Shown in pieces: positions 1 to 64,000 of a stretch of DNA of 64,000 nt (positions are counted from its first letter, which is position 1; each line of letters opens with the position of its first letter). The notes beneath the pieces were generated by a model. It was not told where the DNA came from and made no database searches. It was given only the letters and a program-made list of their open reading frames with translations. A program made the position numbers and the translations under genes. This DNA is from Heliocidaris erythrogramma (taxonomy: Eukaryota; Echinodermata; Echinoidea; Camarodonta; Echinometridae), in assembly GCA_025617745.1 (NCBI GenBank), contig CM046869.1, positions 14,217,168 through 14,281,167 of the forward strand, written 5' to 3'.

Positions 1-467
1 TGTGTGAAAATTTGGCACTGCATTTTAAAGGTGAAGGACTTTGATGTACATCAAATACAATGTAATATGAGTTATAGACCGATTCGGTCTCTGGGAGCAC
101 TGTAGTACCTGTCCACCATAGCCAGGGGCCATCAAAGAGCATAACAAGATAATTCATTGGCTTAAGTAGTCAGACAGGTGTATACCCATCCCTGAACTAA
201 AGCGGGAATATTTAAACTATTGTTCAGCATACTTGATTGCCCCCAGTAGTGGCTCAACGAATCGATGTATATTGTAGATAGGCTTATGTGTTGTTTGAGG
301 GAAGAGATTTTGTGTAAGTGGGAAAAGAATTGATAAATATAGTCTTTTGTATTAATTTTGCTATTATACCTTGATGTTTCATACTGTCATTTCAAACCAT
401 ATGTGTGTTTCATGTCGATAGATTATTTAAACATATCTTAATGTTGCCTTTATCTTTTATTTTACAG
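1..467. other. Intronic sequence upstream of the first visible ABCF1 exon
   Basis: No exon, RNA gene or clear repeat is recognised here. It ends in a pyrimidine-rich tract and a TTTACAG acceptor that opens the first visible ABCF1 exon, so it is most likely part of an ABCF1 intron. Confidence 0.6.
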
Positions 468-2048
468 GAAAAAGAGTTACTAGAAGCAAATGAGAGAGGA
501 GATCATTCCAAGTCAGAAAGACTGAAAGAGGTATTGCAAAAACATAACAATTTTGTTCATATCTTGCGTGTATTTGATGTGGTATATACGTGTATGATGG
601 AAATGTTTTCATTCTACACTAACTAGTAAGTAAATTTGCTGTATAACAACAAAACATTAGTCATTTTCCATTTTACAATTTGAGAAAACATGTAGCATAA
701 ATGGTATTAAGATGAATAGTGTTAAATAATGGTATTGAGGGTTTCATATCCTTAAGTTTCGGTGGCATGATTATTTCAAATTCTAAGAATGATATAACCA
801 CTCTTTGATTATATGGTCATGTTAACATCCAGATATAAAGCTTTTTCATTATTCACCATTTTGTCTAGGTATTTAAAAATTGTCTGATCATTTGTCATAT
901 TTTGTGCCACAATCTTCTTGAATCCATTCTTTGCGCTATTCTTCTTCAGGTATATGAGGAAATGGAAGTCATAGGAGTTGCTTCAGCCGAGGCTCGAGTC
1001 AGGAGAATCCTTGCTGTAAGTACAACAGACATGTAGTACATTGGTTCAGAGATGTTACCCTTGTCCTACCTTTGCCCTGCTGCCATTACTTCTGCCAATT
1101 TGTGTTTGATTGATTACAAATTCAAAAATTCATTTACTTTCTTATTTCTTTGAAAATCAACTTGATATCAGGGTGAACGTTCCCTTTAAATTGTTAGATG
1201 GGGGTTTTTGTTTCAGCCAACCAGTCCACACTAGAAACAAACCCATTGTAACCTTGCATGAAAGGGAATAAAAGATTGTTTTCTCAGAAATATACCTAGT
1301 GGTTTCTGATTTCTTTTTTTTTTTTCAATTACATAGTGTAGTGTCAGGAAATTTGAGCAAAATGGATAACACTGGATGCCTAAATGAAATGATTATTTTC
1401 TAATAATATACATATGGGGTTTTAATGATCTATAGGCATGATCATGATGAATATTGAATTTATGATATAGGAATACTCTCCTCGATACCATTTCATTATC
1501 AAAGATGACTTCACTTCTGACAGTTTCTAAAACTGCACAAGCATTGTTCTATTAGTCATAAGCCGTTCTGTCTAGGACTGCACGATATCGCATTTTAGGT
1601 TATTCGATAATCGTTAGCTTCAGTATCGTTGATACGGCAATATATCGTCACCACCCAAAAATGTACATTTCCATTCACCTAAAATTCAGCACAACTCGAG
1701 ACGGTTACCTGCCCAGTCACCGACCATCGTGCTTTAAAATAAAATATCATATTGTATTTATATTGGATAAAACATTCTGATTCATAGGAAAAATTTTAAC
1801 GAGAGCAACATTTTTTTCATTGCTCTAAAGATGCGGGATGCAAGGGAAAATTCAAACCTTGCGGTACAGACTAATGAATACATTTGTTTCCTAGATACGT
1901 TGGGCTGCTTGTTGAATATTCATGATATTTTGATATTATTGTGATATTGTGCAGCCCTAGTTCTGTTAGTCATGATCTAAATTCATTCTTCTCTATCACT
2001 GTATGATTGTCTATCTCTTTCACTTTCCTTCTGTCTCCATTCCACCCT

Positions 2049-2147
<99 letters not shown>

Positions 2148-5100
2148 ATCTCACTCTATCTCACTCTATCTCGCTCTATCTCTATCACCATATGCCTGCC
2201 TATCTCTTTCACAATCCCTCTGTTTCCATTCCACCCTCTCTCTCTTGCTACCTCTTGCTCTTTCACCTTGCAGGGTCTAAGTTTCACACCAGATATGCAG
2301 AAGAAACCAACAAGGGCTTTCTCAGGGGGATGGAGAATGCGTGTATCACTAGCAAGGTAATCATGCAGTTGTGCGCCAAATTATTCATACCCCTTGGAGA
2401 ATTTTGCTTTTTTCCTAAAAATGAAAGGGGAATTGGAGTTAATTTACACATCACTTAAACACATTTAGTCATCATCTACAAATGATTGCTGTTTCTGGTT
2501 TTACCTCATTTGCCCAACAATAGAAAACGTGAGTTTTTCAAATTTTGTGATGTTCAAAATCATCCATACCCTCGGTGATTCATTGACTTTTTCGATCAAC
2601 AGGAATCCAGTCCTTTGTGATGGAAGCTTGTAACACTTCACCACCACCACCATCATTATCTTCTTCATCATCATCATCACCATCATCATCGTCGTCATCA
2701 TCATCATTAAAATTGAATTGAATACCACTGTCAGTCTTTTCCGAATCCCCCTTGCCTTCTATTTTGAAAGGTTCACTTGATTCTGACTAGCCTGTCTTCC
2801 AGGAACTAGTGATTAATTGTAACAGGCTTATTGTTTCTTACATCTAGCTTGGAGTTTTAAAGTTTTAGCTCTGGGAAGGGAATAATCTGTTTGCCTGAGC
2901 TTATTCTTAAACAGTGTCATTATGGTACCAGATGAGGAGGATCAAAATCTAAGCCATGAACTATTCCTGATATTTTTCCAGTTATTATTCAGGAGTTTGT
3001 TCCATGTTTGTTTACTAGTAATTTGAATGTGAATTAGTTCAAAAGGAAGTTCAAAAAGACGAATAAAAAAATTGTGAAAATTTTATTTATTTACATGTTT
3101 GTAAACTTAGCGGCATCATAAGGCTTTGCTATGACCATTCAGGTTCCTAGTTCTATCAGGTTAGCACAGCAACCTTTATTATGATTAGTCAAGGAGAGGG
3201 CTACTATGATTGGATTTCCATTTGATCCCAATGTATATATATACAATTATTCCACATTTCCAATCGCTATCAACCAGTCACTTTGAGTGTTTTCTTGTAC
3301 CCATTTGCAGAGCTCTTTTCATGGAACCAACTCTTCTGTTACTCGATGAACCTACAAATCATCTTGATCTCAATGCTGTTATCTGGCTCAACAAGTAAGT
3401 CTGATTAGTATTACGTTTCAAGAACTGGGTCCCTTTTCATAAAACATGTTAGCAGTAACAACTGCCACATTTCTACGACAAATTTGCTCTTAGCCAATCA
3501 GATGCAATGATTTCAGTAGCTTATTACAACTATCGTATCTTGTTATTGATAACAAGTTTTATGAAACAGGGCCCTGATGAGTCATCACATATCACCATTT
3601 CATATTGAATTATAATATTTATTCACGTGGTCTGTTCTAATTGATACACATGGAGAAAAGGAATACAGTTTTACTTTTGTTTTAACTCCATTTTTCACTA
3701 ATTATTTGCTCAATAATTATTCTTTCAAACTTGTTCATAAATATAGAGTGGGTAAGTATGATTTAGACAGGTCTGTGTGAGCAACTTGGTATGTCGGACA
3801 CTTGTTTAAGCTATTTATCAAGTCATCAGTCTTCATGTATATCTGTAATAGATATTATTAAGTTATTGAATTATCTGTTTTCAATCATTTTTGTCCAGTT
3901 ATCTTCAGTCTTGGAAGAAGACACTCCTTATAGTTTCTCACGACCAGACATTTTTGGACGATGTGTGTACAGATATCATTCACTTAGGTAAGTGGATTAT
4001 AATGTGTGTCGACCCTGACATGAAAAGACTTCTAACTCTTGAAAAAAAAATTTGCTAGGATTAAAGTATTAGCATGTCAGTCTATCGTATATGAGCTTCA
4101 GCATTTAAAAAAGGAAATTTTCTGAATCTCTGCTACATCAGCCTTTGAGCTGTGGTATTCCTTGTCTTGAAACAGCTATGTTTTTTATCACAAATGGTTA
4201 TTTTACACAAGCTTGATACACTTTCAAATTGCCTGAATAAGTGGAATTGGCATAATTGCATTTAGGGTATTTCTTTGATGTATTATGCAATCATGAACAT
4301 CTTTCAAATTTATTGTGATACTGTCCTATCATAATTGTCATTTTTATCCCCCCCCCCCACAGATATGCAGAAGTTACACTACTACAAAGGAAATTACAGT
4401 AAGTGTAAAGTTAATTCAAGTTTAATGATGTATGTAATTTGTTCAACCGTAGTGTCCTGTCTTAATAGTTTAGAAATAGTTAAAGGGAAATTAACCTCAG
4501 CGTATGAATTAGCTTATTTTGAATGGTGTAGTATATGCCTCTTATTTGATACATGCAATTTCATGTAAAAACACAGGATATAGATATAAATCACTATTTT
4601 CCAGCCAAGTTATTGTCTGCTAGCAATAATAAGGGGGCTGCCATTACTTTATGTGTACACGAAAATATTTTTCATCCCAAGTAATATTTCCTTCATCGTT
4701 AACTTGTAATTGATTTTTAGAGGACAAATATATATTAGATATAGTCACATATTCTGAAATGTAAGTTTAGTTTTATATATTTTTTAAAAGGTCTTAATTT
4801 GTTCATAAAAATATACTTTCTGTACGTGGAGACGGAGAATTGACGTCAAGGACGGAGACAATCGTAACAATACCAAAACAAAGCGAGGAATCTGCATTAC
4901 AGGATGGCTATTAGAACTCATGGGTCGTCAATTATCTAGGCCCATGGCCAATAACAATCGTAATAAAATCAGAACAAAGCGACGTATCTGTTGTAAAGGT
5001 AGGCTATTATCAATGCATATGGTACCTAATGATCCGTGTCATGCACAAAATGGCAGCCTCCATGGAAAGACGTAGCAGACAATACCGCATCTAGAATATC

Positions 5101-8100
5101 ATGTGGGGTTAATTGTCCTTTAAGACTATGAACAGGTTAGAATAAAATTATAAAGTACTTCCACTGTATTTATCTGCTGGTAATTATTTTATTTGTTTGT
5201 CATGTTTGTTATTTTAATTGCAAGTTCAGTTAAGTTTTTTAAGAGTAAAGAATCAAGATTTGTTCTGAATGCTTTCAGTAAGATCAAGACTTTATTAAAG
5301 CATACATATATAGTCTTGAGTGAAATTTTGATGTTTGATAAAATGATATATAAATAGTGATATTACTTTTTATTTTAGTTAATTTATTATACACTATTTA
5401 CATTTTCTGCAGTTACATTCAAGAAAATGCATAAACAGAAGAAAAAAGAACAGCAGAAAGACTATGATAAACAGGTAAGAAAAGTTAATTTTCAATTCTT
5501 GAGCAAAAGACACTTCTCATACTTTGCCTAATTATGGAACATCCATAAATATGAATGCATTAATAAGTGGTATTATTGAGCAGTTAAATTTTACACAAAG
5601 TCTGAAGAAAGTAATTTCTGAGGTATTCAGTTCTTATAAGTAGGTGCAATAAACTTTTCCTTGAATATTTTTATGAGAATATGACGTGCATGAAGCATGA
5701 ATGAATTACTTACATTGGACTGTAAACCAGTGTTGTTGTTTTGTTTGTTTGTTTGTTGGGGGGGGGGGTATACGTTACAGGTAGTCTTGTAAGTCTGTAG
5801 AATGTATGTGGATCTTTATGTTACACCGTATACATGGAAGGGTATACATTTCGGTGCAAAATTGATTGATAGATGTTATTGTATTTTTGTTGTGCAGGAA
5901 AAGATGCTGAAGAGTTTGAAAAGTCATGGCAAGTCAAAGAAAGCTGCTGTAAGTAATATTTTCTTGAAACAGGTCTAATAATGAAAAGCATTAATACATT
6001 ACTACTTGTATATATAATATACTGATTTCCACTCGAAACCTCTTTTATTTCATCAATCTTATTTTGTAATGTTAGCTCAACTGTATACAATGAACGTATG
6101 TTTTGTTTAGTAGTTTTCTCAAACAATTTGATCAATTAAACGAAAATCTTTTTTTTTGTGGAATCTGAATAAAATCAAATCAAATCAAATCAAATCAAAT
6201 CAAATCAAATCAAATTAGTTGTTAGTGAACAATTTACCAGTCTATTCAGGTTTAATGTTTTTATTTGGCTTTGTTCAGTCAGAAATGTGTCAGATTTTGA
6301 AGCCCTTTCTTTGGTATAATGTTTATTTATCATCTCTTGGGCCAGTTTTCAAACAATATATTTTTTTATGATCAATTATCCTCCTTTTTTTAAATTGTTG
6401 AATGGATATAGCCATTTAGCTATTTATTCCTTTATAAAAATGATAAATAGTTCATACTAATACTATTTGTTCCTTGTGAAATGTAACATAATTTTAACAT
6501 ATATCTATCTATATGTACATGTATTTGTAATTCGAACGAATGAAATTCGCTGGGGAAAGAGACAAAACCAGTGAAAGAAGATGAATGATAAGAGAGACAT
6601 TAAAGGCCAAGTCCACCCTAACAAAAAGTTGATTTGAATAAATAAAGAAAAATCCAACAAGCATAACACTGAAAATTTCATCAAAATAGGATGTAAAATA
6701 AGAAAGTTATGGTATTTTAAAGTTTCGCTTAATTTCGCAAAACAGTTATATGCACATCCTGCTCAGTATGCAAATGAGGGAACCAGTGACGTCACCCACT
6801 CACTATTTCTTTTGTATTTTATTATATGAAATATAGAATACTTTAATTTCTGCAGATTTCACAATTAGGAAGCTCTCACTGAATTGTGTATAGGTTGCAA
6901 CAATGGCAATTACACATGTTCAGCGAGGAATCAAACCTTGTTTCACATTATAACAAGGAAAAATTAAAATATTTCGTATTTCATGTAATAAAATACAAAA
7001 GAAATAGTGAGTGGGTGACGTCACTGGTTCCCTCATTTGCATACTGAGCAGGATGTGCATATAACTGTTTTGCGAAATTAAGCGAAACTTTAAAATACCA
7101 TAACTTTCTTATTTTACATCCTATTTTGATGAAATTTTCAGTGTTATGCTTGTTGGATTTTTCTCTATTTATTCAAATCAACTTTTTGTTAGGGTGGACT
7201 TGGCCTTTAAAGCGAACCTTTATTTCCTATATATCTGTTTATCTATGTAGCTAGCTATCTATCTATCCATCTATATTTTGATATAATGATAATGAAAATC
7301 AATCTGATTGCAGGAGAAAGAGACACAGACTCAGCAGAAGAAAAGAAACGAGAGAGGGAAGAGGAAAGGAGATCCTACAGAGGAAGATATGGAACCTCAA
7401 GAACTACTCAAGAGACCCAAGGAATATGTTGTCAAGTTTACCCTCCCAAATCCACCCAGCCTTAGTCCACCCATCCTGGGATTGTATGGTGAGTAATCTA
7501 AGCCACTTTGTCCTATAAGTTACTGACCACATCTAAGATTTTAGTTTATCTAGTCCCCGTTTCATAAAACTTGTCATCAATGACAAGTTGCAATAACTGT
7601 TGTAAGCTACTGAAATCCTTGCATTTGATTGGCTGAGAGCAAAGTTGTTGGTAAAAAAAGTGGAATGATATCTTTTTTTATCAATTTTATGTTCACATTT
7701 CCTTGATACAATGCCACAATACTGTATGGGACTTACCTTGGACTTGCCCAAGTACACCCTGTAACTTGGCAATTAAAACCAAAGAATTAGCCATGTTCGA
7801 CTTATTTGAACCAGATCTCTGTGCTCCAGTTCGTATTAAAATTAGAGTTTAACATAAGAATTTTGACTGAGATCTAAGTTGTCTCTCAGTTGAACTTGAC
7901 TTAGACTGAGATTCACTTTTATGATGATGATAATGACAGTTCAAAGAACTTATATGGAACCATATTTCTGTGAAAGACATTCAAAGGCTTATGTTCTTTC
8001 TATCAATAAGTTACTTACACGTTGGTTGATAAAGGTGATTTTTGAAGGATGAGCAGAAGTTTTCTACACTGTCAAGGTTTACTTCTTTTTGTTTAAAGCA

Positions 8101-8963
8101 CAGGTGTGTCTAAACCAGCTTCACATTTGTCGCGGCAAGAGTAGCTGTAGAGCAGGGCCTCTGTAGCTTATTTATCTCTGTAATTTCTTCTTTTATGTTA
8201 GAAGCGTAACATTCGTCATGAATTGTTCATATTTTCAACAGGTCATACAAAATACAAATAGAGTACTGATAGTTTCTGTCTTTTCTTTTTTCTTTCTAGG
8301 TGTCCATTTTGGTTACCCTGGCCAACCTAAGTTATTTGTTGAATGTGACTTTGGTGTAGACATGTCATCAAGAGGTATGATTTGTTTTGTTTTTTCTGTT
8401 TTTGTGAATGTGCTTACTTACTTTAATTGTTCTCTATATCGATCGTGACATCAATGTCATTTACAAAGTTGTGTCATGTTCATGATTTTATATGCATTTT
8501 TCATTACAACAGAATTGATGACTGATCATTACAGAACTTGAAGTATGGTCGATTTTAAGATGTTTTTTTATATGTATGCACTTTCAGAAGGCATCATGTA
8601 TCTGTTCTTGTCTTATTACCTTATAGTTGCAATAGTCGGACCGAATGGAGTTGGAAAAAGTACATTCCTGAATCTACTCAAGGGTGAACTTGAACCTGTA
8701 AGTATGTCCTGCTGTAGGATTATGGAAACTATTTTCATTTTGTGCAGTTTGGTATGTAGGAAAATTGTTTTAAAAAATATTGATAACAATAATAATAATA
8801 ATAACTAAATTAATAACATGTGACATTAAGGGGAATCCTGTAATCTCAGCCTATTGTTCACATTAGCCTTAACGCACCTTCACTCTCGCCTTAACGTCAA
8901 ATTTCTGTTGTGACTAAATAAGCCGAATTGTTAGGATTCGCCTTAACGTAGGAGATAAGCTTG

Positions 8964-8994
<31 letters not shown>

Positions 8995-11401
8995 AATAAT
9001 TTGGATATTTAAAGAAGTGACAGCAAAGTCAGATTAACTGTGGTGTATTGGGTAATTACTCAGTAATGTTCTTGCTGTTTCATTGCAATTATGCTATTAC
9101 TGGGAGGAGAGGAGAGGAGAGTATAGGCAGTTGCACCAACATGACAGGCTTTCCCTATTCTTGATTCTCCATGATCTTTGGGCACTCCTGCCCTTCCTAA
9201 ACCCATTATAGTATAAACTGTAGTGAGCCATGAAATTTTGATTTAAAGTGTTTGATTTTGTTACACAAAACAAATTAAAGGGCTGGTGACATTTGTCCGA
9301 TAACGCTAACAAGATTTTCAATGAAAGGTACACCCTAGTATATGGCGAGTATGTGTAAGTATGCTCATGATTGTTATCAGTAGGGCAGCTCTATGGTGTA
9401 CTTTTAATGAAAAATCTTGTTATTCACTACGAACATAACGAACAAAGAAGCGGACAAAATATACAGCTCCTCATTGTACCTTCCACAATTGCTCTGGTAG
9501 ACAATAGAACATCCCTTCATTGCTATTATGTAAAAGTATGTAGAACATGTGTCACATGCATATTCACCTGTTCTACTTATTTTACATAATAGCAATGAAG
9601 TGATGTTCTTTTGTCTACCAGAGCAATTGTGGAGGGTCCAATGAGGAGCTGTATATTTTGTCCGCTCTCTTTGTCATCGTGTTCATAGTGATTGCTATCG
9701 TACAAATGTGACCAGTCCTTTATACCAACAGTTTGATCATCAAGACAGTCTGATTATCCTTATACTCTGATAACATTTTAAATACTCATTTAACATTTTA
9801 ATGTTTGAACTTGAGACACCTTTCTCAATGTTATGTCACCAGTAAGATGAAACGCTTCAGTAATTTGGTGGAGTACTATTTGACCTTTGTCCTTTGACCC
9901 TTTCCAGCTGAAAGGAGAGGTGCGTAAGAACCACAGGTTACGTATAGGCTCATACAGTCAGCACTCAGCAGATCAGCTTACTATGGATGTTAGCCCTGTA
10001 GAGTATCTCCAGGTGAGTTTATTTATGGTCCTACATTCCTTAAGAGCCTTGATTTTTTTTTTCTCTCTCTCTGTTTGTGGGGTGCCATGGTGGTAGTCTG
10101 CATTGAGGATATCTGCTTTATATATTGATTTTGTTAATTGAAAGCAGAAGTTTGAATATGAGTATTGCTCTCAAAATGAAGTAAAAGTTACATATAGGAT
10201 CATACAGTGAGCACTCTGCCAATCAGCTTACTATGGATGTCAGCCCTTTAGAGTACATACAGGTGAGATTATTTATGGTCTAATATTCCTAAGAGGTTCC
10301 TAAAAAGTCCTTACACCTCCTCTATGCCAAAGAATATGAATGTTGAACAATGTCTTTGGTCCAAAAATGTGTACTTTTTTTCGTTGTGAAACAGAAAATG
10401 GGTACCATCATGATAGTAAAATTCATTCCCATGAAGATATATGCCCAATTTAAGAGTGAAAAAAATTTTGTAGAAAATGGAACAGTAACACTTGATAGAT
10501 AATTTATGACAATTATTCACAAACTTGGCGGCGCATGGTTAATGGGAAAGTCCACCCTGATTACAAGTTGATTTTAAAAGAAGCAGAAAAAATAAAGAAA
10601 CCGATCAGTGAAGGTTTGAGCAAAATACAATAAGAAATAAGAAAGTTATGAATATTTGAATTTGTAACCAATCAAACATAAATTGGCAACTCAGTGACAT
10701 ATCTTGGGAGCTCCTCTCCCGTTTGCCCTGTATCCCCCAAAATCATCATTTTCCATTTTCTCTGAAGAAAATATTCAATCATACATGCACCTTTAAACCT
10801 CAACTGGTCCGGAGGAAGCTGTCTGATTTTTGGCTACAAAGGAAGGCTTGGGAATAAGACAAACACCTTGTCTTTCCCAACGGATGTGACCGGGAGAGGT
10901 GCAAAGGGCATAAGATTACCCATTGGTCATTATGTCTTTATACAAAACCTGTTTGTGTGGGGTTCCAAGTTGGAATTCTATTTTATACATGTATGATAGT
11001 GAGAATTATTACTGTGATATGAATAATTCTAATATTATATGTATGTGTTTATCATCATAATTATAGGAGTGATTTCTAAGGAAAATATCACTGTTACCAT
11101 TCACATAACCTTGTTCATGTATTTTTAATGTGTGTTTTCAAAATTGAGTAGTATTAAAGTAATTTATAGTTTAATATTAATCCACTTTGGATCACCCACA
11201 GACCACTTAAACAATATCTTGTATTTGCAGACAAAATACAACTTGCAGTACCAGGACAGCCGTAAGCTTCTTGGTCGGTTTGGACTGGTCAGTCATGCTC
11301 ACACCATCAAGACCAAAGACTTGTCAGGTGGTCAGAAGTCCAGGGTAGCCTTTGCTGACCTGTGCCAGAGCCAGCCAGATCTCATTATCTTGGTAAGGAG
11401 G

Positions 11402-11485
<84 letters not shown>

Positions 11486-12973
11486 GTATTGATAATGATG
11501 ATTGTGATGCTTAAAAGTAATTAAGAGTTTTTAGTTTTTGAGTTCAATGCAGGGGGTTGACTTTTTGGCATAAACGACAGTTGGCTTGCCTTTTTTGTTC
11601 ATTCATAGAAATTGTAATCTTTTAGTCTCGTTCCCATATTATGATGCGGTAAACTGCCTGTAAGAAAAATGCTGCTTCAAAAATAAAATGACTTCCAGTT
11701 AGTGCACCTAGCATTTCCGTATCTTACAACACATGGATAAGTGAGTATGCTTAGTGGCCTTTGTTACGCACATATATACCTTTTCTCACCACACTGGGCC
11801 ATTCATTTACAAATAGAATTGTTTTTATTTTGCTGTGGCCGTTTACTGCATCATTTGTAAATAAGCCTTTAGTATGAGACTGGATTTTAACATGGAAGAT
11901 AAAGGCAGTTTATAAATATTTATAATCAAGATTTAAATTTGATTTAATTCTGCATTCATATTTAGAGAGTCAAGACAATCTCTCTAGCCATGCAGTTTTC
12001 AGTTTAATTCTGGATGTAAAGGGTGTGAAAGTACCAGGTAGATTGTCCTTTCTATATTATGCTTGTCTTCTATAGGATGAACCTACCAACAACTTGGATA
12101 TCGAGTCCATCGATGCCTTGGCTGAAGCCATCAACAATTATACCGGAGGTTAGTTGTAGCCATCTCATTTGAAGTTTGTGAAATCGTTAGTTATGGGAGG
12201 TTGCCGTTAACCCCTTCCAGGCTGTGGGGAAAAGATCCCACCAAATGATTGAAATGTTTATGCTGTATTATCTGTTGAGAGGCAGAAAGGTGCTAACTGT
12301 TTGCAAAATGTATGAGTTAATGCCCTTCTGGTTCTCAGCACACGATATGTATGTTTAGCATAAGTTGAGCCATTTCTTTTTCCTTTAAGAGAGAGAGAGT
12401 TACATGATATCTGAACTTTGATAACTTGAAAAATATTTGATTTCCAATTTAGACTTTTGAATACAATTTGATTTTGTTATTGCACACATCACCATGACTC
12501 CAGCTCCAGTTATCTCAGGTTTAGAATTCAACCACTCAACAGTGAAATGACAAAGAAATGAAGCTTTAAATTGACTTTTGTAGGCTTATTGTTAATAGAT
12601 AATTGCCTCTATAGAGGGTTCTCATGGCAGCCGTGCTAGAGGACATAACAATAAAAACCTGTGCATCAGACTATGAAAAGCCATTGTTGTCATGGTCATG
12701 TTTTTATTGTTATGTCCTCCTGCATGGCTGCCTGTGGAAACCCTCTATAAGTGTGACTGAAGTTTGATGTCTGAATACCCTCATAACAAAGTCACTATCT
12801 CTTTTTACCCCTTACCAGGAGTAATCATCGTCAGTCACGACGCTAGACTAATAACGGAGACAGACTGCCAGCTGTGGGTCATCGAAGACCAGACCATCAA
12901 TGAGATCGATGGCGACTTTGACGACTACAAGCATGAACTCCTGCTAGAACTCGGAGAGCTTGATAAGAAATGA
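468..12973 (+). CDS. ABCF1: ATP-binding cassette sub-family F member 1 (ABCF1), 3' part, 15 exons
   Basis: This is the C-terminal part of ABCF1, a cytosolic ABC-F ATPase without membrane segments; the family is known to act with ribosomes and eIF2 in translation initiation. Exons: 468-530, 950-1015, 2274-2356, 3311-3394, 3899-3987, 4363-4398, 5413-5474, 5898-5948, 7314-7488, 8300-8374, 8627-8697, 9908-10012, 11231-11392, 12076-12148, 12819-12973. All junctions are GT-AG with matching phases and give 449 codons before TGA. ABC domain 1 shows signature SGGWRMR (about residue 60), Walker [13 protein letters not shown] (79-90) and H-loop SHD (112-114). A Lys-rich linker (exons 5413-7488) with LLKRPKEY follows. 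ABC domain 2 shows Walker [10 protein letters not shown] (266-274), signature LSGGQKSR (351-358), Walker [13 protein letters not shown] (371-382) and SHD (404-406). The human protein is about 845 residues, so the N-terminal region and Walker A of domain 1 lie before the window. All visible catalytic motifs are intact. I recognise it with high certainty from the family motifs and the linker. Confidence 0.97.
1573..1959. mobile_element. hAT-type MITE in an ABCF1 intron
   Basis: The 387-bp element starts TAGGACTGCACGATATC and ends in the inverted counterpart GATATTGTGCAGCCCTA. It is flanked by GTTCTGTC (1565-1572) and GTTCTGTT (1960-1967), an 8-bp target duplication with one mismatch. TAGGGCTGCAC ends with an 8-bp duplication are typical of nonautonomous hAT elements. 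No transposase coding is present. Confidence 0.85.
2046..2190. repeat. (CT)n microsatellite
   Basis: A long, nearly pure CT tract grades into a CTCTAT-type tract about 85-230 bp before the acceptor of the ABCF1 exon at 2274. Open frames across it encode only Ser/Leu runs and are not genes. Confidence 0.95.
2637..2710. repeat. (CAT/CAC)n trinucleotide repeat
   Basis: An imperfect trinucleotide tract in an ABCF1 intron. On the minus strand it creates a Met-rich open frame that is not a gene. Confidence 0.9.
3427..3575. mobile_element. Short foldback MITE, GATTGGCTgagagc family, copy 1
   Basis: The element starts GGTCCCTTTTCATAAAAC and ends with the inverted GTTTTATGAAACAGGGCCC. The internal core GCTCTTAGCCAATCAGATGC is the reverse complement of the core seen in the other copies. 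It lies in the ABCF1 intron after exon 3311-3394. Confidence 0.75.
4484..5119. mobile_element. TTAA-flanked foldback element
   Basis: Ends AGGGAAATTAACC and GGTTAATTGTCCT are inverted and each abuts TTAA (4480-4483 and 5120-5123). TTAA target sites fit Kolobok- or piggyBac-type nonautonomous elements. It sits in an ABCF1 intron. The interior is not recognised. Confidence 0.55.
6168..6216. repeat. (AATCA)n pentanucleotide repeat
   Basis: About nine tandem copies of AATCA in an ABCF1 intron. Confidence 0.9.
6604..7206. mobile_element. TTAA-flanked MITE with arms of about 230 bp
   Basis: Flanked by TTAA at 6600-6603 and 7207-7210. The ends are AGGCCAAGTCCACCCTAAC and its inverse. The arms (about 6604-6835 and 6975-7206) are almost perfect reverse complements, with very few mismatches by eye, around a loop of about 140 bp. 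There is no coding capacity. TTAA target sites fit Kolobok or piggyBac relatives. It lies inside the ABCF1 intron before exon 7314, so the pre-mRNA would form a very long hairpin. Confidence 0.9.
7552..7660. mobile_element. Short foldback MITE, GATTGGCTgagagc family, truncated copy
   Basis: Shows GTTTCATAAAACTTGTCATC, then the core TTTGATTGGCTGAGAGCAAA shared with the other copies. The right inverted end is missing. Confidence 0.6.
9279..9722. mobile_element. Nested foldback element in an ABCF1 intron
   Basis: Outer inverted ends AGGGCTGGTGACATTTGT and ACAAATGTGACCAGTCCTT, with TTAA before the left end. Inside lies a second near-symmetric inverted repeat (about 9425-9692) whose arms carry CTCCTCATTG and CACAATTGCTCTGGTAGACA. 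The inner unit is shared with a second copy at 27075-27349. Confidence 0.75.
10184..10295 (+). repeat. Tandem duplicate of ABCF1 exon 9908-10012 with its donor site
   Basis: The segment repeats the 3' two-thirds of the upstream coding exon with scattered substitutions and continues about 30 bp into the copied intron. It keeps a usable GTGAGA donor at 10263. Read in the ABCF1 frame it gives [21 protein letters not shown], against S-Q-H-S-A-D-Q-L in the real exon. The 5' part and the acceptor of the parent exon are missing, though a TACATATAG precedes GATCATAC. A pseudo-exon is likely; use as an alternative exon is not excluded. Confidence 0.85.
10543..10760 (+). mobile_element. Fragment of a TTAA-type foldback element
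   Basis: Begins TTAATGGGAAAGTCCACCCT and then CAAGTTGATTTTAAAAG, the same end layout as the TTAA-flanked elements elsewhere in the window. I could not define the right end. Confidence 0.45.
11405..11485. repeat. (GAT)n microsatellite next to an ABCF1 splice donor
   Basis: A pure GAT tract starts about 12 bp after the donor of exon 11231-11392 (TTG|GTAAGG). The open frame of Met residues across it is an artefact. Confidence 0.95.
12610..12749. mobile_element. Short TA-flanked foldback MITE
   Basis: Inverted ends TATAGAGGGTT and AACCCTCTATA. The arms of about 48-54 bp share GAGGACATAACAATAAAAAC and its inverse. The TA at each edge suggests a Tc1/mariner-type target. It lies in the last ABCF1 intron. 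Confidence 0.75.
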
Positions 12974-13260
12974 TTGAAGCTTTGACAAGGACTTACTGTC
13001 TTGTATGTCATCTTTCAACAGCATCAATACTGCATGCTGTTACAAAAGGGCAAGGCCAAGCTATTTTATTCCCCTACATTACTGGCCACGTCTAAGATTT
13101 TACCATATCTGACAATTGAATTAGGTTGATAGCCGTACTAGAGATTGAGTCAGACCTAATATGAAGTAAAATGATACTGTTGATGTTCATAAAGTCTGTA
13201 ATGATCGGTAATGTATGGGATACAAAAAGACCAAATAAACCTCGGACTTGCCCAACAACA
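12974..13260 (+). other. ABCF1: ABCF1 3' UTR with candidate poly(A) signal
   Basis: Noncoding sequence directly follows the ABCF1 stop. The first AATAAA is at 13234-13239, which would give a 3' UTR of about 280 nt. Another AATAAA lies near 14370, so a longer 3' UTR cannot be excluded. Confidence 0.45.
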
Positions 13261-14140
13261 GAAAATATGCTTCCATGGAGAGGATTTCAGATATTTTCAA
13301 TGTCTTCTATTCTTAAATGATTGGAACTCAATTTCAAAGATTCAGGAGCATTTTATAAACAAATAAGGTGTTTGGAGATATCCTACTTCAAACAGAGTTA
13401 ACTGGTCTGGAAGGCCAACTTGAATATTAAATCAAATCATAAGTCATTCAAGTTACCATGTACCGGTAGCAGTTTTACCTTCATGGTGCAATTTTATCTT
13501 TTTCTTTTATAAACAGACTGATGTATTTTTTTCCCCTCTGTATTGATGCATGTGACCCTATTCCACGCACTGTTGCAGAACCAAACAAGTCCTGCTTCAT
13601 GTGATATATATTTTATTGTAAAACACCTAAAAATCAATAACTGATGAACTGTTTTTACTGGTTCTTGACTTTCCTCATATTGTAATCCTCAATTACCTAG
13701 TTTCTTGGTTAGGATTCAGTGCTGTATTTTCCTTTAATATCTCCAAGTATAAATATATACTTTTTTCCCTCAAGTAAACCATCAATCAATCCATCAATAT
13801 TCTTTACATTCTGAATGAGGTTGCTGGCTGTTGTTGATGACATCTGCATGCATATCATGAATACTAGTCATAACCTTGTTCAAGACATATATTTTGTTCT
13901 CTAATAGGATTGATTTATACTAGCATTATTATTGGTTCCAGTGATTTGAGTAACAATAGGTTGTAAACTGTTTGGCAATAGTAGGAAATATGACCATGGC
14001 AAATGCAATTTGTAGTGATTAGAATAACAAAGGAATTTAGTTTTGTGCATCCAATCGTGAAAATGGGGTATTTTGAAATATGATTGTTAGATTAGAGTGA
14101 CAATGGCTCGTATTCATGAAGACGAACTAGAGTTAATCCT

Positions 14141-14288
14141 GGGCCCTGTTTCATAAAACTTGTTATCCATAACAAGTCACAGTAACTGTTATAAGCTACT
14201 AAAATCATAGCATTTGATTGGCTGGGAGCTAATATGTCATAGGTCTGTTGCAATTGTTATTAATAACAAGTTTAATGAAACCGGGCCC
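14141..14288. mobile_element. Short foldback MITE, GATTGGCTgagagc family
   Basis: Inverted ends GGGCCCTGTTTCATAAAAC and the counterpart ending CCGGGCCC. The core reads TTTGATTGGCTGGGAGC. It lies between ABCF1 and the minus-strand gene. Confidence 0.8.
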
Positions 14289-14996
14289 GGGTTGAACTTC
14301 GCCGACTGAAGTATCGTACACAGAGTGCCAGCCTCTTCATGCTGTACAAATTATTGTCATTCTGTAACCAAATAAATGAATTTAATGAATCTAGTCATGA
14401 AATGAACATGAGAAATTAATGTCATGTAGGCATGGTTTGTTTGTTCATTTAGTCATAGAATTTTGACAATGTTTTACAGGATGAAGCAGTTAACACTAAG
14501 CCCTATTTAAATCAATGGACTACTCTAGTTGGTGTTGAAAGCCAATACAAAATTAAAGCTTTTATGAATAATGGTCAATGAGTTCTAAAGAATTCAAATA
14601 GGAAGCTTAAATATAAAGCTCATCACTAAAACAAACTCCTTCATTCACAATAGAGGCAATTTTTATTAACCTTTGAGTGACTTTCCCGTATGGCATTCCT
14701 GTAACTTGAGACTATGCAGTCATGCCTAGTTGAGAGGGTAGCTGAAGGAAACTGTGTCGTTTTGTTTCATGTTTTAGGATGCCTTTGCGCATCTGAAGCT
14801 ATTACAAAAGTTTGTCAGTTATGATCGAAGGAACTTGAATGAAATAGTCATTGTAGATAACTGAAACAATTCTGTCAGCGTTTCTATGTTTACAGCACAG
14901 CTAAGAGATGGGTGGTCAGAATACTAGCAACAAGCATTCTTCTTCATTCGTGAAATCCTACGAATTAGAATCTGAAGTTCTCTGTAGAGGGTCCTG

Positions 14997-15153
14997 GGCC
15001 CCGTTGCATAAAACTTACCATTAACGGTAACTTTGCGATCAATGGTAACTCCCATGGAAACCTTGATTTTGATTGGCTGTTGAGTGATGTTGCCATGGTA
15101 GTTACCATTGATAACAGAGTTACCATTAATGGTAAGTTTTATGCAACGGGCCC
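14997..15153. mobile_element. Short foldback MITE, related subfamily with GTTGCATAAAAC ends
   Basis: Ends GGGCCCCGTTGCATAAAAC and GTTTTATGCAACGGGCCC are near-perfect inverted repeats. An inner TACCATTAA motif is repeated on both sides, and the centre reads TTTTGATTGGCTGTTGAG. Confidence 0.8.
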
Positions 15154-15923
15154 AGAAGGTATCTGGAACCTTGGAAGGTTATTTATTGTAAATTATGGTA
15201 ATTTTGAGTACGGTACTTGTAGTGATATTAAATCATTCAGAAAGTTGTTATCAAGGATTAGATGAGAATCTTGATATATGAGAATCTTGATATATGACAG
15301 CTGTAAGGAAAAAAAGAATAGCTGCTGAAATTATATTAATCAAACAATTGCTGAATTTCTATGGGGTTTCTTTGGTCATTTATTCTAGGTGTTACTTATC
15401 TCCTTTGGAATACATACATGTAACAGTCTAATATTCATACTTAACATAGAACTTCTATTGGAATTTATTCATTTTCAAAACTCAGTGTTACTTTATAACA
15501 ACCTCGCATATCTTATAAATTTGTGTCCATGAAAATCTAAAGAACTGAATAAAAATACTTTGCTCAGGGTCAACTTTTGTTGGAAGCCCGACTCATGATG
15601 TATGAATACAAATAAAAAGAAATGATATATAGAAGCATGTAAATAACCTTGGAGTACATACCATCTTTATTGTTGTCATTATGTACAATGAAGTGTATAA
15701 AAATATTTTTTCTTATACATGATAGTACAATCGTTTGAATATTTGGCAAGAGCAATAATGGAAGTGCAAAATAGAGCAATGCTACATGTGCTTGATTGTG
15801 CTTTTCACACATCAATATTCTGCTTAAAATGTGAAGAAAAATGATGCTGCTGTTAATACAGAAACAAGAGTTTAGTCCAAAACCTTATTTTCAGTAAGGG
15901 ATACTGTATTTCTGTTTGCATAA

Positions 15924-16028
15924 TTGCTAAGAATAAGAAGAATTTCGCTTTAAAAGCCCTTGTAAAAAAGTACCCATGGTACTTTTTTACAAGGGCTTTT
16001 AAAGCGAAATTCTTCTTATTCTTAGCAA
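15924..16028. repeat. Perfect palindrome, 51-bp arms, 3-bp spacer
   Basis: The left arm 15924-15974 and right arm 15978-16028 match base for base as reverse complements around CAT. The arms include TTGCTAAGAATAAGAAG and CCCTTGTAAAAAAGTACC. Confidence 0.95.
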
Positions 16029-16029
16029 T

Positions 16030-16119
16030 GGTACCCATGGTAATATGACGGTAATTCAACCAAATTACCATCAAATCATGGTAATTTGGTTGAATTACTG
16101 TCATATTACCATGGGTACC
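16030..16119. repeat. Second palindrome abutting the first, 41-bp arms
   Basis: Arms 16030-16070 and 16079-16119 are reverse complements with one mismatch around an 8-bp loop. They contain GGTACCCATGGTAATATGAC. CATGGTACTTTTTTACAAGGG follows, echoing the arm of the neighbouring palindrome, so the two form one composite foldback locus. Confidence 0.9.
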
Positions 16120-16220
16120 ATGGTACTTTTTTACAAGGGAGGTCTGTCAGCTTTTCTTTAAATTTTTAAAAACTGACCGACATTTTAACTCAATATACCC
16201 CTGTCACAGCACTAATTAGG

Positions 16221-16380
16221 TCCTTGGGCAAGATATTCATATTCATCTGCCTCTTTCTACCCAGGTGAAGTAACTGCGTACCTGATAGGAAAAATTCTTT
16301 GAATGTGTCGGCGCCTTATGGTAGCTTGGCTAAAGGCGGCTTAATGATATAATTGCAGGACCATCAGGGAGAGCAAGTAT
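16221..16380 (+). mobile_element. SINE body fragment, 5' side of a split copy
   Basis: Contains the conserved body CCTTGGGCAAGATATTCAT, then CCCAGGTGAAGTAACTG and GGCTAAAGG, matching the SINE at 30822-31112. It is broken at 16380 by a MITE; a short remainder resumes at 16930 with ATACTGGTGAGGCTGGCC. Confidence 0.65.
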
Positions 16381-16929
16381 ACAGGGTGGCCCAGAAAGAA
16401 TGCAGCACTCGAGATCTGCAATATCATAAGTATTGGGGGTAGAAAGTTCTTTTTCGAGTAAAATGACACCAAGATCATCAATTTTTGGCAAAGCGTTTTG
16501 ATTCTACAACTATTTTTGTGAGGCAATGTAATTTCCAAAATTTGCCACTATTGCAACTGTACTCATGATTGAAGCAACAAGGAATTTATATATGACGGCT
16601 TCCCATACAGTCAGCTTTGTTGACAAATACATGGCAGCTCTTGCTTTGAAAAAGGACAAAATGAATGAAACAGATTGTATGGAAAGGCGTCATGCTCAAA
16701 TATCTTGCTACTTATAGAATAACTGCGATTGCAAAAGTAGCAAATTTTGAAAATGACATTGCCACACAAAAATATCTGTGGAATCAAAACGCCTTACCCA
16801 AAATTGATGATCTTGGTGTTAATTTACTCGGAAAAGAATGTTTTACCCAATAAAACAAAAACATGTTATTGTGTCGATGTCTTTGAATTTGCAGATCTCA
16901 AGTGTTGCATTGTATCTGGGCCAACCTGT
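16381..16929. mobile_element. Foldback element inserted in a SINE
   Basis: Inverted ends ACAGGGTGGCCCAGAAAG and the counterpart ending GGGCCAACCTGT, bounded by TAT/TATA in the SINE. Subterminal CTCGAGATCTGCAA is inverted as TTGCAGATCTCAAG. TA-type targets suggest a Tc1/mariner-type MITE. The long arms make short spurious open frames. Confidence 0.7.
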
Positions 16930-17020
16930 ATAATACTGGTGAGGCTGGCCTAGGTAAACAAGACATATATGATTAACATTTTGATTTCATATACCAGTAG
17001 TTTTTCTAGTTATATCTTGA

Positions 17021-17026
17021 TTTATT
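17021..17026 (-). other. Candidate poly(A) signal of the minus-strand gene
   Basis: TTTATT on the plus strand is AATAAA on the minus strand, about 670 nt after the stop at 17697. It is the nearest clear signal I see downstream. Confidence 0.35.
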
Positions 17027-17696
17027 ATAGCACCTTGTTTAAATCTATCCTCATTCTAAAGAAAAAAAATATGTAAGACTGGTAAAAAAAAAAAAAAAAA
17101 AATTAAGTAACACTGTACTTCTCAACAATGGCCAGACATTTTCAAAAATGGGGAAGGCACACTGAAGAAAAGCACTTTTCCATTGAAAAGCGGAACAAAT
17201 GTTACTTTAAGAGAACATAATAACATTGCTTGTAAGGTAACTTCTATACGTTTGAAAGGGCACAAAAAGTAGGGGGTTCAAGGAAAATCTGTAGCTGCAA
17301 CTTGCTTTAAGTGGTATATTAATAAAAAATGGGGCACTACTGTTTATGATTAAAAATGATTTTCTATTACTAACTGAAAATATGTAACTGGAATAAGTGG
17401 AAAGCATTTTTAGAAGGGAAGAAAACATATTATTGGGGGGGGGGGGTTCAATAAATTGAGGGAATTTCACCCTCCCCAGATCTGCCAAACCTGATATATC
17501 TTCCAAATGCCAGCAAATGATAGTGATTTGGGGGATGGTCCTATTTAACGCATTTGCAATCAAGCTGTTCTGAGTAAGGAGCATGCCATTTCATTACAAT
17601 ATATTACGAGTTAGTGACACCCTTTCCAAAGAACAGCAGAAATATTTAGGACTCTTGTTTTTATGTTGGCATTTCTTGTAAAGCTCTTATGAATGT

Positions 17697-20600
17697 CTAT
17701 TTCTTGGAAGCATTCCCATTGGCCAGTGATAGGGCCTCTTGACTCTCAGATTTGAAGCACACCTGCAGGAAAATGGAAGACAGAAAGGGTAACCAACATG
17801 AAGATTATCTATCAATTTTTTTTTAACATGCTTCATTGGGCTATGTTCCAAAAGTATAAATACTTGCGGATGATCATAGTGTAGCAACTTTAGGTAAAAT
17901 GGGAACAGGGTATAGTGATTAAGAATAGGTGACTGGTAAAAATGTCAACTTCCCATCTACTCGTCTGAGTGAAGCAAATTTGACAAGATGCAGTAATATT
18001 CTCATCTTTTCTTTTGATCACCAGAAACTTCCAGAAAGCAATTTCGGCATCATCCAGGATATTGTCTTCTTGTCAAAATTATGTCTTCTTTCAATTGAAG
18101 CTGTTTTATCCCGTCTTCTGGCAAAAAAATTCTTTCTCTATTTCTGCACAAGTATATTAAAATGATTGAAATAAAAGAAAGATGGAAATACATGTATTCT
18201 TACCGCTTGGCAGACTGCTGCTTTGTTGATTTGGGAAGCCTCAGCCTTGCATGGTTTGTGTGGAATAGAAATATGGAACATTTTCCCCGCCTTGTTTTTC
18301 TGCTCTTCTCTTTGCGTTCCATCTGAAACTGTTCTTGTGGTGCCTTCTCTGAAGGTAGTGGAAGTAGGAGGCTCCAGAGAAATAAACCTCTTCCTTGAAA
18401 AGTTCGCTTCGGCGTCCGAGTCTAGGCGAGACGACATTTTTGCCGGAGATGAGTTGAAGCGGTCATGAGTGCTCTTGAACGCCGGTGCGTTGACGAACTG
18501 ACGCGTCCCAGCGCCGAGAGACGGGTTGGCGGAGTGCGACGATCGCTCGCGATTATTTGCGGAGTTGAGGCGTTGGCCGCGGACCCCTAGTCCATGGGCG
18601 ATAGCGACGTTGGTGGGTAGACATGCGTGGTCGGCGAATCCAGGTACGAGGTTTTCATTCGTAGGTGACGTCACTGTGATTGTCTTGGGTGATTTGTAAA
18701 GAGTAGGCCCTGTGTGATGCCTGGGACCCATATGATTTCTGTTTGCGTTGTCAACCGATTTCTTTAAAAGGAAAAGAAATAAGTATACGTAACATTTTAA
18801 CCATGGAGATACGATGGGGTTTCTAATTGTTAATTTCTAATTATTAATTTGATTACAACCAACAGTAAGTTTACACCACCTCAGACTCCTTAGTATAGGC
18901 TTAAATGTCACCCAGACATTAATGTGTATTAATGAAGAGAGGGGACTTCTAAATCTCAATTTGTTTTAAAAGTGGGGCACTCTGGTATATTGGCAAAGGT
19001 TCTTGATTCCCATACGAAAGGTCCCGGGTTCGATCCTCGACAGGTGCTTACACCGTTGGACAAGGTGCTTTGCCCACATATGTCCCTCTCGAACCCTGCA
19101 TAACAATGCTGGGGATAATGATAATTGCAGGGCATGCAGGAAGAACAGTATTAATACTGATGAGGCTACCCTGGGTAAATAAGACCCAATAAAAGCTATA
19201 GCAGACAGATAGTGAAAAAGGTAAATGAGTTCGGGATGGAGCATTGTCCCAAACCCAACCTTCAGCATGTGTTTCATCTAGGCTTATTTGGATACCATTT
19301 AATCAACCTAATATAAAATGAATCTGTAAATTGCAAGGCAAGGTGGTAATTAATATAATATCTTCCCTCCAAATTCGAAGAAGACATATCGACTTTTGAT
19401 TTGGTAGAGATAGTACAGTCAGCAATTGTTTAGTATGCCATATTTTCAACACCTTCTTAGACAAATTAATAAGCAAGAGAATATCTTAGATAATGGAAAA
19501 CTATACTATTGACAATCCAAAGACATCAAGTCACATGATTTTTAGCATTTCATATTGTTCCCAAAATGTTAAATATTGGTGCAATTATTGTTTTCCAACA
19601 TTTGAAAAGATGTACAATTTAACCGCAGAAAAATATTGTTTATATGTTATACAGTGCGTTCTAAAACCAAGAAACCTCTTCCTTCAGCTTTCAGTCCTGC
19701 GTTTAAAGAAGAGTGGAAATCCACTCCTTTTAGCGTTATACGGTATTAAGGATCACTTCGTGTTTTTTTAGTGGAATCCACTCCGAAGTAGTTAGACTTT
19801 ATAAAAAATGGATTCCACATTTTAGTGCGCATTTACACTCCAAACTTGACGAAGTGATCCTTTCTTTTACTCCTAAATGAGGGAATTTCCACTCATTTAC
19901 ATAATTTCGAGAGTAAGGGCTCTCTCACCTGTCTTCCCGCAAGTCTGAGATAGTGAGCGGCTTGCAGCAAGTGAGAGTAGAAATCTCGGAATGCTGACCC
20001 TTCTGATGACGTCACTCCATCATTCTGATAACCATAGCAACTATCGTCAAGTGTGACCCCAGTGGAAAAGTTTCCCGCCATACCGCTGCAATATGATTTT
20101 AAAAAATAAAGGTGAGTAAGAATTTCATGTAAACCGGTACAAGACAATAATTCTAACTACACGCCTCTCGTAATATCACTCTCCCATCCTTATCTTTTGG
20201 AATGGGTTTTCCCCATTTCGATATTCATCTTATCAATATTCTGTTTAATCCTTTCAATGTTCAAATTTATTAGACGATGATTCTAACAAAATATCAAAGT
20301 AAAACGATTGCCTATTATTTATGTTTTTATTATCCTTTTTACACTCCATCAAATTATTTAGCCCTTGGGCTGTCATGTGGATTTTAATAAATGTCATTTC
20401 AATTAAAACTACAGGGGTACATAGATCAAATGGCACTTTTCGAAGATTTATTTAGATTACTCAGTAATATTATAAACCCCGTACCTTGAAATATAAAAAG
20501 CACTTCAACCCAGAAAAATCTCAGCAACGCCAATTTGGAAAATTGTCAGAACCAGAAAGAAGAAGTCAGAGTGTATCCATTATATTTCACAAAAATTCGG

Positions 20601-23600
20601 TAACATAACGATACGTTTAGACTGTACAATTTACCGCCGAAAAATCGACATAAAGACATTCATATGAGTATACATATCCAGCGACCTATGTTTTTAAATC
20701 CACATCGAGTAGTTGAAATAAATTAAAATTTTTAACGGGAACGTCTCCAATTTACGTTATTAGAAAATTTCTCCTCACTTTTTTTTTCATTCGTTTGGAA
20801 TTAACTAAATTAGTCTTCACAGTTAGTACTTTCGTAAGTTGTTGGCACCATCCATGAAATCTCACCTGTATAACTGCGATGGAATAAATGCCAGGTTATT
20901 GGTAAATGTAAAGTTAGACACAAAAACAAAATTAATTCACTGTTATTGTTAAATTGAATTAAGGAACCACAATGTTTTAGAGCAGTTAGTAAATGGAACA
21001 TGAACAGCAAATTTATATCTTGATAAATGTATCAACGAGTTCATCTAAAATAATGAACTATAATTGCCAAAAATTTGGGAGAAAAACATATTAAATGGGA
21101 GATCATAATGATGTGCTACATGTTCTTCACCTCTGTCTGATATTATTTTGATATGTATCAGGCGATATGATTTAGATATTGAAAAGTAGGGCGGTGCAAT
21201 TCAGTGACTCTTTGACAATTCACAAATTCACCTTGTTAGTGCAGCCAACATATGTTTGGAGAAACATGATTCACGATGAAATATATGCATTTTCATCACT
21301 ACAACAAAAAGTATAAAAGAAGAGGAAAATACATTTATATGACAGAAGCAACAGAATGAAAGATATTGTAAAGCAATTACCAAGATTAACCAATGCCGAA
21401 CCACCAGCACGGTCATTTTATGTTCTTAAGAACGCATACACGTATACATGATATAATTTAACACGAAAGATACATGTACTTATGAAAATTTCCAGTAAAA
21501 ATATGTGTATCACTTTAACACTCTGACAAAGTATCTACGGAAAGAAAATAAAACTTTTTATCACAACATTCATTCAACAACAAAACCTAGAAAAGAAAAG
21601 CCAGAAAGTCATAAACCTACAGTGTACCAGAAGAAAGGGAGCTATGACTAGAACAAATAAAAGAACAGAATTGTAAGATTCAACATACACCATGTTAGAT
21701 GTGAAAATGTGACCAGGCACCACAAAACCACCAAAAGTCGCCAGATGAGATATGAATTTTTAGTTAAGGTCTGATTCTCAAAGAGCAGATTCTCAGCTTT
21801 AAAATGATATACTACTCATTATCATCGGATGTTCCTAACTCACTATACAAAAAAGTCCCTCACAATGTTACTTCTGAGAAATAAGAGTTTAAAGTTTGCA
21901 GTCTATTGAAGCACTCTGACTTGCAAGGGGTTGTGCTAAGGTGACAAAAGGAGGATTATAACTCAATGAAAATTTCTATGAAGGGATTATCAGATTGTCA
22001 TAAAACTTGGCACACTAATTAGTCATATCCTGTTCATTATAGTGCACAAGTATCAAAGCAAGAACTTACTCTGTTTAAGATCAAAATGAGGCAAGTATTC
22101 AGGGTTGTAAAAAAGAACAGTTATACCACAGTGCACAAAGTCCAGAGAAGACACACATAAGTGTAATAAAAAACTGTCAAAAATACCACTTTTAGATTGT
22201 TTGGTGCCTCCAACTTTTGGGATTACTTAGAAAAAAAGTATATCCTTTCAGGAAATACCCAAAACTAAAATTTGACCATGCAAACCAATAGCACATTGAT
22301 TGAGCTCTAACAAAAAATCACACAGTGCGACTTTTTGGTGGTTTTGTGGTGCCTGGTCACAAATTCTTACCCTATATATCACTCTTATGTAGACACCCAT
22401 TAACTAAATAAACTAACTAATCATTCCTACCGATCTTCATACTCGCAAAGCTCTTCATCAATCGCCCTCATCAAAGTGTTTTTGCTTAGACGGGTCACAT
22501 GTCTGCATCATTCGATTGTGGAAGAGTCAAATTAAAAATATGAGAAGGGGATATAGATACAGAAATAATCTGGATTTAAGAGGCGCTTAATATATTCATG
22601 TTTCTTTTAAAGCGTTTGGCAGATGTTAATCTTCAAATCCATAGATAGTCATGTTAAGCCACTTGATTTTCAATTAGTTGTTCATTCTTCAAAATAATTG
22701 ATTCGAAAGATGACTTGTATGAAACACGCAGTTTAAACATGATTCATATAATTTATCTTACCAAGGTATTAATAGGTTATTTTCATAATTTGTAAAGGAC
22801 AAGCGCTTAGAAAAAACCTCCTGAAAATAAGCGAGTGAAAGAGATAATTGTTGTAAGAAGAAAAATAATTATTAAAACATTATTAACAAAGCCCAATCCA
22901 CCCAACGGCAAATTTGCCCCGTTTTCCTTCAATTATTAATGCAATCAATTTCACAATTCCAGTCTTTTGCTTTTAAATGCCCATATGCCAATCGCTCAAA
23001 AGTTGTAATTCTCATCCCGTGACCAATTAAACAAATTCAAGGCTAGATCAGGGGAAAGCACACAAAATGTCATGTCATTTAAAAATAAAAATAATAAACG
23101 GGGAGAAAAAAGTGATACCCAGTGTATGTGTAGTGATGAATTTTAACAATGGAGTCGTGGAAAAGTGGAACACGAGTGATCAATGACGTCAGGCCATGTG
23201 TAGCCAATCAACGGGTGGGTGGAGTTCAAAAGGGGTGTGTCTTTAGAGGCGGATGAATATTACCCGACCGTCTGTTCGCACTGCCTGAGTCCTTGCGTGC
23301 ATGTAACTAAATAATGTAGTGCCAAATTAATGCATAACGTCTTTTTTATTCGTCACTTTGAAGAACTAGCCTAACTTTTCTTTAAAACAACTTGGGGAAA
23401 TAGCAAAAACCAATGCAATTGAACTTTTTAGTCGCACTTCTATGTTATCTGTTACGACTTCTCTATGTTACGAAACTGCCATACTTTTCTCTCGTTCACA
23501 CCCCCCTTTCCCTCTATCGCTCTCTCTGTGTTCCTTTTTTACTCTATGTGTCTCTCTCTCTATATTTTTTTTACCTATATCGCTCTCTTTCTTTGTATCG

Positions 23601-25656
23601 CTTCTACGATCCGCCATTTCTTTTCATAACATTAACTAGTCGAATTTCTTTCAGCAATGAAAGGGATCAGGAAAGAGGTTCAATAGAGGAGACAAATCGA
23701 TGGGACTGCCCTTCTTAAAAACTTATGAAAGCAATAAAGAAACGTCATCAAATTACTTTGAATATATCGTAGGCCTTTATCCCAGAATTACTTTTTTTCA
23801 ACCCTTCCAATTGAACAGTCAGAGAAAGTTAATTGAAAGTGATTATTTCCAGAGTATAATGATTAGACCTTTTATTGGATTTATAATGTCGCAGTAAAAA
23901 AAGAAATTAGTTACGTGACAACGTGTGAATTATAATTTAAAGGTTACGAGCATAACAATAATGTTGATATGCCACTAATCGTATGGAACTGGATTGGTTA
24001 GAATTATGGATTAAAGTGTATGATGAATACTAAATTTGTATTCAATAGTATAAAAATCATTAAAATTTAATTCAAATACAGTCATGCTTGAGAAAGGCAT
24101 GAATGCTTCTCCATCTTGAAATGAAAAGCTTAATAATTACATTTTCCAGGTGAGCCTGCCATTAAATATGCAATTGAACTGCTTTGAGAGTTTCAAAACT
24201 ATATTATCATTATTGTGTTTGATATCTGTTAGAGCATGCATGGTATTTTCTATTTATCTAGCCGCGTTCTTTTAATGTTTTGCTCTTATTTCACTCTTAT
24301 CTTGATATCATAATTATTTCCTGATCAGGATAGTGAAGATACTTACCCAAAGGCAACGGGTAGCGTATGATTGTCAGTTGTTGCGGGGAAGTGAGTTGAT
24401 TTCCAAAGAGCATGCGGTCCATTCGGCGGACTGCCAAACTGCAAGGCACTGTGGTTAACGTCACTGACGTTCCCTGGTGACGCAGTGGTTGGACTGGTCA
24501 TCAGAGGCTTGTGGAATGCTGGCTGGAAGCTGTTGTTCAGTGGAATAGCGGATCCTGTTCCGGTTGGCGTGCAGCTCTGATGTTTTAGTGGGTGCGACGC
24601 TGCGTCATCCGTCGCGGTTAATTTGGTTGGCAGTTTCGACGACATGATATGGTCGCTGTCCCGCGTCGGTCTGGGTGCAGACGACGGTCCTGGCACTCGA
24701 GAAGAATGGATACCCATCCAGTGACTATACACCTGCCGCTTTCGATTGGCCGCTTCCGTAAGCGAGCAGTACCGCGGTAAGGACGTCGATTCGTTATGGA
24801 CTGCGGTATGCTGTGAGGAAACCGCTGGTGGTAGAGTGCTTCCTGATGATACGCTGGTTGCGTCTGTCCTGCTCTGTTCACTTCTTGATTCAGAGTTTTG
24901 TCTTTGACGCGACTGTGCAGGACGCTGACCTTCTGATCTCTCTCCAGATGACACTGGTTGTAACTGCGCTGTTGTCAACCGCGCGTCCTGCTTCGGTTGT
25001 ACGTTATCAACGTTGAAGCCCGCTTCCGCAGAAGCATCTCCTGCGTAGTAAATGCTTATCCTGCGCCCATAGGAAGTGTCATGAGCCGCCAACTTTTCTA
25101 GGGGTCCTCCGCAGGTGTGGAACCTACGATACTGCTCCATGTACTTCTTAGGGTTGTGGTAATGTCGGAACTCGAAATCCATAGTCATGGCCTTCACGCG
25201 ACTCGCCACTCGCGAGTTCACCGACAACCGTCTCACCTGTACCTCAAGGTCGCTCTTTGACGTACCCTTTATCCTCTGTCCATTTTTCCCAGGTGAGGGC
25301 GCCACACGTCGGTATTGCACTTTTGGGTCTGGGACCCATCCACAGAGGTCATCAAGGTATCTGGCAAGATGGTGGGATATTGTTCTGGCGTCCCACGAGA
25401 AATCAGGTTCTGTGACGTCCTCATCCTCGAGCTCGAACTCGTGCAGTGTTCTTGTGATCGTGCGATCACGGACGAACGAGGGACATTCGACTTCAGCAGT
25501 TCCCTCGTCCTCTTCGCTCGATTGTTCTGAGAGTCTTGGCGCATTGTGAATCGGGGAGACAGGAACGCTTGCGGACGAGGAACTCGATTCTGAAGAAGAC
25601 GACGATGCTGAACTGCTGGACGACACCGAGGCTGACCTGGTTGACGAACCTCTCAT
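17697..25656 (-). CDS. Unidentified four-exon gene, serine-rich protein of 696 residues
   Basis: Coding parts in transcript order: 25656-24347, 20085-19929, 18761-18204, 17762-17697. Phases join exactly (2, 0, 0) through GTAAGT, GTGAGA and GTAAGA donors and TTGCAG, TTTAAAG and CCTGCAG acceptors. The first coding exon probably starts at 25695, since an open frame runs up to a CACAG acceptor there; I chose the ATG at 25656 (MRGSSTRS). Residues 9-36 are almost pure serine. An acidic stretch (SSEEDEG) follows, then a better-ordered part at about 60-205 with FSWDARTISHHLARYLDDL and YHNPKKYMEQYRRF. The rest is Ser/Pro/Thr-rich with short helices (DFYSHLLQAAHYLRL in exon 2). There is no signal peptide or membrane segment. 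From memory the 60-120 part faintly recalls the FAM217 family, which is not enough to name it. GC content and codon use are clearly higher than in the surrounding DNA, as expected of a real gene. Confidence 0.8.
18971..19200 (+). mobile_element. tRNA-derived SINE
   Basis: The tRNA-like head has a B box GGGTTCGATCC at 19027-19037. The body is CCTGCATAACAATGCTGGGG, and the tail holds GGGTAAATAAGACCCAATAAA. Its 3' part matches the SINE remainder at 16930. It is in an intron-flanking position, just upstream of exon 18761-18204 of the minus-strand gene. Confidence 0.75.
19709..19900. repeat. Foldback repeat next to a coding exon
   Basis: Inverted AAGGATCACTTCG (19748-19760) and CGAAGTGATCCTT (about 19849-19861) lie inside outer inverted GAGTGGAAATCCACTC and TTTCCACTC motifs. 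The element ends about 30 bp from the donor side of exon 19929-20085. Confidence 0.65.
21708..22361. mobile_element. MITE with 33-bp inverted ends
   Basis: TGTGACCAGGCACCACAAAA is inverted at the right end as TTTTGTGGTGCCTGGTCACA. The inverted match covers about 33 bp, through CCACCAAAAGTCGC. The interior is AT-rich and noncoding. It lies in the large intron between the first two coding exons of the minus-strand gene. Confidence 0.85.
23184..23208. promoter_or_regulatory. CRE and CCAAT cluster in the large intron
   Basis: A full CRE palindrome TGACGTCA (23184-23191) is followed 12 bp later by CCAAT (23204-23208), then GGGTGGGTGG and GGGGTGTGTC (KLF-like). These lie in a locally GC-richer patch of about 150 bp. 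It could be an internal promoter or enhancer; no transcript is visible from sequence alone. Confidence 0.35.
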
Positions 25657-26647
25657 GACTGTCTCTCTAGTAAAGACCCAATCCCGTAAGCTTACCTGTG
25701 CATGAACAAACAAATAAAAATAAGACCACAATCAATATATATTCATAATATGAAAATGGATTAATAAACAGTTTTTCCATATTTGTACTCAAAATATTAG
25801 GAATATTCTAAAACATTGTCTCGACATGTACCGAGGGTTGTTTTATGCGACACAATCATGTTCCGGCAGTCAATATCTTACACTGACCGACTTAATTCTT
25901 ACCTTCAACCCTGGACCAATCCCCTACGATTTTTGCATAATATATGGTCAAATGCTCGAATACGACACCTCTTTTATCCATTTCTAATGTTTTATTTTTT
26001 AACCTTACCATGCTTATAATAAAAGGATATATACTGAAATGTCAAAAATCCACTATGTAGGCTAGCTCATAGAGAAACACTTATAATCAAAGTGTGCTGC
26101 CTATTGATCATCATGGTTCAAAAACAGTTTTACTTGTGACAGTGCAATTTAATTGCATGACGGACCTATATTTATTACATACTTTTTTATTTTTTATGTT
26201 GAACGTTATGATAACACCATATTCGTTGTTCAAATGTAAACAATGGACACGTGTAATATACAAATGCATTGGGTCATTGAGAGTTTCATTGATAGTCCTG
26301 TCATAAAGGTCATAACAATATTCACAATTCTGCAATGACTGACTAGCCCATGAACAGGAATTAATGTACCAACATAGAGCAGGTGCACCTTTTGGGCATT
26401 ACGATCTGGAGCAGCTATTTTACTTGTTTATCTGCTAATATTACTCTGATCTGTGAGCTCATTCTCGAGGAAAAGGGAAAACTTATCCAGGGGCATCGAT
26501 TTTGAAGGCAGTTGCACTTGCACCCCCAGTAATTTCGAACTGTGTAGGCTTTATATCGTTTAATCTTGATGAGAGCGTGTCTTCCCCCCCCCCCCCCCCC
26601 CCTTCGCACATATAAATACAATCCAGAAGACTGGTCCCAAAAATATA

Positions 26648-26956
26648 ACATTGTCGTAGTCGAATGGTTTAAACACTTGACTGGAGTTGCGAAGGTCGTG
26701 GGTTCGATTCCCAGCACAGCACTTACGTTTTTAAGCAATGCATTGTATCTGCATTCCTTCTCTCCAGCCAGGTGTTAAATGGGTACCCGGTAGGACGCGA
26801 AAGTCATTGTGGTTTGATAAACGTCTGCATATATATAGGTGTATATATTGTGTGTGGACAAGCCTGAGTCCGATGACCGATGAAATATGTCTGTAAAGCG
26901 CTTAGAGACATCGTTGATGATTGTATAGGCGCTATATAAATCCAGAATATTATCAT
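26648..26956 (+). mobile_element. tRNA-derived SINE
   Basis: The head has a B box GGTTCGATTCC at 26701-26711. The body holds CAGCCAGGTGTTAAATGGGTACCCGG split over the conserved GTACCCGGTAGG motif. The tail holds GTAAAGCGCTTAGAGACATC and GGCGCTATATAAAT. It is preceded by a long poly-C tract (about 26585-26602). Confidence 0.85.
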
Positions 26957-27074
26957 AGGAGTCGATCATAATAATGAGAGATTGATATGTCTCTATTATA
27001 GGCTAGCTCCTGTGTATATAAATTTAAGCTGTTTTGTTTAATCAACACAACAGATGACAGTCAATAAGGCTAAC

Positions 27075-27349
27075 ACACTATGAACACGATGACAATTAAA
27101 GAGAACTGACAAAATATACAGCTCCTCATTGTACCTCCACAATTGCTCTGGCAGACAAAAGAACATCCCTTCATTGCTATTATGTAAAATAAGTAGAACA
27201 GGTGAATATGCATGTGACACCTGTTCTATATATTTTTACATAATAGCAATCAAGACATGTTCTTTTGTCTACCAGAGCAATTGTGGAAGGTACAGTGAGG
27301 AGCTGTATATTTTGTCCACTCATTTTTTGTTCGCCATGCTCATAGTGAC
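27075..27349. mobile_element. Foldback element, second copy of the 9425-9692 unit
   Basis: Starts CACTATGAACACGATGACAA and ends with the inverted CATGCTCATAGTG. Both arms carry CTCCTCATTG and CACAATTGCTCTGG. Identity to the copy inside the ABCF1 intron is high by eye. Confidence 0.85.
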
Positions 27350-27608
27350 ATTTATCTGCTTATCGACGTCTTATAACATGACAATCATTACAGCATAGAA
27401 TATTTCAGTAAACGTTTAGCAATGAAATATACGGTGGTGCAGGCCCATATCGGCCTATATGATACATTCTGCAAACTATAGTTCTCATTGTTATGTTTTA
27501 GTGATACATATTGATATGGATATTACAACTAAATCGCTATCATTTCAGTCAAAGTCAGACATTTGAGGAAAGAGCTAGTAACAGATGAATATGACAGAAT
27601 ATACTTAC

Positions 27609-27880
27609 ATGGCTACGTACGGTTATATGTCACTCTAATTCCAGTATAAGAAGTACGTCTTGATTTCGTCCCGAGGCAAGCTTGGTTCATCTTCGCCACA
27701 CTATTGCAGATCATGCGCTGAAAAATCTCATTTATAATATTCCACAATTTTGGGAAAGTACAACGCTGAACTTTTCGAAATACTCGTCGTGTGTGTTTGC
27801 GACTGAGTTTGAAAGTGATTCGACAGTCGTACACCAAACACACGGTGGGTCACAAAACGTCAAACTTTAACCTCAATCAC
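27609..27880 (-). other. Possible 5' noncoding exon of the minus-strand gene
   Basis: A CpG-richer patch ends on the minus strand in a strong donor, CCAT|GTAAGTAT, at 27609/27608. No in-frame coding joins to the exon at 25695. The start at about 27880 is a guess. The proposal rests only on the donor, the composition and the position upstream of the 25695 acceptor. Confidence 0.25.
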
Positions 27881-28048
27881 GTACAAGTTCAGCCTAGGTC
27901 GAGAAGAAAAAAAACAATATTAATACTTGTCAACAAAATGAAATAACGGTTTCGTATTGAGCGCAGCCGTATAAAAGACGAGTGCATGAGGTCGTATTGC
28001 GAATAGTTGCTCATACTGGTCATAGATCAGTCGAGACCACTGCTGTGC

Positions 28049-28063
28049 ATTGCCCGTGGCAAC
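28049..28063. promoter_or_regulatory. RFX-type X-box candidate
   Basis: ATTGCC-CGT-GGCAAC is an almost perfect imperfect palindrome matching the RFX X-box layout (two half sites with a 3-bp spacer). It lies about 170 bp upstream, in minus-strand terms, of the proposed first exon of the unidentified gene. Confidence 0.4.
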
Positions 28064-28767
28064 TCTCCAGGCACGGCTCTTCTTTGAATCAAAACGAATG
28101 GTATGCGGTCTCCTTTTGTCATGTGTCTTTTTTTTATCGCGACCGAATAAATCGATCCAACGGAAGCGTCGTTCATCTGATCAGTTCCTTTGAGAGAAGA
28201 TCTTCAGCGTTAACCAGATCCAATCGAAACTTTCGATGTTTATACGAATTATACCCATCGAGGCTAAATCGGATTATTCCATGATGCGTCGCGTTTCACA
28301 GCTGCGGTGGGATCTGTTAATAGCAGAATGTAAAAGGTTTTTTCTCTCAAAGTTTTTTGAGAGTCGAGAGAAACGTACTTCAGTTGTACAGAGAGAGTAC
28401 TTGGCCCGATGTGTCCTCCGTTTGTTTGTAAACTGAATATGAAGCGTAAATGACGCGGGGGACATCGATAGCACACGATTCAATAAAGTCCTTTTTGTTC
28501 GGTTGTTTGAAGGGGGTCTGATGTCACTCCATCCACTTGTTATTCGGATAATACTATTGTTGTCCCCATGAGCGCTTTTGGACTTTATTTAGCTCAGCAT
28601 GCAGTCAACACGTAGTTCAAATTATAGTTTTATAATAGCGCCATCTGTGTGAAGAATCATATAACTTTTTAACCCAAGGGAGAAATAATTGGGAATGATC
28701 ACAGGAGTTCTGTGGGAATGATTCATAATACGCGACACCTGATCTTCATGGGTGTACTATGGCGACC

Positions 28768-28897
28768 GTACACAGCAAAAACTGTGGTGTTAACTGGTGT
28801 ACATAGAGGACCACACCAGTCATTTTACACCCTAGGGTGTGGTCCTCTATTAACACCAACTGGTGTCAGTTTTAACACCCCATTTTTTGCAGTGTAC
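28768..28897. mobile_element. Short MITE with GTACAC(A/T)GCAAAAA ends
   Basis: Ends GTACACAGCAAAAAC and TTTTTTGCAGTGTAC are inverted. Inner arms carry GGTGTTAACTGGTGT and GAGGACCACACC with their inverses, so most of the 130 bp folds back. Confidence 0.85.
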
Positions 28898-29184
28898 AAA
28901 TTAGGTCCCTAGTCCAAACATTCCCTTTTTTAAATTCTCTCCTACAAGTTCCTTCTCTCTCCCAAGCATAGGCCTACTTTCTGTAATGTCGTCAATATGA
29001 CCTACCATATTATTTCTTTCCATCTCTACTCCAAATATACTTTAGTATGACCTATATACAGTCAAGAAACAGGAAACTTAGACTCAACACTAAATATCCT
29101 TGCTATTATTTCATTATAAAAACAATGGAGAGGACAGCTAATTGCGATATATCGATTATCTAAAACGTTCATGAAAAAATATAT

Positions 29185-29460
29185 AATAATAATTATACAT
29201 TGCATTTATAATGCGCTTAATACAAATGTTTCTAAGCGCCGAAGTATTATTACCCCCCGGCTGTAGCTGTAGGCTACCGAATTCGGTGCTCACAGCATTT
29301 CAAGGAATAAATTCCTACGGGGTACCCATTTACTACACCTGGGAAGAGAGTGGCAAATGTAGATTAATGTCTTGCCAAAGGACATTAGTGCCGCGGCGGG
29401 ACTCGAACCGCAAACCATGAGATCCACAGTCCGGTGACGTATCCACTAGACCACGACACC
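29185..29460 (-). mobile_element. tRNA-derived SINE, minus strand
   Basis: Read on the minus strand it opens GGTGTCGTGGTCTAGTGGAT (A box) and has a GGTTCGAGTCC B box (about 29398-29408). The CTTTGGCAAGACATTAATC body and GGGTACCC follow, and it ends in an AT-rich tail after AAGCGCATTATAAATGC. It is the same family as the copy at 30822-31112, in the opposite orientation. Confidence 0.9.
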
Positions 29461-30821
29461 TCTATCTAAAAGCTCTTACTGATAGAAACATAAGACAAAA
29501 CATCTCCAAACTTTGCATAAGCTCACATTATAACCTACAAGTCGCCCTCACAAAATACCAGCGGATATACGGTTTTATGAAGAATGCAGTATCAAATCAA
29601 ATCAAATTCGTATTTACTTCATTTCCAAAAGGAAGAAAAGACAATATGGCATTATTGTTACAGAAAATATGAAAAATATATGTACAAATTCAATTTGTAT
29701 GCAGACAGTAGGAGCCGAATTATGTCATGCAATGAGAAGTTTAGAATACTAAAATGTTTTATGTTGTTTATCAATCTTAAAGCGATCGATGATAACTTTG
29801 CAAACAAAAACAGTTTGGAGAAATTCATATTTATAATGTCACTCAAAGAAAACGCCCTCATATAAAAGAATTTGCCATTTTTTTACGATATGTTATTGAT
29901 CAACGTGGTAAACTTAAAATTGTTTATTCTATGCCATATATGTATATAAATGTAGTTCTTTTAATGGCTCTTTTTCTCATCACCTACAAGTACTTAAAAA
30001 TAATTTATATTTCATGAAAGAGCATGTCTAGTTGATAAATTATGAGTATTCTGTTTTTGTTTTTATTTACGTTTTGAATGCTATACTCATGCACTCACGA
30101 TATATTGTTCTGTTTTTGTCATGTGTTACGATTATTATTATTGTTCTGATTATTGATGTTCTATGTTAACAAAATATTGATGAATAATATGTCAATGAAG
30201 TCAATGATTAAATACATACATACATACATATAGATTTAATAAAAGGCACTCACATTGTAGTATATCATGTTTCCATTTTTGACACCTGATCAATACAATG
30301 CGACCATACAGAGCTGAACATGCAGTAACATTTGTTCTGATTCTAACGGTCGAATTTGCATCTGCCCAAGTTTTAGCTCTCTCTCTCTCTCTCTCCCTCA
30401 GTCGCTTTCTCTCTCTTATGCTTCATTGGGGCTCCTCGTTTGCCTTTTTCAAAATACTGTTATCCTTTGTTATCATTATACACATGTACATAAAAGATAA
30501 ATATATGAATGAGTACATGTACAGTACATGTACTCAGTCAGCCTAGTGTTACTGTTGTTATTTATACCATTGTTGAAAGAAAGTGTTAATGTTATTGTGT
30601 TTGTTACTTATTATTGGAAGAAAGACAAATGAATAAACTTGAAACTTGAAGCGTATTATAGTCATTCGACGCGACATTATACTCAAACAGAAAATGTCAG
30701 TTTTCCCCGACATTTTTAAATGTAAGAGTCGAGGAATATTTGATGAAATTTATTCATTAAAAAGCAAAGCATATGCAGGATTTTCTTAGTACCCACAGTT
30801 TCATGAATTCGACTTTCATAT

Positions 30822-31112
30822 GGGTGTCGTGGTCTAGTGGATACGTCACCGGACTGTGGCTCACATGGTTCGCGGTTCGAATCCCGCCACGGCGCTAATG
30901 TCCTTTGGCAAGACATTCATCTACATTTGCCACTCTCCACCCAGGTGAAGTAAATGGGTACCCGGTAGGAAGAAATTCCTTGAATGCTTTAGCGCCTATC
31001 ATGGCAGCTCGGCTAAAGCCGGGGTAATAATGTGATACTTTGTATTAAGCGCAGTAGAGTATATTCATATAGTAGCTGCGCTATATAAATGGAACATACT
31101 ATTATTATTATC
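30822..31112 (+). mobile_element. tRNA-derived SINE, plus strand
   Basis: The head GGTGTCGTGGTCTAGTGGAT has an A box, and the B box GGTTCGAATCC is at 30874-30884. The body is CCTTTGGCAAGACATTCATC, CACCCAGGTGAAGTAAATGG and GGTACCCGGTAGG. The tail is GCGCTATATAAATGG followed by an ATT-type simple repeat. It looks complete. Confidence 0.92.
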
Positions 31113-31856
31113 GTGTGTCTGTATATGAACAAAAGATGAAAAGAATTTAAAAGAATATACACATGAAAATCTGTATTGCATTATAAAAGACAAAGTGCAA
31201 CTTTTTTAGCACCGACTGTAATAAAAGTGTTGATTTTTTTCCCGTCATAGAAACATACTTTTTCACAAATAACCATTCAAAATGTGCATGGGTAAGAAAA
31301 TTTTGCATACTTTGCTTTTTGAATATTTCTTTTTAATCAAACACTTATGTGGAGTTATTTGAAACATAGCAGGGGGACTTACTTTTTGGGTTGAATATCT
31401 GTGGCGACTTTCCCAACTGCTGTACACTATCAATTTACGGTTCTATCTTAAATGCTTTCATTTTTCTTGGGGCTGTACTAAAAATATATCATGAATAGCA
31501 TGTTATTCTTGGGTTTTTTTGCAAAGAAGCAAAAAGGTCCAATCTGTATTATAAGTTTTGAAAAATATATTTTAGTCATGTTCTAATTGTGTATTGGAAC
31601 AATTGGGAAAAAAAGTGTCCGACTATACATCACAGTATAACGATCGATTTGCCTATAGAAATTTCATTTTGTTTCAGTGATATACTGATTACAACTTTTA
31701 CATATTATTGAATATTGAATTGTATAATTGATTTTTGTCAGAATCAAATGTTCTGTTCTGTTCTGTTGGAAATGAAATAAAACTGAAACTGAAACATAAT
31801 TCGTTATACACGAACGTAATCATGGTAATTTTTTTTTAATGAAATGTTTCAAATAG

Positions 31857-33605
31857 TGCGGCGGCACAGCTCCGATTTTTGGCCGAATTGTGCACTTTTG
31901 TCTAAAGGCACCAAATATGGTACAGTAGTAACATTATACATACTGAACAATATTAGCTATGGAAGCACTTTCAGAAACTAATTTATGGGGTAATTTTAAG
32001 AGAAATTGTTATTTTAAACTCTCCCAAATAACTCCCTCAACTATAGGTGTTCGGACCCTACTCTTCAAAACCTCCATTGTTAGCACAGGCTGTGCCGCGG
32101 TGGTATACCCAAAATAATAAGAGCAAGTCTGTTTTGATCGAATTGTACAAGAGGTACATGTGCAATACCGTACTTGAGTTTACAAAACTACCATTCGCGG
32201 ATTTCTTTTTCTTTACTTGTAAAGGCGTTTGTTTAAGATCTATGCTATCACATGCAATAAGCACTTGCTCCTGCTTTCCAGAGAAAGATTATAGGGGCCT
32301 ATACTTACAGGCAGAAATGGAGGCAATGAAAATAAATTACTGGGATAAAGGAAGGAGACGTATTATGAAACGAAAAAGATATTATTGTATCGTAAAAAAG
32401 GGTAGGCGTGAGAAGAAAAGCCATGCATTATTGGAGAATTCATGGATTGATATAGAAGAAATTGATATGAAGAAGTCGTACAAGATGTCCAAAAAAAAAG
32501 AGAAGAAGAAAGGGATTACGATTAAGGAAAATTCATTCATGAAGAAACGGTGAAAATGAAAAGTTCACTTTATTCATAAATAATTTCAGGCACCCGAAGA
32601 TCAGCTTTTAGTGAAGAATATCAAAATAGAGCCAAATAACATTTGAAAAGATCTTTCTCGGGATAAACGTTCCTATATAGCTATTTTAGAGAACAGAAAG
32701 TCACTACTAAAAGAAGGCATATTTTTTTTTAATGCTCTCGAAAAATCGCTCGAGGGAGGGGGGGGGGGGGGGGGGGAGTGTGGCGACAATTTTTTTGCCG
32801 GACCTCCGAAATTCGCTCAGTGGGGGTCCAGTTTCCCTCCGTACTTCTCTGACAAGGAAAAAAAATCGTTCTAAAAGGGGGGAGCGCAATCGAAAAAGGG
32901 GCACAATGCATACGTTTCTTCCAAAAGGTGGAGGGGGCCACATTTTTTTTTTCAGGCGGAAAGTTATAGTTCGACACCCGGACTGCTTTTCAATTATCTG
33001 GACACAACATTTCACTGAATGTAACAGGGGTGGGTGCAGGGAGAGAAGAGTTATCCCCCCTTCCCGGGCGAAGCGCGAAAACTTTGACGTTTTAGCAAGT
33101 TTTGAAAGAAAGATAACGGCTATTGTAGCGCCTTTTTAGGCCTTTTTCTCTCACTTCCCCCGCTTTTTCGCTCTCGCTTTTTTTTAGTGGCTGAATGGGT
33201 GGGGGGGGGGGGTGCGGGGGCCATGGCCCCCTGTGTCCCCCATGTCTACGCATATGGGAATATATAGGGTTTATCCAGTAAGCCGTATATCATAATTATA
33301 TTAACTATAAACTTTTAGTCTAGAGACAGTACAGGAAAATCCACTCCAATTTAGGGATATTTTGTAAAAGCGTAAAAATTGTGTTTCAACTTAACATTGC
33401 CCTAAATACTTACTGATTCCTTAATAATTAGTGTTAAGTATAAGTAAGTAGGTGCTTTGACACAAAAGTGCGTCATTTATTAGCTTTGACGTTCTTGAAA
33501 GTGCTTCCATATCAGTTTATATTGTTCAGAATGGTTTAATTAACACATGTGCCAAATTTGGTGCTTTTAGACAAAAATTCACAATTTCTCAGCTATGCCG
33601 CCATA
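31857..33605. mobile_element. Large foldback element with a Lys-rich open frame
   Basis: The left side has GCGGCGGCACAGCT, CACCAAATATGGT and GGAAGCACTTTCA. The right side has the inverses TGAAAGTGCTTCC, CCAAATTTGGTGC and AGCTATGCCGCC in mirrored order. The inverted terminal zones are about 120 bp each. Inside is an open frame 32047-32553 (+, 168 codons) with a Lys/Arg-rich C-terminal half and no recognised domain, probably a chance frame. A poly-G tract (32758-32777) and purine/pyrimidine-skewed DNA follow. Confidence 0.6.
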
Positions 33606-34390
33606 TTAGTATGCTATCGAAATGATTTAGCCTAAATTTTTCCTTGCCTAAATGAGAGTGACATAATGAAGAAAATAAAATATAACAGCCATTCTAGTTT
33701 GGTCCATTGCCTGTATTATGGTCAAGTCCACGCCCACATGTGACCCCTCTGAATAGTCTTAGTTTGCAGGCACAAACCTTTGTCCGCGAGTCGAAATATG
33801 TACTGAAGAGTGAAGTCTGGACTGTCAGACTGACTTTGTAGACTGCATGGTCTACTGCACTCCATAAGGCAATATAAATAGGCCCTGCTCCTGATGATGA
33901 CACAGTCAGAGGCTGGAAAAGTTAGGGTCGGCTCAGCTCAAGCCTCAAGTTTTTTTTTATATGGAATTAGATGTGTTTAACGGTCAAAATAGGGTCTGAG
34001 TCTGCCTGCGCATGCAGACTATTTGTATATGATGTCGCCATGCATGGTCGTGGATGATCATGGACATGGAGCACGTTGATGTTCGAGAGAGATGTTGCTT
34101 GATTTAGGGTTCAGTGGCCTTATGAATGTGTTGTTAACATGTAAGTTAGATAATGAATTTGAAAGACTGTTTCCTTAAATTCTGGAGTAAATCACCATTA
34201 TTGGATGCATGCTTTTGCGGTGTGAGTTTTTGTATATCATATGTATTGTGCAGCGATAACGTCCAGCCGAGGCATGCTAATCATGCTGTAATAGTAGGCC
34301 CTACTTAATAATATACTAGCCTAGGCCTAATACCGGTACTTATCATGCTTTACTTTATATTATAGTAATAGCCTAATTGCTAGGCTTAAA

Positions 34391-34668
34391 GTAGACAGAA
34401 AAATCCGTCTGTTTGGACATGTTGGAGGAGTTTTATAACATTTTTTGACTTTCGAGGCTCTCCTCCATGTACTATGTAGGAGAGGGATTCCGCGAAGCCA
34501 GACGTAGTCTCAGCGGAGCATATCCCCGAACGAAATAGACTGATTTTTCGGTCTATGCTAGCATGGCTAGGCTAGGCTAGGGCTAGGCTAGTCAGAAAAT
34601 GTACTTACGGCGGTATATTAGGCTATACCCGGTAAAACTCCTCCAAACAGACAGATTTTTCTGTCTAC
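34391..34668. mobile_element. Foldback MITE with GTAGACAGAAAAATC ends
   Basis: Ends GTAGACAGAAAAATCCGTCT and AGACAGATTTTTCTGTCTAC are inverted. Subterminal GGAGGAGTTTTA and TAAAACTCCTCC are also inverted. The interior contains GGCTAGGCTAGG short repeats. Confidence 0.85.
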
Positions 34669-34930
34669 ATCCAGTCGGGCGTCCAGACAATAACCTTGTT
34701 CATTGGATAAGTGGACAAATGGCCAGTCATACTGCAGGTCGTATGCAAATGAGCAAAAAGGGTTAATTTTATTTCCATTGCCTGTTCAGTTCCTGGTCCT
34801 GATCCTCAGATGGATATAGATGACAATAAGTGAATAATTAATCAAATTTCTTGGTTTTCATTGTTGAAATTCAGTTATTTGAAACGGAATAAACGCTATC
34901 GTTATCGATTCATAACTAAAAAAATTATCA

Positions 34931-35038
34931 GCAAGAAAGAGCGGGATTCCAACCCGGGACCTTAAATGCGAGTGCAGTGTAGAAAGAGAATAATACTCTG
35001 ACAGTCTGACCAGACGCCTTTACCACTAGACCACAAGC
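34931..35038 (-). mobile_element. tRNA-like SINE head
   Basis: On the minus strand it reads GCTTGTGGTCTAGTGGTAAA (A box), then CCCGGGTTGGAATCCCGC (B box), with about 60 bp between them. That spacing does not fold as a normal tRNA, so it is a tRNA-derived repeat head and not a tRNA gene. Confidence 0.6.
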
Positions 35039-35474
35039 AATTGACAGCGAATCTGATCTTGCTGCACTAGATCTATTACTTTGTTTATTAAGGCTTTATA
35101 CCTCCGCTCCATACCAATCCTATCTATACCTCTGTTCTTCTGTTTTTTTAATATTTTAGGTAGGATTCTTGCCAATTTGATGATTACTGGGCATATTAGC
35201 TATTATAGCCAATGGCTGGAACACTCTCTTTGCAACCAAAGTGCTGTTTTGCATGGTCATATTGTTATTTAACTCGAGTCTATTAATGGCCTATGCCTAT
35301 GGCAATGCTCATCATATTTTCTGGAAGATAAATCATAACTTTATAAAGTTAGTTTACCGACGGGCAACACAGACATAACTTGTTTCAATTACAATTCAAA
35401 GAATGTGTATGGTACATGTAGGCCTAGTTGACTTGAAGAATGAATGAAGCAAATCATCATCAGAAACTAAGAAA

Positions 35475-35615
35475 GTGAAGATTTATGAAATTTTCTGTAC
35501 TGAGGTCTGAGCAAATAGAAGCTGCCAGATACATCATGGAGTTGCCAATTTACTAATCTCTTTCTCTCATTTTTCTGATTTTATTCAAATCAACGATGTA
35601 CCAGGGTGGACTTTC
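35475..35615. mobile_element. Right-end fragment of a TTAA-type foldback element
   Basis: Ends CAAATCAACGATGTACCAGG then GTGGACTTTCCCTTTA, the terminal layout of the TTAA-flanked family. The left end is not found. Confidence 0.4.
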
Positions 35616-36144
35616 CCTTTATAAACCTACATGCAAACTTGAAGTACATACATGTAGCTCAACCATTAGCCTCTTGGGGCATCAATAGACACCTTCTTTT
35701 TTTGTGGGGGGGGGGGGGGAGGGATTGGGAGGGGCAGGGGCCTGAATTAATGTACAATTGACTGAACATGCCGGACATGCCTACCACAAATTGTGTGCAC
35801 GAGCCATGATCCCAGTGACTTTTATGGCCATGGCATGGGGTAAGGGTAACTTACTGACATGATTTACATTTTATGCTCTGCAATTGTGATGATCATTTTA
35901 AATACAACTGCACATCGTGGATCCCCTGGCTTTGCTACATGAGCCATATATGAGTGCCATTTTTTTTTTTTGGGGGGGGGGGCGTGGACAAAATTTGCCA
36001 ATAAATATTTATGCTGAAATTTTTGCTCCCCTAAGTTACTGATTCCATTCCTGACTGTCAGTCATGATACTTATTACACTAGGAATGAATAAACAAATAC
36101 TTGTCCTTGTTTTTCTCATCTTACAATAAAACTCCAGCATTTTC

Positions 36145-37466
36145 ATGGATGGCAGGAACATGGAGGACAAGAAGAAACCTAAGAGCAAGCGGCGTTGGTT
36201 TATTCTCCTCGGCGCTCACATATCCCTGTTAGTGTATGGAGCTACCTACCGTTCTTTTGGTGTCTTCCTGGTGGAATGGAGGAGATACTTTGACTCCTCT
36301 GTGGCAGAGATCAGCGTTATTATGAGTGTTCTTTCAGCCTCTGTCCTCCTTTCAGGTGAGTGCAAACCTTCTGTAGCAACCACCTTTATACATGTACACA
36401 AAAACCACCAACCATGAAGCCCACATTTCTAGTGTCCTATGAATTTTGTTTCCTTTGGAAAAAATATGTTCACGAAACGCTGACTAGATCTATAGAGATC
36501 ACTTTTCTTTTCTCCCTTGAGCACTCTTTATCTATACAGGTTTCACTTTACTAAATTACTTGTAAATGTACAGCACAGAATATGCACATTAGGGGGTAAT
36601 GTTTTAGAAAGTGTAAAATTGGTGTTTGGGGCAAAAAGATTTTGTTTGTTTTGTAGTCACAGGCTTTGAGAACTTCCAAATTATGGAAGGGGGATATGGA
36701 AGCAGGTTGATTGACAGATAAACTGATATAATATAGATTGAATCATTGACCGTACAAGTAACTTGGTTTTAGTTGATCAATTGATGCACTTTGTAAATGT
36801 CTCTGATTGAAAGCTGCATTTCCCTTTAGTTTTCACAATGGCCACCCCCACTTCTTTTTCCATTCTTTCTTTGAACTATTCCTCTCCTGCTCCTCATCTT
36901 TTCCTTCCCCTTTTCATCTTTCTTTTTCATAACTTCTCTCTCCATCAGGATTCTTTGCTGGTCCATTGATGACGAGATGGGGATGTCACAACACTCTTCT
37001 AATTGGAGCAGCCTTCTGTGTCACTGGTACCATAGCCAGTACATTTGCTGATTCACCAATAGTCCTATGTTTTACATCAGGGTTTCTCCCAGGTAAATTT
37101 TGTAACAATAGATTATCAACAAATGCAGGATTCTCTGACTAGGGACACAGGTGTCCAAAAGTGTTGAAAAGTGATGACAACCCCCCCCCCCCCCCCCCCC
37201 TGGAAAAAAGTCATCACACTGTCACTTGTCCTCATGAGTCTCAAAATTTTCTGAATAGCTCTCACCCACCCCCCCCCCCCCCAAAAAAAAGGACGGTCTA
37301 AAATTTGGCTGGGGGGGGGGGGGGGTTCACAAGAGTACAGTTTACTCAGCTGTGAATCAAAGTATGGAAGATTTGGCTGTGACCCCTGTGCCCCTCCCCA
37401 TTTAAGTTCCAATTTTGAGATGTTTCTAGTAGGCATAGATAACACTTTGGTATAAGAGCCAGCTCC

Positions 37467-37497
<31 letters not shown>

Positions 37498-40400
37498 AAA
37501 AAAAAAATGTTTTAGAAAAATCTGCACAATTTTATTCAAAAGTTGATATCCCTTCTATAGTATTGTGAGTGACCTTGCTGAAGCCTGGAGGCTGGCTCCA
37601 AGAGCACCGGTCTATCTTTCCAGCCACAGAGTCAAACTTGGATCCTTCCTTGATGCTTTTACTGCAATGCAAATCAAATCAAATCAATTTATTGTAAGAA
37701 AATCCACAATACAAAGAAGTGCAAAGGAAGAATCAAAACAGGTTACAAATGATTAGTTGGAATGGAATGTCAAATCATCACCTTAAGTTAAAACCCCAGG
37801 AAAATGCAACAGTATATTCAAGTAAATACTCTTCCTTCTTTTACAAATAATTACCTATTTTTAGCCATGCATTAGCCATGAAATTCAAATATTAGTTTAA
37901 TATCATTTGCATGCAATTTAAGAATCAGCGTAATATCTTTGGCATGTATGCCATATATATTAGTGTAACATTTCAGTAACCCACCCCTCTTCATTCCTAT
38001 AACCTGTACAAATCTCTAAATATCTTATTTATCAAGGTTTTGGTGTGGGGCTCATCAAGAATGCCGGCCAGGTGGTAGTGGCCTTCCACTTCAAGAAGGG
38101 TTATTCTCGCGCCAATGGCTTCGTCAGTGCAGGAGTCGCCCTAGGTATCATGACTGTACCCCCTCTCATGCAGCTTTGCATCGACCAGTATGGTTGGAGA
38201 GGTGCACTCCTTATCTCAGCTGGTATACAAGCACAGGTGATTCCGGCTGCTTTGGTAGCAAGACCCCATGGTAAAAAGAAATCAGAATCTTCTGGTAAGG
38301 CACAACACAGAAAGCTAGCATCAGACACTCAGGATGGTGCAACAGAAATGGAACCACTCAATCAGACTCTTGAAACTAAAGATCAGTCTTCATATGGATA
38401 TGAAAAGGAGGAGAGTGCATCTCGAGAACATATACAGAATGATAGATATGTGGCTGAGGCATCTGAAAAGCTTTGTAGTAGCTCTGAGGACAGTGTCTTT
38501 CAAGATAGGATCAAAGGTACCGGAGATATCGCAAGGACTTGTGAAGAATCTGATTCTGCATCAAAAGTAGGGGAAAAGTGCACTGCTACTGAATTACATA
38601 GCGTCTCTTCAGGAAGTGAGTCACTGCCTGTTCCAAGCATTCCTGAACCAAAATCAAATGCCACAATGGATGCAACAGTTAATAGTGATACTAATGGCAC
38701 AGAGATACATATGGATGAGGTACAACTTCAGAAAAACAGAACTTGTGACGAGAATAAATGTTCCTGGTTCAGTCGATTCTTCAGGTCCTCTGGATGGCCT
38801 CTCTTCCGGGAGAGCATCGGTTTTACGCTTTTCCAGATCTGTCAGGTGACTATCGGTGTATGCTATACTGCCATCATGACTCACTTTGTGGCGAGTGCTG
38901 TGTACTCGGGGATTGACGAACAGCCAGCCGCATTCCTTCTCTCTGCTCTTGGCATAGCTAGTCTGCTCGCTCGGCTTGCCAACGGTTGGGTCATCGATCT
39001 GAAGCTCATCTCTCCGGAACACCTTTATGCTCTAGCCATGGCCGTCCTTGGAGTCAGTACTATTCTCAGTAGGGCGTCACAGGCCTACGGCTGGTAAGTT
39101 GAAAATGTATGCTTCACCTCACAAATGTGTAAACAGTGCATTGATGAACTTAAAAGTCTCTCATGTATTACATCATTTTTCATTTGCCTCAGCCAAGCAC
39201 AAATAAAAACTAAAAACTTAAAACCAGGTTGAGTAAATTAATGGTTTAGAAAAAGAGTTTTAAAATTCATTCATATTTAATCTTTCTATAAAAAAAAAAT
39301 TTAACAGGTAAAATCGTTATTTTGAATTGCTTAAAGGTTTGAACAAATGTTGACTCGGCTCTTATCCATACACTGTACCTCTGTGGATCCATATATTACA
39401 TATTACATAATAACCCTAAAAACGTTTGATTGTAACTATAACCTTTTAATCAATTTGAAATATGTAACTTCACTTCTGTCTAACTTGAATTGGTTCAAAT
39501 CCAGGGTTCTCATCTTTTTAGATATTCTTTGTGATTGAAATGGCATTAAAACAACATTCATAGGCTACTAATTTTAGGACAAAGGCTGCTCTTGATGACC
39601 TCAACATTTTGTCAGATATTTCTTTTGACTCACACTGCAGTACTGCTCAAATACAAGGAAATCCATTCTTTGAAATGACTGAAAAGTATATCTTGTTGCT
39701 GCATTATCCCAAATTTGGCATGTGTTAATTGAATATTGGTGATTTATAGAAATTGTCTGATGATAATTCAGTTTCGAAGCTTATGTGTGAATTTCCCTTT
39801 TCTTTGCAGGTACATCTTTATAGCATTTCTCTTTGGGGCTTCAACTGGGCTTTTGAAATGCCTTGTTCCTGTGGTCCTGAAGAAGTTTGTAGGGGTGGAG
39901 AATCTTGCCCCAGGCATGGGAATATTTACAATATTTACTGGTATAGGGGACTTTATTGGACCTATCTTTGCAGGTTAGTGAGTTTAACAACTATTTTTGA
40001 GACACCTCCATCACTATGGAACTGATAATTCTGAAGTGTGACACAAAGTGGAAACTTCACTTAAGTCCAATGTGAAGTTAAAGTCATGTTAAACAAAGGG
40101 TAAATTTCACCCTCGGTCTAAATTTCTTTCTTAATCCCAAGTTTAAACCCAGCATCAAGTTGAAACTTTAGTAGAAAATGGACCTCCTTGTTTAAATGAT
40201 CTGTAAATATTTTGGGTCATTTATGACATGTGCTAAATTCGAACTTGTCTATTGGACCTCATACATGTACACTGAAGAACTTATTGAACTAAAGAAATAG
40301 AGAATTTGATTCCAATTTTCACTACACTAAATATGATACAGTAATTGAAATTAACATACCGTATGCAGTTAATGATAAAGATGTGTGTAAGCTTTTACCA

Positions 40401-40886
40401 GGGAATAAGTAACATATATAAAAGATGTTTTGTTTCTGTGGAACAAAATTATTTGAATACGCGTTCACGACATAAGATGATACAGGTTATCATACATCAC
40501 TGTCCCCCATTGCAAGAATGCAGATAGGTTCTTTTTAATGATTTATATATACATATATTTATGGAAATTAATATACTTTTTGTAATCAGAATTACGTAAG
40601 TTAAATCATTATAATTATATAGTTTGATATGATTCTGTTAGGGTAAATTACAATCCTCTTGCAGGATTTAATTTCAATTAAAGGATTGAAGTATATACTG
40701 TCTTGCCTCTCAGGTGCTCTCTACGATGCTAAGGACACATATGACGTGCCCTTCTATGTAGCTGGCTCTCTTCTTGCTGTGTCATCGTGTGTTCTCTTGC
40801 TAGAGCGCCCTCTTAGGCGATGTAATGATAAGTACCAAGGATTGAAATCACAAGAGACAGAAACACAAGACGATACAATGGCGTAA
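36145..40886 (+). CDS. SLC16-like monocarboxylate transporter, five coding exons
   Basis: A major-facilitator protein of 582 residues, probably a proton-linked or facilitative carrier of monocarboxylates or related solutes in the plasma membrane. Exons: 36145-36355, 36949-37092, 38037-39093, 39810-39973, 40714-40886; phases 1, 1, 2, 1 all agree. TM1 is ISLLVYGATYRSFGVFLVEW, matching the SLC16 K/R-SFGVFF pattern. TM2-TM6 follow, with FGVGLIKNAGQVVVAFHF at TM4 and YGWRGALLISAG at TM5-6. A hydrophilic loop of about 180 residues (about 195-376) separates the two halves, as in the family, then TM7-TM12 with APGMGIFTIFTGIGDFIGP. The usual DGGWGW-type motif before TM1 is replaced by KSKRRWFILLGAH, so subfamily and substrate are uncertain. 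An acceptor at 36137/36138 precedes the ATG, so 5' noncoding exons lie upstream; MEDKKKP, 15 nt later, is an alternative start. Confidence 0.9.
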
Positions 40887-41070
40887 GATAGCTAGATAGA
40901 CGGGGAAATGCAAGTACAAATGAAGATATAATTCATTAATTTCTCATGTTTAGCCCCCCCCCCCCCTTCATCAAAACACAATGTGTGAAAATAACTAAAA
41001 ACATTATGCTCAACTAATGCGCACAAATATTTTTATTGAATTTAAATATTTCCTTACATGTATGTGCAAG

Positions 41071-41076
41071 AATAAA
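41071..41076 (+). other. Candidate poly(A) signal of the SLC16-like gene
   Basis: AATAAA about 185 nt after the stop codon at 40884-40886. A second AATAAA lies near 41198. Confidence 0.5.
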
Positions 41077-41218
41077 GTATATGAACATATGGCTTTGGAA
41101 CATGAGTTTTCTGTATCATCAATCTGAACATTCATTTTCAAGTGCTAGAAACTAAAAGAGACATTTTATTTTTTGGACTCTAAATGATGCAAATTGAAAT
41201 AAACATGCAAGGTAAATA

Positions 41219-41999
41219 CAGTGCGACCTTGGTTATCCGGCCATCAGTTATCTGGATATCTCTATTATCAAGCCACAATCCTGCAGTGTATTGTCTATTT
41301 TCCATTTATTTCCATCTAAAATTTTGCTTGAGCCAAAAACGTAGTGGTTAAACTTTTGTTTTATTTCATTCTATATCCATTTAAAACCGTAAAAGTTCAG
41401 AAAAAAAGATAAAAGATAATTTGTTACAATTACAGTAGCAATGAGTAAATACACACATTATAACATGCATGAACCCGATTGAACTTGCTGTGTTTGAGCA
41501 TAAAGCCCGGCGCACACTATACGATCCGACTGCGACCCGATTTTCGAACAAATTGCAGTTTGCATTAAATGTGAAAGTTTAAAAAAGTGAAATTATCTCA
41601 TTTGAAGTTCGGAATAATGATATGAATACTAATATCGAAATGTTGGTTAACTGCAATTCTTCTAGTTAGAGTAAAGGCCAAATTGGCTTCAAATCTTAGT
41701 CGATCGCAAGATTGGTATGACGTCACTACGATTTGGAATTGAATTCGCTTTTATTCCTACACGGGGGATCGCAGTAGCCCGGAATTTCGATTTTAGTATT
41801 CATACTACTATTCAGAACTTTGATCACGAAGATTTTACATGTTTGAAGGTTCATATCAAATGTTATAACAACTTTTCCCAAAATCGCATCGTAGTCAGAT
41901 CGTGCAGTGTGCGCCGGGCTTAACTCCTTTATCCAGGCAATTCACTTATCAGGATAGGTGCTGGTCCCGGCATGGCCGGATAACCGAGGTTGGAATGTA
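41219..41999. mobile_element. pogo/Tigger-like MITE
   Basis: Ends CAGTGCGACCTTGGTTATCC and the inverted GGATAACCGAGGTTGGAATG. Ends of the type CAGT...ACCTCGGTTATCCGG are typical of Tigger/pogo elements in the Tc1/mariner superfamily. A second element sits inside it. Confidence 0.75.
41502..41923. mobile_element. Foldback element nested in the pogo-like MITE
   Basis: Ends AAGCCCGGCGCACACTATAC and GTGCAGTGTGCGCCGGGCTT are inverted, with TAA on both sides. The GATCCGACTGCGACC zone is mirrored as CGTAGTCAGATC. The interior has a short spurious open frame. Confidence 0.85.
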
Positions 42000-42309
42000 C
42001 ATACAGTGTAGTACACATGAGGGAAAGTTTAACATATCTCGTATTTAACAAATCATATAAACAATTCTAGTTTATTTTATACAGTATGTATTTGTATATT
42101 GGTAACCCTGAATGTGGACATGGACAACTATGAAGTAATGATACTTTTATTTTCATTATTCAATATGTGTGTTACATATATGGCATAAATTTAGCAAACC
42201 TTCATCTTGCCCAAGGTCAATGTTAGAATTTATGTTAATTATTTTTTTAAATGTTTTATGTATTCTATGGGACAGTATATGGACTATTATCTTGAACTTG
42301 CCAGGGAGC

Positions 42310-42475
42310 AAGTATTTTTCAGTTTAAAAAAAAAATTGATTTTGAAACAAAACTTACTGAAATTTTAAAGAAAAATTATGAATATTAAGTAAAATTTATT
42401 TTCAGTTTAAGAAAAAAAAATGGATTTTGAAACAAAACTTTCTGAAAGTTTTAAGAAAAATTTATTTTCATTGAA
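42310..42475. repeat. Two-copy tandem repeat, AT-rich
   Basis: TTTTCAGTTTAA, an A-run and GATTTTGAAACAAAACTT recur about 85 bp apart with small changes. Confidence 0.8.
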
Positions 42476-42812
42476 AGTGAGACTTCTGTTTGGAACTCAT
42501 AATCATATTTTATCCTATCCTATAGCTATACCCATTTTAACCTCTATACATGTATATCTTTACTTGCAGTAACCAGTAGGACTATTTTTTTAAAATCATA
42601 TTCTTAAGAGGTCAACGAATACCTTTGATTCTGTATCCTCTAGGGAAATAAAACGTTAACCTGTTGTCATGTACATGAAATATTTTGCAAATTAGATTAG
42701 TCAGTTCTCTGCATCATGGAATAGTAGTTCATTTACATAACTGTCAATTGAAAGGTTGAGAATTTGAATACTTGCCTGATGTGTATGTGCTTAGATACTG
42801 CATTTTATGTGT

Positions 42813-43000
42813 ACAGTTGTCTGTTTGAACTCAGGTTCAATATATGGATAGCTAGTACATGTAGGATTCATTCAGTGTCCTTAGACAAAGCATTTTATCT
42901 ACAGTTGTCTGTCTGAACTCAGGTTAAATATATGGGTAACTGGTAGGATTCATTCAGTGTCCTTAGACAAAGCATTTTATCTACAGTTGTCGGTCTTGAC
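42813..43000. repeat. Tandem repeat, unit about 82-88 bp
   Basis: Two and a part copies start with ACAGTTGTCTG or ACAGTTGTCGG at 42813, 42901 and about 42983. They share AGGATTCATTCAGTGTCC and TTAGACAAAGCATTTTATCT. Confidence 0.9.
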
Positions 43001-44103
43001 CCATGTATGGTAAACAGGTACTTTTTTAATGTTATATTTGCCATATATATATATGTGTACATGTATTAGGAGCTAGTTAAAGTTATTGTGGTGACTTCCA
43101 TAAGTGCGAAATGTTTCGTTGTTTCATGTATTGTGTGTGTGCGCGAGAGTGTGCTGTACAAGAAGCAATACATTTATTACAGCTCAGGATATTGCGGTAA
43201 TGTTCTATAAAAGGCGCTTCCTCCTTGTTCCAAAGTACCAGTAATGTTCAGATTTAATTGTGAGATACATTACTGAACATTAATCTAGACATTTCAAATC
43301 CTCTGGAGTGGAATACATTGATTAATTTATATAGCCACACAGTCTCATGGTTTAAAGTTCTGGTCCCATATAACTAAAAACAACAGGAACTATTAAATCA
43401 ATCTACATGTACTGAAGATTATGTGGAAAATGTATAATTGATATTGTTGTTGCACTCCCAGCTCATTAGCTTATGCTGATGAACCTTCAATGCCAATTTT
43501 CATTTTCAATCTGACCTGTGTCAAAGGTCATAAGGTCCATAAACTTCATTGAAAGCCACTGAACACAGAAAGAATGTATGCACATAATGCACAAACAGTA
43601 TTGTCTCATTTTCCAGGGATAAAATGTATGTAACATCATCATTATTCTTAGTATGATAAAGCTGCCAGACCAGTACCAAAGTTCACCTTCTGATTCGCAT
43701 AGCAAGATGGAGGTGAGACAATGTTTGGCATTTGCCTTGTTACCAATGTTTATGTCCTAAATTTAGTGATTCTTATCTTTATATTGAGATATAACTCTAA
43801 ATTAGTAGGCTATACCAGAAACCACCGGAATCTCACATTAGGTTAACAACGATCATTAACGTCTTTTCAGAGAGAATGTGCTTAGAATTTATAGACTGTA
43901 GAGTACGCTGTATAATCGCATCTTTGGAGCAGATTTTGAACTTGCAGTGTGGTTTGTGATTGGATCAAGGTACTCATTGAGGCATCCCCCCAATCCATTT
44001 CTCAGGATAGGCCCTGGACAAAATATGGCCTATTCTTCTTCCTCCCCCCCCCCCCCCCCCCCCCATTTTGGGGGATATTGTTCATGAAGATTTCAATTTA
44101 ATA

Positions 44104-44327
44104 CATTTACTAGTCTTGTATAATTATATGTCTTGTTTACGTTATGTAGGGAAATTTGAAGTAAATAATTGTTAGAGAGGAAATCCTATCGCAACTGGGG
44201 AGCGTTTCATCAAACGTTTTGTCAGTGATTTTTACCAACAACTGTTATAAGCTACTGAAATACTTGCATCTGATTGGCTGAGAGCAAATTTGTCAGTAAA
44301 AATCACTGACAAGACACTTGATGAAAC
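44104..44327. repeat. Local duplication, copy A, contains a GATTGGCTgagagc MITE
   Basis: Nearly identical to 44783-45005: a 2-bp length change in the TATATG stretch and one substitution (TCGCAAC against TCACAAC) are the only differences I see. The MITE occupies about 44197-44330, with ends GGGGAGCGTTTCATCAAACG and TTGATGAAACAC and core TCTGATTGGCTGAGAGCAAA. Confidence 0.92.
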
Positions 44328-44782
44328 ACTGTGAGGGGAACGTCTTGACAGAAAGTACATGTATTTATTTTCCTATTTTACTGTGAGGGGAACGTCTTGA
44401 CAAGACCGCCTCGGTCTTTTATGGTCCCCTTAATTCCATAAATGATTTTAAGCCAGATTATATATAATCTGTATTTTTATATTTATGTACGCTTGGACTT
44501 GTATATACATTTATATTTTTTACTGGAATTGAATAAACTCAATTGAATTGAATTGAATTGAGTTATAACGGCTTGTAGCAAACAATATTATTTTTAAGAG
44601 GAAAGTTATAGTTCCGACTGATTTTCAATTACTTGGACGCAACATTGCACTGTATATCCCCATTTATACACTTGCCCGCATTTTGGTCCCGCACAGGGCC
44701 GCATTATTGCTTACATGCAGTGCATGCCATATACATGTATAGGGTCAAGTCTGATTCACAAACAATTTTTAGGCCTTTTTCT

Positions 44783-45005
44783 CATTTACTAGTCTTGTAT
44801 AATTATGTCTTGTTTACGTTATGTAGGGAAATTTGAAGTAAATAATTGTTAGAGAGGAAATCCTATCACAACTGGGGAGCGTTTCATCAAACGTTTTGTC
44901 AGTGATTTTTACCAACAACTGTTATAAGCTACTGAAATACTTGCATCTGATTGGCTGAGAGCAAATTTGTCAGTAAAAATCACTGACAAGACACTTGATG
45001 AAACA
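44783..45005. repeat. Local duplication, copy B, contains a GATTGGCTgagagc MITE
   Basis: A direct repeat of 44104-44327, about 680 bp away. The copied MITE occupies about 44874-45010. Because flanking sequence outside the MITE is copied too, this is a segmental duplication and not a second insertion. Confidence 0.92.
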
Positions 45006-45194
45006 CCCCTCTGATGATCTATACAATAAGCCACTTCGGGGATGCAATCTGAGCATGAGCAGATAAAGGTCATCTGTACCAAATTCTAAAACCCACTGAC
45101 ACTAATATTCGATATGTGCTCATGAATGTCATGTAATCATTATTCAATTATGCACTAATGGTGCATTCCATGATATCCAGGTGGAAGTATTCTT

Positions 45195-45365
45195 TTTAAA
45201 GGGGAAACAAAAGCTATTCATGAGGCACCTCTATCACTCCCAGAGTTATTTTTCTGAAGTGCACATAAAGGGACCCTCCATGTCTAAAATATCTGGATAT
45301 TTGGGGTCATTTGTACAATCTCAGTACCATGCGCTAACCCCGAACTGGCTTATTCTCCACTGCCG
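45195..45365. repeat. Dispersed repeat shared with an SLC16-like intron
   Basis: The motifs ATTCATGAGGCACCTCTATC, TCTGAAGTG, GGGGTCATTTGTAC and CGAACTGGCTTATT reappear in diverged form and the same order at about 39985-40260, in the fourth SLC16-like intron. No ends were defined. Confidence 0.45.
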
Positions 45366-45995
45366 TTTCTACCTCAAAGAATATGTCAGAATATTTGTTT
45401 CACCTTATGTGGGAAATGTGACATGAATAATTTTTTGAGAGAAGATAAAAACAGATGATGCAATTCTCTACTGCCATTGTGTGCCTTATGTATAGTACCT
45501 TTTGTATATGTATGAATGCAGGGAAATGAGTATTACCTGTTAACAGGCAAATGGCTCATTTTGTTGTTGTATATCTTGTCCCTTTACAACTTATATTTAT
45601 GCTTTTGGATTTGGTTTATGTCCGTCTATCTGTCTATCTGTCTTTTTCTTTATCTGTTGCACTTTCTATCCATCTTACTTTCCCATCTTTGTCTCTCTCT
45701 CTCTCTCTCTCTTATCTAGTAACTCCTAAATCTCATGTCTTGCCTTCTTGTCAGTTTAATTATGAGGTTTGCTTTTGCTTCCAGAATAATGGAATATTCC
45801 CACTCCATTAAAATCTATTGGATAGAGCCTGTATTTTATAGTGCTTGGACTAACACCAACCATCTCTGACATGAAGTAGAGGCATAATTGGTTTAATATG
45901 CACTAGTCTTCATACCCCAGACTCAGTTCAACCATTTATTATGAGGAAAACATTGATTTTCAAGTTCTGTAATGTTTAGTTACTATTCAAGGCCT

Positions 45996-46059
45996 ATGCA
46001 GTTTGTTTGTATAGGTTAAAACATTTTTAAATATTTTAACCTATACAAACAAACTGCAT
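45996..46059. repeat. Perfect palindrome, 26-bp arms
   Basis: Arms 45996-46021 and 46034-46059 are exact reverse complements (ATGCAGTTTGTTTGTATAGG at the outer end) around a 12-nt AT-rich loop. Confidence 0.95.
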
Positions 46060-47092
46060 AAAATTAAAATTGGTTAATTAAAATTGGTTTTTATTTCGAA
46101 GATGTCAGTATTTTATATTTTATATTTATATTTTATTTTTACTGTGAATTTCATCTTCATTTGTAGATGTAATGAGAATAATGTATTTATGTGATGAATG
46201 AATCAGTATATATTTTATATTACATATTTATTATGATATATGACATATAGAGGATACATGTTTGAGTGCTTAATTATTTGTCATTTCTAATATTTAATAT
46301 TTAGTACATACATGTAATTAACAAAAAAATAGACCCAACTTTGGTAGCCCTGCACAAAAGAGTTACTCTAACACTATTGTGCATACATATATATTTACAC
46401 TCTAATTTGCAAACAATAATTAAAAATGCAAATAATAACAATTAAAAAGTGGTGGATCCAGGCTGCTTGTGTAAATGGGGAAGAGACACCAAATATTTTC
46501 AGACAAGCATAACAAAAGTAAGTTAACACATTTTGTAGTTTTATGATTTACACAAAAAAAATCTGACAACCGAGCAAGCGAGTACATAAATAAACAAAAT
46601 GAAAATTAAAAAGAAAAATATCTACATTAGTTTGGAAAGTGGGGCGAAGGCACTGGTCATTGGGGCCTCCCAAAATCAGCAAGTGGGGTTAACAAAGTGA
46701 AATATAAAATAAAGGTGAAAATATTAATTTATCTTTTATCCGAAGGATAAAAAAAAATTATAGGCCGACTGAGCTTCTCCTTACATGTACTGTAATATAC
46801 TTGCCGAAACAGAAAGAAAAGGAAAGGAAAAGAAAAGGGAAGGGGGGAGAAAAAAAACTGACTAAATTTTTTTTTTCTTCGCTCGCAAGAACACTGGATT
46901 TTCAATATTCAATGGGCTGCAGCCCCCCCCCCCCCCCCCCGGCCCCGAGGATTTTCAAAGTTCCGATATTCATATTCGGGCAGCGAGGTGCTGGAATATC
47001 CAATATTTGTGAAGAATTGAAAGGTTCCCAGATAATTATGTAACATGTGTAGGCCTATGTAACTTCTGTACATTTTCACTACGATAAGTTAA

Positions 47093-47240
47093 AGGGCAAT
47101 CCAACCCTGGTAATAAGTTGATTTGTGTGAAAACAGAAAAATAAGAAAAACAGGATAGTGAAAGTTTGAAAGAAATCGGACAACGGATAAGAAAGTTGTG
47201 GAAATTTGCAAAATGAGATCACTACCGTCTATGCGAATCT
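47093..47240 (+). mobile_element. Left part of a TTAA-type foldback element
   Basis: TTAA (47089-47092), then AGGGCAATCCAACC and GTAATAAGTTGATTTG, closely matching the left end of the element at 55543. The match stops at ATGCGAATCTC, exactly where a Tc1 transposase remnant begins. Confidence 0.8.
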
Positions 47241-47531
47241 CAAGACAATGCTTCCTGTTACACGGCCAAGGCCGTGAAGAAGTGGGCAGCAGAAAACCAT
47301 CTTGAGATTCTCCCATGGCCCGGCAAAAGTCCTGACATGAACCCAGTCGAGCTTGTGTGGTACTTCATTGGCAGGAACATCGAATATTAGATTCATGAAT
47401 GCTGCAGACCTACAGGAAAATGGAAAGTCATCCCAGCTGAATATTGGAATAAACTGGTTGACAGTAGGCTATATGCCAAAACACGTAAATGCCTTAATCA
47501 AGGCAAGAGGTATAGACTAACCAAGTATTGA
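47238..47531 (+). pseudogene. Tc1/mariner transposase C-terminal remnant
   Basis: Reading from 47238: SQDNASCYTAKAVKKW, ILPWPGKSPDMNPVE, an in-frame TAG at 47388-47390, then WNKLVDSRLYAKTRKC and RLTKY before TGA at 47529-47531. The DNA-x-C-HTA, PWP-SPDLNPIE and TKY-stop patterns are diagnostic of Tc1-type DDE transposases. It covers only the last third or so of the enzyme, with one internal stop and degraded residues, so it is dead. Confidence 0.9.
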
Positions 47532-49198
47532 CAGTAAAAAGATTTATTAATATGATTACTAAAATGCATTTTGTTTATTGATTTTAAGAGAAATAAATCA
47601 TTCCAAATATTTTGGGTTTGGAAATTATGATTTCATGGCATCGTCATTGTACAAAGTGTTTTGTTGTATTTCTAGAGAAAATAAGTCAAACACGTCTTTT
47701 TACAGTAGCGTAGATCCCCTTGAAGGGTTGAATTCTACCCCCTTTGCAATTTTCTCTTTTCTTTTCTTTTTTTTTCGATTCCCAAAGTTTAATTTCTTTG
47801 GAATTTATCATCATGAAAAGAATCATATGTGAACTGTAAGTTCGGAAACATTTTCGTCCATGAGATATTTATGATTGAGTGAAGCAATAAATTGTAACAC
47901 CAAAATGATATCCATCGTTGTTCTTTTAATCCTCCAAAACAATTAACTCTTAATAATAATCATTACACGACTTCTCAAAAATGCATGCGTTGCAACATTT
48001 TAGAGGTTGAGTTTTACGTGCAATTAGGAGAATCCAATGTCCTTGTATGAATTAAATAAACGCAACAAAAACCGTCAAGCGATGGATAATAAACAACAAC
48101 AATATGCACCAGAAACCGAATTCACTAAATCTCGTTTCACAGAATCCCCAAAATGCCCCTTGTGACTTTTGAAAAGTGACACTTTTGCCCAATGTTTGCC
48201 CACTCATGCATGACTCGACGGATCAATCTCAAGTTTACAGGGAAGTTGGTCAGTAAGGGTACGGATACTCTTGCCAAGTTATTATGCTCACAACCTTTTC
48301 ATTAAGAAGTTACGCCAATTGATTAAGGGGGGAAGTTGCCGGGGAAGTTGCTTTTTTTATTGTGTTTAGTTTAAACATCTTTTGTTTATCCTTCCGTCAC
48401 CATTACAGTGTATATGGTTTATAACAGGGGAGCCTACTTTTACCCAGCGCATGGATTATTATTTTCCAGGTTCTTGCGTTCTGTCTATTTATGGCATGAA
48501 AACACGCTCTTTTATAAGTCGAATAAGAAAGTGCCTAGTTTTATAATAACAAATTGCAAAAGTTGAGGGTTTTGAAACTGAAAATACTATACGCAAATGG
48601 TTTCTGATAATAACATAGCAATGATGATTGTTTGAATTTACTGCTCAGTAAACATTTGACAGAAAGTACATGTACATTCATTAAATCTGTGAGCGACACT
48701 GTGATTGTTAAGGATGGGACACCTTTATTAATCATGATTTTGACACCAATGTCAGTCTTCAGTTTAGAATGCCCCCTTAGACCCCCTCATATTAAATTAT
48801 TTGTTGATGCATTTTCGGGCTCATGCCCTCCCCATTCTCCAATGGTTTAAAAACATTAGAAAATAAATAAAGAACAGAAGGGGAAAGAGAGAGGAAAAAA
48901 TGAAGGGTGGGTCGGGAAGATGAGAAGATCATGTATCAATATAAACAAACAAAGAAATCTCAACAAAAGTACATACATAAACCAAAACCAAAAGCACACC
49001 CCCACCCCATGAATATTTCCATAATTTGTTATTCTGATTTCATTACAAACATTTAACTTATTCTTTAAAATGCGATTATTTTTCCACTTAACTGATAACA
49101 AAATACAATTCTTTTTCAGTAAACTTAATTCATGAACAATTCATACATTGACTGAATAACAAACAAAATTGAATGAAGACACTTATATATATAACCCC

Positions 49199-49222
49199 AC
49201 ACACACACACACACACACACCT
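49199..49222. repeat. (CA)n microsatellite
   Basis: A CA dinucleotide tract in the probable 3' untranslated part of the older LINE, continuing as imperfect CACA-rich DNA to about 49300. Confidence 0.9.
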
Positions 49223-49296
49223 CATCATCATACACATACACATCACTCATCATACACACCGACACACACTATAGACACCTGCACACATACACACAC

Positions 49297-50938
49297 TTAC
49301 ACACTGACTGCCATCAGTCTTGATGAATTAAAAGATAAATGACTTGACACTGGTTGTACATGTAGTTCAATGCTTTCCCATTTTTGTAGATGTTTACCTA
49401 ACTTGTTTCTTTTTATAGCTAACTCCTTTTCCTCATCCCTATATTCCAATATTATTTTAAACAAGTTATCTAGTTTGGGAATTGCGCCCTCTGAACGTGA
49501 CCGAAATATGATATACTTAATTATAAAAATTAGAGTATTGCAGCACTTAATCCTAAATGAATTTCCCATTATACCAACATGAATAGTTTCCCACTGTACG
49601 TTTTGTAGTTCTACTAACCCTAATCTTTCTATCACTCCCTGCCACAAAGGCTTAACATATACACAATCCCAAAATAAATGTGAGTATGACTCATTCATTT
49701 GTTTACAAAAAGAGCACTGGTCATTTTCAACAAAGCCAAATCTTAACAGATGTTCTTTTGTATAAATTGCTTTCCCATTCCATATATGAATTCAAAACAT
49801 AACTTCTTAACTTCAGCTACCACCCATTTCGGAACTACTAAAGCTGAAGAAACATAATTCAGTTTTGACAGAGCAAACGTTTTAAGTAGATGAATTTTCT
49901 CCATCACGGTCAAATCCCTTTGCTTCCACCATCCCAAAAGTCTTTTTATTTTACTGAGTATCTCTTTATAGTTAAGTTCCTCCCTAATTCTTATATTTAA
50001 TGAAAAATACACTCCTTAAATTTTCATTTCTGTTACTGTATTTCCCATAGGAAATGTTTGTGAACCCCCTATGCTTTTTTCCTAACCTCATGATATTTGT
50101 TTTTTCAATATTAACTTTTAGACCACTTAATTCAGAAAAAGCCTGGAAAATATTTTTTATTCTCTAAACGGAACTTTCATTTTTAACAAATAAAGTCATG
50201 TCATCAAGGTACAAGATTGTCGAATTTCAAAATCACCAAACTCTACACCTTTGATTATATTATCATTTCTTAATGTATGTGCCAATATCTCAATTACTAA
50301 CAGGAACAGATATGGAGAAAGTGGGTCACCTTGCCTCACCCCTCGCTTAATATCAAAATATCCGGTCGAGAAACCTCCATTCATAACGCAACTACTGATT
50401 CCATTGTACATTGTTTTAACCCATGAACAAAAAGACGGACCAAAACCAAATAATTCTAGAACTTTGAAAAGGAAATTGTGGGAAACAGAGTCAAAAGCCT
50501 TTTCAAAATCAACTGCAATTAAAAAAATATCTTGCTCACAATTAATACTATGAAAAATCATATCGTCTATCAAACGTTTTGCTTCTTCAATATATCTGTT
50601 TTTCATATAACCCACTTGATCTATATAAATGAATGATTTCATTTAAAACATCTTTAATTCGGGTTGCCATAACCTTTGCAAGTATCTTGTAGTCTGCATT
50701 TAATAATGTGATCGGTCTATAATTTTTAATATATAATGGATATTTATCTTCTTTTTCAATCAACGTGATTACACCTTGTTTCTGGGATGTCGATAATCTT
50801 CCCATATCAGCAGTTTCATTAAAAACTTCAACCAAAAGCTTCCCTATCTGTGGCCAAAAAGTAAGATAAAATTCTATTGTAAATCCATCATTTCCAGGAG
50901 ATTTATTAGTTTTCATGCTCTTTAACGCTTTATGACAC
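49297..50938 (-). mobile_element. Older L1/Tx1-type LINE, ORF2 3' part (degenerate)
   Basis: Continues the ORF2 of 53598-55000 after an inserted transposon. RT motifs seen: MKTNKSPGNDGFT, NYRPITLLN, FLIAVDFEKAFDSV and GVRQGDPLSPYLF. The catalytic box appears as YLDD, in a shifted frame just after a frameshift near 50200. Several frameshifts and stops are present. Between about 49790 and 49770 the frame jumps from CFEFIY to TKEHLLRFGF. Compared with the younger LINE, about 250-300 codons of the connection domain are missing. The C-terminal zinc-knuckle region (CSFC...HLFWDC) and KHLQKWE end remain. It is nonfunctional. Confidence 0.9.
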
Positions 50939-53597
50939 CATAGGCTTAGGAAATCTTGGGGGGGGGGGGCTCAGATATCATTGAGCCCCCCCCCCCCAAA
51001 AAAAAAAAAAAAAAAAAATCATTATATTCTAGGCATGAAACTCATGTATACCTATCATCTACAGACTTACCATTCAAATATAAACATTTTATAAATATTT
51101 ATTTGGGGAAGGGGGGGGGGGGCTCAGACATCGGATCTCGCATATCATTGACCCCCAAAAAATATATTTGGTGGATCTCGGATATCATTGAGACCCCCAA
51201 ATATTTTGGCGGGACTCTGATATCATTGAGCACCCCCCCCCCCCCCTCCCCATATTTTGGTGGGGCTCAGATATCTTTGAGCCCCCCCCCCCCAATATTT
51301 TGGTGGGGTTCAGATATCATCAGACCCCCAATTGTTTTTGGTGGGGCTCGGATAACATCACGGAGCCCCCCGATATTTTGTGGGGCTCGGATATCATTGA
51401 GCCCCCACTATTTGTGTTGAATCTCGGATATCATTGAGCCCCCCCCCCAATATTTTTGCGGGGCTTATAGATATCATTGAGCCCCCCCCCCCCAACAAAT
51501 TTTTTTTTTGGTGGGGCTTAGATATCATTGAGCCCTTAGGGGCTCAGATATCATTGAGCCGCCCCCAATACTTATTGCGGGGCTCGGATATCATTAACCC
51601 CCCTCCTCCCCAATCATTATATTCTAGGCATGAAACTCATGTATACCTATCATCTACAGACTTACCATTCAAATATAAACATTTTATAAATATTTATTTG
51701 GGGAGGGGGGGGGGGCTCAGACATCGGATCTCGCATATCATTGACCCCCCCCCCCCAAAAAAAAAAAAATATTTGGTGGATCTCGGATATCATTGAGACC
51801 CCCAAATATTTTGGCGGGATTCTGATATCATTGAGCACCCCCCCCCCCCTCCCCATATTTTGGTGGGGCTCAGATATCTTTGAGCCCTCCCCCCCCCCAA
51901 TATTTTGGTGGGGCTCAGATATCATCAGACCCCCAATTGTTTTTGGTGGGGCTCGGATAACATCACGAACCCCCCGATATTTTCGGATATCATTGAGCCC
52001 CCACTATTTGTGTTGGATCTCGGATATCATTGAGCCCCCCTCCCCCCCCCCCCCAATATTTTGGCCGGGCTTGGTATTCATGAGTCCCCCAATTGTTTTT
52101 GGTGGGGCTCGGATAACATCACGGAGCCCCCCGATATTTTTGTGGGGCTCGGATATCATTGAGCCCCCCCCCCAATATTTTTGCGGGGCTTATAGATATC
52201 TTTGAGCCCCCCCCCCCCCCAAACAAAATTTTTTTTGGTGGGGCTTAGATATCATTGAGCCCCCAATATTTTAAGTGGGGCTCAGATATCATTGAGCCGC
52301 CCCCAATACTTATTGCGGGGCTCGGATATCATTAACCCCCCTCCTCCCCAATCATCATATTCTAGGCATGAAACTCATGTATACCTATCATCTACAGACT
52401 TACCATTCAAATATAAACATTTTATAAATATTTATTTGGGGAGGGGGGGGGGGGGCTCAGACATCGGATCTCGCATATCATTGACCCCCCCCCCCCCCCC
52501 CAAATATATTTGGTGGATCTCGGATATCATTGAGACCCCCAAATATTTTGGCGGGACTCTGATATCATTGAGCACCCCCCCCCCCCCATATTTTGGTGGG
52601 GCTCAGATATCTTTGAGCCCCCCCCCCCCCCCAATATTTTGGTGGGGCTCAGATATCATCAGACCCCCAATTGTTTTTGGTGGGGCTCGGATAACATCAC
52701 GGAGCCCCCCGATATTTTTGTGGGGCTCGGATATCATTGAGCCCCCACTATTTGTGTTGGATCTCGGTTATCATGAGCCCCCCCCCCCCCATATTTCAGT
52801 TTTTTAATGTCCGATTATAGGCATGTGTGACATGTATTATTAGTATTAGTATTATTTTTTCCAAAGGTGTTAAATGTGTTTTTTTTAACACCTAGTACTT
52901 TGTCTAACTTAATAAAAATAAACTGAATATCTTACAATTCAACGATTTCTTCAAGTAGGCCTACTTTTATTAATTTCTTCAACTGCTCAAAAGAAAGGCT
53001 ACAAATGCTTTTTTATCAAGTCATTATATCGACAAATTTCGGCTCGCGCTTTGCGCTCGCATGGTTTAACTGCATATTCCGAACGTGATCAGCGTCCTAG
53101 AACCTCCGACGCCATACTTGTTTAATCTATTTAACCCATGTTAAAATGATTATTTAAGGGGATTTTAAAATAAGGGTTTAGAATGCAGTGATTTCAGGTC
53201 ACTTTATCGAGAGAGAAAAAAAAAATCAGCTCGCGCTATGCGCTCGCATGATTTTATTGCCTATTGGGTATATAATTTAGACCCAAAAGGCAAAAAATAC
53301 TGTGTTTCCAGGTAACTGCCCCCCCCCCCCGCCCCCTCTCCCTAGTGGTGGTCTAAAAATGGGGGTAGAGCAAAGAGAGAAGAAAAAGGAAGGCTTAACA
53401 ATTTACGCAAAAAGAGACTCTAAAAAGGCGCCAAAACAGCCAAAAAATGACGTTTTGGACGGTCTAAAATGGTGACAACGGGGGGGGGGGGGGGCAGTCG
53501 GGGAAAAAAAAATCTTCAAACGGCGGGTCAAAAAACAAATGATCGAGCCCCCCCCCCCCCCCCCCCCCCCATTCCTGAAAATCTTCCTAAGCCTATG
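50939..53597. mobile_element. DNA transposon carrying a satellite array, inserted in a LINE
   Basis: Left end CATAGGCTTAGGAA at 50939; right end TTCCTAAGCCTATG ending at 53597. The flanking GACAC at 50934-50938 and 53598-53602 is a 5-bp target duplication. Removing the insert and one GACAC rejoins the LINE ORF2 reading (E-C-H-K-A-L-K), which confirms the boundaries. The element is 2659 bp without any transposase-like coding. The inside is a G/C-tract satellite (50960-52790), then a unique part (52800-53580) with two GCTCGCGCT(T/A)TGCGCTCGCA motifs. The superfamily is not assigned. Confidence 0.9.
50960..52790. repeat. G/C-tract hairpin satellite with higher-order repeats
   Basis: Roughly 35-40 units by eye of the form GGGGCTC(A/G)GATATCATTGAG + CCCCCC + (A)ATATTTTGGTGG. 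Each unit is an imperfect hairpin (GGGGCTC...GAGCCCC). Three higher-order copies are marked by a conserved spacer of about 95 bp starting ATCATTATATTCTAGGCATG at 51018, 51613 and 52351, so the periods are about 595 and 738 bp. Long open frames through it (Gly-Ser-Asp-Ile-Ile-Glu-Pro-Pro repeats) are by-products of the unit and not genes. Confidence 0.93.
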
Positions 53598-55000
53598 GAC
53601 ACTCATCTATGGTAACTTTCCCTTCACAAGAAATTCTGCTTCCATCATCCAATTTGGGGATATTCTTACACGTGTTATCAATGAATACATCTCCTATCGA
53701 GGTTCTTTCAGAATACAAATTGTCATAAAATGATCGAATTATTTGCATTATAACATTTCTTTCTTTTACTATTTCCCCTTTCTCATTGCACAGTTCCCGT
53801 ATAATTGTTTTCTTTTTGTTCCACTGAAGTAACTGTTCGAAATATTCTTTATTCTGTTCACCTTCTTCGTACCAAGCTGCTCTTGACCTAACTTTTAGTC
53901 CCTCTACACGGTTATTATATATAATTTCTTTATAAAACTAATCTTTTTATTTTCAATGTCTTTAATAATAGTAAAACTTTCAGCAGAAGTCACCAAATCT
54001 TTCTCAAGCATTTTTATTTCATTTTCAAGTTGTTCTATACAGTCAAGTCCTTTTCTCTTTTGATTTTTTTCTTGAAAACTTCATTGCAAAACTTCTCATT
54101 TTCATTTTAAGAAAATCCCCAAAAGACGATTTAGATTTGAATTCCTTTAACCACTTTCTCTCTATCGTTCGTATTTCCTCTAACGAAAATCTCTATCTAA
54201 GCATAAACTGTTATTGAATTTCCAATACGACTTTCCGTTTCTTTCATAGCTCCTAGTAGGTTTCAATTAAAAAAAGATGCTCGAATGGTCAGGAGTTATT
54301 GATGTTATTATATCACAATTAGTTACTCTAGTTTCTAAACATTTTGAGATGAACCAATAGTCTAAACGACTTTGGATCAATGGATTATTTTGTCTAAAAG
54401 TAAATTTCTTAATTCGTGGGTTCTGTTTCCTCCATATATCAATTAAGCCTTGTTTCTTTAAAAATATCTCCAAATGGTCTACAAAGGTAGTTCTCACGTT
54501 AACATTTCTTCCAAAATAATCTAAGTCTTTATCTATTATTACATTAAACTCTCCCCCCCCCCCCAAAAAAAAAAAAAAAAATAAATAAATAAATAATCGA
54601 ATAATTACAAGACAACAGCTCAGAAATACAGCTATCTAATTGTTGTAAAAAATCTACTTGTTGTTGTACCTTTTCCCTTATCGGGAAATAAACATTTCCT
54701 AGCAATACATTTCTCCCATTAAGTCTCCTTTGAGGAATATAAAGCGTCCGTCATTATCTTTCACCACCCTTTACATCTTGATATTTAATCCCGGGGCTGG
54801 TAAAACAAGTACACCTTTGCTGTGATTTGTCCCGTGACTGAAAATTAATTGCCCTTCCCAATCCTTTTCCCAATCTCCCTCAATATCCTGTGAACTATAA
54901 GTCTCTTGTAATAAAATTATATCACCTCTTTTCTCTCTAATCCAATCAAACTCCGTTTCCTCTTGTGTCTGTCCCTTATACCCCTGAAATGAAATTTAAA
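53598..55000 (-). mobile_element. Older L1/Tx1-type LINE, ORF2 5' part (degenerate)
   Basis: Matches the endonuclease part of the younger LINE. FRGIRDRHKRKR (about 54990), LLQETYSSQDIEG, FSHGTNHSKGVLVL, DLDYFGRNVN, DIWRKQNPRIKKFTFRQ, SRLDYWF and ITPDHSSI all appear, but spread over several frames with stops. It continues through a frameshifted coiled-coil linker to CEGKVTIDEC, where the 50939-53597 transposon interrupts it. It is an inactive copy, older than the inserted element. Confidence 0.88.
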
Positions 55001-55542
55001 CCCTCCGTAACATATGAACTATTTTAAACAAACAACCCGAGCGGGACAACCTTTTATCAATTAAACAATCTAGCAAATCGAATACTGTTGCTCCAATGTC
55101 AGTGAAAAAATCTAAGCATCTAAAAACTAACTCTCGAGAGTGGAATATATAAATTTGTATTTTCATTACAAGAATGAAGGCAGCCACACACACACACACA
55201 CAGCACGACACACAGCACGACACACGCCCGTTTACATGCATGCTTTACTTCCGAGGACAACTATTGTTCCTCTATTGTTACTCGTCCTCGGACAGTCGAC
55301 GGAATAAGGCATAAATTCATTGTTCGACGTTCGAGGACTATTGTCCGCCTTCCGAGGACCATTGTTGTCATGATTTTTTTTTTGTTCTCTGTCCGAAAAT
55401 GTCCTCGGACATAATGCTAAACAAACGCACCCATCACCCCAACGAACATCCAAACCCTGCTTAACATGCTCTACCGCACACACACACACACACATTGTAG
55501 TGCGAGAGCCTGAGCCCCTCCCTTCCCCGTCATATAACTTAA

Positions 55543-56130
55543 AGGGCAATCCAACCTTGGTAATAAGTTGATTTGTGTGAAAGCAGAAAAATAAGAAAAA
55601 ACAGGATGATGAAATTTTGAAAGAAATCGGACAAGGAATAAGAAAGTTATGGATGTTTGATAAATGAGATCACTACATCTATGCGAATCTCAAATTGGCA
55701 ATTTGGTGAGTCGATTGTGACATACTTGTGGACAACTCTCCCATTTGTCGTACACAAATTTATCATTAATTTGCGGTTTTCTCCGAAGCACCTTTACCCT
55801 CGGGGCAGTACTCAAAATATATTGGAGATAGCATATTGTTACAGGTCCTCATGAAAGAAAAAGATCCTACTAATTAAAACATTTTGAAAAAAGTGACATT
55901 TTAGTCATTTTAAGTGTTGGAGCGAATGGAGGAGTTGTCCACAGCTACATCACAGTGACATTACCTATTCGGCCAATTTGAAATTCCCATATGTATAGTG
56001 ATTACAACTTTCAAAAATTCATAACTTTCTTATTGCTTGTCCGATTTCGTTTAAACTTTCACCAAACTGCTTCTCTGATTTTTCCTCTTTCTTTCAAAGC
56101 AACTTGCTATTAAGGTTGGATTTCCCTTTT
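55543..56130. mobile_element. TTAA-flanked foldback MITE with imperfect arms of about 200 bp
   Basis: TTAA (55539-55542), then AGGGCAATCCAACCTTGG; the right end is CCAACCTTAAT's inverse followed by CCCTTTT and TTAA (56131-56134). The arms share GAAATCGGACAAG, AATAAGAAAGTTATG and CTGTGGACAACTC with their inverses. Arms are more diverged than in the 6604-7206 element, so this copy is older. Confidence 0.85.
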
Positions 56131-56384
56131 TTAAACTAAATTCCGACTATAATTCCAAACCTTTATCCTATAAGACCCAGCCGCATATCGATACTAGTAT
56201 ATTTTACTGGTTGTGTTGTTATGCATATATAAATAAATCTACAGTACATTGATGTGCATTCCGTAAAAAGTGGTGTCATTTGCATTCCCAAATTAATTAA
56301 ACCTTTGGGGTAGGGACAATTTTTTTTTTCGCCAAACTTCCAAAAAACGCTCATTAAAGGGGTTATGGGGCCCAGTTTCCCTCC

Positions 56385-57320
56385 CTGCCAATCCAGTTTC
56401 AGCAAAACATACCCTCGTGTGCACTCAAATGCAAATTCTCATGCTATTAAACCATTCATGTGAAAAATGCAGTAAATTCAATGCATTATGCATCTATCCT
56501 ATGCATGTAAATAAGCTTGTGACAGGACAGTAAACTCAGCTCTGCCATCCCGTTTCAGCAGAACATACCCTCATTTCGACTCCATGCAAATTCTCATGCT
56601 ATTAAACCATTCATGTGAAAAATGCAATTAACTCTTCCTTCCCATGATGTTCCAATCGAACTACTGTCTGTGTACCTGGTAATAATTATATTTTTAGTTA
56701 AATACCAACAAATAACTTGCCCAGTAAAATCAATGCATGATACATCTGCCCTATGCAAATAAGCTGGTGAAAAAAAAAACCCAAAACAATATTCAACTTC
56801 GCCAAATTAGTTTTTTAACAAAACATACCCTCGTGTGCACTTCATACAATTGTCATACTAAACCATGAAACTCAATTAACTCTTCTTTTTTCCATTTTTT
56901 AAAAACATATTGACCGAACATTTAGTTAAATACTAACAAATAACTTGCCCAGAAAAATCAGTGCATGATTCATCTGCCCTATGCAAATAAGCTGGTGACA
57001 AAAAAAAATAGTAAATATTTAACTTCGCGAAATTAGTTTTAGCAAAAAAAAAAATGCACTAATACAATTCTCATACTATTGAACCATGAATGTGAAAAAT
57101 ACCATTAGCTCTTTTCTTTTTTGTTGTTGACATTCCCCCATGATGTCTCAACCGAAACTACTGTTTGCGTGCCCAGTAATCATTTTTTTTAGTTAAATAC
57201 TAACAAATACCTTGCCCAGTAAAATCAGTACATGATTCATCTACCCTATATGCAGATAATGTGGTGACAGAGCATCAATTATTCCGCTCTGCCAGTCCAG
57301 TTTCAGCAAAATATACCATC
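56385..57320. repeat. Degenerate tandem repeat, units about 160-260 bp
   Basis: The marker TTTCAGCAAAACATACCCTC recurs in diverged form near 56393, 56556, 56806, 57031 and 57299. CTATGCAAATAAGCTGGTGA and TTCTCATGCTATTAAACC recur with it. Coding potential is absent. Pieces of it lead in from GCCAGTTTCCCTCC-type DNA that also occurs near 32825. Confidence 0.75.
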
Positions 57321-57885
57321 AATTTCCCATCTCGTTATCACCCCATAGCTTCTATTTTCACATAGTACGGGAAAGCAGTATCACATATATAAAGTTCCAC
57401 TGTAAATCAACCTCGCACTTCATATGTATGCTAGCTACAATAAGACATCGGTTCACCAACTTCTTGCTTGCAATATCATGTAAAAGACATATTTGAAATG
57501 ATACTATGCAAGTTCCACAAATATACATTTAAATCAAAAACCTGACCACATCCTCCTTTCATATGTAATGCTTATTTAATTGCTTTACTGCTACTATTTC
57601 TTTACATTTTACCTGTATGAGAGAAAGAGAGAGAGAGAGAGACAAGAAGAAAGTACCCCCTGGAATCCCTTCCTTCTTTCCATTTTTCATAAGAAACTGA
57701 TTCAAGATGTCTTTATAATAACTTCAGTGTTATCGACCCCTTTCCTTTCCTCTTCCGGTCTCTCTACTCTTGCTCTTAAAATATATACATGTATAATTAT
57801 ATAAGTAACATTTTCACTTTCTTTATCCACTATTCTGCATGAATAACAAAATCTTAACTGGCCGTGCAGGAATCAGAATATTCCG

Positions 57886-58804
57886 CTATAACATTTTTTT
57901 TGTTTTTTTTTTGTGCATATTAATTGAAACTCTGTTCTCCATAAAACGTCTTCCTCCAGAAATCACGTTGAAAACCCTTAGTACAATGCAGAAAAAATAT
58001 CTTACCTTTAACGTGTTATGAACACCGTTGTATCTAACTTTCTCCTTCCATTCGCTCTCCTGGCAGACTTTCCATGAAGTTTTTCTGGTTTGCGACTGGC
58101 AGCCATCTTTATCCACAAACAATTTCGTAGGTTCAGATCTCGAAAAGTATGCCAGCTTTCCCGCCCTTCTCGCTGCAAATAAAGCCGGCATCTGTGCTTG
58201 TCTTGCCATTCTCATGCGCATAGGAATATCTTCCCTGATGGACAATTTTGATCCTTTCAAATTTTTTGCATTCCGCATGATTCGTGCGATACGTTGATAG
58301 GGATAACATTCCGCATGATGTTATCCCTATCAACGTATCGCACGAATCGTGCCTTGATAGGGCGTGGCGTCGACTTCGTAGTAATTCTATATGTACCCGT
58401 TGATATTCTATTTTATTCGCATCCCCTTCAGACAATTTCAGTGCGTTTTTGTAGAAATCTTTCATAACTTCCTTTATGTCTTCACCTTCCTTTTCTGGCA
58501 GTCCCATGAAAATCAGATTCTCTCTTGCCACGTATGCAGACAACTTATCGATTTCCACTTGTAGAGCCGATTCCTTTTCCACCACTTTCGCTTTCATCAT
58601 CTTCAGTTTTTCCTTCGTTTCCTCTAACTCTTTACTTTGAAAGGCAACGGCTTCTTTCACTTCTCTGAATTGTGTATCAATCTGTTTCACATGTTCTTTT
58701 AAACTGCCTTCGAAAGATGAAAACCTTTCCTCAAACCTTTCCATTTGCTGCTCAAGCAGCATTCGAATGGTGGGAAGCAGACTGACATCAGGGGAGCGTT
58801 TCAT
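57886..58804 (-). mobile_element. L1/Tx1-type LINE ORF1 fragment
   Basis: The minus-strand frame from 58804 shows a coiled coil (about residues 20-85, FEERFSSFEGSLKEHVKQID) followed by YVARENLIFMGLPE, the RRM-like core typical of L1-type ORF1 proteins. A frame change at a 30-bp inverted duplication (58280-58347) separates it from the ORF1 C-terminal part, KNLKGSKLSIREDIPMRMRM, read at 57886-58278. The first codons (MKRSP) derive from the neighbouring MITE, so the N-terminus is lost. It is probably the 5' part of the same old LINE whose ORF2 lies at 49297-55000. Confidence 0.85.
58280..58347. repeat. 30-bp inverted self-duplication inside LINE ORF1
   Basis: Arms 58280-58309 and 58318-58347 are exact reverse complements around an 8-bp loop. 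The short direct motif CATTCCGCATGA also flanks one arm twice. It disrupts the ORF1 frame. Confidence 0.93.
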
Positions 58805-58931
58805 GAAAGGAAGTTGTCGGATATTTTATCCGACAACTGTTATAAGCTACTGAAATCCTTGCATCTGATTGGCTGAGAGCAAATTTGTCGGATAAAATAC
58901 CTGACAAGTCCTTTCACGAAACGCCCCCCCC
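58793..58931. mobile_element. Short foldback MITE, GATTGGCTgagagc family, in LINE ORF1
   Basis: Ends GGGGAGCGTTTCATGAAAGG and CCTTTCACGAAACGCCCC are inverted, an inner GTCGGATATTTTATCCGAC is mirrored, and the core is CATCTGATTGGCTGAGAGC. It truncates the N-terminus of the ORF1 fragment. Confidence 0.88.
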
Positions 58932-58946
58932 CCCTGGGCTTGTCGG

Positions 58947-59177
58947 CCCGGGGGGGGGGGGGGTACTCAGATTATAATCGGACGGGGGTGTGCGGCTGAG
59001 AACTCCAGACCCATGCCCACATCCAAGGGTCATTTTGCTGTAAATAGGTACCCATGTCTAAGGATTTTTTTAGGGAAAATGGGACCCATGTCTAAGGATT
59101 TTTCTTCAAAAAGTCACCCTTCCCAGCGGCACATCCCCGTATACCCAATATACGTGAGTACCCCCCCCCCCCCCCCC
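58947..59177. mobile_element. Poly-G/poly-C-ended MITE with 11-bp target duplication
   Basis: Starts CCC plus a G run plus TACTCA and ends TGAGTA plus a C run, so the ends are inverted. GGGCTTGTCGG is duplicated at 58936-58946 and 59178-59188. An inner direct repeat of GACCCATGTCTAAGGATTTTT-type sequence (CCCATGTCTAAGGATTTTT twice) is present. Elements with GGGGGTACTC ends are common in marine invertebrate genomes; this is my recollection, not a search result. Confidence 0.75.
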
Positions 59178-59321
59178 GGGCTTGTCGGGGAACCGGCTTC
59201 AGCTCGTGGCCTCTTCACATTCCCCTTCCCGCTACGTGAACCACTTGCCATGCTCCACAAAACACGTCTTCACTCGCCCATATCACTCGCACACCTACAC
59301 GTCTTCCGTAAAAAAACCCAA

Positions 59322-59344
59322 CACACACACACCCACACACCCAC
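59322..59344. repeat. (CA)n-rich tract at the 3' end of the younger LINE
   Basis: CA-rich simple sequence directly beside the LINE poly-A tail. Confidence 0.8.
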
Positions 59345-59346
59345 AC

Positions 59347-62300
59347 TTTTTTTTTTTTTTTTCAAATGTTTTTATTGATTTCATCAACATAGAATTAACA
59401 AAACATGTAAAATTTCTTTTTTCTTATAACAATTTTCATATATAAACATAACATGTATAATGTACTAACAAATATTTACAAAAAGCAATGAAATCTATAA
59501 TAAAGATAAGATCCCCACCCGTCTCCGAGAAAAGAGAATACAGAAGTATTAAGAGTGTAATTATGTTTGCTAGAACCACACACATTAAAAAAAAAAAAAA
59601 TACTAAATAAAAAAAAAAACGAATTAAAGTACATAGAGTGAAATAAATCTTACCCTCCCCCCAAAAATGGGAAAGTAGAATACAGTAACACCTTCTCGGA
59701 CCCACCCCCTCCATACATACACGCATACATACCCACGCAACCACACACACACACACACACACATACATTTAGCATTAAGGTTAACCGTTCACAGTCACAT
59801 TTACCTTTAGTCCCTCCCATTTACCCAGATGTAAGGCAATCTTGCCTGTTTTGATGGCTAACTGCTTTTCTTCCTCTATAAAATCCATAATTTTTTTCTG
59901 CATTTTTGCTTTTGAAGGTAGGTGTCCTGCCCTTGATTTAAAAATTATCTGTTTTACCCAGATCATGATAGTATTCACACTTTTTATTCTATTCGAGTTA
60001 CCTGAAAGACCTAAAAATATATCTTGCCATCTCATATCCTTAATTTCAACTAAACCAAAATGTTTAATGATAGATTCCCATAGTTCCCTCACCCTCTCAC
60101 AATTTAAAAATAAGTGTAAGTATGTTTCTTTGTCTTTCTTGCATAAAGAACAAGAATCATTATCAACGAAACCAAACTTCATCAAATGAACTTTTGTGTA
60201 AATGACTCCGTGTAATAGCATGAATTGAAATTCCCTCTGTTTTCTAATAAGTGTTGTATTTTTGGCTGCTAGAAATAAATCTCTTAGTTCTTTATCTGTT
60301 AAATCAACATTATTACTATCATATTTTACTTGTAAATTAAATGAACTCTGTAAATCCCTGACAAAACATTCATAGATTCTTTTCGATTTTGCAGCATGAA
60401 ACATTGTAGTTTGACCAAAAATATTTAGGTTTATATAAAAATTCGAGAAATCCACTTGTTGGAATTTAACCGCCGGGGTTGCACTCTTCCAACTGGAGGG
60501 TATGACATGTGCAATTTCTATTATTTGAAGTAATTGAGATGAATTCAATCCCAGATTTGTAAAATGTGCTAGAGGTTTCATATGACCATTATCAAAAATG
60601 TGGTCTATATGGAATATACCTTTATCAAATAAATCTTTTTCAAATAGCATTTTACCATGAATACATATATTACTATTATTAAATATCAGAGGATTCATTT
60701 CATTTTCGGAGTATTTGAATTTACTCATATCCTGCCAGACCCTCAGCATTTCTAAATAAAATGGAGGTATTTTCAGTAATAATTTTGATATGTCATAATT
60801 GCATAAAAACAAAAATCTCCCCCCTCTTGCTCTAACACAATAGTCAAAGTATAATTTCCAACCAGCACTGTTTTCACCATATAATAAACGTTTCAACCAC
60901 ATTACACGTTGTGTCTTAATAAAAAGTCTGAAATTCATCATTCTTAGTCCCCCATCGACATAGTCCTGATACATCACGTTCCTCTTTATACGATCTTTTC
61001 CCGTCCATAAAAATTCAAAAGTAATTCTTTCAATCTCATCAAACACCCACTGTGGAACTACTATCAGGGACGAAACATAGATTAATCTCGACAATGCATA
61101 CGTTTTTAACAAATGTATTTTGCCCATGAGGGTTAAATCCCTCTCTTTCCACCACCCTAAACGTCTTTTTATTTTACTAAGTATTTCCTTGTAATTAAGA
61201 TCATCTTTTTTATTCTTATCTAGAGAAAAATATATACCTAATATTTTAACCTCTTGAACTAGGTTTCCAAACAAGTGAACGTGAGAACTTTGACTATCTT
61301 TACCCATCCACAAAAAATTAGTTTTTTCTTTATTAATTTTTAAACCACTAACTTTCCTAAATTCTTCAAGAACATTTTGGAGCCTATTTATTGAATTACT
61401 ATCTTTTACAAAAAGTGAAATGTCATCAGCGTACAATATTTGTTTTACTTCATTGTTCCCAAAAGTAAATCCCTTTATGGTATTATCCCTCCTTATTTCC
61501 AAAGCCAAAACTTCAATAGCTAATACAAATAGATATGGCGACATAGGATCTCCCTGTCTTACTCCTCTATTTAAACTAAAATAACCTGTAGAATAGCCTC
61601 CATTCATTATGCAACTAGAAATATCTGTGTAAAGCACCTTCACCCATGAACGAAACATTTGACCAAAACCAAATGATTCTAAGACACTAAATAAGAAATC
61701 GTGAGAAACTGAATCAAATGCTTTTTCAAAGTCAACTGTAACCAAAAAGCCCATATTTTGATACCGTGAATTAAACAACATGTCATCAATTAATCTAACC
61801 GCTTCTCCTATATTCCTTTCTTTGATATAACCAACTTGGTCGTAGTGAACAATTTCATTTAACACTTCTTTTAATCGTTTTGCTAATACACCTTAGATAA
61901 TATCTTATAATCTACATTCAAAAGTGTAATGGGTCTATAATTTTGAACATACCTTTTATTTTTTCCTTCTTTTTCCAATAGTGTAATTACACCTTGCTTT
62001 TGTGATGTTGACAAGTTTCTCCTATCATAAGCTTCGTTCAATGTTTCGACCAAAGTTTCTCCCAGAAATGACCAAAAAGTATAATAAAATTCAACTGTAA
62101 AACCGTCATTTCCTGGAGATTTATTATATTTCATTTCTTTTAATACATTGAGACATTCATTTTCAGTTACTTTTCCTTCACAACTCTCCTTGTTTTCCTG
62201 ACTTAATTTTGGGATATTATCAAAAAATTTACTATTCCTATCACCAGTCAATTCATCGTTTGAGTATAACTTTTCATAAAATGATTTCATAATAAGTAAT

Positions 62301-63559
62301 ATTTCTTTACGGTTCTCTGTTAACTCTTCATCTTGGTTATATAATTCTTTTATCACGATTTTTCTTTTATTGGACTTCAATAACTGTTCAAAGTATTTTG
62401 TTTTCTTCTCCCCTTCTTCAAAATATTCAGCTCTTGAGCGGATTTTTAAACCTTGTTGGGAAAATTCAAAGAGTTTACTTAACTTAGATTTCTTTTCATC
62501 TATTTCTGTGACTATATCTCTAGACGATACTGTCAAAAGCTGATTTTCCAAATGCTTTATTTCTTCTTCTAATTCATTAATTTCAAGTTTTCTGATCTTT
62601 GCTTTTTTCTTTGAGAAATTGACAATATATTCCCTCATTTTCATTTTCAGAAAATCCCATCTTACTAGTTTATCAGATATTTGACACTCACATTCTTTTT
62701 TAAATTCAATTATTTTTTCTTTGAAACTATTTATAAATTCCTGGTCTGCACACAAACTATTATTGAATTTCCAGTAGGATTTACCAAATTCAGGAGTTTC
62801 CGAAAAATTTCGAAGTCGCAAAAGTATAGCTGAGTGATCCGGTGTAATTGACGTCAAAATTTCACAGGTTTGAACAAAATTTTGTAAAATGGACGAACCA
62901 AACCAATAGTCTAAACGACTTTGTATGACTGGCCACTTTTGTCTGAATGTAAATTGTTTTCTATGTGGATTTCGTTTTCTCCATATATCTACAAGACTAA
63001 ATCTATTAAGGAAATCAGTAAAATTGTCATTGAACTTGGTTTTTAAAACTTCCCTAGAACCTGCATAATCCAAATCTCCATCCATTATTGTATTAAAATC
63101 GCCACCTAACAAATAAATGTATCCATTACCATGCAATTCCGAAATGCATTTATCCAATTCTTCTAAAAACTCAAGTTGCATTTTTTCTTTATCTCTCGTG
63201 GGAAAATAACAATTGCACAACACTAGCTTAGTCTCTTGAACTTCCAATTTAATTACAATATAACGCCCATTCTTATCTCTTACAACATTTTCAATCTTCA
63301 AATTTAAATTTGGAGATATAAGAATTAAAACACCTTTGCTGTGGTTAGAACCGTGACTAAAAAATACAGGGCCATTCCACTCTGATTCCCACTTTTCTTC
63401 TACCTCAATTGTACTATAAGTCTCTTGAAGTAAAGTAATGTCACTACCTTTACATTTACACCATTCAAAAATATTCTTCCTCTTGATATTATCCCTTATT
63501 CCTCTTACATTCAAAGAAAGCATACTAAAAGGGGACTTAGCCATGTAAAAACATGCCAC
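59347..63559 (-). mobile_element. L1/Tx1-type LINE, ORF2 almost intact
   Basis: ORF2 runs from ATG 63559 to the stop at 59781-59783, about 1,258 codons with one frameshift. The APE-type endonuclease (about 1-240) has SLNVRG, LLQETY, GGDFNT, SRLDYWF and TPDHSAI, all catalytic positions present. A coiled-coil linker follows. The RT has NKSPGNDGFT, NYRPITLLN, VTVDFEKAFDSV, GVRQGDPMSPYLF and the catalytic YADD. A C-terminal zf-RVT-like zinc knuckle (CSLCKK...HLFLNC) closes it. The frame breaks near 61882: a 2-nt duplication (GTGT for GT) after YKILSKV gives a premature stop, and the reading resumes at 61865. A 3' UTR of about 430 nt ends in a poly-A tail (T-run at 59347-59366 on the plus strand). 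The clade is inferred from motifs; ORF1 of this copy would lie beyond the window. Confidence 0.93.
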
Positions 63560-64000
63560 ATTCCGAAATAACTAGCATTAATGAGATATTTATATACACA
63601 GATTGTACCGCATCATTTTCAGTCCTGCGAAAATATACAAAGTGGAAGATATGTGATAAATGTGAATGTGAACACAAACCCCAAAAGTCAAAACAGTAAA
63701 GTACATCTACAAAATCACACCACCACACACCAATACAATCACCCCACACCCACATAACCACACCTACATTAACGTCAAAGCTAACCTTGACAAGCCAAAT
63801 TGTCATGTCAAATTATTAACGAGCTTCCAACCAACAACTATACGATAACAAAAAAGAATTATCCACATAATCTAACGAAGAAAAAGAAAAATAAACCTTA
63901 TAAATACCCCACTCCCTCCTCTCGACAAGAATGGATAGCGAGAAAGAGAGCCAAAAGAAAACAAAACAAAAACACATGGTGGGGGAAATCATGCTTTCTT
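63560..64000 (-). other. LINE region upstream of ORF2, no ORF seen
   Basis: Lies 5' of ORF2 on the minus strand. It is CA-rich (63715-63770) like the equivalent zone of the older copy (55180-55215), which suggests an inter-ORF spacer. No ORF1 coding is visible before the window ends. Confidence 0.5.

Follow-up and report, generated by a model that had tools for sequence, protein, structure and literature searches.

Positions 50939 to 53597 of the window, by which we mean the whole 64,000-nucleotide stretch of Heliocidaris erythrogramma DNA that was analyzed, are occupied by a DNA transposon of 2,659 bp inserted in an L1-like LINE. Our analysis confirmed that the element is real and correctly placed. 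As the preliminary description had reported, it has matching 14-bp inverted ends and an exact 5-bp target-site duplication, GACAC, on both sides, and the reading frame of its host rejoins without the insert. Namely, when the flanks were joined in a script with the insert removed, a single open LINE frame ran across the site. This empty site aligns unbroken with another LINE of the window (open frame 61883–63571; 58% over 193 amino acids); with the insert in place, the alignment breaks into pieces of 105 and 89 amino acids. No transposase remnant was found in the window copy. The features of the element are collected in Table 1. The second L1-like LINE spans positions 59781–63571 on the minus strand, has two long open frames of 703 and 562 amino acids, and is a paralog of the LINE that the transposon interrupts.

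Table 1. Features of the transposon and its target site, in window coordinates
Feature	Position	Strand	Remarks
Left target-site duplication GACAC	50934..50938	.	Exact match to 53598-53602
Left terminal inverted repeat CATAGGCTTAGGAA	50939..50952	+	14 bp exact; 143 exact genome copies
Left-end satellite array, ~40-bp units in ordered higher-order blocks	50956..52795	+	Fuzzy search, unit typing
First (type a) unit, adjoining left end, 18-bp perfect stem	50956..50999	+	
Spacer copy 1 (~95 bp plus G-run)	51019..51119	+	Matches of locus L021
Spacer copy 2	51614..51714	+	100% identical copies elsewhere in genome
Spacer copy 3	52352..52452	+	
Conserved right region, ~800 bp	52796..53583	+	In whole or part common to 33 paired elements
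Right terminal inverted repeat	53584..53597	-	Exact partner of CATAGGCTTAGGAA
Right target-site duplication GACAC	53598..53602	.	

A fuzzy search counted 36 repeat units in the array of the window copy, with spacers starting 595 and 738 bp apart. Thirty-two of the units could be typed, and in successive blocks they read a, bcdefghijkl, bcdef?hfgiakl, and bcdefg?. The preliminary description had estimated about 35 to 40 hairpin units in three blocks. Both the number and the three-spacer layout hold, but the word hairpin says too much, as only 12 of the 36 units contain a perfect stem of at least 6 bp; two more such stems fall between neighboring units. The array occupies one end only, and the two ends of the element diverge after 14 bp. 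On these grounds a foldback element, which should have long and internally repetitive inverted repeats on either side, was rejected. Open frames of 131 to 182 amino acids cross the array and were judged to be low-stop C-rich sequence.

The family was sought across the source genome (1.06 Gb in 26 contigs). The exact 14-bp end has 69 + 74 matches, compared with 1 + 0 for a reversed-pattern control, and the 21-bp form of the right end has 64 exact matches, or 81 when up to one mismatch is allowed, with none for its control. The window element and 32 pairs found among 100 listed ends provided 33 end pairs, which enclose elements of 1,174 to 5,346 bp (median, 2,550 bp). An exact 5-bp target duplication flanks 27 of these 33 pairs and is absent in 6, and none matches over 6 bp; with permuted right flanks, the mean number of exact 5-bp duplications was 0.93. 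In the initial 520 bases of the right region, alignable in 28 of 35 elements, the median pairwise identity is 98.3% (range, 91.6 to 99.8%), and from this identity over part of the right region we conclude that the family is young. The window copy stands somewhat apart, with a median identity of 97.1% in the right region.

Among the 81 right-end matches, eight have the sequence CATAGGCGTAGGAAGATTTTC, and none of these eight lies near a listed exact hairpin (C2:47753674, C3:54358262, C3:54424349, C5:23783453, C6:32838393, C7:16343089, C7:47687262, and C9:17496926); these copies perhaps form a sister subfamily that lacks the array. At locus L073 (4700–6099), two family right ends with a shared orientation are separated by 626 bp, and each is accompanied by a right-region match of its own. 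The locus pairs L071/L072 and L076/L077, which have one family end each and similar surroundings (95 to 97% over longer matches), are segmental duplications.

A 101-bp spacer query returned 170 candidates, the best 40 of which were scored, a selection that favors young copies. All 40 lie inside elements with a correctly placed CATAGG end; 30 of them were fetched and checked for ends, and 10 were placed by coordinates. Among them, the left end of L014 has one mismatch, L027 and L028 were assigned from a right end some 3 kb distant, and L035 was placed through L074, a larger locus. A 24-bp hairpin pattern matches exactly at 167 places in the genome, with none for the control; of the first 100 in the list, 93 are accompanied by a correctly placed and oriented end, which in one case has a mismatch. 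In the complete set of A-type hairpins, the end is correctly placed in 47 of 55, or in 48 if one altered left end is counted. Two of the eight end-less A-type hairpins were inspected: one has an altered left end, and the other is surrounded by array sequence, no end being visible there. No free satellite array was seen among the hairpins checked. Most of the copies examined carry the array, and the earlier proposal of a mobile element that spreads a satellite, here to dozens of sites, is well supported by the repeated occurrence of spacer and array between CATAGG ends with 5-bp duplications. The further suggestion that the element seeds free satellites genome-wide is not supported, since most repeats lie within transposon ends.

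Unit types recur across elements in much the same order, roughly aijn, bcdefgh?fghijkl, and bcdmfoh in successive blocks. Between elements, blocks have been gained or lost, and spacers lie 356 to 941 bp apart and number 0 to 5 per element; with its tandem array of variable copy number between inverted ends, the family qualifies as a satellite-bearing nonautonomous transposon. Two loci, L074 and L075, have the same duplication, ATGAA, within a segmental duplication whose flanks are 94 to 99% identical, and the latter has lost its right inverted repeat. Because they share one insertion yet carry 5 and 2 spacers, the array has changed in length after insertion, as judged at the level of the assembly. 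Spacers differ by 1.45% within an element (36 comparisons) versus 2.14% between elements (1,560 comparisons). Since the within-element value is only slightly lower, arrays seem to be inherited mostly as blocks.

Transposase sequence is found within the same elements. The element at L055 (target duplication AGTTC, two spacers) has an open frame of 472 amino acids, which is without the N-terminal part. This frame matches the hAT dimerization domain (Dimer_Tnp_hAT, PF05699) above the cut-off (E = 2.2e-8) and DUF4371 weakly, below the cut-off (E = 5.1e-5). In the PDB, its best match is 4d1q, named only "transposase" (E = 7.4e-8), and it also matches the Hermes transposase, 8edg (E = 1.1e-7). A frame of 426 amino acids at L064 likewise matches the hAT dimerization domain; a search of the 380-amino-acid frame at L009 for the hAT domain gave no match, and the first frame of L062 had no match in Pfam. 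A much longer copy lies on contig C13, between a left end at 14232995, with one base missing, and a right end at 14245522. It measures 12,528 bp, is flanked by AAGAG on both sides, and has hairpins at the left, L062-like internal sequence, and transposase sequence toward the right. In and around this copy, 728 bases were read (L079, L080, and L081) and the remainder was placed by matches, so it may contain extra insertions. The N-terminal part of its transposase matches DUF4371 (E = 1.7e-9), and a PDB search with the transposase N-terminal part returned no match. The gene is broken: it contains one or more in-frame stops, and the two stretches that match do not share a reading frame. No intact full-length transposase was seen, the C13 gene having been read or matched in pieces. 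Further transposase-bearing copies lie on C10 from 36092911 onward, at C18:39052033–39057645, and at C14:2897483–2901000.

The transposase is therefore encoded inside the inverted ends of the family both at L055 and in the C13 copy, and the latter, which joins the array to a broken hAT transposase gene, is the longer relative that the preliminary description had predicted. A transposase piece (L062:1954–2230) occurs at 18 places, 16 of which have an exact hairpin no more than 12 kb upstream in the same orientation; the other two have no such hairpin listed. Since the C13 copy joins both components and 16 of 18 transposase places have an upstream hairpin, we conclude that transposase-bearing copies already contained the array. 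Because these longer copies carry the array, the window copy is best read as a deletion derivative. The C-terminal dimerization domain, in a transposase inside the same inverted ends, identifies the family as a member of the hAT superfamily. Its 5-bp duplication, exact in 27 of 33 pairs, agrees with the hAT5 group, to which we assign it provisionally by this feature.

Locus L062 also contains sequences of other kinds. Positions 560 to 766 hold an inserted short repeat with 36 other matches at 92 to 100% identity (best 40 of 115 candidates scored), many of which are accompanied by a second, inverted piece at a distance of a few hundred bases; this repeat is probably a separate, young, foldback-like element. 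At about 2700 to 4530, a nested insert whose inverted ends resemble CAGGGGCGTATCCAGGA can be recognized by eye, perhaps another hAT.

We consider it highly probable, at roughly 0.87, that the window element is a nonautonomous, internally deleted copy of a hAT5-like cut-and-paste family with an array at its left end. The six of 33 pairs without an exact duplication and the eight of 55 type-A hairpins without an end at the expected place count against this family model. The long form would consist, in order, of a 14-bp inverted repeat, the left array, the hAT transposase gene, the right region of about 800 bp, and the second inverted repeat. In the proposed structure, the left subterminal array would be made of units of about 40 bp in higher-order blocks with the 95-bp spacer between them. 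In shorter copies the transposase gene would have disappeared in large part or entirely, whereas the array and both ends were kept; these copies would presumably be moved in trans by the transposase of longer copies. Their movement would be of the cut-and-paste type, to judge from hAT kinship. Each transposition would plant a ready-made satellite block, whose length may then shift by unequal exchange or replication slippage. The array may, we infer, also have some role in transposition.

One possibility, which we regard as tentative, is that the array is the functional left end of the transposon, its units being repeated transposase-binding or enhancer sites derived from a subterminal motif, with array length tuning mobility. 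In this regard, spacers never occur on both strands of one element among the 33 pairs, and in 35 elements the units have one orientation relative to the right region, start near the left end, and follow a similar order, only that orientation having been typed. A related motif is present just inside the right-end G-run (GCTCG---ATCATT versus GCTCGGATATCATT), but the similarity is weak, being reached by 164 of 5,000 shuffles. By analogy, the Galileo transposase binds tandem-repeat sites in long inverted repeats, according to the part of the report available (PMC3688188). A search of three elements for the Herves binding motif, C[GA]ATTCAT, gave no match. The array also varies widely in content, and L042, L045, and L062 have few units yet lie between proper ends; L045 has no exact target duplication. 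A stronger form of this idea seems to us improbable. In it, a hAT lineage would have turned its left subterminal motif into a higher-order repeat, the satellite being an amplified transposase-binding end. Its copy number would set how well a copy competes for the enzyme, and the growth of the satellite would be driven by selection on mobility.

Just as tentative is the idea that the transposon took up a preexisting satellite, which it now carries as passive cargo. Such a capture model has been proposed for miDNA4 of Xenopus, as far as the consulted portion of that paper shows (PMC12628747), but no source array was seen outside the elements here, the best 40 of 170 spacer candidates all being inside.

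That the units are kept through their folding, as hairpins or quadruplexes, is very unlikely. Some units do fold well as single strands (z scores of −3.6 and −6.5), but the scarcity of clean stems in the window units noted above argues against it, as does the absence of covariation between the arms. When arms were shuffled among 187 distinct units (705 in total, from 35 elements), 879 Watson-Crick cells were counted, compared with a shuffled mean of 878.2 (standard deviation, 11.7), and 488 of 1,000 shuffles were at or above the observed value; the set includes a few chance GATATC or GATAAC matches outside the array, and the fixed register used is imperfect for the GATAAC type. A conserved hairpin structure was therefore rejected, the arms pairing no better than shuffled ones; the structured hairpins of the preliminary description are not supported, and this covariation result already disfavors the folding explanation. 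An Rfam search of the window gave no matches at the gathering threshold. Three canonical quadruplex motifs on the plus strand and five on the minus strand occur in the 1,857-bp array, whereas the initial 50.9 kb of the window contain four and six, respectively; this is a local enrichment, mostly due to long G and C tracts. An assembly artefact, in which satellite and transposon were collapsed or joined, is scarcely credible: the array has many C and G tracts of 10 to 17 bases, some of which may be misassembled, and the evidence comes from the assembly alone, but the same architecture occurs at many sites with different target duplications.

Transposons that carry satellites are already known from other superfamilies, and it is the present family and its ordered repeat block that look new. 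The hAT5 group is defined by a hAT transposase and 5-bp duplications (PMC12730594). The present family resembles it in both its hAT-type transposase and its 5-bp duplications; a large left-end satellite goes unmentioned for hAT5 in the portion consulted (PMC12730594). Herves, a hAT element of Anopheles gambiae, has an unusually long left end with imperfect tandem repeats (PMC3143072), but these are three 100-bp repeats, whereas the present family has tens of units of about 40 bp, arranged in higher-order blocks with a spacer, and its 5-bp duplications depart from the 8 bp usual for hAT elements (PMC12730594). Satellite-like arrays are also found in the miDNA4 and Xstir transposons of Xenopus (PMC12628747), in tandem-repeat MITEs of a clam (a reference within PMC12628747), and in Helentrons of an oyster (PMC7492417). 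Yet miDNA4 is a Tc1/mariner element and the oyster elements are Helentrons, and in the present family transposase-bearing copies carry the array too. Tetris, a foldback transposon of Drosophila virilis, has internal tandem repeats (PMC4079207); these lie within its inverted repeats and gave rise to kilobase-size satellite arrays, whereas the present array is at one end and no free arrays were seen. In Galileo, of the P superfamily, the transposase-binding sites are contained in tandem repeats close to the ends (PMC3688188), whereas the present family belongs to another superfamily and its sites are putative. The one mention of a hAT transposon in a further review, in the part available, is within a reference (PMC9659126). 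Within the literature covered, which yielded precedents from other superfamilies and Herves, we found no hAT family with a higher-order repeat at one end of transposase-bearing copies.

The origin of dispersed satellites is an open question, for which the present family provides a young case. A single genome contains transposase-bearing copies alongside deletion derivatives and variants that differ in array length, and the transfer of an ordered satellite block by transposition, followed by its change in length, can be traced copy by copy. The significance of the family would be greater should the array turn out to work as an end of the transposon.

Two minor features of the window lie outside the element or extend beyond it. 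An open frame at positions 11129–11524 runs into a GAT microsatellite and contains LSGGQ, which we take to be an ABC-transporter signature. Positions 48001 to 64000 have a steady negative GC skew, of −0.16 to −0.28 per 2-kb step, unlike most of the remaining window.
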